Source: Crambe crambe
Taxonomy: Eukaryota > Porifera > Demospongiae > Poecilosclerida > Crambeidae
Length of the DNA: 64,000 nt
Assembly: GCA_963924555.1 (NCBI GenBank)
Contig: OZ004586.1
Location: 3,120,501 to 3,184,500, forward strand
Direction: 5' to 3'
The position numbers and the translations under genes were made by a program. Of the stretch, positions 1 through 64,000 are shown piece after piece (positions within the stretch are counted from its first letter, which is position 1; each line of letters starts with the position of its first letter). A model generated the notes under the pieces. The model was given only the letters and a program-made list of their open reading frames with translations. It searched no databases and had not been told where the DNA came from.

Positions 1-2315
1 TATTCTTGTGTAAGCAGTGACTGTAATACCAGAGACTCTTGTTTGTGGAATCAATGATGGGATAGTGAATGTAGTGCTCAAGTCTGAGGTGTTGACTCTG
101 ACAGTATTGTTGCCATTGACTGTGTAAGTGACTTCATAACTGATGATGACTCCATTAGGTTCTTGAGGTGGACTCCAAGTGAGTAAAATAGAAGTGAACT
201 TAGTAGTACCAGCAAGGTTAGACACAGGATCAGGAACTATACAGAGATTATCAGTAATGATCATTGTTTACATATGAGGCTGATCCCAAGAACAGTCACA
301 TAACTCATGCATGAATTAATGTGGGATAGCTAGTTAGCTTGGATAGCTGATACTGGTAGAGTGGATAGAAATTGGGTGATCAATAAAGCCTCTGTTTATA
401 CGTATAACTTTCAAATAATACTAGCTATACAGGTACAACCAGCCATCTTGTTTTTTATACACCTCTGGCTTTTTTAGCTAGACATTCCTTTTTTATGATA
501 CCTTCTTCTTCTGACAGAATACTGGTTACATTAGTAAAGGGTCCAGTGCCATTGTCATTGACTCCAGCAACTCTGAAGATGTAGTTTGTGTAAGGAGTGA
601 GTCCAGTAGCTGTGAAGGTCCTATTCACCACCACACCAGTGATCAGAGCCCCTTCCACTTCTTGGAATTCCACTGTGTAGTTAATGATTGGACCATTACG
701 TTCAATGCATTTGATTTTTTCCCAGGAAACAGTGATACTTCTGGAGGTGGTAGAGGTAGTGCTTATGCTGTGTGGAGAACCAGTAGGTGCTGCAGCAGAA
801 CAAACCATTAACATATTAGCAGCAATAATACTATTATTTCAGTGTACGGTCATACCAGCTGCCTTTGTAGTGAACTCTACAGTTGGTGTCAGAGTAGCAC
901 TAAATCCACTTGGTAATGTAACAGTAATGGTTACACTGTAAATACTGAATTCCTGTAGGTTAGTGAACTCTATTGTGGAAATACCAGTGGTCATCTTGGA
1001 CTTATTATCCTCAACCATTGTACACAACTGCTTTGGACCAGTTACTCGTCTCAGTTCTACTCTATACTCATCCATTGGGAGACTGAATTGAGGCTGGGTC
1101 CATGATATGGTCACAGATGTGGAAGTCAGAGATGAAAAAGTGACATTTAATGGTGTATTTAAATCTATTTGAAGTTTAACTGTGATTAATTATACAATTT
1201 GCACATTTCCTCACCTCTTACAGTGCCACTCATAGGTCCTACTACCATTGGAGTCCCATAAAGTGCAACCAGCCAATAAGTAACTCTACCAGGTACCTGT
1301 CCTACATCATGACTAGATGCTGTAGATGATGCTATTATCCCAGCACTGAAGTCTGTAGGTCTTGTGTCACTTGTTATTAGGTATCCCCTACTAGGAGGAT
1401 TGGGTGGTGGTGTCCAGGAGACTCTCACTCTATTTATCTCAATCTGTCTAACCATGAAGTTAGTAGGAGCTTGTTCTGCATGAAAGTTAACACACCAATC
1501 GTGCTAATATTGTTAGCTAATTACAACTATAATAGTGTAATGATTTCTACTTTCCCTAGCCCCAAATTCCATGAGCTGTTGTTGTTAAATGATATCTAAG
1601 TAGCTACGTAGCTAGCACCATGCAGTAGCTAGTGACATAGCTAGCTTGCATATTCTGACGTAGCTAAATAAAAAGATAAAAGTTGAAGAATCAAGTCTTT
1701 TACTGATACTAATCTTGCAAGACACTATAGCCTCTTTCAAGACGTAAGCAGTCATTACTATGTATAAAGGAAGAAGAAGTACGTATATATATATGGATGG
1801 CTGTGTGCAGTTCAAAAAATTTTAGAGTGAACTTCTGATCAGTCAAGCCCATCACAAATATATGACCAAGCTACAAGCTAACTATTCCTACTTCACTCCT
1901 ATGACAGGCCAAGAATGAGTTACGTATAAAGGGAGTGAAGTAGGAATAGTTAGCTTGTAGCTTGGTACGTAATATTGGTTACTTGACTGAAGTTCACTCT
2001 CTTGTTGCTGAACTAGCTTCTTTGAACTGTACTCAGCCCCTACTTCTCTTTTTTAGTTAGAATAAATATTTTCCCTTTACTTGTTCATCATCTGTTTTGA
2101 TGTAATGCTCTATTATCAGAGAGTATGATAGGTAGGGATGGCACGGATGCTCCATTGGATTAGTACTTAATATTTTCTTTCATAACTACTTACCTCCTGC
2201 AGTCAGCAACTCCCAACTTGAAGACAGAACACCTTAGGACTCAAGTATGAAGAGCAGAAGACAAAGCAGTGTCATATTTTACAGCGACTCCATTTTCATC
2301 TGGTTGTTCATCACT

Positions 2316-2375
<60 letters not shown>

Positions 2376-2803
2376 GTCATCATCAAACAACTTACGTATT
2401 TCAGATTCAAACGCTATACAATCTACTCAGAAATGACTGCATGCAAATTTAGAAATTGCTGTAAAAGGATACATAGCTACTGCTTTGTCTTCTGCTCTTC
2501 ATACTTGAATCCTAGCATATTGAAGGTGTTGCTGACTGCAGGGGGTAAGTATTCTGGAGTTATGAAAGAAAATATTAAATAGCTACTACTCCAATGGAGC
2601 ATCCATGCCATCCCTACTTAGAAAGTACTATCGTACTCTGATAATTGTTAATAATGTATCTGATAGCTAATAATTTCTATAAAAATATTATATTCTACCT
2701 ACAAATAGGATACATAATATGTATAGACTCACTCACCTTGACTGCACACAGACATGAGAGTGGACACAAGTCCAAGCAGAACTAACACGCCATTCAACAT
2801 CAT
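1..2803 (-). CDS. Receptor A: FN3-repeat membrane receptor, 3' part off the window
   Basis: Minus-strand gene read as exons 2737-2803 (signal peptide), 1215-1475, 856-1164, 502-789 and 1-236 (continues past the left edge). The first exon encodes MMLNGVLVLLGLVSTL and ends in a GTGAGT donor. Each following exon encodes one FN3 domain with the B-strand Trp (VSW, ISW) and the Tyr-corner pattern (YTNYIFRV). All introns are phase 1, so every domain exon is interchangeable. The exons are nearly identical to those of gene B, 5.25 kb to the right, which predicts a fifth FN3 domain, a membrane exon and a short tail outside the window. The 1.26-kb first intron holds two hairpin elements. It is likely a type I surface receptor; the ligand is unknown. 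Confidence 0.8.
1476..2736 (-). repeat. Intron 1 of receptor A: two nested hairpin (MITE-like) elements
   Basis: This long intron between signal exon and FN3-1 contains an inverted repeat at about 1795-2090 (arms around 1868-1908 and 1935-1965, sharing TATTCCTACTTCACTC and its complement) and a second at about 2112-2647. The second has arms of 50-60 bp carrying GGTAGGGATGGCA and its complement, and an (ATC)n run at 2316-2385. The same insertions sit at the same places in genes B and C, so they predate the array expansion. Confidence 0.75.
2316..2385 (+). repeat. (ATC)n microsatellite
   Basis: About 70 bp of uninterrupted ATC repeats broken once by GTC near the 3' end. It sits in the loop of a long inverted repeat. 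Homologous runs are at 7568-7637 and 12858-12933 and vary slightly in length. Confidence 0.95.
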
Positions 2804-4022
2804 TACTAGCCTAGCTAGCTATACCACACACCATGCATGGATGCATAAGCTAGCATACTGCTAATACTGCTATGTCTAGAAAGCTGTTTTGTTCCCAGAG
2901 AGATAACATTTGGAAAACATGAAGCAAGCTACTTATACTGGTATGTAGAGTTAAGTGAAGTATGTGTGTACATATGTACTGCACACTAGATTATTGTCCC
3001 AATATACACACAAAAAAATTGGGACAAAATTGTGTGCAGTAAACACTTTCATTTTTACAGTGTATAGTAATCAGAGACATTTGGAAAACATGAAGCAAAA
3101 CTATACTGCAAGAAATTCATGTTTATAATAATTAATTTATTATTGATTTTTGGTTTTTTACAGCTTATAATAATTACATGTACATGGTAATTAATTTCAT
3201 TTGATTAGTTGATGAACATGACCATGAATAATTTAAACTATGTAACTGAGAAGTGATTTTCATCTGACCATCATCTGCAACAGAGATCACTAAATTAGCT
3301 TTAATCTCAATTCTGATAATACTATTAGCTACCAAGATGGTAAAAAAAAAATGCTTAATTGTAGCTAATGATGTCATTACAAAAATTACTACACGAAGGA
3401 ACAGGATCATGTGACTGTAAATGTGAATGAGCAAGATGCTAGTATTATGAAACCAACTGTCTCAAGGAGTTTAACTCCAACTGATGCACTGCCAGCAGGT
3501 GGTGATATGGGAGCTGGTACTTTTATAGATGAATACCAAAAAAATTGGGATGCCCCTAAATCTAACCAGGAGAGGCATGAATGACTGTCACCCAGCAGGC
3601 ATTCAAAAAAAGAGACTTCTTATGCATCTTCAAGTGAGTCAACTAAAAAATTGTATTGCCTCTTTGAATATTTTCTCATAAGGAGATTAGTCATGATAGA
3701 AGCTATTATTTCTTTATAATCACAATGACAGCTGACTTTTTATAAACAAAAGATCATTCCAGAATGATGGTTACTGTTATGACCACTTATACTCGATCAA
3801 TCTCAAAATAACTTTTGGCTATAATAGCAAACAACAAGGAAACTCAAAAACCACATGCAGAACGTGTCAAATTATAAAGACTTGTAGCTATTTGTATGAG
3901 CTTACAAAAATGCCAATTAACAGTGAAAAATCCAATGATAGCACTAAAATATTATTATATATAGTCACCAATGCATTTATTTATAATTAAGTGTATACAA
4001 ACATGCACATTGTAGCTCCTTT
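2804..4022. other. Spacer between receptors A and B (repeated between B-C and C-D)
   Basis: No intact gene. The stretch is copied almost exactly at 8056-9272 and 13352-14568. It includes a short inverted motif around 2994-3040 (TTGTCCCAATATACACAC against ATTGGGACAAAATTGTGTG) and an ACATTTGGAAAACATGAAGCA motif seen twice. A degenerate stretch near 3470-3530 (GCACTGCCAGCAGGTGGTGAT) resembles the stalk exon of receptors G and J and is probably an exon relic. Short frames here look fortuitous. Confidence 0.6.
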
Positions 4023-7000
4023 TCAAATACTATCGTATACTTTTTCTGATGTTTGTGGCATTTGTGTAGTCATTACATGTCCATATGCTGCACAAGCATC
4101 CATTTCCATTCCATCAGCAGGACCTCTGTGTAAATAAACAAGGGGCTACATTGAGACTTCCTTAACTCCAAATAATTACTTATGTGGGTGAGATTTTAGC
4201 TAATGGGCATTTTAATGGCATGTAGGTGCTATTTTGAGGCATTTGTTCAAAATTTAACATATGTACATTACTGCTCTAAAAACTGATTAGCTAGCTACAT
4301 ATTTTTAGATTTCGACAAGAAACCATAACAGACAGATGGCTATAGCTAGCTACATTTCAAATCGATGGCCTACCTTAAGTACTATACATGGCTAGCTTAC
4401 TTAGGACCTGAAAAGATTGATATTTTAGCTATAAATTAAATCTCACTCTTTTTTGTTTCCTTCATGGTGACGGTTGCACATAGAGTACATAATGAAGTTG
4501 ATAACAGTGGAGAGTAAGACAGTCAAGAGAAAGGTGAGTACGAATGTAACAGCAACTCCAATGGATAAGTCCCTCCTACATGTAACACCTATAAAGAGAA
4601 AATGATCAGCTGTAACATCACTCTCATAGTGGAACCTGACTTTGTGATCACATGTGTCAAGTTTTTTTAAGGTGACTGTTATACAGTAAGCAGGTTCCCT
4701 CAGATATTGTAGGCTATAGCTTGTATATAGCTAAATGAGATGGTGTATACGTAGCTATACTATGCATGATAGCTAATTGTATGACTTACGTACATATCAT
4801 TGTAATGGTACTGGTTGTAGTTGCAATTGCCATAGTTGTAGGAGGTATAACTGATCTTACTGCATCTGACCTTTCCCCCATAATAACTTCTCCAGCTGTA
4901 GCAGCTACCTGGAACTGGTAATTTGTGATATTTGATTCAGTCAAATTTCCAATAACAACCGAGTTCACAGAGCTGAGAACAATGATGGATTCATCGACCT
5001 CTGTCTCATTATTGTCTGTCACATTGATAAAGTAGTAAACCATGTAGTAAATAATCATAGTGTTGTTGATACTCTCCCAGGAAATTCTGACTGAGGAATC
5101 AGACATAAACTCCACCTGTACATTCATCACTTTGGCTAATGAGAGAAAATGACATAATAATAGTGATGATTCTGGTACGTATATTGACTCACCTGGTGCT
5201 TCAAAGGTAATCTGATCAGATAAATTAGCAGGTTCTCCTCGACCTATTCTTGTGTATGCAGTGACTGTAATATCAGAGACTCTTGTTTGTTGAGTCAATG
5301 ATGGGATAGTGAATGTAGTGCTCAAGTCTGAGGTGTTGACTCTGACAGTATTGTTGCCATTGACTGTGTAAGTAACTTCATAACTGATGATGACTCCATT
5401 AGGTTCTTGAGGTGGACTCCAAGTGAGTAAAATAGAAGTGAACTTAGTAGTACCAGCAAGGTTAGACACAGGATCAGGAACTATACAGAGATTATCAGTA
5501 ATGATCATTGTTTACATATGAGGCTGGTCCCAAGAACAGTCACATAACTCATGCATGAATTAATGTGGGATAGCTAGTTAGCTTGGATAGCTGATACTGG
5601 TAGAGTGGATAGAAATTGGGTGATCAATAAAGCCTCTGTTTATACGTATAACTTTCAAATAATACTAGCTATACAGGTACAACCAGCCATCTTGTTTTTT
5701 TATACACCTCTGGCTTTTTTAGCTAGACATTCCTTTTTTATGATACCTTCTTCTTCTGACAGAATACTGGTTACATTAGTAAAGGGTCCAGTGCCATTGT
5801 CATTGACTCCAGCAACTCTGAAGATGTAGTTTGTGTAAGGAGTGAGTCCAGTAGCTGTGAAGGTCCTATTCACCACCACACCAGTGATCAGAGCCCCTTC
5901 CACTTCTTGGAATTCCACTGTGTAGTTAATGATTGGACCATTACGTTCAATGCATTTGATTTTTTCCCAGGAAACAGTGATACTTCTGGAGGTGGTAGAG
6001 GTAGTGCTTATGCTGTGTGGAGAACCAGTAGGTGCTGCAGCAGAACAAACCATTAACATACGTATTAGCAGCAATAATACTATTATTTCAGTGTACGGTC
6101 ATACCAGCTGCCTTTGTAGTGAACTCTACAGTTGGTGTCAGAGTAGCACTAAATCCACTTGGTAATGTAACAGTAATGGTTACACTGTAAATACTGAATT
6201 CCTGTAGGTTAGTGAACTCTATTGTGGAAATACCAGTGGTCATCTTGGACTTATTATCCTCAACCATTGTACACAACTGCTTTGGACCAGTTACTCGTCT
6301 CAGTTCTACTCTATACTCATCCATTGGGAGACTGAATTGAGGCTGGGTCCATGATATGGTCACAGATGTGGAAGTCAGAGATGAAAAAGTGACATTTAAT
6401 GGTGTATTTAAATCTATTTGAAGTTTAACTGTGATTAATTATACAATTTGCACATTTCCTTACCTCTTACAGTGCCACTCACAGGTCCTACTACCATTGG
6501 AGTCCCATAAAGTGCAACCAGCCAATAAGTAACTCTACCAGGTACCTGTCCTACATCATGACTAGATGCTGTAGATGATGCTATTATCCCAGCACTGAAT
6601 TCTGTAGGTCTTGTGTCACTTGTTATTAGGTATCCCCTACTAGGAGGATTGGGTGGTGGTGTCCAGGAGACTCTCACTCTATTTATCTCAATCTGTCTAA
6701 CCATGAAGTTAGTAGGAGCTTGTTCTGCATGAAAGTTAACACACCAATCGTGCTAATATTGTTAGCTAATTACAACTATAATAGTGTAATGATTTCTACT
6801 TTCCCTAGCCCCAAATTCCATGAGCTGTTGTTGTTAAATGATATCTAAGTAGCTACGTAGCTAGCACCATGCAGTAGCTAGTGACATAGCTAGCTTGCAT
6901 ATTCTGACGTAGCTAAATAAAAAGATAAAAGTTGAAGAATCAAGTCTTTTACTGATACTAATCTTGCAAGACACTATAGCCTCTTTCAAGACGTAAGCAG

Positions 7001-7567
7001 TCATTACTATGTATAAAGGAAGAAGAAGTACGTATATATATATGGATGGCTGTGTGCAGTTCAAAAAATTTTAGAGTGAACTTCTGATCAGTCAAGCCCA
7101 TCACAAATATATGACCAAGCTACGAGCTAACTATTCCTACTTCACTCCTATGACAGGCCAAGATGAGTTACGTATAAAGGGAGTGAAGTAGGAATAGTTA
7201 GCTTGTAGCTTGGTACGTAATATTGGTTACTTGACTGAAGTTCACTCTCTTGTTGCTGAACTAGCTTCTTTGAACCGTACACAACCCCTACTTCTCTTTT
7301 TTAGTTAGAATAAATTACTTGTTCATCATCTTTTTTGATGTAATGCTTTATTCTCAGAGAGTATGATAGGTAGGGATGGCACGGATGCTCCATTGGATTA
7401 GTACTTAGCTAATATTTTCTTTCATAACTCCAGAATACTACTTACCTCCTGCAGTCAGCAACTCCCAACTTGAAGATAGAACACCTTAGGACTCAAGTAT
7501 GAAGAGCAGAAGACAAAGCAGTGTCATATTTTACAGCGACTCCATTTTCATCTGGTTGTTCATCACT

Positions 7568-7627
<60 letters not shown>

Positions 7628-8055
7628 GTCATCATCAAACAACTTACGTATTTCAGATTCAAACGCTATACAATCTACTCAGAAATGACTGCATGCAAAT
7701 TTAGAAATTGCTGTAAAAGGATACATAGCTACTGCTTTGTCTTCTGCTCTTCATACTTGAATCCTAGCATATTGAAGGTGTTGCTGACTGCAGGGGGTAA
7801 GTATTCTGGAGTTATGAAAGAAAATATTAAATAGCTACTACTCCAATGGAGCATCCATGCCATCCCTACTTAGAAAGTACTATCGTACTCTGATAATTGT
7901 TAATAATGTATCTGATAGCTAATAATTTCTATAAAAATATTATATTCTACCTACAAATAGGTTACATAATATGTATAGACTCACTCACCTTGACTGCACA
8001 CAGACATGAGAGTGGACACAAGTCCAAGCAGAACTAACACGCCATTCAACATCAT
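4023..8055 (-). CDS. Receptor B: five FN3 domains, transmembrane segment, short tyrosine-containing tail
   Basis: Exons (minus) 7989-8055, 6464-6724, 6105-6413, 5747-6034, 5193-5480, 4794-5135, 4447-4588 and 4023-4125 join in frame to 599 codons plus stop. Layout: signal peptide 1-22; FN3 at about 23-109, 110-212, 213-308, 309-404 and 405-500; a Thr-rich stalk to 518; membrane helix about 526-552; tail to 599. The tail has two YxxPhi motifs, YGHV and a C-terminal YDSI. These could be endocytic or SH2-binding sites but do not match the strict ITIM consensus. The second FN3 exon could also start 15 bases earlier; the start used matches genes D, G, J and K. The gene appears intact. It is the best complete member of the A-C array, and a cell-surface recognition or adhesion role is inferred from architecture. 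Confidence 0.85.
6725..7988 (-). repeat. Intron 1 of receptor B: copy of the two hairpin elements
   Basis: Same content as intron 1 of receptor A: a hairpin at about 7044-7330 and a second at about 7337-7899, with an (ATC)n run at 7568-7637. It differs from A by small indels, such as a missing TTTTCCCTTT stretch after AATAAAT and about 15 extra bases before TACTTACCTCC. No gene is visible; the Ile-run reading frame here is the microsatellite. Confidence 0.75.
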
Positions 8056-9272
8056 TACTAGCCTAGCTAGCTATACCACACACCATGCATGGATGCATAA
8101 GCTAGCATACTGCTAATACTGCTATGTCTAGAAAGCTGTTTTGTTCCCAGAGAGATAACATTTGGAAAACATGAAGCAAGCTACTTATACTGGTATGTAG
8201 AGTTAAGTGAAGTATGTGTGTACATATGTACTGCACACTAGATTATTGTCCCAATATACACACAAAAAAATTGGGACAAAATTGTGTGCAGTAAACACTT
8301 TCATTTTTACAGTGTATAGTAATCAGAGACATTTGGAAAACATGAAGCAAAACTATACTGCAAGAAATTCATGTTTATAATAATTAATTTATTATTGATT
8401 TTTGGTTTTTTACAGCTTATAATAATTACATGTACATGGTAATTAATTTCATTTGATTAGTTGATGAACATGACCATGAATAATTTAAACTATGTAACTG
8501 AGAAGTGATTTTCATCTGACCATCATCTGCAACAGAGATCACTAAATTAGCTTTAATCTCAATTCTGATAATACTATTAGCTACCAAGATGGTAAAAAAA
8601 AAATGCTTAATTGTAGCTAATGATGTCATTACAAAAATTACTACACGAAGGAACAGGATCATGTGACTGTAAATGTGAATGAGCAAGATGCTAGTATTAT
8701 GAAACCAACTGTCTCAAGGAGTTTAACTCCAACTGATGCACTGCCAGCAGGTGGTGATATGGGAGCTGGTACTTTTATAGATGAATACCAAAAAAATTGG
8801 GATGCCCCTAAATCTAACCAGGAGAGGCATGAATGACTGTCACCCAGCAGGCATTCAAAAAAAGAGACTTCTTATGCATCTTCAAGTGAGTCAACTAAAA
8901 AATTGTATTGCCTCTTTGAATATTTTCTCATAAGGAGATTAGTCATGATAGAAGCTATTATTTCTTTATAATCACAATGACAGCTGACTTTTTATAAACA
9001 AAAGATCATTCCAGAATGATGGTTACTGTTATGACCACTTATACTCGATCAATCTCAAAATAACTTTTGGCTATAATAGCAAACAACAAGGAAACTCAAA
9101 AACCACATGCAGAACGTGTCAAATTATAAAGACTTGTAGCTATTTGTATGAGCTTACAAAAATGCCAATTAACAGTGAAAAATCCAATGATAGCACTAAA
9201 ATATTATTATATAGTCACCAATGCATTTATTTATAATTAAGTGTATACAAACATGCACATTGTAGCTCCTTT
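8056..9272. other. Spacer between receptors B and C
   Basis: Near-identical copy of 2804-4022, with the same stalk-exon relic near 8720-8780 and the same inverted motif near 8245-8290. No gene is supported. Confidence 0.6.
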
Positions 9273-12200
9273 TCAAATACTATCGTATACTTTTTCTGAT
9301 GTTTGTGGCATTTGTGTAGTCATTACATGTCCATATGCTGCACAAGCATCCATTTCCATTCCATCAGCAGGACCTCTGTGTAAATAAACAAGAAATACAA
9401 CAGTCTATTGATCAATAGCTATAGGCTACATTGAGACTTCCTTAATTCCAAATAATTACTTATGTGGGTGAGATTTTAGCTAATGGGCATTTTAATGGCA
9501 TGTAGGTGCTATTTTGAGGCATTTGTTCAAAATTTAACATATGTACATTACTGCTCTAAAAACTGATTAGCTAGCTACATATTTTTAGATTTCGACAAGA
9601 AACCATAACAGACAGATGGCTATAGCTAGCTACATTTCAAATCGATGGCCTACCTTAAGTACTATACATGGCTAGCTTACTTAGGACCTGAAAAGATTGA
9701 TATTTTAGCTATAAATTAAATCTCACTCTTTTTTGTTTCCTTCATGGTGACGGTTGCACATAGAGTACATAATGAAGTTGATAACAGTGGAGAGTAAGAC
9801 AGTCAAGAGAAAGGTGAGTACGAATGTAACAGCAACTCCAATGGATAAGTCCCTCCTACATGTAACACCTATGAAGAGAAAATGATCAGCTGTAACATCA
9901 CTCTCATAGTGGAACCTGACTTTGTGATCACATGTGTCAAGTTTTTTTAAGGTGACTGTTATACAGTAAGCAGGTTCCCTCAGATATTGTAGGCTATAGC
10001 TTGTATATAGCTAAATGAGATGGTGTATACGTAGCTATACTATGCATGATAGCTAATTGTATGACTTACGTACATATCATTGTAATGGTACTGGTTGTAG
10101 TTGCAATTGCCATAGTTGTAGGAGGTATAACTGATCTTACTGCATCTGACCTTTCCCCCATAATAACTTCTCCAGCTGTAGCAGCTACCTGGAACTGGTA
10201 ATTTGTGATGTTTGATTCAGTCAAATTTCCAATAACAACCGAGTTCACAGAGCTGAGAACAATGATGGATTCATCGACCTCTGTCTCATTATTGTCTGTC
10301 ACATTGATAAAGTAGTAAACCATGTAGTAAATAATCATAGTGTTGTTGATACTCTCCCAGGAAACTCTGACTGAGGAATCAGACATAAACTCCACCTGTA
10401 CATTCATCACTTTGGCTAATGAGAGAAAATGACATAATAATAGTGATGATTCTGGTACGTATATTGACTCACCTGGTGCTTCAAAGGTAATCTGATCAGA
10501 TAAATTAGCAGGTTCTCCTCGACCTATTCTTGTGTATGCAGTGACTGTAATATCAGAGACTCTTGTTTGTTGAGTCAATGACGGGATAGTGAATGTAGTT
10601 CTCAAGTCTGAGGTGTTGACTCTGACAGTATTGTTGCCATTGACTGTGTAAGTGACTTCATAACTGATGATGACTCCATTAGGTTCTTGAGGTGGACTCC
10701 AAGTGAGTAAAATAGAAGTGAACTTAGTAGTACCAGCAAGGTTAGACACAGGATCAGGAACTATACAGAGATTATCAGTAATGATCATTGTTTACATATG
10801 AGGCTGGTCCCAAGAACAGTCACATAACTCATGCATGAATTAATGTGGGATAGCTAGTTAGCTTGGATAGCTGATACTGGTAGAGTGGATAGAAATTGGG
10901 TGATCAATAAAGCCTCTGTTTATACGTATAACTTTCAAATAATACTAGCTATACAGGTACAACCAGCCATCTTGTTTTTTTATACACCTCTGGCTTTTTT
11001 AGCTAGACATTCCTTTTTTATGATACCTTCTTCTTCTGACAGAATACTGGTTACATTAGTAAAGGGTCCAGTGCCATTGTCATTGACTCCAGCAACTCTG
11101 ACTCCAGCAACTCTGAAGATGTAGTTTGTGTAAGGAGTGAGTCCAGTAGCTGTGAAGGTCCTATTCACCACCACACCAGTGATCAGAGCCCCTTCCACTT
11201 CTTGGAATTCCACTGTGTAGTTAATGATTGGACCATTACGTTCAATGCATTTGATTTTTTCCCAGGAAACAGTGATACTTCTGGAGGTGGTAGAGGTAGT
11301 GCTTATGCTGTGTGGAGAACCAGTAGGTGCTGCAGCAGAACAAACCATTAACATATTAGCAGCAATAATACTATTATTTCAGTGTACGGTCATACCAGCT
11401 GCCTTTGTAGTGAACTCTACAGTTGGTGTCAGAGTAGCACTAAATCCACTTGGTAATGTAACAGTAATGGTTACACTGTAAATACTGAATTCCTGTAGGT
11501 TAGTGAACTCTATTGTGGAAATACCAGTGGTCATCTTGGACTTATTATCCTCAACCATTGTACACAACTGCTTTGGACCAGTTACTCGTCTCAGTTCTAC
11601 TCTATACTCATCCATTGGGAGACTGAATTGAGGCTGGGTCCATGATATGGTCACAGATGTGGAAGTCAGAGATGAAAAAGTGACATTTAATGGTGTATTT
11701 AAATCTATTTGAAGTTTAACTGTGATTAATTATACAATTTGCACATTTCCTCACCTCTTACAGTGCCACTCATAGGTCCTACTACCATTGGAGTCCCATA
11801 AAGTGCAACCAGCCAATAAGTAACTCTACCAGGTACCTGTCCTACATCATGACTAGATGCTGTAGATGATGCTATTATCCCAGCACTGAAGTCTGTAGGT
11901 CTTGTGTCACTTGTTATTAGGTATCCCCTACTAGGAGGATTGGGTGGTGGTGTCCAGGAGACTCTCACTCTATTTATCTCAATCTGTCTAACTATGAAGT
12001 TAGTAGGAGCTTGTTCTGCATGAAAGTTAACACACCAATCGTGCTAATATTGTTAGCTAATTACAACTATAATAGTGTAATGATTTCTACTTTCCCTAGC
12101 CCCAAATTCCATGAGCTGTTGTTGTTAAATGATATCTAAGTAGCTACGTAGCTAGCACCATGCAGTAGCTAGTGACATAGCTAGCTTGCATATTCTGACG

Positions 12201-12857
12201 TAGCTAAATAAAAAGATAAAAGTTGAAGAATCAAGTCTTTTACTGATACCAATCTTGCAAGACACTATAGCCTCTTTCAAGACGTAAGCAGTCATTACTA
12301 TGTATAAAGGAAGAAGAAGTACGTATATATATATATGGATGGCTGTGTGCAGTTCAAAAAATTTTAGAGTGAACTTCTGATCAGTCAAGCCCATCACAAA
12401 TATATGACCAAGCTACAAGCTAACTATTCCTACTTCACTCCTATGACAGGCCAAGAATGAGTTACGTATAAAGGGAGTGAAGTAGGAATAGTTAGCTTGT
12501 AGCTTGGTACGTAATATTGGTTACTTGACTGAAGTTCACTCTCTTGTTGCTGAACTAGCTTCTTTGAACTGTACTCAGCCCCTACTTCTCTTTTTTAGTT
12601 AGAATAAATATTTTTCCTTTACTTGTTCATCATCTGTTTTGATGTAATGCTCTATTATCAGAGAGTATGATAGGTAGGGATGGCACGGATGCTCCATTGG
12701 ATTAGTACTTAATATTTTCTTTCATAACTACTTACCTCCTGCAGTCAGCAACTCCCAACTTGAAGACAGAACACCTTAGGACTCAAGTATGAAGAGCAGA
12801 AGACAAAGCAGTGTCATATTTTACAGCGACTCCATTTTCATCTGGTTGTTCATCACT

Positions 12858-12923
<66 letters not shown>

Positions 12924-13351
12924 GTCATCATCAAACAACTTACGTATTTCAGATTCAAACGCTATACAATCTACTCAGAAATGACTGCATGCAAATTTAG
13001 AAATTGCTGTAAAAGGATACATAGCTACTGCTTTGTCTTCTGCTCTTCATACTTGAATCCTAGCATATTGAAGGTGTTGCTGACTGCAGGGGGTAAGTAT
13101 TCTGGAGTTATGAAAGAAAATATTAAATAGCTACTACTCCAATGGAGCATCCATGCCATCCCTACTTAGAAAGTACTATCGTACTCTGATAATTGTTAAT
13201 AATGTATCTGATAACTAATAATTTCTATAAAAATATTATATTCTACCTACAAATAGGTTACATAATATGTATAGACTCACTCACCTTGACTGCACACAGA
13301 CATGAGAGTGGACACAAGTCCAAGCAGAACTAACACGCCATTCAACATCAT
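9273..13351 (-). CDS. Receptor C: near-identical tandem copy of receptor B
   Basis: Exons (minus) 13285-13351, 11755-12015, 11396-11704, 11027-11329, 10473-10760, 10074-10415, 9727-9868 and 9273-9375 give 604 codons plus stop with no internal stops. It has the same order as B: signal peptide, five FN3 domains, stalk, membrane helix, tail ending in YDSI. Differences from B are few. One is a perfect 15-bp duplication near 11098 that repeats the residues RVAGV at the end of FN3-3. Others are scattered substitutions (for example Met to Ile in the MVRQ motif of FN3-1, Ser to Arg in FN3-4). The very low divergence points to recent duplication or ongoing gene conversion. The 5-residue insertion lies in the G-strand region and may disturb that domain. 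Confidence 0.85.
12016..13284 (-). repeat. Intron 1 of receptor C: copy of the two hairpin elements
   Basis: Hairpins at about 12337-12635 and 12641-13196, with the longest (ATC)n run of the three copies at 12858-12933. Sequence is closer to the A copy than to the B copy. No coding content is seen apart from the microsatellite-derived Ile run. Confidence 0.75.
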
Positions 13352-14568
13352 TACTAGCCTAGCTAGCTATACCACACACCATGCATGGATGCATAAGCTA
13401 GCATACTGCTAATACTGCTATGTCTAGAAAGCTGTTTTGTTCCCAGAGAGATAACATTTGGAAAACATGAAGCAAGCTACTTATACTGGTATGTAGAGTT
13501 AAGTGAAGTATGTGTGTACATATGTACTGCACACTAGATTATTGTCCCAATATACACACAAAAAAATTGGGACAAAATTGTGTGCAGTAAACACTTTCAT
13601 TTTTACAGTGTATAGTAATCAGAGACATTTGGAAAACATGAAGCAAAACTATACTGCAAGAAATTCATGTTTATAATAATTAATTTATTATTGATTTTTG
13701 GTTTTTTACAGCTTATAATAATTACATGTACATGGTAATTAATTTCATTTGATTAGTTGATGAACATGACCATGAATAATTTAAACTATGTAACTGAGAA
13801 GTGATTTTCATCTGACCATCATCTGCAGCAGAGATCACTAAATTAGCTTTAATCTCAATTCTGATAATACTATTAGCTACCAAGATGGTAAAAAAAAATG
13901 CTTAATTGTAGCTAATGATGTCATTACAAAAATTACTACACGAAGGAACAGGATCATGTGATGTAAATGTGAATGAGCAAGATGCTAGTATTATGAAACC
14001 AACTGTCTCAAGGAGTTTAACTCCAACTGATGCACTGCCAGCAGGTGGTGATATGGGAGCTGGTACTTTTATAGATGAATACCAAAAAAATTGGGATGCC
14101 CCTAAATCTAACCAGGAGAGGCATGAATGACTGTCACCCAGCAGGCATTCAAAAAAAGAGACTTCTTATGCATCTTCAAGTGAGTCAACTAAAAAATTGT
14201 ATTGCCTCTTTGAATATTTTCTCATAAGGAGATTAGTCATGATAGAAGCTATTATTTCTTTATAATCACAATGACAGCTGACTTTTTATAAACAAAAGAT
14301 CATTCCAGAATGATGGTTACTGTTATGACCACTTATACTCGATCAATCTCAAAATAACTTTTGGCTATAATAGCAAACAACAAGGAAACTCAAAAACCAC
14401 ATGCAGAACGTGTCAAATTATAAAGACTTGTAGCTATTTGTATGAGCTTACAAAAATGCCAATTAACAGTGAAAAATCCAATGATAGCACTAAAATATTA
14501 TTATATATAGTCACCAATGCATTTATTTATAATTAAGTGTATACAAACATGCACATTGTAGCTCCTTT
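13352..14568. other. Spacer between receptors C and D
   Basis: Third near-identical copy of the array spacer. One base deletion near 13962 opens a 71-codon plus-strand frame (13915-14130) over the stalk-exon relic; the other copies lack it, so it is not judged a gene. Confidence 0.6.
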
Positions 14569-17480
14569 TCAAATACTATCGTATACTTTTTCTGATGTTT
14601 GTGGCATTTGTGTAGTCATTACATGTCCATATGCTGCACAAGCATCCATTTCCATTCCATCAGCAGGACCTCTGTGTAAATAAACAAGAAATACAACAGT
14701 CTATTGATCAATATTGGCTACATTGAGACTTCCTTAACTCTAAAATTAATAATTATTTTGTGGGCAAAATCTTAGCTAATACAGTATGTAGGTGATATTC
14801 GTTCAAAATTAATTTTAACATGTGTACACATAGCTAAAAGCCATAATAGCTGCATGGTTACATATTTTTATAGTATAAACAAAGATTTCGACAAGAAACC
14901 ATAACAGATAGATGGTTATAGCTAGCTACATTTTTAAATCGATGGCCTAACCTTAGCTACATGGTTAGCTTACTTAGGACCTGACATTTTAAAATCTCAC
15001 TCTTTATTTCCTTTCTGGTGATGGTTGCACATAGAGTACATAATGAAGTTGATAACAGTGGAGAGTAAGACAGTCAAGAGAAAGGTGAGTACGAATGTAA
15101 CAGCAACTCCAATGGATAAGTCCCTCCTACATGTAACACCTGTAAAGAGAAAATGATCAGCTGTAACATCACTCTTATAGTGGAACCTAAATTTGTGGTC
15201 ACATGTGTCAAGTTTTTTTAAGGTGACTGTTATACAGTAAGCAGGTTCCCTCAGATATTGTAGGTATATAGCTAAATGAGATGGTGTATAGCTATACTAT
15301 GCATGATAGCTAATTGTATGACTTACGTACATATAATGGTACTGGTTGTAGTTGCAATTGACATAGTTGTAGGAGGTATTACTGGTCTTACTGCATCTGA
15401 CCTTTCCCCCATAATAACTTCTCCATTTATTTCAGCTGTAGCAGCTACCTGGAACTGGTAATTTATGATGTTTGATTCAGTCAAATTTCCAATAACAACC
15501 GAGTTCACAGAGCTGAGAACAATGATGGATTCATCGACCTCTGTCTCATTATTGTCTGTCACATTGATAAAGACTTAGTAGTAAACCATGTAGTAGATAA
15601 TCATAGGGTTGTTAATACTCTCCCAGGAAACTCTGACTGAGGAATCAGACATAAACTCCACCTGTACATTCATCACTTTGGCTAATGAGAGAAAATGACA
15701 TAATAATAGTGATGATTCTGGTACGTATATTGACTCACCTGGTGCTTCAGAGGTAATCTGATCAGATAAATTAGCAGGTTCTCCTCGACCTATTCTTGTG
15801 TATGCAGTGACTGTAATATCAGAGACTCTTGTTTGTGGAGTCAATGATGGGATAGTGAATGTAGTTCTCAAGTCTGAGGTCTTGACTCTGATAATATTGT
15901 CACCATTGACTGTGTAAGTGACTTCATAACTGATGATGACTCCATTAGGTTCTTGAGGTGGACTCCAAGTGAGTACAGTGGAAGTGAACTTTGGAGTTCC
16001 AGCGAGGTTAGACACAGGACCAGGAGCTACACATAAAAGACACTAAGACTGTTGTTACAGTTATGGCTATGATTACTTTCTTCTTCAGTCAGAATACTGG
16101 TTACATTAGAAAAGGGTCCAGTGCCATTGTCATTGACTCCAGCAACTCTGAAGGTGTAGTTTGTGTAAGGAGTGAGTCCACTAACTATGAAGGTCCTATT
16201 TACCACCACACCAGGGATCAGAGCCCCTCCCACTTCTTGGAATTCCACTGTGTAGCTAGTGATTGGACCATTGCGTTCAATGCATCTGATTTGTGTCCAG
16301 GACACACTAACACTTCTGGAGGTGGCAGAGGAAATATTGACGTGTGGGGAAGCAGTAGGTGCTGCGGCTGAATAAACAATTAGCATAAATGTTTAATTTC
16401 AGTGTATGGTCATAGCTACCAGCTGCCTTTGTAGTGAACTCTACAGTTGGTGTCAGAGTAGCAGTGAATCCACTTGGTAATGTAACAATAATGGTTACAT
16501 TGTAAATACTGAATTCCTGTAGGTTAGTGAACTCCACTGTGGAAATACCAGTGGTCATTTTGGACTTATCATCCTCAACCACTTGACGAAACTGCCTTGT
16601 ACCAGTTACTCGTCTCAGTTCTACTCTATACTCATCCATCGGGAGACTGAATGGAGGCTGGGTCCAGGATATGATCACAGACGTGGCAGTCAGTGATGAG
16701 AAAGTGATATCTATTGGCCTGCTGAAATCTGATAGAACACTCATTAGTTACTGATTGTACATAATAAGTTACATTTCCTCACCTCTTACAGTGCCACTCA
16801 CAGGTCCTACTACGATTGGAGTCCCATAAAGTGCAACCAGCCAATAACTAACTGTAGTACCAGGTGGCTGTCCTACTTCACGACTAGATGCTGTAAATGC
16901 TGCTCTTATGCCAACACTGAAGTCTGTAGGTCTTGTGTCACCTGTTGTTATTAGGTATCCCCCACTAGGAGGATTGGGTGGTGGTGTCCAGGAGACTCTC
17001 ACTCTATTTATCCCAATCTGTCTAACCATGAGGTCAGTAGGAGCTTGTTCTGCATGTAAGTTAACACACCCATCTTAATAGGATCGTTAGCTAACACACA
17101 CCCATTTTTAGTGTACATTCCCAATCCCAAATTCCATGATTAAATGATACCGTGAATACTAGCTAGCTATAGCACCATTATTATTATGCATGCATGCAGT
17201 AGCTATAGTGACATACGTAGCTAGCTCACATATTATGATAGCTACACATAGCATTCTCCAAATAAAAAGATCATAATGTTGAAGAATAATATTAATCTTC
17301 CAAGACAGTTGTTCTCTTCTCTTCTTTCAAGGATATATTTTGTTAGCATTCATTTACTAGCTAGCTAATATCAATAATCACATCTTGCTACCTACGTACA
17401 AATAGACCTCACTCACCTTGACTGCGCACAGGCATGAGAGTGGACATAACTCCAAACAGAACTAACACACCATTCAACAT
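14569..17480 (-). pseudogene. Receptor D: diverged FN3 receptor with an in-frame stop in FN3-5
   Basis: Exons (minus) 17417-17480, 16783-17049, 16420-16728, 16077-16361, 15739-16026, 15331-15681, 15001-15139 and 14569-14671 keep correct splice sites and phases across the whole gene. A 6-bp insertion relative to B in FN3-5 places a TAA at 15575-15577, directly after the residues MVYY. The expected product is therefore a secreted protein with four and a part FN3 domains and no membrane anchor, unless the stop is bypassed. The downstream stalk, membrane and tail exons are otherwise open. The 5' two thirds differ clearly from A-C, while the last exon and 3' flank are almost identical to B and C, so it is a mosaic. 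It may be a recent pseudogene or a natural soluble form. Confidence 0.7.
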
Positions 17481-19303
17481 GATTACTAGCCTAGCTAGTT
17501 ACTTCAAATCTAAAAAGCCAGTATAGCTACTTTAAGCTAGTATTAGTCCAAAAAGCTAGTATAAAAAGCTAGTATAAAGTCTAAAAAACTAGTATACTTC
17601 AAGTCTAAAAAGGCTTTTGTTTCTGTTTTGTTTCAGTCAGAGATATAACATTTGGAAAACATGAAGCAGGCTATAGCTACTGCATGTACGCTAGAAAGCT
17701 CTACATATTAATTTTTGTTTGGGAATTATAGTAATCAGAGACATTTGGAAAACATGAAGGGAAATTTTCTCTAAGTAGTATTAGACAATTTTATGAATAA
17801 TTTCCTTTGATGTAATGAGGCAACTAGCTACATCATGTAGTAACCCTGCAAGTGGTCAGGTATCTATGTGTCACAGTATAGAGACCTGTGGTGTCACATA
17901 GGACTATATAGCTACCAGTTTATACTATTGTCTAAGCTCCAGTGAGTGGCTAACTACTCTGTTTATAACATAGTCACTCACTGTGTGATCTAACCTACGT
18001 ATACAGAATTTGTCAATTCATGCTTACAATAATAATATGTATGTGATAATTAATTTTAGCTGATGAACATGACCATGAATAATAATTTTAATTTAATTAC
18101 AAAATATGTTAAATCTGATTGTCAGGTTCATGACCTAAACAAGACTTACCATACATGGTCATTTGACCTTTAAACCTTCTTGAAGGTTCTTTATGCATGC
18201 CATTTTTGTGAGGTATAAAACCCACACGATCCTGTTCTAATTTTTGTAATGACATCATAATATCAGGGTTTCATCTAAGGAGGGGGGCACAGGGGAAGCT
18301 TCCCCCCCCCCCCCCCCCCCCCCCCCCCAAGATATTGCCAAAAGAAAATTTTTTAGCTAGGACAAAAAATACTTCTGAGTAGTATAATTATTTTTAGGAT
18401 CCAACCATTCGAGAAATACTTCTAATAGATTTTAAGCATTTTTGGCTCCACACTCTCTGCAGGAGGGGGTACATCCCCCTCCCCCTCGCTGTGGCCTTTC
18501 AGCATGAGCTTTCCCTCCAAGGTGAAATTCAGGGCCTCTCAGCCAAAGTAAAGTGCTTGTCAAACTGCTATTGGGGACACCCTTCACAGTGATTTTCATC
18601 TGGCTATTATCTGCAGCAGCAGAGATCACCAAAATAACCAAAATGAAAAGTGTTTGGGGGGGGGGGGGGGGGGGGGGGGCTATATGAACCTGTAGCTAAT
18701 GACAGTATTTCATCTACTGTAATTGAGCAAGATGCTACTGTACACATAGTTATTATGTGTCAAGGAGTTTTACTCCCACTATAACTTACTCCCAACTGAT
18801 CCACTGCCAGCAAGTGGTGATGTGGGAGCTGTATATGTACTTTTTGTAGATGAGTACAATAAAAATTGCATGCCCCTAAATCTAGCTAAGCCAAGCATTA
18901 TTTCAGCTGATACAGTGTATGTGTCAGGGATTGTTTTGATATGAGACTGCACGAAGGAAAACTTTTGTTTTGCATTTGCTTATTAACTATTCATAAACTT
19001 ATTGTATTCATATATATCCAAGCTAGCTATACTGCTTAAATACTTAAGTGGAACATTTTTAATAAATGTATACTTACCCCTTAATGATTGACTTATGATC
19101 CCTACATAACAACTAGCTATTCTCAACTAGCACATCAATTTTTTTGTAAGGTTAATTCTATATTTTTCTGTATGAAGTTATAATAGTGAAGTGAGCTTAA
19201 ACTCAATGACAGGTCATAGGAAGAGCAGTAGGATTCAAAGGACAATCTGTAGGAAAAATAATTATAGGGAACAATAACTCCATAAAGTAGCTATGTAACT
19301 TAC
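17481..19303. other. Non-coding spacer with poly-C and poly-G tracts
   Basis: No gene is seen. It contains a 27-base C run (18302-18328) preceded by GGGGAAGCTTCCCC, a 24-base G run (18656-18679), and a diverged copy of the array spacer (about 18580-18860, including a stalk-exon relic near 18790-18830). Repeated AAAAAGCTAGTATA-like units occur at 17512-17610. Confidence 0.55.
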
Positions 19304-20188
19304 CAAGAAAAATAGGTTTAGACCAAGCACCATTAATGGATGCTGTCACAGCTCGCACCTGCCAAAAAAACACAAAAGAGGTACGTAGCTAACCCATGTC
19401 TCCTTCATTCTGTAGTATTTCATCTAAAATCACCATAAATTTTGCATTTCCACTCTTCAAATCTTCCTCCTTCACAGCATGAAAGAGTTCATCCCTGTTC
19501 TTTCTGACCACCAGCATGCTTTCATTTTTACCAGGAAGGGAAAAGGAGATGGTGTATCCAGTGATCACTCCATATGCTCTAGAGGGAGCCTACCACACAA
19601 TCAAAGAACGAAATGAAGTGACGTTTCGAGGAGCTTGTGCACCTAATGACAATGCCTCCTTTGTTCCCCTTCTGGATCCTGGTCACTCACTCCATTGTGC
19701 ACTGTCACTCTAATGGTGTAGTTGGTCAGAGGCCGCAGTCCTGGTACACTGTACTGCACTACAGAAGAGTCCTTAATGAAAGAGTTGCGGTTATGACGTG
19801 TGAAATTCTCATGGATGTCAGGGTTGCTATGGTAGATATTATAGTGATAATCGTCCCTTCCCTTAATTAAGGGTCGATCACATCTGACAGTGATGGTGTT
19901 GACTCTGGTTCTTGGATGATACACTCTCAAGTTGCGACATGCAGATGGTGGTCCTGGAGTGAAGAAGAAACTAACCACTAAAGAAACTAACCACTACACT
20001 TGTAACCTGGCTACTCTGAAGCTTACTTGTGCAGGAGACGTGAATAGTCTCCAGGAGATTTCTGTAGTAACCTTGGAGACACATACAGACATGGCTATTT
20101 TGGGAAGTACTGATACTGTTTGGGGGGCAAGGTCTACAAATGATGGCTCTATTGGAGGTCTCAGCGAAATAGGAACCAATAGGACAGT
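19304..20188 (-). pseudogene. Eph-type receptor fragment: cysteine-rich module plus two FN3 domains
   Basis: The exon at 20027-20188 reads CPIGSYFAETSN, then CRPCPPNS, CMCLQGYYR and SCT. This matches the Cys-rich (GCC2/GCC3-type) region of Eph receptors just before their FN3 domains. Its donor joins in phase to an exon starting at 19953 (PPSACRNLRVY, LRPLTNYTIRV), the first FN3. A second FN3 begins near 19610 (APRNVTSFRSLIVW) but meets a TAG right after its Trp. A one-base frame change precedes it, so it is probably broken. A last small exon at 19304-19358 supplies the end of that FN3 (VRAVTASINGAWSK). No ligand-binding, membrane or kinase part is nearby. It is read as an isolated fragment of a sponge Eph-like receptor tyrosine kinase gene. 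Confidence 0.6.
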
Positions 20189-20478
20189 CTGAAAAGGCAA
20201 GAGTTGCATTACAGTAGCTATAGCATAATGTTAGCTATGTACAATTATTTATAGAGATGATCATAAAAAAAATTAAGGAACAAGGATGAAGTCGATATTA
20301 AAGAAGAATGGAGTGGAATGTGGGTACCTCACCTTGCCCAAAAATTTGAATCTCACCCATTCACCAACTCAGTCATTCCACCTTCATTTATTTCAATAAA
20401 TGGGTTATTTTTTTCCATTAGCTACTAGCAACATGTAGCTAATGCTACAATTAACTACGTATTATGATTATTAATTAC

Positions 20479-20734
20479 AGTGGTGGATCCAGGATTTTTA
20501 AAAAGGGGGGGTACATAAATGTAGACTTATGACCAAAATATCCGCGCACTTGCGCACGAAAATTTTTTTTACCCGGCTTTGGCTAACCACACCCTTTTTA
20601 GGGAAACTGCGCCCACTTGATGATTAGCCAGTCTGCAGCTAACTTGCAAACTGTCATGCACCACTGTAAGTGGCCACACCAAAAAGGGGGGGGGGGCATG
20701 TGCCTGAAATGCCCACTCCTAGATCCACCACTGA
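20479..20734. mobile_element. Small non-autonomous TIR element
   Basis: Ends CAGTGGTGGATCCAGGA and TCCTAGATCCACCACTG are inverted repeats of about 15 bp. AATTA is present on both outer sides as a possible target duplication. The interior has G-rich runs and no frame. Terminal CAG..CTG is hAT-like, but 8-bp target duplications are not seen. Confidence 0.7.
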
Positions 20735-20747
20735 ATTAGCTACATAC

Positions 20748-21699
20748 TTTCTTCTTCTGTCAGAATACTGGTTACATTAGTAAAGGGTTCCAGTGCCAGC
20801 ATCATTGATTCCAGCAACTCTGAAGGTGTAGTTTGTGAAAGGAGTGAGTCCACTAGCTGTGAAGGTCCTATTCCCCACGAAACGACGGATTAGAATCCCT
20901 CCCACTTTTTTGGAATTCCACTATATAGCTAGTGATTGGACCATTGCGTTCAATGCAGCTGATCTGTGTCCAAAACACACTGATACTTCTGGAGGTTGTG
21001 GAGAAACTGTTTATGTGTGGAGAAGCTGTAGGTGCTGAAAAAAAGAGGAAGAAGAAGTTATTGCTATGTAAGTAACTGCTGTAGCTAATTGTGCATTGCC
21101 ATACCAGCTGCCTTTGAATTCTACAGTTGGTATCAGAGTAGCACTGAATCCACTTTGTAATATAGCAGTAATTGTTACATTGTAAATACTGAATTCCTGC
21201 AGGTTACTAAAGTTCACAGTGGAAATACCAGTGGTCATCTTGGATTTATACTCCTCAATCATTGTACACAACTGCCTTGCATCAGTTACTTGTCTCAGTT
21301 CTACTCTATACTCATCCATGGAGAGACTGAATGGAGGCTGGGTCCAGGAGATGGTCACAGATGTGGCAGTTAGTGATGAGAAAGTGATACTTATTGGCCT
21401 GCTGAAATCTGATGGAACACTCATTAGTTACTGATTGTACATAAAAAGTTACATTTCCTCACCTCTTACAGTGCCACTCACAGGTCCTACTACTATTGGA
21501 GTCTCATAAAGTGTAACCAGCCAATAATTACTTGTACCAGGTTGCTGTTCTACATCACGACTAGATGCTGTAGATGTTACTGATATGCCAGCACCAAAGT
21601 CTAAAGTTGTTGTTATTCGGTATCCCTCACTAGGAGGATTGGGTGGTGGTGTCCAGGAGACTCTCACTGTATTTATCCCAACTTGACTAGGAGCTTGTT
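20748..21699 (-). pseudogene. Relic E: FN3-1, -2 and -3 exons of the receptor family
   Basis: Exons at about 21463-21699, 21105-21408 and 20748-21034 align with FN3-1 to FN3-3 of receptors B and D (SQVGINTVRVSW, SMDEYRVELRQ, CIERNGPITSY). Two lesions are visible. A 5-base loss before the FN3-2 donor turns VEFTTKAAG into VEFKG and shifts phase. A frame change in FN3-3 near 20880 (FVGNRT instead of VVNRT) follows a shifted stretch. No signal exon, FN3-4, FN3-5 or membrane exon is attached. It is a dead partial copy; FN3-1 keeps an otherwise open frame. Confidence 0.7.
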
Positions 21700-23094
21700 C
21701 TGTTGAATGTAATAACATACTCATACTTTCAACCACATTATTTTTAACATGATACAAAAAATTTGAGTGCGCTAGCACTCTCTAAGTAGGGATGGCAGGT
21801 CAAAGGTCATAGGACCGTATAAACTAAAAACTCTTCTTTCTCTTCTACCCTTACTCTACAGGTTCTCAGAAGGCTACAGTGAGCTACACAGTAGAGAGAA
21901 GAATGTTCAAACATCTAAAATTCATTCGCTAACATAAGAAAAAAATGATATCTAAAATTGACTTTTGTTCTGATTATTTATTTTAGCTAGCTAGCAGATT
22001 CCCTCCAACCTGTGAAGTGACTTCAGGCTCCCATTTTTGCTAGCTAAGCTAGCTCTTCAGTTTAATCGTTTAGCTAGCTATCTATTCTGGTCAGGTGGTG
22101 CTGTTCCAGCCACTCTCAGTATAGATGCTCATCCTACATTGCTGTATGTAGTCTGCTCACTTCACCATGCCAGTGTGTGCGCCTCCAACCTGATTTCAAC
22201 CCATTTCAATTGTTAATAATGCTATTAATTTCAGTAAAAATATTGAGGAATCGGTATGGTTGGAGGCTCTGCCATGCACATTATTTAGATATTAAATAAT
22301 ACACCAATTTTGTTATAATAGCTAATCCTTGATCACAAGTGCTATGTACCTACAAAGAGGAAGATAAAAGATAGATTAAAAAGGTTGTTGTGAATTTCTA
22401 TATCTAATTACAAAGAAAAAGAATGGAAACAAGTGAGCGCAAAAAATTTCTTCTAAATAAAAAGTGAAGTAATAGTTTAGCTGCATTCCTATCACTCCTA
22501 GCCCCCTATTTTCAATAACCACACCTATATCCTACTTCTCTCCCCCTACGTGATCCCTTACCCACGTACCCACAGCAATATTACAAAGCTACTATTCCTA
22601 CTTCACTCCTACGCCTCCTAATTTCAATAGCCACACCCATTTAGGAGGCCTAAGAGTGAAGTAGGAATAGTAGTTTTATAATATTGCTGTGGCCTGTAAT
22701 AAAATAATAGAGCATTACATCAAAAAAGATGATGAACAAGTAAAGGGAAAAAAATTATTCTAAATAAAAAAGAGAAGTAGGGATGGCTGTGTGCGATTCA
22801 AAAAAGTTCAGCAACAGCAGAGTGAACTTCTGTCAAGTAGCTAACCCCTTACCCATCACCAACTATGAGGTAACTATTCCTACTTCACTCCCTTAAATTA
22901 TATCTCATCATGGGAGTGAAGTAGGAATAGTTGGCTCGTAGTTGGTGATGGGTAAGGGGTTACTTGACTGAAGTTCACTCTGTTGTTGTTGAACTTTTTT
23001 GAACCGCACAGAGCCATCCCTACTTCTCTTTTTTATTTAGAATAAATATTTTTTTCCTTTACTTGTTAAATTACTTATGACTGTACTAAATATT
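21700..23094. repeat. Nested hairpin MITE-like elements
   Basis: No gene. Two inverted-repeat elements are clear. One spans about 22569-22692, with ends CCACAGCAATATTACAAAG and its complement. The other spans about 22692-23070, with ends AACAAGTAAAGGGAAAAAAA and its complement, followed inward by GAAGTAGGGATGGCT and AACTATTCCTACTTCACTCC arms. Both share the core TAGGAATAGT/CTACTTCACTC found in intron 1 of receptors A-C, so they belong to one family. A separate GTAGGGATGG motif is at 21786. Confidence 0.7.
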
Positions 23095-23483
23095 AAAACA
23101 GCCAATAGTATCAGGTCCCTGTCCTAGACGACTATATATAGATGCTGCAGATGCTACTGATATGTGATCTTCCAGCACTGGTCTTGTATCACCTGTTGTT
23201 CCCCTACTGGGAGTCAGGATTCTCTCAGTCTAATCATGAGGTCAGCAGGAGGTTGTTCTGCATGCATATCAAACCTATACTATACTGAATATTTGGTATC
23301 TGTATTCCTATTCCTCACGTTAGCAATGGTCAGTAGTGAAATGGACACATTTAACTGATTCATGCAATTATGGCAAATAGACTAGCTTATGGTATTTCTT
23401 ATACATAACTAATTACCTTGACTCTGTACAAATGAGAGAGTGGATCCAAGTCCAAGTGTTAGAAGTAGTACACTGTTCAACAT
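23095..23483 (-). pseudogene. Relic E2: signal exon and remnant FN3-1
   Basis: The signal exon 23417-23483 is intact (MLNSVLLLTLGLGSTLS, ending SQ and a GTAATT donor) and resembles the signal exons of J and G. The remnant at 23098-23263 keeps only scattered parts of FN3-1 (SQPIVSGTG-like DNA, the TDLM and QAPT region) with deletions in the Trp and proline-rich stretch. The frame cannot be followed. It may be the displaced 5' end of relic E, separated by the hairpin elements. Confidence 0.6.
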
Positions 23484-23566
23484 GATTGGCGAGCGAGCGA
23501 AGCCCCACACTAATTGGTCAAAATGGAAAATTGCGATATTTATATGTTACACGTAAGTCACTCAAA

Positions 23567-23592
23567 ATGCGCATGCGCCTACGCATGCGCAT
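23567..23592. promoter_or_regulatory. Paired GCGCATGCGC palindromes (NRF-1-like)
   Basis: Two palindromic TGCGCATGCGC-type sites lie next to each other, about 90 bp upstream of the plus-strand frame at 23678 and 84 bp from the minus-strand signal exon at 23483. This motif is the known NRF-1/alpha-Pal promoter site in animals. Binding here is inferred. Confidence 0.4.
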
Positions 23593-23677
23593 GAAATAGC
23601 TACTAAGCAACGTCATAATAAGCAATCATTTTCGTTAAGCTTGAAGTTAAAACACTATAATTATTGTAGCGAGTATT

Positions 23678-23993
23678 ATGGAACCCAGAGAACCAGAAAA
23701 CAAGCGAAGGAGGGCCCCAGAACACCCTCTAGAAACTGACCAGCAAAGAAGAGCGAGACCTCATGAAAGAAATGAAAGAGACAGAGCTAGAAGGAGAACA
23801 GAGTCAAAGGAACAGAGAAAAACAAGACTAGCAAAGAAATGCGACAGATAGAGCCAGGAGGAGGGAATGTACAGAGTCAGCAGAAGATAATGCTGCAAGA
23901 GCAGAGCAAATGAGAGCCAGAAGGAGAGCAGAGTCAGCAGAACACAGAGCTGCCAGATTAGAGCATATGAGGGCTCATTATTTGAGAGACTAG
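23678..23993 (+). pseudogene. Degenerate basic Arg/Glu repeat fragment, Helitron-type helicase N terminus suspected
   Basis: A plus-strand frame opens with MEPREPENKRRRAPEHP and runs to a TAG at 23849. An insertion of about 4 bases breaks the frame there. A later frame continues the same theme (RRRAESAEHRAARLEHMRAH) to a TAG at 23991. Repeats of RRxAESxExRxARLxxxR are typical of the N-terminal segments of Helitron/PIF1-helicase-like transposon proteins in invertebrates. That assignment rests on composition only; no helicase motif follows. It is a relic of a mobile element, or of another protein with a charged helical N terminus. Confidence 0.4.
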
Positions 23994-24796
23994 CTACTGA
24001 GTCTGAACAGGAGTGGTAGCCTGGGTTCAGAGAAGACACTCTAATGCTAACTGGGAATGCACCAAGTCAGTTAACAACCTGAATAGCTAGATATCGAAAG
24101 TCACTGTCGGGGCTATATAATCATAAGTGAGGGAGGAGCACATTGAAATGACCACTGGCTGCTTGCTCGCCCAACTAATGCTATATGAGCATCTCTAGTA
24201 ATCAATAGTCTACTCCTAACAACTACATACAAAGCAATTGAGGAATTAAAGGGAGCACACTAGTCAGTCTTCTTTTTTTAAAACCAACTTCAGTAGCTAT
24301 AGCTACATATAGTATGTAATAGCTACATGTTAGCTATTAGCTTTGTCTAGCTACAAACATATTTTAAATTCCGGGAACAGTGTTGTCGTATAACATTAAG
24401 AAATGGTTAATAAGTGATTCAAACAGGCTGTTGGTCAACTCCACCATGCAGGAGTTGGCTTTGGTCAGGACTTCTCTGCTGTGATACCATATGCAAGGCC
24501 ACATTTGGCTCTAACTATGTAGCTACATACTGTTTCAAATTTGTATACTTCAAGTATATAGTTGTGTCTCATTCATACTTGATTACTCATGGGCATGATC
24601 TAGATTTCCATAGAGAATTGTACATATTGGTACTGATAGATAATTATGGTACATTAAAGAAGGGTGCAGCGATTAACAGTGTCTATCATGAATACAGAGA
24701 TTGAAATAGTTCTAACTACATAAAAATGTACAGCTTTGTACATACATTATAAAATGATTGGCTGCAAGTAGCTATATAAAGCTAAAAATTATAGAT
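23994..24796. other. Spacer before the fibrinogen-like gene
   Basis: No gene is supported. A repeat at about 24434-24595 (starting CTCCACCATGCAGGAGTTGG, then GGCCACATTTG and TACTTCAAGTATATAG) recurs at about 43107-43260, so it is an interspersed element. The 96-codon plus-strand frame here is probably chance. Confidence 0.5.
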
Positions 24797-25786
24797 TCAT
24801 TGCACAAAAAGAGTTAGAATTTTTATCAGGACATCTTCATCATTTATTCTTGCTCCATTAGCACAAACCCGCACTTCAATATCACTGGCAATCTCTTGGG
24901 AGAGATCTTTATGAAACCATGGCTTCCTCTCCCCTTCACAGCAGGTGGAGAATCTCCCACATCCTTTGCCGTCCCACAGAGGATCTTCCACGTAATAACG
25001 GTTAGTAGCAGTAGTGCGACTGCCAGTCTCACAGAAGGAATCATTTCCAATGAACTCTGGAATCAAGCCAGTGAAGGCGACATGTGATTTAGAGTTAGCA
25101 CATGGACAAGAATAACGATTATTCTCAGGAACTTCATCAAGTCCAGCTGCAAATGTCCAGATGTGTTGCCTGGGAGAACTGCTGTGGGTAATACTAACAC
25201 CATCCAAATATAAATCATCAATAGTGAGACCTTGGTTATGGTAAAATGGACCAAAACCATTTGGAGAATAATATTGAATACCAATTACTTGACCACACAC
25301 TTTTGAGAATGGTATGGCATGGGTGGAGAACTTAACAGATGAACATCCAGTACTCACTGTCTTTCGACACAGACTCTTAGAAGTGACTTTCTCTAGTCCA
25401 GGAGGACAACTGGAGCTGGTCTTGGTCATGTTGATGTTGGCCACTCTCATCCACACTCCCTCCCCACATGGTGCATCTCCCATTTGGCAGTACACACGGA
25501 CAGGACCCGAGTCCTCCTGGATCCAGTAGTAACCAGACTCTGCCTCTGGCTTGAGGTCAGCTATCTGCTGGCACGAGGCTGCACTATAGGCTGGGATGTT
25601 TCCTATGTGTTGGGTGGAGGCCTTGTTCACGATACTTTCAATGTTCTTCAGCAATGCTTTGCTGCTGCACACTTTAGGAGAAAGGGCAGTGGAATTATCA
25701 GGGAGAGGGGATGCATGCACCACCAAATTAAGCTGGAGAAAGCTAAGACAGAAAGCAACTTGAAGGATTTTTGTTGAAAAAGCCAT
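24797..25786 (-). CDS. Secreted protein with a fibrinogen-like module, single exon
   Basis: An uninterrupted 329-residue frame, unlike the many-exon genes around it. Residues 1-26 form a signal peptide (hydrophobic ILQVAFCLSFLQLNLVV). After about residue 70 comes a motif typical of the start of fibrinogen C-like domains, SCQQI followed by SGYYWI and VYCQM, then GVWMRVANINMT. The remainder is Cys-rich (around 20 Cys) with RQHIWTFAAG, DPLWDGKGCG and STCC, and ends DIEVRVC. This longer pattern is seen in uncharacterised secreted proteins of sponges and cnidarians. There are several N-glycosylation sites and no membrane helix. It is probably an extracellular lectin-like or matrix protein. The gene looks intact, and lack of introns could reflect retroposition. 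Confidence 0.75.
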   Translation of the reverse strand: MAFSTKILQVAFCLSFLQLNLVVHASPLPDNSTALSPKVCSSKALLKNIESIVNKASTQHIGNIPAYSAASCQQIADLKPEAESGYYWIQEDSGPVRVYCQMGDAPCGEGVWMRVANINMTKTSSSCPPGLEKVTSKSLCRKTVSTGCSSVKFSTHAIPFSKVCGQVIGIQYYSPNGFGPFYHNQGLTIDDLYLDGVSITHSSSPRQHIWTFAAGLDEVPENNRYSCPCANSKSHVAFTGLIPEFIGNDSFCETGSRTTATNRYYVEDPLWDGKGCGRFSTCCEGERKPWFHKDLSQEIASDIEVRVCANGARINDEDVLIKILTLFVQ

Positions 25787-26756
25787 TTAGCCAGCTAAGT
25801 AATAGCAATGTCTCTATATAAATGCAAATTCGCAAGCCGTAATTTTATGCACCAGCATTTACTGAATAACATTTATGAATAGCTACAGTATAGCACAGCT
25901 TTTTATAGAAATGCTTTGTTTACTCCAATCAAGTCAAAGGGTGATAGCTACGTACGTACGTAGCTATGTAGGAATAGCCATTCCAAGAAATTGCACTCTC
26001 TCTATGATTATAGATATAGAAATCAGGGTTCACCAGGCTTGAGCTCATATGAGCTATGATAAACACATTGTTCCATTACGTAAAGCTATAATATCATATT
26101 TTTGCACAAGTGACCATTTATAGCAAAAATTCACTATAGGATTAGGGTTCATAGTACACATCTGTAATTAGAAGAGCTAATTTCCTAATGCATGAGTTAA
26201 TAGCCATAACAATCTTAGGTTCACTCCAATCAGGTCAAACAGTGATAGCTACGTATCTATGATTATAGACATAGCAATCAGGGTTCACTATAGGCTTGAG
26301 TGCATATGAGCTATGATAAACACATCCATCACGTAGCTATAGTGATCAAGTTTATACTTGCACATGCAAGTGACCAAAATATACTTTTTAAAGCAAAATC
26401 CACAATAGCTAGCTATGTTACGTAGGATCAGGGTTCATAGTACACATCTGTAATTCCCAATTTCTTGGGTGCATAGCTGTAGCTAGGTAGCTAACTATTA
26501 CGTAGCTAATATTAACAGTGTATGCCAAGGTCTCATCATGTAGCTATGTTGCTAACCCATTATTGAAATCCTATTATATTATACTATCAATCAATTATGT
26601 ACTAGCTACATAGCTATAGCTACGTAGTATTGACTATGAATAATTATTATGTAGGCTAATCCATAACACTACAATATGCATTAGCTACATACATAGCTTT
26701 ATACATACAATAAATATACACCTAGAAATAGTGGCTATAGCTACATTGTTTGAGGT
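25787..26756. repeat. Spacer with a locally duplicated interspersed repeat
   Basis: Two related stretches, about 25985-26180 and 26255-26460, share ATCAGGGTTCA, GCATATGAGCTATGATAAACACAT-like and GGTTCATAGTACACATCTG segments. Further copies occur at about 43255-43400 and 49283-49330. The part next to gene G (26510-26756) matches the DNA downstream of gene J (49330-49600), showing the G and J units were duplicated with their 3' flanks. Confidence 0.6.
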
Positions 26757-29663
26757 TTATGAAATTACAGCATATTCCGGCTCTGATGGAGTAAATTGTG
26801 GTTGTTGTTTCAATGGAAAATGTCCATATGCCTCACAAGCATCCATTTCTATATCCTCAACAGTTTGTCTACAAAGAAGAATATTGATGATCATAGCAAC
26901 TAATTATATGTACCTTAATTAGAGACATCATAACTTCATTCTAAACTTCACTACTTGGTACCCCTAATAGCAAGTCACACACATAATCAGCATAATGGAA
27001 AGTGGAGTTATTCCGAATGGTGATATAATTCCAAACGGTTCAAACAGTTTCAAAACTTCTCGAGCGCTTATGAGCTCTATTTTGAAAGAGATATCCCTCC
27101 AACATTGAGCTCAGATGTCTAAGTAATCAGAAATACTTGAACGGTTCAGAATTACATGCCATTCAGAATAGCCCCACTTTACCTTACATGCCAAGAAAAC
27201 AATCCCACTACAAAGAACCTCCCAATAATGGACACATTTGAGGCACATGCAGCCATTTAAAATGGTTAGTGCTCACTCTGTATCTTTATCCTTATGATTA
27301 CTGTGATGCTTTCTGCATCTGCAAACCAAAAGTTATCATGATCACAAGGAATTGAACATTAGAATTTTATTACTTCTTAATAAGAAGACCCAGCAATATC
27401 ACCAGTACGGCATTGCTAATGATCAGGAGTATTACTCCTACTAAGACTCCAGCTGTTGCATTGCCAGCAGGTGGTGATGTTGATGTTGATAGTGCCGATG
27501 TAGAAGCTACACAAGTCAAGAACGTTACATTATTACAATGAAGCAGTTCAGTAAGTGACATAATATGTACGTACATTCAGCCCCAATCATTACATTCATT
27601 GATCTCTGTCCAGTAAATGTCTGCCCATCAAATTCAGCAATAACCACCACATAAAACAAGTACTCCACATTACTTGTCAGATTATCGATAACAATAGAGT
27701 TGCTAGAAGCATGGACAAAGATATCCAATTTTCCAGGTTGATTATAGTAGACTCTGTAGCTTATTATGAGCTCTGAAGTGTCTATACTTTCCCATGAAAC
27801 ATTAACTGAAGAACTAGACAACATCTCCACCATGACATTCATCACTACAGCTGCAAGTGGCAGCAATGATTATAATATGAGGACATGCAGGGGCAATAAC
27901 TCACGTAACTCAAGTGTATTCTGATCAGGCAAATTAGCAGGTTCTCTTTGACCTATTCTTGTGTAAGCAGTGACTGTAATAGCAGAGACTCTTGTTTGTG
28001 GAATCAATGATGGGATAGTGAATGTAGTGCTCAAGTCTGAGGTGTTGACTCTGACAGTATTGTTGCCATTGACTGTGTAAGTGACTTCATAACTGATGAT
28101 GACTCCATTAGGCTCTTGAGGTGGACTCCAAGTGAGTACAATGGAAGTGAACTTAGGAGTACCAGTGAGGTTAGACACAGGACCAGGACCTATGCATAAA
28201 GTAATTAATAATATTATTACAGAATACATGGCTTGGTATGATTACTTTCTTCTTCCGTCTGAATGCTGGTTATATTAGTAAAGGGTCCAGTGCCATTGCC
28301 ATTGACTCCAGCAACTCTGAAGGTGTAGTTAGTGGAAGGAGTGAGTCCACTAGCTGTGAAGGTCCTATTCACCACCACACCAGGGATCAAAGCCCCTCCA
28401 ACTTCTTGAAATTCCACTGTGTAGTTAGTGATTGGACCATTGCGTTCAATGCATCTGATTTTTGTCCAGGACACACTGACACTTCTGGAGGAGGTAGAAG
28501 TAGTGTTTATGCTGCGTGGAGAAGCAGAAGGTGCTGCAGCTAAACAAACTATTAGCATAAGCTATGTAATTTCAGTGTATGGTCATACCAGCTCTCTTTG
28601 TAGTGAACTCTACAGTTGGTGTCAGAGTAGCAGTGAATCCACTTGGTAATGTAACAGTAATGGTTACACTGTAAATACTGAATTCATGTAGGTTAGTAAA
28701 GTTCACTGTAGGAGTACCATTGGTTATTTTGAATTTATCATCCTTAACATCTTTACACAACTGCCTTGCATCAGTTACTCGTCTCAGGTCTACTCTATAC
28801 TCATCCATTGGGAGACTGAATGGAGGCTGGGTCCAGGATATGGTCACAGATGTGGCAGTTAATGATAAGAAATCAATATTTATTGACCTGTTGAAATCTG
28901 ATAGAACATTCATTGGTTACTGATTGTACATAATAAGTTACATTTCCTCACCTCTTACAGTGCCACTCACAGGTCCTACTACTATCGGAGTCCCATAAAG
29001 TGCAACCAGCCAATATATATAAATTCCATTATATTGGAATGATTCATGACTAGTTGCTGTAGATGCTGCTGTTAAGCCAGCACTGAAGTCTGTAGGTCTT
29101 GTGTCACCTATTATTATTATGTATCCCCTACTAGGAGGATTGGGTGGTGGTGTCCAGGAGACTCTCACTCTATTTATCCCAATCTGTCTCACCATGAGGT
29201 CAGTAGGAGCTTGTTCTGCATCGATATAATTGTACTATTGGTCATTTCAGGTTAGCTACATATGAGCTGTAGTTCCCCATCAGTTTTGCTGTGCATGGAT
29301 GCATGGTTCATATGTAATGGATGCATGGTTCATATGTACAAAGATCTCTATTATTATATGCCATTTGAATGTACGTAACTAGTATACTGTAACTGTTGCT
29401 ACGTAACTAGTATACTGTAACTGTTGCTACGTAACTAGTGTACTGTAACTGTTGCTACGTAACTAGTATACTGTAACTGTTGCTACGTAACTAGTATACT
29501 GTAACTGTTGCTACGTAACTAGTATACTGTAACTGTTGCTACGTAGCTAATGCCCAAGATTTTTTAATATACTTAGCTACGTAGATATGCACTTGCCTTG
29601 ACTCCACACAGATATGAGACTGGACACAAGTCCAAGAGTCAGAAGTAGCACACTATTCAACAT
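26757..29663 (-). CDS. Receptor G: five FN3 domains, membrane segment, YAVI-type tail
   Basis: Exons (minus) 29597-29663, 28952-29215, 28589-28897, 28246-28533, 27905-28189, 27575-27850, 27374-27506, 27277-27318 and 26757-26868 join to 591 codons plus stop. Signal peptide 1-22; FN3 domains about 23-110, 111-213, 214-309, 310-404 and 405-490; Ser/Thr/Pro stalk; membrane helix about 515-538; tail 539-591. The tail starts KKCRKHH and contains EAYGHF and PEYAVIS, a different tail from A-D. FN3-5 (VVMNVMVEML, WESIDTSE) is also a distinct subtype. FN3-1 to FN3-4 are close to gene K, which has a phosphatase tail. The first intron uses a GC donor (AG|GCAAGT). The gene appears intact. Confidence 0.85.
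29372..29539. repeat. 28-bp minisatellite, six copies
   Basis: The unit begins TACGTAACTAGTATACTGTA and ends ACTGTTGC. Six head-to-tail copies are nearly perfect, one with A to G. It lies in intron 1 of gene G; the matching intron of gene K (near 62370-62405) has one copy. Confidence 0.95.
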
Positions 29664-30128
29664 AATACCTATTGTGAACTATCTTCATTGGTCTTTGCTT
29701 TGAGTTATGTATGTATGTACATAACTAGTTAATTAGAATAATTTTTGGATATTCTGTTATGATGATCATCAAATTTTTGGGAAAATCAGATTATTCAATC
29801 GTTTACTAACTGAATAATGTAATAATATATACTAGGGAAATGCAATGGGAGTGTGGGAATAAGTGCAAACCATTGATGGGAAAAAATATTGCTCAAAAAA
29901 GTATCAGCAAACTAGAGTAGGGATGAAGGAAAGCTAACAATCACATCACTCCACTATAATCTGATAGCTTACGGCTTGTGTATAACGAATATTACACATT
30001 CATCCCTACCATTGTTTGCTTACTTTTTTGCTCATCTCTACATTTGTTTTTCCCTCACTTGTTTCTGGTCTTTAGCATAAACTTCTTTCTAACTGTTATA
30101 TGTACTCAAGGACTATGGTTACAATCAA
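29664..30128. repeat. Spacer with hairpin element (G-upstream copy)
   Basis: Contains an imperfect inverted element at about 29880-30066. Its arms carry GAGTAGGGATGAAGGAAAG-like and ATTCATCCCTACC motifs and the ends are AAAAAATATTGCTCAAAAAAG-like. Related copies are at about 54205-54440 and 62720-62906. No gene. Confidence 0.6.
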
Positions 30129-32326
30129 TGTGTGTAGCTTTCTCACAGTAACTTGCAGTGTCCTGATGACATACAGTAGTCAGCAAACGTCAGTGATGGA
30201 TGGAGTACATACGTGCCTCGATGTCCATGAGTATCCCTAATGAAATACATGTATGCTTACGTACGTACTTCAACATAACATGCATGCATCGATGAATTCT
30301 CCCTGGCAATCATCAAATCCTGGAATAACTTTGAGCACTATGCAATTATGATCATCTACAGGAAACAAGTACGTAGATAGCTTTATCATGTTTGCAAATC
30401 AATTCAACATGTTTTCTTTGTGTAATCCAATTATTTTAGGATGTTCATCACCACTGTCAAGACTCTATGGACACATTGGTAGCTAGTCAATATGTTGCGT
30501 ATCTGATACTGATTCCTGAATCCTGTGTCAGAGAGGGATTGAATGATTCACTGCCACATACTCTCCAAAGTTATTTACTGGAATAGTCTCCCTTTGAACA
30601 GGATTGATTTCTTCATTATCTGGCCTCACTGTAACTTCTCTTTCAGCTACACTACTTTGGTTCCTGGTCTGTAATTGTAGACTCCACTGGGTCTGAGCTC
30701 AGCAGACACTATGGAAAGAACACCACTTGGCTGAATCTCCACTGCAGAGTCGGACTTCAACTCAATCCCTTCATAGTACCAGGTGAGGGTGTATAGGCTC
30801 AGGATTCCCATTCACTGCAGTCTTGAATGCTATAGCTAGCTGTTTATTAGAAGGAAAGTCCATGATCACAGGTCCTGCAATTTAAAAAAAGTGTTAGTTA
30901 GCTATATAGCTAATACTGAAATGAAGAGGTATAAGCAGGTAGTGGCTTGATGTACAGATTGTACTGGTCTTTCAACAAACCTGTATATTCCTCCATCATA
31001 ATAATTGAATCAGGTATCATCTTCACAGCCATAATGTATTGTATATACAGTACATAATTATTATGATGATAATAATACTAACATCTTTTCTTCAGCCAGA
31101 ATCCAACCTAACACAACCAAAAGAAGAGCAATAGCTAATAATAATAATTCCTCTAATTATTGGTCCAATTTGTGGCAGTATAGTAGCTATGGGATTAAAG
31201 GAACACAAGACATTTTCAGGTACACAAAAGCAACTTACACATCAAATTTTAGCAAGTTACCGCACTTAAATTTATAGGGGATCTATAATGTTTGGCTTAC
31301 ATGCCAATGTAGCGTTGGCCTTGGAAATTTGACTACGTAGATGTTGTAGTTGCAATTGACATAGTTGTAGGCTGCATCATTGATCTTACTGCTGATAATA
31401 ACTTCTCCATTTTTTTCAGCTGTACGTATAGCAGCTACTTGAAACTGGTAATCCATGATGTTTGATTCAAATAACTGAGTTCACAGAGCTGGGAACAATG
31501 ATGGATTCATTGACCTCTGTCTCATAGTCCTCTGTCACATTAAGAAAGTAGTAAATTGTGTAGTTTGTAATCATAGTCGTTAATAATATCCCAGTGTAAG
31601 TGACTGTAGCTAATAGCATGCAGAGATTTAGAGTCAATGATGGGATAGTGAATGTAGCTAGTGCTCAAGTCTGAGTAGAGGTGTTGACTCTGATAGTATT
31701 GTTGCAATTGACTGTGTAAAAGTGACTTCATAACTGATGATGACCCCATTAGGTTCTTGAGGTGGACTCCAATTAAGTGAGTACAATAAAAGGAGTACCA
31801 GCAAGGTTGAAAACAGGATCAGGAACTATATGTGTACAGAAATAATCAGTGATGATCATTGTTCTTGATGGACCTTTTATGAGGGTCCCAAGAGCAGTCA
31901 CAGAACTCATGTATGGGATAGTTGGTTAGCTTATAGCTACAAGTATAGCTAATATTGGTACAGAGTTTGGGGGGATGCAGGGTTCTATCTAGGATATTTT
32001 AATGGGGGGGGGGGGGGGGGGGAGAGAATATCCATGCACTTGTGCGTGGGAAAAAACACCCTTTTGGATATCAAACCATGCCCACTTGATGTTTTGCATA
32101 GCTAACAGCTGCAATTGTTGATATGAGGAGATTAACTACATGTAGCTGGAATATAAGACACTCTCTCTTTATGGTTAATCCACTGGCATGGGTGTGTATG
32201 ATTACCACATCATGTCCAGGGGTGTTAATGGACATGTACAATAGTATTAGCAATGGAAAAAAAAATTATTTTTTTTTGAGGGGGGGGGGGGAGGGGGGAA
32301 GCTGGAAGTTTTTTGGGGGGGAAGCT

Positions 32327-32362
<36 letters not shown>

Positions 32363-33304
32363 AGTAGATAGAACCCTGGGGATGGGAGTTGGGTGATTGA
32401 TTAAGCCTCCATTGTATAACTTTCATACACTAATGACACAGCCATCCATCTTTGTTTTACTTAGAAAATATATATAGCTAACTATGATTACATTCTTCTT
32501 TAGTCATAGCTAATAGTGGTTGCATTAGTAAAGGGTCTAGTCCCACCACCACACCAGGGATCAGAGCCCCTCCCACTTTTTGGAATTCCATTGTGTAATT
32601 ATTAGTGATTGGACAATTGTGTCCAGGACACACTAACACTTCTGGAGGTCACAGAGATGCTGCGTTGGGGAGCAGTAGGTGCTGCAGCAGAACAAACCAT
32701 TAAGCTACGTAACTCTGTGATTTCAGTGTATGGTCATATGTACGTACCAGCCTACTGCCTTTGGTTGTGTTTGATAATGTGCACATTTCCTTACCTCTTA
32801 CAGTGGTACTCACAGGTTCTACTACTATTGGAGTCCCATAAAGTGCAACCAGCCAATATATATAAGTAACTGTATACCAGGTATCTGTCCTTACATCATG
32901 ACTAGATACTCCAAATAGTGCTGTTATGCCACGTCTGAAGTCTGTAGGTCTTGTGTCACCAACTGTTATTAGGTACGTAGGAGGATTGGATGGTTGTGTC
33001 CAGGAGACTCTCACTCTATTTATATCCCAATCTGTCTAACCATGAGTTTAGTGGGAGCTTGTTCTGCATAATTAACACACCCATCATACTAGGATTATTA
33101 GCTAACAAGCACCCATTTATAGTGTGATGACAATCTTTTGTTAGTAGTCATAATTATAATCTGTTAATAATGTAGCTATGTAGCTATTAATCAATCATCT
33201 TTCTACCTACAAGTAGGTTAGCTATAGACCTTACTCACCTTGACTGCACACACAGATATGAGAGTGGACACAAGTCCAAGCAGAACTACCTCGCCATTCA
33301 ACAT
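30129..33304 (-). pseudogene. Relic H: decayed full-length receptor phosphatase gene
   Basis: Pieces occur in the order of genes I and K. The signal exon 33239-33304 has a 2-base insertion that breaks phase. FN3-1 is at about 32796-33069, FN3-3 at about 32490-32690 (FN3-2 is missing), FN3-4 at about 31625-31840, FN3-5 at about 31325-31600 and the membrane exon at about 31090-31190. The Ig part lies at about 30540-30880, the juxtamembrane part (DSGDEHPK) at about 30395-30475, and the start of phosphatase domain 1 (DDHNCIVL, IPGFDDCQG) at about 30250-30355, with a trace at 30129-30205. Deletions, frameshifts and an inserted element (31978-32378) make it non-functional. Everything after the start of domain 1 is lost. 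The left part is copied upstream of gene K. Confidence 0.7.
31978..32378. mobile_element. TIR element with poly-G/poly-C interior inserted in relic H
   Basis: Terminal inverted repeats CAGGGTTCTATCTA and TAGATAGAACCCTG bound the element, with GGGATG directly outside both ends as a likely target duplication (6-7 bp). The interior has a 19-base G run (32004-32022), further G-rich runs, and GGGGGAAGCTTCCCC followed by a 35-base C run (32328-32362). The CAGGG ends are hAT-like. No transposase frame is present. Confidence 0.7.
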
Positions 33305-33784
33305 GATTATTAGCCTAGCTAGTTACTACACCATGCATGGATGCATGAACTAGTATACTACAAGTCTAGAAAGCTGTTTTGTTTCCTAATACGTAAGTAA
33401 TCAGAGATATACTAACATATGAAAACATGAAGCAGGCTATAATTCATGTATACATTGTATGTAGAGTTAAGGGAGCTAGCTAACTAGCTATAGCTAGTAA
33501 GTCCTAGAAAGCTCTGTTTTGTTTGGGAATTGTAGACATTTGGAAAACATAAAGCAAAGCTGTGTATACTGTAAATTAAGCAAGTATAAATTCTTGTTTA
33601 CAATAATTTTTGGTTGTACATGATACATAGCTATGTACATGGTAATTAATTTTCATGTGATTAGTTGATGAACATGACCACGAATAATATAACTTTAACT
33701 ACAAAATATACAAAATCTGATTGTCAGGTTCAAGACCTGAACAAAACATATTTTATTGAAGGTTCTTTACACATGATTGATAGT

Positions 33785-33955
33785 CCTACATCATAACTAG
33801 ATGATGTAAATACTACTTGTATGCCAGTACCAAAATCTGTATTAGGTATTCCCTTTTAGGAGGATTGGGTGGTGGTGTCCAGGAGATTCTCACTCTAGCT
33901 ATTTATCCCAACTTATCTGACCATGAAGTCGTAGGAGCTTGTTCTGTGTGCATAA
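33785..33955 (-). pseudogene. Isolated FN3-1 relic
   Basis: A fragment resembling FN3-1 of J (proline-rich TPPPNP region, W-R-I-S reading on the minus strand, and the Q-A-P exon start near 33950). It has deletions and a small insertion between the VRQ and INR positions. No neighbouring exons in phase. Followed on the right by a 27-base C run (34015-34041). Confidence 0.5.
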
Positions 33956-34142
33956 CAAGAAATATAATAATATTACGTACTGTCTGCTAGCTATGACCAA
34001 TTTTGAACAGCATCCCCCCCCCCCCCCCCCCCCCCCCCCCCGAGCAATATAGTGGTGAATGTAATGTGACCAATAATGGTAAGGCATCTCTTTGATTATC
34101 CATACAACTAGTACATAGCTAGCAATAGGCCATTGATCATCA

Positions 34143-34211
34143 TGTTGAATTGTATACTACGTACTTCTAACACTTGGACTTGTGTCGCTCTCTCATCTGT
34201 ACAGGGTCAAG
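34143..34211 (+). pseudogene. Inverted signal-peptide exon relic
   Basis: On the plus strand, unlike all other family members, the DNA encodes MLNCIL and the nucleotide equivalent of LLTLGLVSTLSSVQ, ending TCAAG with a GTGAGT donor. A four-base insertion (ACGT) near 34160 shifts the frame. No FN3 exon follows on the plus strand. Confidence 0.6.
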
Positions 34212-35180
34212 GTGAGTACAATAGTTATGTATGAATGATTGTTTACATACCATGAATAAGCTATTAGCTACTTATTTTATACTTATTTTATACCACTTGC
34301 TAGAGCATACAAGAAGGAATGTAACTGCATAACATTGTTCCCAGGCCATCATGGGAAAAACACAAGGTTAGGAAGATACTGTAATAGCTATACACTTTAA
34401 ATTCCAGCAATATAGCTAAACAAACAACCATAAAAGTGACTGTTGAGTATCTTAAACTAAGCCATAAATTATATATGTAGGCTCACAGTGGGCCTTATGG
34501 CCCCAAAATCTAACTGGAATATGTACTAACTAGCTATATATGACTGCACGCCAGTCGAAGACTACGTATATCCCTACTTCACCTTTGATTAAGAAAATCA
34601 ATTTTAAAACCTAACTAATTCAATCATCAAATTTTATAGTATATATTTCATTCTGTTGAGGGAGAAGAGTATACCATGAGTACTGAAAGAAGTGAGAGAC
34701 CATCAGCAGGGCTGTAGCCAGGATTTTAGAATGTAATCATAGTTAGCTATATATTTCACTGATGAATAGATCAGCTTCCACAATATTAATTATAAACCTC
34801 GAGCTATAGTACATACTCAGGACATAATAATGAAGTATGTGAATAACCATACGTATAATGGACACTGCAAGCACCAACCTTCTTTGACACATACATAGCA
34901 TGCAGTACCAGCAATTTCCATGGAAACTCAAAAATGTGATCAGTATTTGGGAAAGGCTGAATGTAATGAAGTAGCTCATTCAACATGCAGAGAAGCCAAC
35001 CTTAGATGCCTGTACTACCTTACACTATGTCTTGTTGGCATTGCATGGCCACTGTATTTTTTACTTTATAGTCATATGCCCAATGGCTAATATAATTGGT
35101 CAGTAAAAAAGTCAAAATCAAGTCAAAAAATCAGCAAACTTTTAATTGTTACATATGTGAAGCGAATTAGCTAACTGTAC
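34212..35180. other. Spacer built of duplicated flanks, one part inverted
   Basis: The part 34290-34500 matches 52345-52555 in the same orientation (the DNA upstream of receptor J). The part about 34750-35055 matches about 52550-52845 as its reverse complement. A half-hairpin motif CTATCCCTACTTCACC lies near 34567. No gene is supported; the short frames are chance. Confidence 0.55.
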
Positions 35181-38100
35181 TTAAATGCTTTGAAAGTTGG
35201 CATATGTGTCAAATGAGTCCAAGAATACAAGTGTGGCATCAAATAAGGTCTTGTAATTTGCCTGCATAATGAATGATTGCATCTCCATAAAGAGTTACTT
35301 AATAATTCATTGGTGCCTCACCAGAGTGGGCACAGCCCCTGGTTTCTGAACGCGGAGAGCTTTGACCACTTGGAAGACATCCACCACTCCCTCTGTCTTG
35401 CATCGATCAATGATGGTGGCTATGGCACAGAACATTCCACTCCTGGTCACTGTGTCACTATACATACGTACAAACATTAGTTCACTGTAGCTATAGTCAT
35501 AACACATTAGCAAGCTTTGTATTGACCATATTGGAAGTTTGTTTGTTTGCTTGAATGTTGTGGTTCTGAAAGATTACATAATGACTACTTCATAGCTAAC
35601 CATGTGAGATCCCTTACCAATTTCTATTGTGTGGTAAAGGTCATCATTTGAAAAGTGCATGGTTTGTCAGTATCATGTGATTGGCTACCTGCAGTGTATG
35701 AATACAGGTTTGTTTCCTGTCTTCCTCTGGATTTTGGAGAGCTCCTCCACGACATCCACCACACTCTTGAGGTTGGAACACACTCCATCTGGTCTCCAGC
35801 ATGTGATGTGGAACTGAGTAACTTGGTGGGTCTTTTTGGTCTAAATGTAAACATAATACGACATAGTAACATATTTCCAACTCTTTTGATTTCTCAGTAC
35901 TTTACTCCTATAAAATACTTGGTCAATTAACTTTTTTTCGTTTAAGTATTTTCACCAAAAGTGCATCAAAATTACATAGTAGCTAATGAAATTAAATACT
36001 GATTTCATAAAGAAGGTTGGAGATTCTATATGCTAGACAACAACCTTATTTTGTAAGATGTCAAGTGTTCTGACAGTGAACCCATTCAACTCCTCCTGAT
36101 TAATCAGATAAACTTTGAACTCCCCAAATTGAGCCACTTGTCCCTCCACTGGCCAGTACTGGCAACTACTCTCCTGTAAATAATTATTATTCATCAACCA
36201 TACAGGGGGAATATAGAATAGAATTTATTAACATTGTATGTAATAGCTATATAATTGTGTTACATGTATGTGAATACCAATAGCAAAGTGTGCATAATGT
36301 AGCTATTCGTGTTGAGTCTCGATCATGTAATAGTTATATACTATTAGCCTCACTCATAATATGCAGAGACTGGGTATGAGGTTATACGTAATATAATGCA
36401 TGAACTTACTGAGCTGATTTGATGCATGCATTATACTGATAGCAATGGGCATGGCTATAATAAATATAAACTACTCTCCACAAAGATTTCATAAAATTGC
36501 TGTAGCTACAGTTACTAGAAGCAAGCAATTTTACCAGATGGTGTTACGATGAATACAGCAGTTATGTATTATTGCCATGGATGTATTATTGCCATGGATA
36601 CCAGTTATGTATACACATACCATTCCATTCTCAATGAGGTCGGACAACATGATGACTGCCCCACACTTCCTATCACAGATGACTTTCCACATGTTTCTGA
36701 CGGTGGAGGACATTGGGCCTTCTGCTATGATATAAGCCTTCTTTTGCTTATAAGCCTGCATACATACATACAATATAAGATGATCAAAAATTGACCGTAT
36801 AAGTGCTCTTAACAGATATGTAACCAAAAAAGTTCTTTTCTCACAAGGTAGCTAGCTAGATTACACACGAGTTAAGGAAATACTAGAAAGCAAAATTGTT
36901 GTACGTATATGCAAAGTTTGTTAGCTATCCTGATCTATTGCATGCAGTATGTTATGAATGTGGTTATTAATGAACTTACATTAGCAGCAACAGCATGTAT
37001 GTAGTCAGGATACTCTCCACTTATAACTACACGATGCTTATCAGCTATGTACATGTGAATATTATAACAGTGCATCCTAACTGTTTAATATTGGAATATA
37101 GAATGTTGAATTTACATGGTAGGAAATCTTTGAGGCGATTCTTATCTGAGTGATGGAGTGCAGCAGTGCATATGACATCATTCTGTTTAGGTGATACAAG
37201 ATCCAACACCTTTTTAAAAGAGAATTACATACAATTTGTTGGTAAGTAGTTGGTAAGTAGTCAAGAACTCTCTATAGACCTTGAACTGTGTCTCAAGTTT
37301 TATTGAGTTATCTTCCATGTTCTTCCTGTTCATCTTCATCAGTGTGGATCTGAGGTTAGTGGCATTTATCTCAGTATCTCCACACATCACTGACTCCAAG
37401 ATAGCATCATGGATGAAAATGTACTGCTCCTGTATGAGCAAGAAGAAGTATAGGTAGAAACAATTGGTATGTTTATCTTTTGGAATGACATTTTTGGGGA
37501 AGGATATTAGTTTTGCCATAACTCCAGATACCAATCATTTTTGTGCATAACTAATGACAGCATCCTAAAGGCCTTACTGGAGTCTGGACCATCTTCGTGC
37601 GCTGATGCCTCAGTTTATTGATGGTCCCTGCAATGTCCACTTTGTTTTCCTTCTTGACTTGTTCAAGAACAATATCAATACATATGAAAGTACCAGTTCT
37701 CCCCACTCCAGCACTGCATGTATAAATATTATGGTATAGTCAATACAGATGAATACCAGTTTCCTCCAGGCCACTCAATGATGTAGATTTACTAACAAGT
37801 TTTACCTCAATCACAAGATGTACCTCTATAATAATATCAAATTGTAGCCAAGCTAAAACATAAACACAATGTACAATGCCATTTACTAAATGAACACCCT
37901 TAAGTAGCTAAGTCTATGTAATGTTGTTAATAGGCTTCTGAAAAGTTAGAGATGTGTATTAGCATTATGCTATAACCTTAGAACCATTATGGCAACATTA
38001 CACAGAAAGTGTGTTTGTGTGTCATTTTCTTGGAAAAACTACTAAGCACTACATATGTTTGTTGTCATTGTTATCAAAACTGCAGTTTCCAGGACTCAAA

Positions 38101-41100
38101 CAGTCCATAAATCCATAGATCACGTCATTGGCCCCCAAAACATCATAGAATTTGTGCATGCATGCTTACCTGCAGTGTACTAGCATGGGGCCTCTTCTGC
38201 TCTTATGCTGTGAGAGGATCCTACGATGAAAGGAAAGCATTGAAGTGGCATAATCAGGCACTCCATGGTCAGGCCAGGACGTGAAATGAAACTGCTTCAG
38301 TGTCCAACTTGCAGAACTGCCTTCTAACTTTTATATAGATGAGAGAGAGATACTCAAGATTATGTACATGCAGAATGAATCAATATGCGTAGCTTTCTCA
38401 CAGTAATTTGCAGTGTCCTGATGACATAGTCAGCAAACATCTGATATTCCACCAGGGTGACCTTGAAGGGACCATAATTCTTGCTTCCACTGTCTGGCCA
38501 ATACTGCTCACATTTAACCTCTTGATGTTGGTTACCATGACAATAGTTGAGGGTCTCTCCTGCCAAATCAGTCGCCAAAAGTCGACAAGCATGCAACTTT
38601 TAGGACCTTCACAATAATTATGAGCTTTTATGATTTTACTCTTAAAACTTAATATGTATGGGCAATACCTTGTGTTACAATGAACTTTGATGGCTGTGAG
38701 TATCCCTAGTGAAGTACATAATTTATTATATTTATTTATTGTTTTTGCACATACTTCAACATAACATGCATTGATGAATCCTCCCTGACAGTTATCAAAT
38801 CCTGGAATAGCATTGAGCACTATGCGATTATGATCATCTGGAATTGATAAATAATATGTACATATCATTGCCACATATTATGATATGCAAAATTGTGTTA
38901 ATATAATACTGCATGTACAACTTACACACAGTGATGTTTCCAAATCGATTCAACTTTTTGTTTTCCTTGAGCAATCCAATTGTTTTAGGATGCTCATCAC
39001 CACTGTCAAGACACTATAAACACATTTATTGATTCATGTAGCTACAATAATAACATTATGTACATAGCTACGTAACTATACCTCATACTGATTCCTGAAT
39101 CCTGCATCAGAGTGGGAATGATTCGCTGCCACATACTCTCCATAGTCTGTCACTGGAATAGGCATCAATTTGACTGTCTCCTTTTGAACAGGATCAACTT
39201 CCTCATTATCTGGCCTCACAGTAAGTTGTACTTCTCTTTCAGCTACACCACTTGGGTTCCTGGCCTGTAACTTGTAGACTCCACTGTGTTTGAGCTTGAC
39301 AGACTCTATGGAGAGAACACCACTTGATTGAATCTCCACTGCATAGTCCGACTTCAACTTGATCCCTTCATGGTACCAAGTGAGGGTAGGCTCAGGATTC
39401 CCACTCACTGCAGTCTTGAATGTTACACTTTCACCTTCAGTCAGATGCTTATTAGAAGGAAAGTCCATGATCACAGGTCCTGCAAGTTTACAAACATGTT
39501 ATAACTGCAATGAATAGGTATAAGCAGTTTAATAATGGTAGTGCCTTAATGTACGTAGTTGATAGTTAACAAACCTGTATATTCCTCCATCATTATAATT
39601 GAATCAGGTGGTCTTTTATTATCATCTTCTCTATTCTTTTTTCTATTGTAGTTACACAGCCATAATGATTATTTATTCCACCAGAATCCAAGCAAAATAC
39701 GAAACACAATAAACAAAAGAGCAATAATCCCTCCAATCATTGGTCCAATTTGTGTCAGTAAAGTAGCTACAGAATACAATAATTATGTATGTATGAGACA
39801 GAGTGGTTTTGAAACTGTTTAAATTTTCACAAGTTGCCCCACAAATGTTTGCCTTACATGCCATTGTAGTGTTGGCTTTGGATATTTGAGTAGTTATTGT
39901 AGTTGTAGGAGGCATCGTTGATCTTATCGCATCTGACCTTTCTCCTATAATAACTTCTCCATTGATTTCAGCTGTAGCAGCTACCTGAAACTGGTAATCT
40001 GTGATATTTGATTCAGTCAAATTTCTAATAAGAACTGAGTTCACAGAGCTGGGAACAATGATGGATTCATTGACCTCTGTCTCATAGTCCTCTGTCACAT
40101 TAAGAAAGTAGTAAACTGTGTACTTTGTAATCATAGGGTTGTTAATAGTCTCCCAGGAAACTCTGACTGAGGAATCAGACACAGATTCCACCTGTACATT
40201 CATCACCTTGGCTAATGAGACAAAAATGATATAACAATAGTGATGATACTTGTACACTGACTCACCTGGTGCTTCAAAGGTAGTCTGATCAGGCAAATTA
40301 ACAGGTTCTCCTTGACCTATTCTTGTGTAAGCAGTGACTGTAATAGCAGAGACTCTTGTTTGTGGAATCAATGATGGGATAGTGAATGTAGTGCTCAAAT
40401 CTGAGGTGTTGACTCTGACAGTATTGTTGCCATTGACTGTGTAGGTGACTTCATAACTGATGATGACTCCATTAGGTTCTTGAGGAGGACTCCAAGTGAG
40501 TAAAATGGAAGTGAACTTAGGAGTACCAGCGAGGTTAGAGAGGGGACCAGGAGCTACACATAAAGAATTAGCTATTATAAAATTACAGTATGGCTTGGTA
40601 TGATTACTTTCTTCTTCTGTCATAATACTGGTTACATTAGTAAAGGGTCCAGTGCCAGCATCATTGACTCCAGCAATTTTGAATGTGTAGTTTGTGTAAG
40701 GAGTGAGTCCAGTAGCTGTGAAGATCCTGTTCACCACCACACCAGGGATCAGAGCCCCTCCCACTTCTTGGAATTCCACTGTGTAGTTAATGATTGGACC
40801 ATTGCGTTCAATGCATTTGATTTTTCCCCAGGAGACACTGATACTTCTGGAGGTGGTAGAGGTAGTGCTTATGCTGCGTGGAGAACCAGTAGGTGCTGCA
40901 GCAGAACAAACCATTAACATATTAGCAGCAATACTACTATTATTTCAGTGTACGGTCATACCAGCTGCCTTTGTAGTGAACTCTACAGTTGGTGTCAGAG
41001 TAGCATTAAATCCACTTGGTAATATAACAGTAATGGTTACACTGTAAATACTGAATTCCTGTAGGTTAGTAAACTCTATTGTGGAAATACCAGTGGTCAT

Positions 41101-42104
41101 CTTGGATTTGTAATCCTCAATTACTTGACACAACTGCCTTGCACTAATTACTTGTCTCAGTTCTACTCTATATTCATCCATTGGGAGACTGAATGGAGGC
41201 TGGGTCCAGAATATGGTCACAGATGTGGCTGTTAGTGATGAGAAAGAGATATTTATTGGCCTGCTGAAATCTGATAGAACATTCTTTAGTTACTGATTGT
41301 ACATAATAAGTTATACATTTCCTCACCTCTTACAGTTCCACTCACAGGTCCTACTACTATTGGAGTCCCATAAAGTGCAACCAGCCAATAACTAACTGTA
41401 CCAGGTACCTGTCCTACATCTTGACTAGATGCTCCAAATAGTGGTCTTAAGCCAGCATCAAAGTTTGTAGGTCTTGTGTCACCTGAAGTTATTAGGTATC
41501 CCCTTCTAGGAGGATTGGGTGGTGGTGTCCAGGATACTCTCACCCTATTTATCCCAATCTGTCCAACCCTGAGGTCAGTAGGAGTTTGCTCTGCATGTAA
41601 GTTAACATACCCATCTTAATAGGATCGTTAGCTAACACACACCCATTTATAGTGTAATGAGTGTAATTTCCCTAACCCCAAATTGCATGAGCTGTTGTTA
41701 TTAAATGATACAGTGCATGAATACCAGCTATAGCTTTGTAGCACCATTATTATTATGCATGCATGCAGTAGCTATAGTGACATATGTAGCTAGTTCACAT
41801 ATTCTGATTGCTACACATAGCAGCATTCTCCAAATAAAAGGATAATTAATTTTCATGAAGTCGTCTTTCCTAATGCACCGCCAATATACTAATCTTTCAA
41901 GACAGTAGCTAGTTACTCTTTTCTTCTTTCGACAATAATTATTTTGTTAGCAGTAATTTCTAGCTACATATAATCTGTTAATATAGCTAGCTAATATCAA
42001 CAATCACATCTTGCTACACCTACAAATAGACCTCACTCACCTTGACTGCACACAGACATGAGAGTGGACACCAGTCCAAGCAGAACTACCACACCATTCA
42101 ACAT
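35181..42104 (-). pseudogene. Receptor phosphatase I: FN3 x5, TM, Ig, two PTP domains; stop after TM and frameshift in PTP domain 1
   Basis: Ectodomain exons 42041-42104, 41327-41590, 40962-41270, 40608-40895, 40266-40553 and 39858-40211 are open. The membrane exon starts at 39766, but a deletion (compared with K) puts a TAA at 39669-39671 just after GFWWNK. The predicted product is 554 residues with almost no tail. Downstream exons are still present: juxtamembrane 39575-39642, Ig 39082-39479, DSGDEHPK exon about 38926-39015, PTP domain 1 at 38755-38837, 38669-38705, 38402-38606 (10-bp deletion, frameshift), 38170-38327 (WPDHGVPDY, VHC) and 37578-37713 (SAGVGRTG), then 37280-37429. Domain 2: 37116-37209, 36980-37044, 36621-36755, 36045-36173, 35689-35840 (FIHC), 35322-35457 (SDTVTRSG) and 35181-35261. 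It is either a recent pseudogene or a receptor reduced to its ectodomain and anchor. Confidence 0.75.
39082..39479 (-). other. Cysteine-less I-set Ig exon of receptor phosphatase I
   Basis: One exon encodes PSNKHLTEGESVTFKTAVSG, then PEPTLTWYHEG and HSGVYKLQARNPSG. This is a clear I-set immunoglobulin fold with the core Trp and the Tyr-corner Tyr, but the two disulphide Cys are replaced (Lys/Thr and Leu). It lies after the membrane exon, so it would be cytoplasmic, where a disulphide-free Ig is expected. About 35 acidic/polar residues follow before the phosphatase. Confidence 0.8.
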
Positions 42105-43676
42105 GATTACTCGCCTAGCTAGCTATAGTTACTATAATAGTAACTAGCTATCTATATAGGTTAGTAATCATGTTGAATGGAGTGTACCATGCATGCATGG
42201 ATGGTACAAGTCTAGAAAGCTCTGTTTCTGTATTGTTTCAAAATAGTAATCAGAGATATAACGATTGGAAAAAATGAAGCAGGCTATATTCTGCATGTAC
42301 ATTTATGCAGAGTTAAGGGAGGTACTTAGTAGCTGCACTAGAAAGCTCTATGTATTTTTGTTTTGGGAATTATAATAATCAGAAACATTTGCAAAACACA
42401 AAGAGAATAAGTAGTCAATTCTGCTTATATAATTTTTGGTTGTTACAACTTATTATTATGTACATGATAATTAATTTTCATGTGATTAGTTGATGAACAT
42501 GACCATCAATACTTTAACTACAAAATACACAAAATAAGGTTCATGACCTGAACAAGTCATATTTTACGATGATCATTAGACCTTTAAACCTTCTAGACGG
42601 TTCTTTATTATGCATGGTGATTTTTTACATTTTGTGAGGCTATAAAAGCCCAGGCCTCCCACCCAAAGTCTTGTCTTTTTCGATTAAAGTCTTAAACTGT
42701 TTGTCAAACTGCTAGCTATTGGGGGACACCCCTCACAGTGATTTCATCTGACCATGATCATCTGCAGCAGATCATCTGCAGCAGAGATCACTAAAAAAAT
42801 GCTAGTTGTAGCTAATGATGTCATTACAAAAATTACTAGCTACAGGATCATGTGACTGTAATTGAGCAAGATGCCTACCCATATACATAGCTAGCTAGTT
42901 AGTATGAAAGGAAAAAAAAATTATGCTAAATAAAAAGGCCATGTAGGGTTAGTCTGTACTTTTACCTATAGCATTGAACAAACATCAAAATTATGCTGCC
43001 TTCAATAATAATCCCTACATCACTGCCTCCCACTAAGCTGCTTTAATTGTTCATGTCAGTGTAAAAGTTCTGTTTGGTTTAGGCAGTGATGTAGGGATTA
43101 TTAACTCCACCATGCAGGAGTTGGCTTTGGTCAAGATATCTGTGATTTTCTGCTGTGTGATATCACATGCATGCAGGGCCACATTTGCCCTAACTATGTA
43201 CATGCAGCTACAAACTGTACTTCAAGTATATAGTTGTCTCATTCATACTTGATCACTCATATGAGCTATGATAAAAACATCCATTACGTACGTAAAGCTA
43301 TAATATCAAATTCTTGCACAAGTGACCATATACCTTTTATAGCAAAAATTCAATAGCTATAGGGTTCATAGTTTACTTGCACATGCAAGTGACCAAAATA
43401 TACCGGTAGCTCAAAAATCCACAATAGCTAGCTAGCTATATCAGAGAGCGCGGTAGCGCTCTCTATGTAGGGATGACCTATGACCCTCCATAGGACTAAT
43501 ACAAAATGAAGTTGGATTTTCTCAGAAAATAGTAAGTTGTAGCTGCTTACCCTGTCTCTTATGCACATTCTTATCATGCAGGAGAATTTTGGAGGCTGAA
43601 AGACTCAACACGAAGGAATAATAAAAGCGCATTTTTTCATGATTTCTTATTTTCTTGTTCTTAATCATCATCATAA
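42105..43676. repeat. Spacer with hairpin element and interspersed repeats
   Basis: No gene is seen. A hairpin element at about 42902-43106 has arms CATGTAGGGTTAGTCTG-like and GCAGTGATGTAGGGATTATT against AATAATCCCTACATCACTGC. Next to it lies the 24434-type repeat (43107-43260) and then the ATCAGGGTTCA-type repeat (43255-43430). A small hairpin AGAGAGCGC/GCGCTCTCT is at 43443-43464. The first part (42130-42890) resembles the array spacer and includes another stretch near 42765-42850 shared with it. Confidence 0.55.
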
Positions 43677-43873
43677 GGCCATCAGTATTAAATTGTTCGT
43701 TCAGGGTTGCAGTTGGTGCAAATTTATGGGTAGGTAGGTAGGAAAAAAATTTTTTTAAAGAAAATTTTTAAATGGGAGGAGTTTTGTGGTCGTTGTGGAA
43801 ACAAACTAAAATGTGAAAGTGTAAACAAGTAGAAACAAACTGTGATAGTGGATGAAAAGTTAGGGTATGCTTT

Positions 43874-46800
43874 TTATGCAGTATCAGGGTGCTTTCTTTT
43901 TACTCCAACTTTGATAGGCATGTATGTAATGGGCTCTAACTTCTTATCAGAGCAACCAGCACATATTGGGAGAACTTGCTTGAAACGTTGCTGGAAAGAT
44001 TCAGGAATAGAGCAATCTTTTTCACCACAATAAACACACAGGGAGGGTAACTTCAGGGTTTTGTTTGAGTAATAAGATCGTTCGATAGGTGACTTGCATG
44101 ACACACTGTGGCGCACTCTAATCAGTTCAGATAGAGGGTGATTTTCTGGGAAGATAGGAGAGCCACATATGTATAAGTTACTCTCTATAGCAAGAATGAC
44201 AATATTTTCATTTTCCTTGTAGATTGATTGCTTGTCACAGTATAAACACCTAGGTTTATCACAGGCCAAACATTGGGCCACTCCCCGAACCTTTGAAGCT
44301 GTGAATAAAGATGATGGTTCTTGTTCTCTTTCACGGCATATGGCCATGGATGGACAGTCGGTATCTTTTGTATCATGTCCATACAATTCTTGAAATGTTT
44401 TGTAATTTCCTTTATCCAATGTAAGAGTGGGATCTGGTAGCCACTTTAGTTTGGAAAATATTTCTGTAGGTAGTCGTGAAGGTGGGCAGCATGAGGTATC
44501 GCTACATTTCTTGATCTGAAACGAATACTTCCTAAGATGACAATGCAATTCAACAAACTTCAAAAAGGTCTTGGCCTTTTGAATGTCCTTTTGAGTGGTG
44601 TTGGACATGGATAGTTGATCATCAATCATGTCTGCAAAGCTCCATAGGCACTCGATGTCATCAGTGGTAGCTGATTCACCTATTTGAAACACATTTTCCT
44701 TCAGTGATAATCTTTGAAACCTCTTCTCAACTAGTGAGATGACAGATTGAAGTGAATCAACCACAGCTTTCTCAAGCAGAGAGTTTGAATCTGCTTCCTT
44801 GCGAATAGAACTCATAGAGTTGCATGATTTCAGAACCTTTTCAATTTCAGGAGATGCCATTGAACGTGTAGTAGACACACACTGCAACCCAAGGTTGAGT
44901 ATAGACATCAATCTCTCACAAGGATTAAGCCAGCTATTGTTGGGAGCAGTTTGAACAGCTACCAAGAAGTCAAGGTTCAGCCACCGAAAGGCACAAATAT
45001 AGCTGATCATGACTGAATGATACTTCAAACGATGATCGGGTCCACCATCATGGTAGAAGAACATCACAGGTGGCACTACACTTTCACAGAAGTTTTTCTT
45101 GGCCAGTTTAACAAACTCTGCCATGTGCCGGTAGGGATTTGAGGGTGAAAAAACCGAATCCTTCAGTATCACAACTGGTTGGCCACGGTAAAAAGATAGG
45201 ACAGGATCATCAGGGATGTCGCATATTAAATAAACAGATGGTGTAAGGTTGAACTTTGTGAAATCATGGTCGCACGCACCCAATATTGTAGAACTGGTTG
45301 TCAGAGCATGTGTATTACGAGGAACGGCACTAGTAGGACAATCTGGTTCTCCTATATTATTATTAATAATACATGATGGCTAAACTGCTATGTTTAGATA
45401 ATAGCAATACAGTAACTACATGCACTCACCTATTGGTATCTTGCTCTTGTCATCTAAAAATACAAGTGTAGCATTATCACGAAACTTGACAGTCATTTCC
45501 TTCAAATAGCGAAAAAGGACAGCACAGTATCGAGCGTCCATGTGCGATTTACGAAGTTGTCGACTTTGAACCTTATACTTGACATCAAATCGGCAACTGT
45601 AACGTTTGGCAGTTTCCGAGAATCTGTTCTTTGGCCAGAACTGAAAACGAACCCATGGCTCAGACGGTATGGGAGAATCTTCAGGAAGTCTGCTAGCAAC
45701 TTGCTTTATCAGGTCAGGTATTGAGATAGCAAAAGGCATATGTGCCACATCTGGTCCATGTCTCCGCTCATGAACAGCCTTCCCATACTCCTCCAACAGC
45801 ATATCCACTTCCTTCCAGAAAGCTTCAAAGTTAGATTTTCTACCTTGATTTAGTTCCCTCTTGTCTACAACAAGGTCCACATCTGGATCATCCAGCATCA
45901 TCTCCAGACGTTTGTCAATATCTAGATTCTGTGATTCTGAAGTAGAATCATCAGTGAGGTATCGGTACATACTTCGGAATATTACTGGAGTGAGTTTCTT
46001 GACATGCTGGTACCGATCAGAAAATGCCTTCCACATAGCTCGTGATGCATATACTGGGATTTCACTTTTCACTTGGACCATTACCAAACCATGCTTTCGC
46101 TGACACCTATCCTTCTCATCTTCTGGTATTTTCCAACAATAATATATGTTACCAAGTTGGCTGCCTGCATGGTATACAAAGAGATGAATAGAACACGATA
46201 GTTCTAAATCCTTGAAGAACCGATATCTCGTGTATTTGTCGGACACAGAAAGGCTGGTATCTATTAGAATGGGATCATAATAGTCGATTTTTTCCAAACG
46301 GCACAACAACCTGGCATAGATTGGTTTGATAGGTGCCTTGCTTGCAGGAATGTCACGGGATGCACTGTCCACTTCTAGTAAACGAAGAGGCTGTTGGCTA
46401 TGATGTCTTTCTTCACTGTGAACCAAGTTTTCTCTCATCTGATTTGCATACTCATGTAAGCATTTCACAAAGCACTCTAATTCATTTCTCATTTCTTTCC
46501 ACTGAGCCGTGCATAATCGAGGGTGAGAAATAAGTGTAACTAATTTGTTTTTATGTTCAACAATATCCTTTTGGCTCAACTGAGGGGGCTTCCTTCGCTT
46601 TGACCTCCAATCATTATATCCTCCTGTATTGTCTTTATCTCCCTTATTAAATCTTGAAAACAAACTAGGTATAGGGGTAACCTTTCCATGCCTACTTCTG
46701 CTGTCAAACTTATGATGTTGGCCATCAATATACCATAATATATCTGTTAATGTTTGCACAATATGATGCCCAATACCTTGAACTTCATCAATTGTAAATC

Positions 46801-47269
46801 CAACATTCTTTTCAGATAGCAGCACACAAACATCATTGAAAAGCAACTGTTTGTTGTTATGAACAGTATTATGCTTGGGAGGGAGATGCTTTGCATTCTT
46901 AGGCCTCATCAATATACTAACGGCATCAACAACCCCAGATGTACTTGTTTCCTGAGGTGTTACTGTAAACTTAACATACCGATCACCATATGAATAGAAT
47001 GTTGATAGGGGCTGGCTTAAGGCAGCAGCATGCATTGGGGAGTGTTCATCTTTAGCTGTTTTCACACTCACACCAGTTTCCAGATACTTCTGACCTGTCA
47101 CTTGCTCTAGAAGATCTGCCAAAGTTACACCTTCGTGAACTTCGAACCATCCAGGTCCAAAGGCAATAGCAACCCCGCATATCACAAAAACCAGAAGCCA
47201 GATCATGTCTTGGTCCTTGGGAATCTCGAGTCTAGTTTTAGCAGCTGTTCGCACCTGTGCATGTGACAT
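43874..47269 (-). CDS. Large DDE transposase, 1105 residues, two exons
   Basis: Exons 45430-47269 and 43874-45351 join through a 78-bp intron (ATAG|GTGAGT to ATATAG|GAGAA) into 1106 codons including stop. Candidate catalytic acids are Asp606/607 in VFLDDKSKIP at the splice junction, Asp715 or Asp719 in FFYHDGGPDHR, and Glu759 in NSWLNPCERLMS. That order and spacing fit an RNase H-fold DDE nuclease. The C terminus has Cys clusters (CLACDKPRCLYC, CVYCGEKDC, CAGC) that may bind zinc. Related long proteins with PDHR and NPxER motifs are common and uncharacterised in sponges and cnidarians. Residues about 22-42 are strongly hydrophobic, which is odd for a nuclear enzyme. The start shown is the first Met; Met22 is an alternative. 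The gene appears intact and so possibly active. Confidence 0.75.
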
Positions 47270-47290
47270 ATGCGCATGCGCATATTGTGT
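47265..47290. promoter_or_regulatory. TGCGCATGCGCA palindrome at the transposase start
   Basis: A perfect palindromic ATATGCGCATGCGCATAT lies directly upstream of the transposase ATG, and another GCGCATGCG occurs near 47577. It matches the animal NRF-1 site and may serve as the element's promoter. This is a motif match only. Confidence 0.4.
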
Positions 47291-47385
47291 TTCTAAATAA
47301 TGCGCACTTAAAAATAAATTTTCTCAGGTCTTGAATTTCTAGGTCGGTCGAGCAACCCTGAACAGGTATTTTACTACTGATGGCC

Positions 47386-47883
47386 TAATAATAATAATAA
47401 TAATAATAATGGCACTATCTGGAGAAAAATTGGGCCGCGTTACGGCTATGTTCTATATATGAATGTGTAGCTTTTTACCCCGACCAGTGCAGTGTGGCAT
47501 CGGTTTAGCCTCTAGTTCACTCAGAAAAAAAGCCGCTCTCTTAGTATAGGGACTATACAACAAAGAAATTGAACAACGCGCATGCGTAATAAACGATAGT
47601 TGCCATGACTCTCGATCTCATCGAAGTAAAAAGCCATTTCGAGCAATAGATAGAACAGAATAATAGTCAGCTCTAAGGTAAGTTATCCTAGCTAGCTATT
47701 AGCTGAGCTGTAACGACAGCATGTAAATTTTGAATGGTAAGCTTTCTCGAGCCCAGTGAGTTGTGCATTATTTAGAACGAAAGCAGGCTGATCGTAGCTC
47801 TCTATCCCTTCACCTTCTTTTATCTATGAACTCAGCTAGTTAGAAGATTTTAATCCCTTACCAAGCTTGGTTATGATCCAGCA
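47386..47883. other. Spacer right of the transposon
   Basis: Begins with a (TAA)n run (47386-47410). Holds a GCGCATGCG motif at about 47577-47586 and a possible splice donor (TCTAAG|GTAAGT, near 47678) that could end a plus-strand untranslated exon. No gene can be confirmed. Confidence 0.35.
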
Positions 47884-48096
47884 TTGCAACTCAAGAGCTA
47901 TGAAATTAAATTCCATGAAACAAGAACAGCTACAGACCTTGCCTCCTTCCCCTACCACTCTATGAACTTTATTCAGCATAACATAGAATTAATATTAAAA
48001 AACAGTTATAATAACTTAAGGAAAAAAAGTGCTAACTACTTCCTACAAAAAGATATCACAAAATCAGAACAAGCAGCTATAATGAGATATTCATAG
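47884..48096 (+). CDS. Hypothetical 70-residue frame, doubtful
   Basis: The frame has mixed, coding-like composition (FHETRTATDLASFPYHSMNF, then KNSYNNLRKKSANYFLQ) and ends in TAG. A splice acceptor-like CCAG precedes it at about 47879. I do not recognise it. It could be the last exon of a plus-strand gene with a first exon near 47640-47677, or chance. Nothing else nearby extends it. Confidence 0.2.
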   Translation: MQLKSYEIKFHETRTATDLASFPYHSMNFIQHNIELILKNSYNNLRKKSANYFLQKDITKSEQAAIMRYS

Positions 48097-49603
48097 ATAG
48101 CTACAGCTCTAATATCCTCCTGCAAAAAGAATAAAGAAGAAAGAAACAAGTAAAGAAAAATATTTATTCTAATAAATGAAGGTGATGTAGGGATGACTAG
48201 TTAACTGGTCTTGGAACAAGAGCTGAATGGATGAGATTATGCAAGGATGAAGTCAAATCCGGGTGCAATCACTAGTGTGACGTACCCACATTTGTGAGAT
48301 GGAACAAAGAACATAATATACATAGCTATAATTATACAAAAAAACCACAGATAGTATGTATAAATTATAAAACAATTTAAGCCAGTATAATCACATGCAG
48401 CCTCAGGCTATCCTTGTTCAGTACTAGATGGGGTTGTCCCAGCTGAGATAGGATGTAAAAGACACATAGCTGTCCGAGAAGAAGTACATAGCTGTCTACC
48501 GCAGTGCTGATTCAGCATATTGCATCATGTGTCACAGAAGATTACTGAAAGTAGATTACAAATCCGATTTTTGGCGCATGTGCAAAGAGTGCTCTATTGA
48601 CCGCCTCCACAAACCTGGGGACGAGCAAGTAGTTCTCTATAAAAAAATTAATATGTATCTATCCCACCTTTTGATTTCATACCAAGGGCGTATATGCGTA
48701 GGCAGGGGAGCTATGAATTAATTACAAAAAAAAAAGAAAGAAAACAAGTAAAGGAAAAAACATTTGAAAAAAATGAAAGTTGATGTAGGGATGACAAAAA
48801 TAGTGTACAAAAAAATAAAGAAACAAGGAAAGAAATTGCGAAAAGAAAATGTTTGATTTATTATCATCCCTACATCAAGCCTATCAATGGTATAGCAATG
48901 GACTAGCTATCTATACCATAATAGAAACCTTCTAATAGAGAGGCTGTCCTCTTTCAAAGATGAAAATCTATTAGCAGTCACTCTTAGCACATTTTAGCAG
49001 GTGGTTTCAGCTATAGTAGCATCACATAATACTATAGTTGTACCATTTTTTATTGTTTCATATGGTAATCATCGAACATCTTATGATAGCTACTTAGCTG
49101 AATAGTCAAAGTATAGCTAATATCTAGCTACAATAATTCCTTGGCTTGATGTAGGGATGATAATAAATCAAACATTTTCTTTTCGCAATTTCTTTCCTTG
49201 TTTCTTTATTTTTTTGTACACTATTTTTGTCATCCCTACGTCAACTTTCATTTTTTTCAAATATTTTTTCCTTTACTTGTAGGATCAGGGTTCATAGTAC
49301 ACATCTGTAATTCCCAATTGCATGGGTTCATAGCCATAACAATCAGTAGCTAACTATTAGCTAATGTTAACAGTGCATGTCAAGGTTTCATCATGTATGT
49401 TACTAACCAAAGAATAATTTTATTGAAATCATAATTATTATATTATACTAACAATCAATTATGTATGTACTAGCTACATAGCTATAGCTAGTATTGACTA
49501 GTAATTATTATGTAGGCTAATGCATAACACTATAGTATGTATTAGCTACATACAATAAATATACACCTAAAACTAGTGGCTAGCTATAATTATTGTGTGA
49601 GGT
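48097..49603. repeat. Hairpin MITE-like element and repeats upstream of the tail exon of J
   Basis: A long inverted repeat spans about 48733-49280. Its ends are AAACAAGTAAAGGAAAAAA and the complement TTTCCTTTACTTGT. The arms of about 160 bp include GTTGATGTAGGGATGACAAA, and the loop is about 240 bp. A half copy of the end motif lies at 48150-48200. A stretch at 48400-48720 has a 64-codon plus-strand frame (MCHRRLLKVDYKSDFW) of unknown meaning. From 49283 the sequence matches the 3' flank of gene G. Confidence 0.6.
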
Positions 49604-52307
49604 TTATGAAATTACAGCATATTCTGGCTCTGATGGAGTAAATTGTGGTTGTTGTTTCAATGGAAAATGTCCATATGCCTCACAAGTATCCATTTCTATA
49701 TCCTCAACAGTTTGTCTACAAATATGATCATAGCAAATAATAATGTACCTTAATTAGAGACACCATGACTTCATTCTAAACTTCATTACTTGGTACCCCT
49801 AATAGCAAGTCATACACATCACCAGAATAATGTAAAGTGGAGCTATCCAAACAGTGGGGTACTTCAAAACGGTTCAAACAGTTTCAAAACTTCTCGAGTT
49901 TATGAGCTCTATTTTGAAAGATATAGCCATAGCCCTCCAACATTGAGCTCAGAAGTCAGAAATACTTGAACAGTTCAGAATTACCTAGCTACCATTCGGA
50001 ATAGCCCCACTTTACCTTACATGCCAAGAAAACAATCCCACTACAAAGGACCTCCCAATAATGGACACACTTGAGGCAAATGCAGCCATTTACAATGGTT
50101 ATAGTGCTCACTCTGTATCTTTATCCTTATGATTACTGTGATGCTTTCTGCATCTGAAGACCAAAAGTTATCATGATCACAAGGACATTGAACATTAGAA
50201 TTTTATTACTTCTTAATAAGAAGACCCAGCAATATTGCCAGTATGGCAATGCTAACAGTCAGGAGTATTACTCCTACAATGACTCCAACTGGTGCACTAT
50301 CAGCAGGTGGTGATGTTGATATTGATATTGCCGACGTAGAGACTACACAAGTTAAGAACATTACATTATTACAATGAAGCAGTTCAGTAAGTAACATAAG
50401 TACATTCAGTTGATATAGCCCCAACAGTCATTGATCTCTGTCCAGTAAATGTCTGCCCATCAACTTCAGCAATAACCACCACATAAAACAAGTACTCCAC
50501 ATTACATATCAGATTATCAATAATAATAGAGTTGCTAAAAGCATTGACAAAGGCATCCATATTTCCAGGTTGATTATAGTAGACTCTGTAGCTTATTATG
50601 GGATCTGAAGTGTCAATACTTTCCCATGAAACATTAACTGAAGTATTAGACAACATCTCCACCATGATATTCATTACTACAGCTGCAAGTGGCAGCAATG
50701 ATTATAATATGAGGCATGCAGGGGCAATAACTCACGTAACTCAAGTGAAGTCTGATCAGGCAAATTAGCAGGTACTCCTCGACCTATTCTTGTGTAAGCA
50801 GTGACTGTAATAGCAAAGACTCTTGTTTGTGGAGTCAATGATGGGATAGTGAATGTAGTGCTCAAGTCTGAGGTGTTCACTTTGATAGTATTATTTCTAT
50901 TGACTGTGTAAGTGACTTCATAACTGATGATGACTCCATTAGGTTCTTGAGGAGGACTCCAAGTGAGTACAACAGAAGTGAACCTAGTAGTACCAGCAAG
51001 GTTAGACACAGGATCAGGAGCTATACATAAAGAATATAATATAATTGCTATAACAAAATTAATAGCTACAAATAACTAGAATATTACTTTCTTCTCCTGT
51101 CAGAATACTGGTTACATTAGAAAAGGGTCCAGTGCCATTGTCATTGACTCCAGCAACTCTGAAGGTGTAGTTTGTGTAAGGAGTGAGTCCTTTAGCTGTG
51201 AAGGTCCTATTCACCACCATACCAGGGATCAGAGCTCCTCCCACTTCTTGGAATTCCACTGTGTAGTTAGTGATTGGACCATTGCGTTCAATACATTTGA
51301 TTTCTGTCCAGGAAATACTGACACTTCTGGAGGTAGTAGAGGAAGTATCAATGTGTGAGGAAGCAGTAGGTGCTGCAGCAGAACAAACCATTAGCATGAT
51401 TATTGTAATTTCATTGTATGGTCATACCAGCTGCCTTTGTAGTGAACTCTACAGTTGGTGTCAGAGTAGCATTAAATCCACTTAGTAATGTAACAGTAAT
51501 GGGTACACTGTAAATACTGAATTCCTGTAGGTTAGTGAACTCCACTGTGGAAATACCAGTGGTCATCTTGGATCTGTGATCTTCAATTACTTGACACAAC
51601 TGCCTTGCACCAGTTACTTGTCTCAGTTCTACTCTATATTCATCCATTGGGAGACTGAATGGAGGCTGGGTCAAGGATATGGTGACAGATGTGGCAGTTA
51701 GTGATGAGAAAGTGATATTTATTGGCCTGCTTAAATCTGATAGAACACTCATTAGTTACTGATCGTACATAATAAGTTACATTTCCTCACCTCTTACAGT
51801 TCCACTCACAGGTCCTACTACTATTGGAGTCCCATAAAGTGCAACCAGCCAATAAGTAACTGTACCAGGTACCTGTCCTACATCTTGACTAGATGCTCCA
51901 AATAGTGGTCTTAAGCCAGCATCAAAGTTTGTAGGTCTTGTGTCACCTGAAGTTATTAGGTATCCCCTTCTAGGAGGATTGGGTGGTAGTGTCCAGGAGA
52001 TTCTCACTCTATTTGTCCCAACTTGTCTGACCATGAGGTTAGTAGGAGCTTGTTCTGCATGCATAACAAGCAAATTATTACGTACTCTCTGCTAGCTACC
52101 ACTTATTTTGAATGAGCAATATTAGTGAATGTAGTTATGAGACCAATAATGGCAAGGCATCTCTTGATTATCCAATAAAATAAGTAATAGCTTCATTCTA
52201 TGTAAGCAATCATTCATACATATGTAGCTAGTGCACTCACCTTGACTCTGTACAGATGAGAGAGTGGACACAAGTCCTAGTGTTAGAAGTAGTACACAAT
52301 TCAACAT
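49604..52307 (-). CDS. Receptor J: five FN3 domains, membrane segment, YAVI-type tail
   Basis: Exons (minus) 52241-52307, 51791-52054, 51428-51736, 51088-51372, 50736-51020, 50404-50682, 50210-50342, 50112-50153 and 49604-49715 give 591 codons plus stop with no lesion. It is the closest relative of G in FN3-5 (VVMNIMVEML, WESIDTSDP), membrane exon (GVIVGVILL, LLGLLIKK), the small KCRKHH exon and the last exon (EAYGHF, PEYAVIS). FN3-1 instead resembles gene I (DAGLRPLFGASSQDVGQ). The signal exon is MLNCVLLLTLGLVSTL with a normal GT donor. It is a second intact member of the G class, and its mosaic relationship to I suggests exon-level exchange. Confidence 0.85.
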
Positions 52308-52989
52308 TGTGATCAATGGCCTATATTGCTAGCTACATACTATTTGCTAGAGCATACAAGAAGGAATGTCATAACCTTGTTCCCAGGCCATCATGGGAAA
52401 AAACACAAGGTCAGGAAGACACTGTGATTATAATAGCTATACAAACATATGATTTATTATTTTAAATTCAGCTAAACAAACAACCATAAAAAGTGACTTA
52501 TGAGTATCTTAAACAAAGCCATAAATTATACATATAGTATGTATAGGCTCACAGTGGCCATGCAATCCCAACAAGGTATAGTGCAGGCATCCAGGGTTGG
52601 CTTCTCTGCATGCTGAATTAGCTACTTCATCACATTGAGCCTTTCCCAAATACTGATTACTTTTTTGAGTTTGCATGGAAATTGCTGGTAGCTACTGCAT
52701 GCTATGTATTAAAGAAGGTTGGTGTTTGCAGTATCCATTATATGACCATTTACATACTTCATTATTATGTCCTGAGTAGCTATGTACTATAATGTAGCTT
52801 GAGGTTTATAATTAATATAGTGGAAGCTGATCTATTCATCAGTGAAAATGACTACATAGGTAGCTACCTATAATACATACTGCAAAATGGCTAATATTTT
52901 GGTCAGTAAAAAAGTCAAAAATCAAGTCAAAAAGTCAGCAAACTTTGAATTATTACGTATGCAAAGCAAACTATAGCTAACTGTACTTT
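52308..52989. other. Spacer upstream of receptor J
   Basis: No gene. Matches 34290-34500 directly and 34750-35055 in inverted orientation, so the flank of J and the 3' flank of I share ancestry with one inversion. An imperfect array of TAGCTA motifs is scattered through it. Confidence 0.5.
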
Positions 52990-53940
52990 AAACGCTTTGA
53001 AAGTTGGCATATGTATCAAATGAGTCCAAGAATATAAGTGTGGCATCAAATAAGGTCTTATAATTTCCCTGCACATAATGAACGATTGCATCTCCATAAA
53101 GAATTAATTACGTAATAATTCATTGATGCCTCACCAGAGTAGGCACAGCCCCTGGTTTCTGAACGCGGAGAGCTTTGACCACCTGGAAGACATCCACCAC
53201 TCCCTCTGTCTTGCATCGGTCAATGATGGTGGCTATGGCACAGAACATTCCACTCCTGGTCACTGTGTCACTATAATTATCATACAACATTAGTTCACTG
53301 TAGCTATAGTCATAACACATTAGCTAGCTTGTGTATTGGAGTTTGTTTGATGTTTGTTTGCTGTGGTTCTGAAAGATTACATAAATGACTACTTCATAGC
53401 TAACCATGTGATATCCCTTACCAATTTCTATTGTGTGGTAAAGGTCATCATTTGAAAAGTGCATGGTTTATCAGTGTCATACCTGCAGTGTATGAATACA
53501 GGTTTGTTTCCTGTCTTCCTCTGGATTTTAGAGAGCTCCTCCACGACATCCACCACACTCTTGAGGTTGGAACACACTCCATCTGCATGGTCTCCAGCAC
53601 GTGATGTGGAACTGAGTCACTTGCAATTGGTGGGTCTTTTTGGTCTAAATGTAAACACATGACATATAACAGTCCATGTCTCCAACTGGCTGCCTAAAAT
53701 GCTGTTTTTGTTGTTTTAGAGTTTCACCAAATTGCATCAAAATTACATTGTAATGAAATTAAATACTGATTTCTTAAGAATAGTTGGAGATTCTGGATAT
53801 ATGCTAGACAACTACCTTATTTTGTAAGATATCAAGTGTTCTGACAGTAAACCCACTCAACTTCTGATTAATCAGATAAACTTTGAACTCCCCAAATTGA
53901 GCCACTCCCTCCACTGGCAACTACTCTCCTGTAAATAATT
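52990..53940 (-). pseudogene. Relic L: last four exons of a PTP domain 2
   Basis: Pieces match the end of genes I and K. The final exon lies at about 52990-53071 (NYKTLFDATLIFLDSFDTYA, open). The P-loop exon at about 53136-53273 (SDTVTRSGMFCAIATI) is open. The preceding exon at about 53487-53647 has 4- and 6-base insertions and a broken frame. The next, at about 53813-53938, has deletions (ESS..WPVEG region shortened). No earlier exon is present; the sequence switches at about 53945 to DNA like that upstream of gene K. It is a truncated dead copy. Confidence 0.7.
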
Positions 53941-53944
53941 ATTG

Positions 53945-54454
53945 TTCATCAACCATACAGGGAGAATATAGAATAGAATTTATTAAAATTGTATGTATTG
54001 TGAACTACTTTCATTGGTCTTCGCTTTGAGTTATGTACGTATACGTACATAGCTAGTTAACTAGAATAATTTCTGGATTTTCTGTTATGATGATCATCAT
54101 ATTAATTATTGGGAAAATCAGATTATTTAATCGTTCACTAACTGAATAATAATATATACGTACTAGGGAAATGCAATGGGAATATGGGAATCAATGCAAA
54201 GCATCGATGGGAAAAAACTTTTCTTGACCATTGCTCAAAAAAGTATAAACCAGAGTATAGGGACGAAGGAAAGAAATGAGGTCACTCTTTATTCTGTATA
54301 ATATATCCAGCTAACAATCCAATAGCTACACATTACTCCACTATAATCTGATACATAGCTTATGGCTTGTGTAGCTACGTATAATGAATATTATTATGTA
54401 GGGATTGTTAGCACATTCATCTCTACTGTTGTTTGCTTACTTTTTTGGTATTAG
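53945..54454. repeat. Spacer with hairpin element
   Basis: Matches the upstream DNA of genes G and K (29680-30060, 62540-62910). Includes the inverted element at about 54205-54440 with GGACGAAGGAAAG-like and TTCATCTCTACTG arms and an extra inserted TTATTATGTAGGGATTGTTAG stretch. No gene. Confidence 0.55.
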
Positions 54455-55342
54455 ACAACATCTCCACCATGACATTCATCACTACAGCTGCAAGTGGCAG
54501 CAATTATTATTATAAAAGGCATACTAGTTACGGGGGAAATGAAACTCATGTAACTCAAGTGTATAGTCTGATAAGGCAAATTAGCAGGATCTCTTCGACC
54601 TATTCTTGTGTAAGCAGTGACTGTAATAGCAGAGACTCTTGTTTGTGGAGTCAATGATGGGATAGTGAATGTAGTGCTCAAGTCTGAGGTATTGACTCTG
54701 AAACTATTGTAGCCGTTATGTAAGTGACTTCATAACTGATGATGACTCCGTTAGGTTCTTGAGGTCGACTCCAAGTGAGTACAATAGAAGTGAACTTAGG
54801 AGTAAGGTTAGCACAGGACCAGGGGCTATACATCAAGTCATTAGATATCCCCTACTAGGAGGACTGAGTGGTGACGTCCAGGAGACTCTCACTCTATTCA
54901 TCCCAATCTGTCTAACCATGAGGTTAGCAGGAGCCTATTCTAGATATGTGCATGATAAAAATTTAGCACTATTAGTTAGCTACTAGGGTTGCTATAGGTA
55001 CACCCATTTCTGTATTTCCCCTGCCCCACATGTGCCATAGACTAAGAGTGGTGAAATAGACCCACGTGGTAATGTGTGCATGTCTCTTTGTGGATAGAAA
55101 TTGTCACAATGCATGCTAATATCATGGTAATATAGTGCACTCACCTTAACTCTTTACAGATGAGGGAGTTAACACAAGTCCTAGAGAAGCAGCATACTAT
55201 TCATCAATAGCCTTACTTAGAGGGAAGGGATTATGGTAATATCATAGCTCATTATAACTGGCTAGTGTACTCACCTTGACTCTGTACAGATGAGAGAGTG
55301 GACACAAGTCCTAGTGTTAGAAGCAGCATACTATTCAACATG
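54455..55342 (-). pseudogene. Relic M: scattered FN3 and signal exons
   Basis: On the minus strand, the start of an FN3-5 exon (VVMNVMVEMLSN-like, about 54455-54495) is followed upstream by an FN3-4 remnant (about 54550-54835, TFTIPSLTPQTRVSA region kept, VNGNNT region shortened). An FN3-1 end (about 54840-54925) and two signal exons follow: a decayed one at about 55145-55205 and an intact-looking one at about 55274-55342 (MLNSMLLLTLGLVSTLSS). FN3-2 and FN3-3 are missing. The duplicated signal exon suggests a local duplication during decay. Confidence 0.6.
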
Positions 55343-55866
55343 ATGGTCAATAGCCTTCATTAGTGTGTGTTACTTAGAGGGGAAGGGGGCACTTTGTGAA
55401 GAAATTTGTTTTGTTTACCACACTTAGTACGTAATGCACATTCCAGCAACAAATATCCATTTAAAAGTGACTGATCAGTATCATGAACAAAGATATATGT
55501 ATGGACATGTGGCCAATGCCCAACATGTAGTGTAAAGTAGTACAGTCATCTGGGGTTAGTTAGCCTTTGAATTTCATGCAGGCTTCTCTGTATGCTGCAC
55601 TGTTTGAATTTGTAGCAACGGTGTACGTACACTTCATTATGTCATATTCACCTTTTCCCAAATACTGATCACTTCTTGTGTGCTTGCAGCGTCCATTATA
55701 ACTATTTACCTTGTGAATTATGTCCTTGAGTATGTACTATAATGTAGAGGTTTATGTAGCTATAGAATAACCAAACACAATGTATAATACATTATAATAA
55801 ATACACAATAATAATGTCAGTAAAGTTTTAATTATCATGTGAAGCAAACTAGCTTATTTGATAACT
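55343..55866. other. Spacer left of receptor phosphatase K
   Basis: No gene. Resembles the 3' flanks of genes I and relic L in places (GCAGGCTTCTCTGTATGCTG, CTTTTCCCAAATACTGATCACTT near 55660). Confidence 0.5.
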
Positions 55867-58800
55867 TTAAATGTTTTGAAAATTGGCATAAGTATCGAAT
55901 GAATCCAAGAATATAAGTGTGGCATCAAATAAGGTCTTGTAATTTGCCTACATATAATGAACGATTGCATCTCCATAAACAGCTAGCAATTAAGACATTT
56001 TATACAATACAACTCACCAGAGTGGGCACAGCCCCTGGTTTTTGGACACGAAGTGCCTTGACCACTTGGAAGACATCCACCACTCCCTCTGTCTTGCATC
56101 GGTCAATGATGGTGGCTATAGCACAGAATATTCCACTCCTGGTCACTGTGTCACTATATCATAGAGTATAGAAGACTTTAGTTTATTAGGTCAGTAGCCA
56201 TAGCTGTTGTATTGATTATTGGAGTATCATTGTTTTTGTTTGTTTAATAATAGTTTTGAGCATGACACACATGCAGTTTTATGCATGGTGTCATGCACTA
56301 GACTGTACGTATCATGTGATTGGCTACCTGCAATGTATAAATACAGGTTTGTTTCCTGTCTTCCTTTGGATTTTGGAGAGCTTCTCTACTTCTCTACAAC
56401 ATCCACCACAATCTTGAGGTTGGAGCACACTCCATCTGGTCTCCAGCATGTGATGTGGAACTGAGTCACTTGGTGTGTTATTTTGGTCTAAATATAAGAA
56501 TAGTGTCTCCAAATCTCAGTATTTTACTTCTTTGCTGCCTGAAATTCTGAAAAAATATGGCCAATTAAGTCCCCCCCCCCAATTTCTGCTAATTATTTGG
56601 ATCCAAAACTGATCAAAGGAGCTGAGATAATCATTATCATGTTTGACAACTACGTACCTTATTTTGTAAGATGTCAAGTGTTCTGACAGTGAATCCACTC
56701 AACTCCTCCTGATTAATCAAATCCACTTTGAACTCCCCAAATTGAGTCACTTGTCCCTCCACTGGCCAGTACTGGTGACTACTCTCCTGTAAATTATTTA
56801 TCAAGGGGAATACCAGTATTATTAAAAATGCACATAATGATTTTTACTTGCCAATAGATAAAGTGTACAATAATGTACTTGTGTTGAGTTATATCACTTT
56901 GACTCATATGTAGCTAGCTATATAACTATACACTGTTAGCCTAATAGGTACAGATCATGCATGGAGGAACTATACTGGGGACTATAGGCATAGCTATGAG
57001 CTTACAATGCACTGCATGAGCTTGCTGATGAATGCATGTATGCATACCCATAGCAACAGTAGTCTTGCTACTGCATGCATAGAATATACTCCCAACAAAA
57101 AAAATATTTTATAAAATTGCTGTACAGTCACTAAGAAAGACAAAACAACTTTACTAAATGGAGTAATGAATTATTGGCATGGATACGGCATCTATCAGTT
57201 ATGTATACAAACCATTCCATTTTCAATAAGGTCAGACAACATGATGACTGCTCCACACTTCCTATCACAGATGACTTTCCACATGTTTCTGACGGTGGAG
57301 GACATCGGGCCCTCTGCTATAATATAAGCCTTCTTTTGTTTATAGGCCTATATGAATTATAATAAGCTGAAATTTAAAATGCTAGGATGAAAATTAATGT
57401 ATATTATTATAGAAAACTCCCTCAATGTCTGAGATGTGATTAAGAATGTTTAATAGGACGTGTAACTTGAAAATATTTCTATCACTCTATCACTCTATCT
57501 AATGAGCTTACATTAGCAGCAACAGCATGTATGTAGTCGAGATACTCTCCACTCAAAATCACACGGTGCTTATCAGCTATGTACATGTGAAGAATTATTA
57601 CAACATTGCAGAGACAGCTTATAGAATTTACAAGGTAGGAAATCTTTGAGACGATTCTTATCTGAGTGTTGGAGTGCAGCAGTGCATATGGCATCATTCT
57701 GTTTAGGTGATACAAGATCCAACATCTGTAAAATGAGACAGCATTGTTTTAGTCTTATAATTATGGTCAAGAACTCTCTTTAGACCTTGAATTGTGTCTC
57801 AAGTTTTGTTGAGTTGTTTTCCATGTTCTTCCTGTTCATCTTCATCAGTGTGGATCTGAGGTTAGTGGCATTTATTTCAGTGTCCCCACACATCACTGAC
57901 TCCAAGATAGCATCATGGATGAAAATATACTGCTCCTGTATGAGCAAGAATCAGTAGGATATTAATTTTGCCATAACTCCATGACAGCATCCTATGTATA
58001 TATAGGCCTTACTGGAGTCTGGACCATCTTCATGCGCTGATGCCTCAGTTTATTGATGGTCCCTGCAATGTCCACTTTATTTTCCTTCTTGACTTGTTCA
58101 AGAACAATATCAATACATATGAATGTACCAGTTCTCCCCACTCCAGCACTGCATGTAATATAGTCAATGCAGATGAATGTACTGTACTAGTACTCCAGCA
58201 CTGCATGTATAAAAATCATGTAATGTACCATTTCCTTCCTGTATTTAAATATGGAATGATAAATGTACCAGTTTACCCAACTCAATGATGAAGCTAAGTT
58301 TTTTCTTTCATAGTAGCTATCTCAGTAGCAAATTACTCATGCTTTTTATAAATTATCAATAACATAACGTTATGTTACAATGTACAATGCCATTTACTAA
58401 ATGAACAACCCTAAGTAGCTAACCTTTAGGTATATACATATACAATGTAGTATCTAGAATTATAAACAGGGATGTTGACATGAGCACGTGTATTTCGCTA
58501 TCGTCCAAAATTTTCTTAAAGAACTCAAAAACAGTTCTTCAGTTTTTTTTAATAAAAATTCTCCCCTCTGGAATTGAAAATGTATTCCTGACTAAGCTAC
58601 TACAGATGCTGTTTGTTTTTGTTTTTTCACTGTTATGCTTTATAGATCATGTAATCTCAAGGACTCAAAAATAAATCCCTGAAAAGCATCATACGATTTG
58701 TGCATGCATGTTTACCTGCAGTATACTAGCATGGGACCTTTTCCGCTCTTATGCTGTGAGAGGATCCTGTGATGAAAAGACAACATTGAAGTGACATATT

Positions 58801-61800
58801 CAGGCACTTCATGGTCAGGCCAGGATGTGAAGTGAAACTGCTTCAGTTTCCAAGGACAGCTTGCAGAATTGCCTTCTAACTGTTTTATGCATGAGATAGA
58901 GAGAGAGATTTACTCAAGACTATGTACTACATGGTTACAGTAATAAATGAATCAATGTGTGTAGCTTTTCTCACAGTAACTTGCAGTGTCCTGATGGCAT
59001 AGTCAGCAAACATCTGGTATTCTACCAGGGTGACCTTGAAGGGACCATAATTCTTGCTTCCACTGTCTGGCCAATACTGCTCGCATTTGACCTTGTTACC
59101 TTCCTTGATGTTCGTTACCATGACAATAGTTGAGGGTCTCTCCTGCCAAATCAGTCGCCAAAAGTCAACAAGCATACAACTCTTAGGACCTTGACAATAT
59201 GAACTTATGTAATAAGATTGAATGATGGATAGAGTACATACCTTGTGTTGCAATGAACTTTGATGACTGTAAGTATCCCTAATGAATTACGTACATGTAT
59301 TGATGAATTCGTATAATTATAATGATTTGCTTACTTCAACATAACATGCATTGATGAATTCTCCCTGGCAATCATCAAATCCTGGAATAGCATTGAGCAC
59401 TATGCGATTATGATCATCTACAGGAAACAAGTAGTAAAATACAATATACACTGTACAGAAAGATTATAACTCACACACAGTGATGTTTGCAAATCGATTC
59501 AACTTTTTGTTTTCCTTGAGCAGTCCAATTGTTTTAGGATGCTCATCACCACTGTCAAGACTCTATACACACATTGATGTTCAGTAACTAAAACTCACAG
59601 TAGCTCTGTTACGTATGTAATTACCTCATACTGATTCCTGAATCCTGCGTCAGAGTGGGAATGATTCCCTGCCACATACTCTCCAAAGCTATTTACTGGA
59701 ATAGGCACAAATTCAACTATCTCCTTTTGAACAGGATTGATTTCTTCATTATCTGGCCTCACAATAAGTTTTACTTCTCTTTCAGCTGTGCCACTTGGGT
59801 TCCTGGCCTGTAACTTGTACACTCCACTGTGTTTGAGCTCAGCAGACGCTATGGAGAGAACACCACTTGGTTGAATCTCCACTGCATAGTCAGACTTCAG
59901 CTCGATCCCTTCATGGTACCAGGTGAGGGTAGGCTCAGGATTTCCACTCACTGCAGTCTTGAATGTTATACTTTCACCTTCAGTTAGATGTTTATTAGAA
60001 GAGAAGTCCATGATCACAGGTCCTGCAATTTCACAAACATGTTTAAGTCTGGAATGAAGAGGTATGCACTTTGATGTAAGGTAGTGGCTTGATGTAGGAA
60101 TAGCATTGTCTTTCAACAAACCTGTACTTGAATCAGGTGATGATTTTTTATTTCCATCTTCTCGATTCATTTTTCTATAATTATTAAGTACAGCCATAAT
60201 ATGTAATTATATTACACATGTACAACTATAATAACACTCGCACTTTTTCTTCAGCCAGAATCCAAGCAAACCACCAAACACAACCAAAAGAAGAGCAATA
60301 ATAATAATAGTAATAATTCCTCCAATTATTGTTCCAATTTGTGGCAGTGAAGTAGCTGTAGGATTGGCAGAATATAATTATTATGTATGAGACAGAGTAA
60401 CGAATAGATTTTCATGGATTTTGTGGTTTGAAATCAATGCAGGTTACCCCACAAACTGTATTTGGCTTACTTGCCATCGTAGTATTGGCCTTGGATATTT
60501 GAGTAGGTGTTGTAGTTATTGCAATTGACATAGTTGTAGGAGGCAGAACTGATCTTACTGCATCTGACCTTTCCCCCATAATAACTTCTCCATTAATTTC
60601 AGCTGTAGCAGCTACCTGCAACTGGTAGTCTATGATGTTTGAATCTTCAATCACAACTGAGTACATAAAGTTGTGAACAATGATGGATTCATTGACCTCT
60701 GCCTCATAATCATCCATCACATTAATAAAGTAGTAAACTGTGTAGTTTATAATCATAGAGTCATTAATAATCTCCCAGGAAACTCTGACTGAGGAATCAG
60801 ACACAAACTCCACTTGTACATTCATCACCTTGGCTAATAAAAGAAATAGTATCTATGAGATAGTGATGATTCTGCATGGTACATTGACTCACCTGGTGCT
60901 TCAAAGGTAGTCTGATCAGGTAAATTAGCAGGTTCTCCTAGACCCATTCTTGTGTAAGCAGTGACTATAATAGCAGAGACTCTTGTTTGTGGAGTCAATG
61001 ATGGGATAGTGAATGTAGTACTCAAGTCTGAGGTGTTGACTCTGACAGTATTGTTGCCGATGACTGTGTAAGTGACTTCATAACTGATGATGACTCCATT
61101 AGGTTCTTGAGGTGGACTCCAAGTGAGTACAATGGAAGTGAATTTAGGAGTACCAGTGAGATTAGAAACAGGACCAGGAGCTATACAGGAATCATCAAAA
61201 TCATTATAGTTATGGCTAGTCTATTAAGTTACATACTTTCTTCTTCTGTCAGAATACTGGTTGTATTAGAAAAGGGTCCAATACCATTGTCATTGACTCC
61301 AGCAACTCTGAAGGTGTAGTTTGTGGAAGGAGTGAGTCCACTAGCTGTGAAGGTCCTATTCACCACCAAACCAGGGATCAGAGCCCCTCCAACTTCTTGA
61401 AATTCCACTGTGTAGTTAGTGATTGGACCATTGCGTTCAATGCATCTGATTTTTGTCCAGGACACACTGACACTTCTGGAGGAGGTAGAAGTAGTGTTTA
61501 TGCTGCGTGGAGAAGCAGAAGGTGCTGCAGCAGAACAAACTATTAGCATAAGCTATGTAATTTCAGTGTATGGTCATACCAGCTCTCTTTGTAGTGAACT
61601 CTACAGTTGGTGTCAGAGTAGCAGTGAATCCACTTGGTAATGTAACAGTAATGGTTACACTGTAAATACTGAATTCATGTAAGTTAGTAAAGTTCACTGT
61701 AGGAGTACCATTGGTTATTTTGAATTTATCATCCTTAACATCTTTACACAACTGCCTTGCATCAGTTACTCGTCTCAGGTCTACTCTATACTCATCCATT

Positions 61801-62520
61801 GGGAGACTGAATGGAGGCTGGGTCCAGGATATGGTCACAGATGTGGCAGTTAATGATAAGAAATCAATATTTATTGACCTGTTGAAATCTGATAGAACAT
61901 TTATTGGTTACTGATTGTACATAATAAGTTACATTTCCTCACCTCTTACAGTGCCACTCACAGGTCCTACTACTATTGGAGTCCCATAACATGCAACCAG
62001 CCAATAAGTAACAACCGTATTATATTGGAGTATTTCATGACTAGTTGCTGTAGATGCTGCTGTTACGCCAGCACTGAAGTCTGTAGGTCTTGTGTCACCT
62101 GTTGTTATTAGGTATCCCCTACTAGGAGGATTGGGTGGTGGTGTCCAGGAGACTCTCACTCTATTTATCCCAATCTGTCTCACCATGAGGTCAGTAGGAG
62201 CTTGTTCTGCATCGATATAATTGTACTATTGGTCATTTCAGGTTAGCTACATATGAGCTGTAGTTCCCCATCAGTTTTGCTGTGCATGGATGCATGGTTC
62301 ATATGTAATGGATGCATGGTTCATATGTACAAAGATCTCTATTGTTATATGCCATTTGAAAGTATATATACGTAACTAGTATACTGTAACTGTTGCTACG
62401 TAGCTAATGCCCAAGATTATTTAACATACTTAGCTACGTAGATATGCACTTGCCTTGACTCCACACAGATATGAGACTGGACACAAGTCCAAGAGTCAGA
62501 AGTAGCACACTATTCAACAT
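55867..62520 (-). CDS. Receptor phosphatase K: FN3 x5, TM, cytoplasmic Ig, PTP domain 1, truncated PTP domain 2
   Basis: Exons 62454-62520, 61943-62206, 61580-61888, 61237-61524, 60893-61180, 60471-60833, 60244-60355 (membrane helix about 534-559), 60122-60174, 59625-60022 (Ig), 59475-59562, 59335-59417 (YDHNRIV-type), 59242-59278, 58975-59189, 58716-58879, 58013-58148, 57786-57935, 57632-57725, 57512-57576, 57213-57347 and 56658-56786 join in frame for 1146 residues. Domain 1 has WPDHE (Asp877) and a P-loop [10 protein letters not shown] (Cys909, Arg915), where the usual His is Tyr. Domain 2 then meets an 8-bp duplication in exon 56328-56487 and stops at 56386-56388. Exons 56018-56153 and 55867-55947 follow, open but out of reach. 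The likely role is dephosphorylation of phosphotyrosine at the membrane. The first intron has a GC donor. Confidence 0.8.
59625..60022 (-). other. Cysteine-less I-set Ig exon of receptor phosphatase K
   Basis: Encodes EGESITFKTAVSGNPEPTLT, then WYHEGIELKSDY and HSGVYKLQARNPSG. Core Trp and Tyr are kept; both disulphide Cys are absent. It is placed between the membrane helix and phosphatase domain 1 (about residues 582-714), so on the cytoplasmic side. It is close in sequence to the Ig exon of gene I, showing the arrangement is not a one-off assembly artefact. Confidence 0.85.
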
Positions 62521-62989
62521 AATACCTATTGTGAACTATCTTCATTGGTCTTTGCTTTGAGTTATGTATGTATGTACATAACTAGTTAATTAGAATAATT
62601 TTTGGATATTCTGTTATGATGATCATCAAATTTTTGGGAAAATCAGATTATTCAATCGTTTACTAACTGAATAATGTAATATATACTAGGGAAATGCAAT
62701 GGGAGTGTGGGAATAAGTGCAAACCATTGATGGGAAAAAATATTGCTCAAAAAAGTATCAGCAAACTAGAGTAGGGATGAAGGAAAGCTAACAATCACAT
62801 CACTCCACTATAATCTGATAGCTTACGGCTTGTGTATAACGAATATTACACATTCATCCCTACCATTGTTTGCTTAATTTTTTGCTCATCCCTACATTTA
62901 TTTTTCCCTCACTTGTTTCTGGTCTTTATCATAAACTTCTTTCTAACTGTTATATGTACTCAAGGACTATGGTTACAATCAATGTGTGC
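62521..62989. repeat. Spacer with hairpin element upstream of K
   Basis: Near-identical to 29664-30128 upstream of gene G, including the hairpin at about 62720-62906 (GAGTAGGGATGAAGGAAAG and ATTCATCCCTACC arms). No gene. Confidence 0.6.
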
Positions 62990-64000
62990 AGCTTTCTCAC
63001 AGTAACTTGCAGTGTCCTGATGACATACAGTAGTCAGCAAACGTCAGTGATGGATGGAGTACGCACGTGCCTCGATGTCCATGAGTATATCCCTAATGAA
63101 ATACATGTAGCTATGCTTACGTACTTCAACATAACATGCATGCATTGATGAATTCTCCCTGGCAATCATCAAATCCTGGAATAACTTTGAGCACTATGCA
63201 ATTATGATCATCTACAGGAAACAAGTACGTAGATAGCTTTATCATGTTTGCAAATCAATTCAACATGTTTTCTTTGTGTAATCCAATTATTTAGGATGCT
63301 CATCACAATTGTCAAGACTCTATGGACACATTGGTAGCTAGTCAATATGTTGCGTATCTGATACTGATTCCTGAATCCTGTGTCAGAGAGGGATCGAATG
63401 ATTCACTGCCACATACTCTCCAAAGTTATTTACTGGAATAGTCTCCCTTTGAACAGGATTGATTTCTTCATTATCTGGCCTCACTGTAACTTCTCAGTCT
63501 GTAATTGTAGACTCCACTGGGTCTGCGATAAAAAAAAAAGTGTTAGTTAGCTAGCTAATACTGAAATGAAGAGGTATAAGCAGGTAGTGGCTTGATGCAC
63601 AGATTGTACTGGTCTTTCAACAAACCTGTATATTCCTCCATCATAATAATTGAATCAGGTATCATCTTCACAGCTATAATGTATTATACGTATATACAGT
63701 ACATAATTATTATGATGATAATAATACTAACATCTTTTCTTCAGCCAGAATCCAACCTAACACAACCAAAAGAAGAGCAATAGCTAATAATAATAATTCC
63801 TCCAATTATTGGTCCAATTTGTGGCAGTGAAGTAGCTATAGGATTAGAGGAACACAAGACATTTTCAGGTACACAAAAGCAATTAACTCACACATCAAAT
63901 TTTAGCAAGTTACCCCACTAAAATTTATAGGGGATCTATAATGTTTGGCTTACATGCCAATGTAGTGTTGGCCTTGGAAATTTGACTACGTAGATGTTGT
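62990..64000 (-). pseudogene. Relic N: decayed phosphatase receptor, runs off the right edge
   Basis: Near-identical to the left part of relic H (30140-31345). It has a trace of PTP domain 1 (62990-63065), the IPGFDDCQG exon (about 63118-63220), the DSGDEHPK-like juxtamembrane piece (about 63245-63325), an Ig remnant (about 63360-63520, with a larger deletion than H), a membrane-exon remnant (about 63730-63835), and the start of the FN3-5 stalk at the right edge. Frames are broken throughout. With gene K it repeats the G-plus-H unit, so the duplication is at least 2.8 kb. Confidence 0.65.

Follow-up and report, generated by a model that had tools for sequence, protein, structure and literature searches.

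The window, the whole 64,000-nucleotide stretch of sponge DNA analysed here (C9:3120501-3184500), belongs to a 143 Mb genome and carries on its minus strand a gene whose first eleven exons run from 62520 to 59335. A COX1 gene on contig C119 has seven TGA codons within the match, and its nine AGA/AGG codons read as Arg at places that appear to suit Arg, in line with a non-bilaterian animal. The eleven exons splice in frame through AG acceptors and GT donors, with exceptions in exon 1, whose start is its ATG and whose border as set gives a GC donor (AAG/GCAAGT) at 62454-62447 in place of GT. The parts of this focal gene are as follows.

62454..62520, minus: signal-peptide-like first exon, MLNSVLLLTLGLVSSLISVWSQ, from the gene model and a hydropathy of 1.99
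60471..62206, minus: five FN3-type ectodomain exons (62206-61943, 61888-61580, 61524-61237, 61180-60893, 60833-60471), all phase 1-1
60244..60355, minus: transmembrane (TM) exon, phase 1-2, hydropathy 2.89, KKKK after the helix
60122..60174, minus: basic/polar linker exon, phase 2-1
59625..60022, minus: predicted intracellular I-set Ig with juxtamembrane segment in a single 398-nt exon, phase 1-0 (Pfam, splice model, PDB alignment)
59475..59562, minus: first exon of PTP domain D1, P1 (SLDSGDEHPK...NRFANITV), from splice model and PDB alignment
58013..59417, minus: further PTP D1 exons, with an intron splitting the active site (translation; Pfam Y_phosphatase)
56018..57935, minus: D1-D2 join and PTP D2 exons, with a degenerate D2 motif (HC/SDTVTRSG) and an in-frame TAG

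The order is thus a signal-peptide-like exon, five FN3-type exons, one TM helix, a basic linker, an I-set Ig that lacks the canonical Cys residues and a tandem PTP. The TM, linker, Ig and first PTP exons are each bordered by AG and GT, and their phases are compatible in frame; P1 is phase 0-1 and the following exon, P2, is phase 1-0. The signal-peptide-like start, ectodomain and single TM helix expected of a receptor PTP come from the gene model and from hydropathy calculated to residue 771. Pfam fn3 matches the ectodomain with E=3.4e-42 (four stretches above cut-off). In a partial protein containing only the first PTP exons, residues 585-669 match I-set (E=9.4e-16) and residues 732-770 match the beginning of Y_phosphatase; with 39 PTP residues matched, the latter hit scores 19.0 bits, below the 20.9 cut-off. 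One D1 exon (C9:3179460-3179717, window 58960-59217) matches Y_phosphatase with E=2.3e-17, and the D1 exons encode a catalytic motif of the C(S)AGxGRTG type. Exons for the second PTP domain are present, with the in-frame stop.

Related units in the window

Three further units with parts of the same layout lie on the minus strand.

35322..42104, minus: gene I, same layout (TM 39764-39672, Ig 39477-39082, P1 39010-38927)
63138..63833, minus: relic taken to be N, in which fragments of TM (63833), Ig (63493) and P2 (63209) follow one another
30282..33941, minus: relic taken to be H, with FN3 fragments, Ig (30872-30540), P1 (30464) and P2 (30353)

A sequence-only reading of the window had proposed that the order TM, linker, Ig, PTP in the focal gene recurs in gene I and in both relics. 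In the focal gene the order is borne out by the in-frame splice model and by a single later hydrophobic segment at about residues 530-560. Gene I keeps TM-Ig-PTP, and so does relic N as far as its fragments go; relic H has Ig, P1 and P2 in order and gave no TM match at E 1e-3, so that for H only this part of the claim stands. Both long copies carry a defect. Gene I has a frameshift near 38520 in a D1 exon (38559-38402), and in the focal gene a D2 exon contains 8 bases that gene I lacks, together with the in-frame TAG at 56388-56386 (hand-counted coordinates). Both copies may therefore be truncated or dying, as judged from their reading frames. The layout does not depend on them, since the D1 exons of three paralogues elsewhere in the genome (L039, L040 and L042), as read, are open and extend to the active-site motif.

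The first part of the window (1-17050, minus strand) is made up of tandem units of about 5.3 kb with signal-peptide and FN3 exons, the first three of which are near-identical over long stretches. In the unit at about 2.9-4.8 kb another TM is followed by a frame with MEMDACAAYGHV...SEKVYDSI.

The Ig domain

The Ig exon encodes residues 582-714. Pfam I-set (PF07679) matches residues 4-88 of its 133 with E=1.1e-16 and covers profile positions 3-90 of 90, a whole-domain match that bears out the earlier I-set assignment. We aligned 32 Ig exons, 29 from C9 together with those of L039, L040 and L041; left out were L024, whose match is truncated, L042 and L043, in which the Ig is split by an intron, and Ig loci without fetched sequence. 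The absence of both disulphide Cys, noted earlier in the window, extends to the whole alignment: none of the 32 copies has Cys at the B or the F strand position. The B strand position is occupied by Val (15), Thr (13), Ile (3) or Pro (1) and the F strand position by Leu (30), Phe (1) or Met (1). Thirty-one rows retain the core Trp and the remaining row is gapped there; 15 columns are invariant, and L039, L040 and L041 are 32 %, 36 % and 45 % identical to the focal copy. Four Cys, all of them away from the canonical places, occur in the Ig part of one row, identified by eye as that of L040.

As a control, six-frame translations of L040 (C13), L042 (C15) and L043 (C12) were examined by eye. Their seven ectodomain Ig-like domains have both Cys, and their three intracellular Igs have none at the canonical positions. 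Three of the seven ectodomain domains were submitted to Pfam; the third of L042 and the second of L040 pass the cut-off and the first of L040 falls below it. The second half of the split intracellular Ig of L043 also scores below the cut-off (16.9 against 23.7 bits).

The best PDB match of the Ig is titin, in agreement with the titin-like character proposed from sequence; the F strand reads YSLKATN in the first aligned titin domain and YKLQARN here. The two best matches are both titin chains, and the cell-surface Igs of ROBO, DCC and contactin follow so closely that the PDB match alone cannot distinguish inside from outside. An AlphaFold model built from only two sequences, the intact Ig exons of the window, had a mean pLDDT of 37 and was discarded; the Ig sandwich fold is predicted from sequence homology to solved I-sets.

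Side of the membrane

Over residues 1-771, to the end of P2, hydropathy exceeds 1.6 only at the first residues and at about 530-560, and the highest 19-residue window behind the TM helix reaches 0.69. The TM exon counterpart in a second locus, L009, has a hydropathy of 3.08. A query of 86 residues, taken from the last part of the Ig exon and from P1 and P2, matches the beginning of PTP-sigma (E=4.5e-13) and LAR phosphatase constructs. In the juxtamembrane segment PIPV...QYESLDSG of the focal gene pairs with PIPI...EYESIDPG of the PTP-sigma/LAR constructs. Since this segment is encoded by the Ig exon and matches the intracellular beginning of PTP-sigma/LAR, with no hydrophobic stretch between, the Ig is placed on the phosphatase side. 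An Ig outside the membrane was considered and rejected on three counts: no second TM to residue 771, the Cys pattern, and the D1 start within the Ig exon. N-glycosylation sequons number 15 in the 510 residues of the focal ectodomain and none in the 88 of the Ig, a contrast that is weak evidence of topology because 18 of the 32 aligned copies have one sequon in the Ig part.

Distribution in the genome

Searching the genome with the Ig exon gave 82 matches, of which 19 were dropped. Five were the second part of a split or duplicate match (C9:3200593, C9:3151003, C9:3261695, C15:6954792, C12:226602); ten matches on C14 together with C15:6950148, C15:6947426 and C12:239257 were weak and confined to the Ig part; and C12:6326067 covered residues 103-130, the juxtamembrane part, only. 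This last site (C12:6326067-6326150) is a juxtamembrane part without Ig, 68 % identical over those residues. The remaining 63 Ig loci, relics and partial copies included, are distributed over C9 (45), C13 (14), C15 (2), C18 (1) and C12 (1), and the idea that the layout is a peculiarity of one copy was rejected on this count. The earlier suggestion that the arrangement is ancestral to its group finds support here, and members of the group also lie outside the window.

We fetched 30 of the C9 loci. A TM exon lies at most 1.5 kb upstream of the Ig in 28; none was found within that distance at L025 and L027. The Ig match is preceded by AG in 29 (the match in L029 starts one residue later), and GT occurs within 12 bases of its end in 29 (L021 has AT). 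The Ig match of L024 is truncated, so the GT counted for it does not mark the end of the exon, and in L038 a TAA stands in the Ig frame immediately before the donor. P1 was detected by tblastn at all 30 (17 + 13) and by a stricter text pattern at 27. The hydropathy of the Ig exons over these loci does not exceed 1.13.

The D1 motif QRMKMVQ, searched for as a DNA pattern, is present at 47 sites (C9 35, C13 8, C15 2, C12 1, C18 1), 44 of which have an Ig locus 1.3-5.9 kb upstream on the same strand. Read from the other side, the motif follows within 7 kb at 44 of the 63 Ig loci and is absent at 19. The distant paralogues L039 to L043 have the same layout as the focal gene. L039 (C18, minus strand) carries an altered D1 active-site motif, HCDGGMGRTGSF (HCDGGMGRTG), and has an ectodomain stalk of TTPPP repeats. 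The ectodomain of L043 (C12, plus strand) includes two Cys-bearing Ig-like domains and a long Gly-rich stalk before the TM; an intron interrupts its intracellular Ig.

Three receptor PTPs, L044, L045 and L046, show TM and PTP with no visible Ig in the interval, as judged from open frames of at least 50 residues; the genome has many more PTP loci outside the group, to which this absence may not extend. They have other residues at the place of the D1 motif. A second large cluster of PTP matches lies at C12:2.5-3.2 Mb; L044, the one member read, is without a visible intracellular Ig. L001 looks like SH2-SH2-PTP. In a nine-row D1 tree one branch, with support 78/84, separates five Ig-bearing from three Ig-less genes, and five of the six inner branches are open; the tree is weakly consistent with a single origin of the Ig-bearing genes and does not amount to proof.

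Selection

Pooled pairwise dN/dS was calculated for two groups of loci. The values are rough, since the data set contains broken copies and sequence exchange between tandem copies may have occurred. In group A (17 loci, 13-17 copies per exon) they are 0.55 for FNd, 0.43 for FNe, 0.55 for TM and 0.41 for Ig, with 0.14, 0.27, 0.20 and 0.17 for the phosphatase exons P1, P2, P4 and P5. In group B (13 loci) they are 0.54 for FNd, 0.75 for TM (3 copies) and 0.25 for Ig, with 0.16, 0.12, 0.11 and 0.10 for the same phosphatase exons. The Ig exon therefore appears to be under purifying selection, weaker than that on the phosphatase exons.

Proposed role of the intracellular Ig

We interpret the locus as a member of a clade of tandem-domain receptor PTPs in this sponge with an I-set Ig in the intracellular juxtamembrane region, and put the probability of this predicted architecture at about 0.93. 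The reading builds on the one TM helix, the Ig without disulphide on the phosphatase side, the sharing of one focal exon by the Ig and the D1 start, conservation across the family and purifying selection, all apparent in the genomic DNA. Probably one insertion event placed the Ig in the juxtamembrane region. That the intracellular Ig is also functional, whatever its partner, seems very likely.

We propose that the FN3/Ig ectodomain would choose the ligand and that the Ig would fold in the reducing cytosol in the manner of titin-type Igs. There it could act as a membrane-proximal docking module that keeps a cytoplasmic partner, cytoskeletal or signalling, near D1, and it would also set the spacing of the catalytic domain from the membrane. 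As the main role of the Ig, docking has in our estimate a little less than an even chance.

The Ig might instead be a regulatory element, packing on D1 or on the Ig of a second receptor and so governing dimerisation or the accessibility of the active site. Dimer-based control of RPTPs has been suggested for the D1 juxtamembrane region, and the Ig sits directly at this segment and shares an exon with it. Its evolution is, however, faster than that of the D1 exons (dN/dS 0.25-0.41 against 0.10-0.27), which does not favour a tight fixed interface, and we regard a regulatory Ig as somewhat unlikely.

The neighbouring units raise another idea. At 29663-26760 and 52307-49607 (minus strand) the same FN3 ectodomain leads into a TM and a short tail that contains two tyrosines, RQTVEDIEMDACEAYGHFPLKQQPQFTPSEPEYAVIS. 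This tail (DACEAYGHF...EPEYAVIS) has 10 matches in the genome, all on C9 and four of them full-length. A search with the fourth FN3 exon placed 116 of 145 matches on C9 (hand count; scoring covered 150 of the 561 candidates), where the Ig loci number 45, and many C9 ectodomain units thus seem to be without a phosphatase tail. The tail units in the window and the surplus of FN3 exons over Ig loci together suggested to us a paired-receptor system, in which one C9 type of FN3 ectodomain would be joined either to TM-Ig-phosphatase or to short tyrosine tails; one kind would dephosphorylate the other, and the Ig would bring both together. We offer this as a speculative proposal that is unlikely to hold.

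A passive spacer, or a leftover of domain shuffling that is merely tolerated, would fit the group A value for the Ig (0.41), which is near those of the FN3 and TM exons (0.43-0.55). Against it stand the lower value in group B (0.25) and an Ig that stays open, with its 15 invariant columns, across paralogues of 32-45 % identity on other contigs; we consider an idle domain distinctly improbable. An artefact of the gene model, with real transcripts dropping the Ig or placing it outside the membrane, is very improbable indeed: the model is drawn from genomic DNA, and transcripts that skip TM and linker (165 nt, phase 1-1) would stay in frame and encode a soluble protein, but the Ig exon of 398 nt is not a multiple of three, so that its skipping would break the frame, and contains the D1 start, the Ig lacks the Cys pair kept by ectodomain Ig-like domains of related genes, and 28 of the 30 C9 loci have a TM exon ahead of the Ig.

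Returning to a clade of receptor PTPs with an intracellular Ig, dozens of loci with a disulphide-free juxtamembrane Ig would show recruitment of the Ig fold to intracellular receptor signalling, and the domain would provide receptor phosphatases with a new means of coupling to partners. Expansion over several contigs, with varied ectodomains before the same TM-Ig-PTP core, suggests a recognition receptor system in an animal without adaptive immunity.

Comparison with known systems

The classes of receptor PTPs are defined by the ectodomain, with the juxtamembrane region regarded as a short linker. The sequence-only reading knew of no described receptor PTP arranged in this way. This is not contradicted in the open-licence literature, to which the statement is confined: among the papers listed by full-text searches, titles and abstract openings describe no Ig between TM and PTP, and the parts of PMC5336234 and PMC8662651 that we consulted make no mention of an RPTP with an intracellular Ig. 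A receptor PTP with an intracellular Ig before the phosphatase is thus a layout that we did not find described within that literature, and an earlier description may exist.

Receptors of the LAR type (R2A: LAR, PTP-delta, PTP-sigma) have disulphide-bearing Igs at the extracellular N-terminus. They share with the genes described here an FN3 ectodomain (joined by Ig in some of the sponge paralogues), one TM and tandem PTP domains, and in the PDB the D1 start finds its best matches in PTP-sigma and LAR. Unlike in the LAR type, the I-set match of the focal gene lies behind the TM and is free of the canonical Cys, and the matches in its ectodomain are FN3. R3 receptors (PTPRB/J/H/O, fruitfly PTP10D) share the FN3-only ectodomain with the focal gene, and to our knowledge have no intracellular Ig. 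In the part of PMC5336234 consulted, R3 receptors are described with extracellular FN3 repeats and a single PTP domain, in contrast to the D1 and D2 exons of the focal gene. Closer to hand, L044, L045 and L046 of the same genome share TM and PTP with a related D1, and no Ig was seen between the two.

The I-sets of titin, MyBP-C and palladin occur in sarcomeric and cytoskeletal proteins. Of these, titin 6fwx is the best PDB match of the Ig (E=7.4e-29; 3.7e-49 by profile), and its aligned domains have an F strand without Cys, as here. The Ig of the sponge genes differs from these titin-type domains in its position between a membrane helix and an enzyme.
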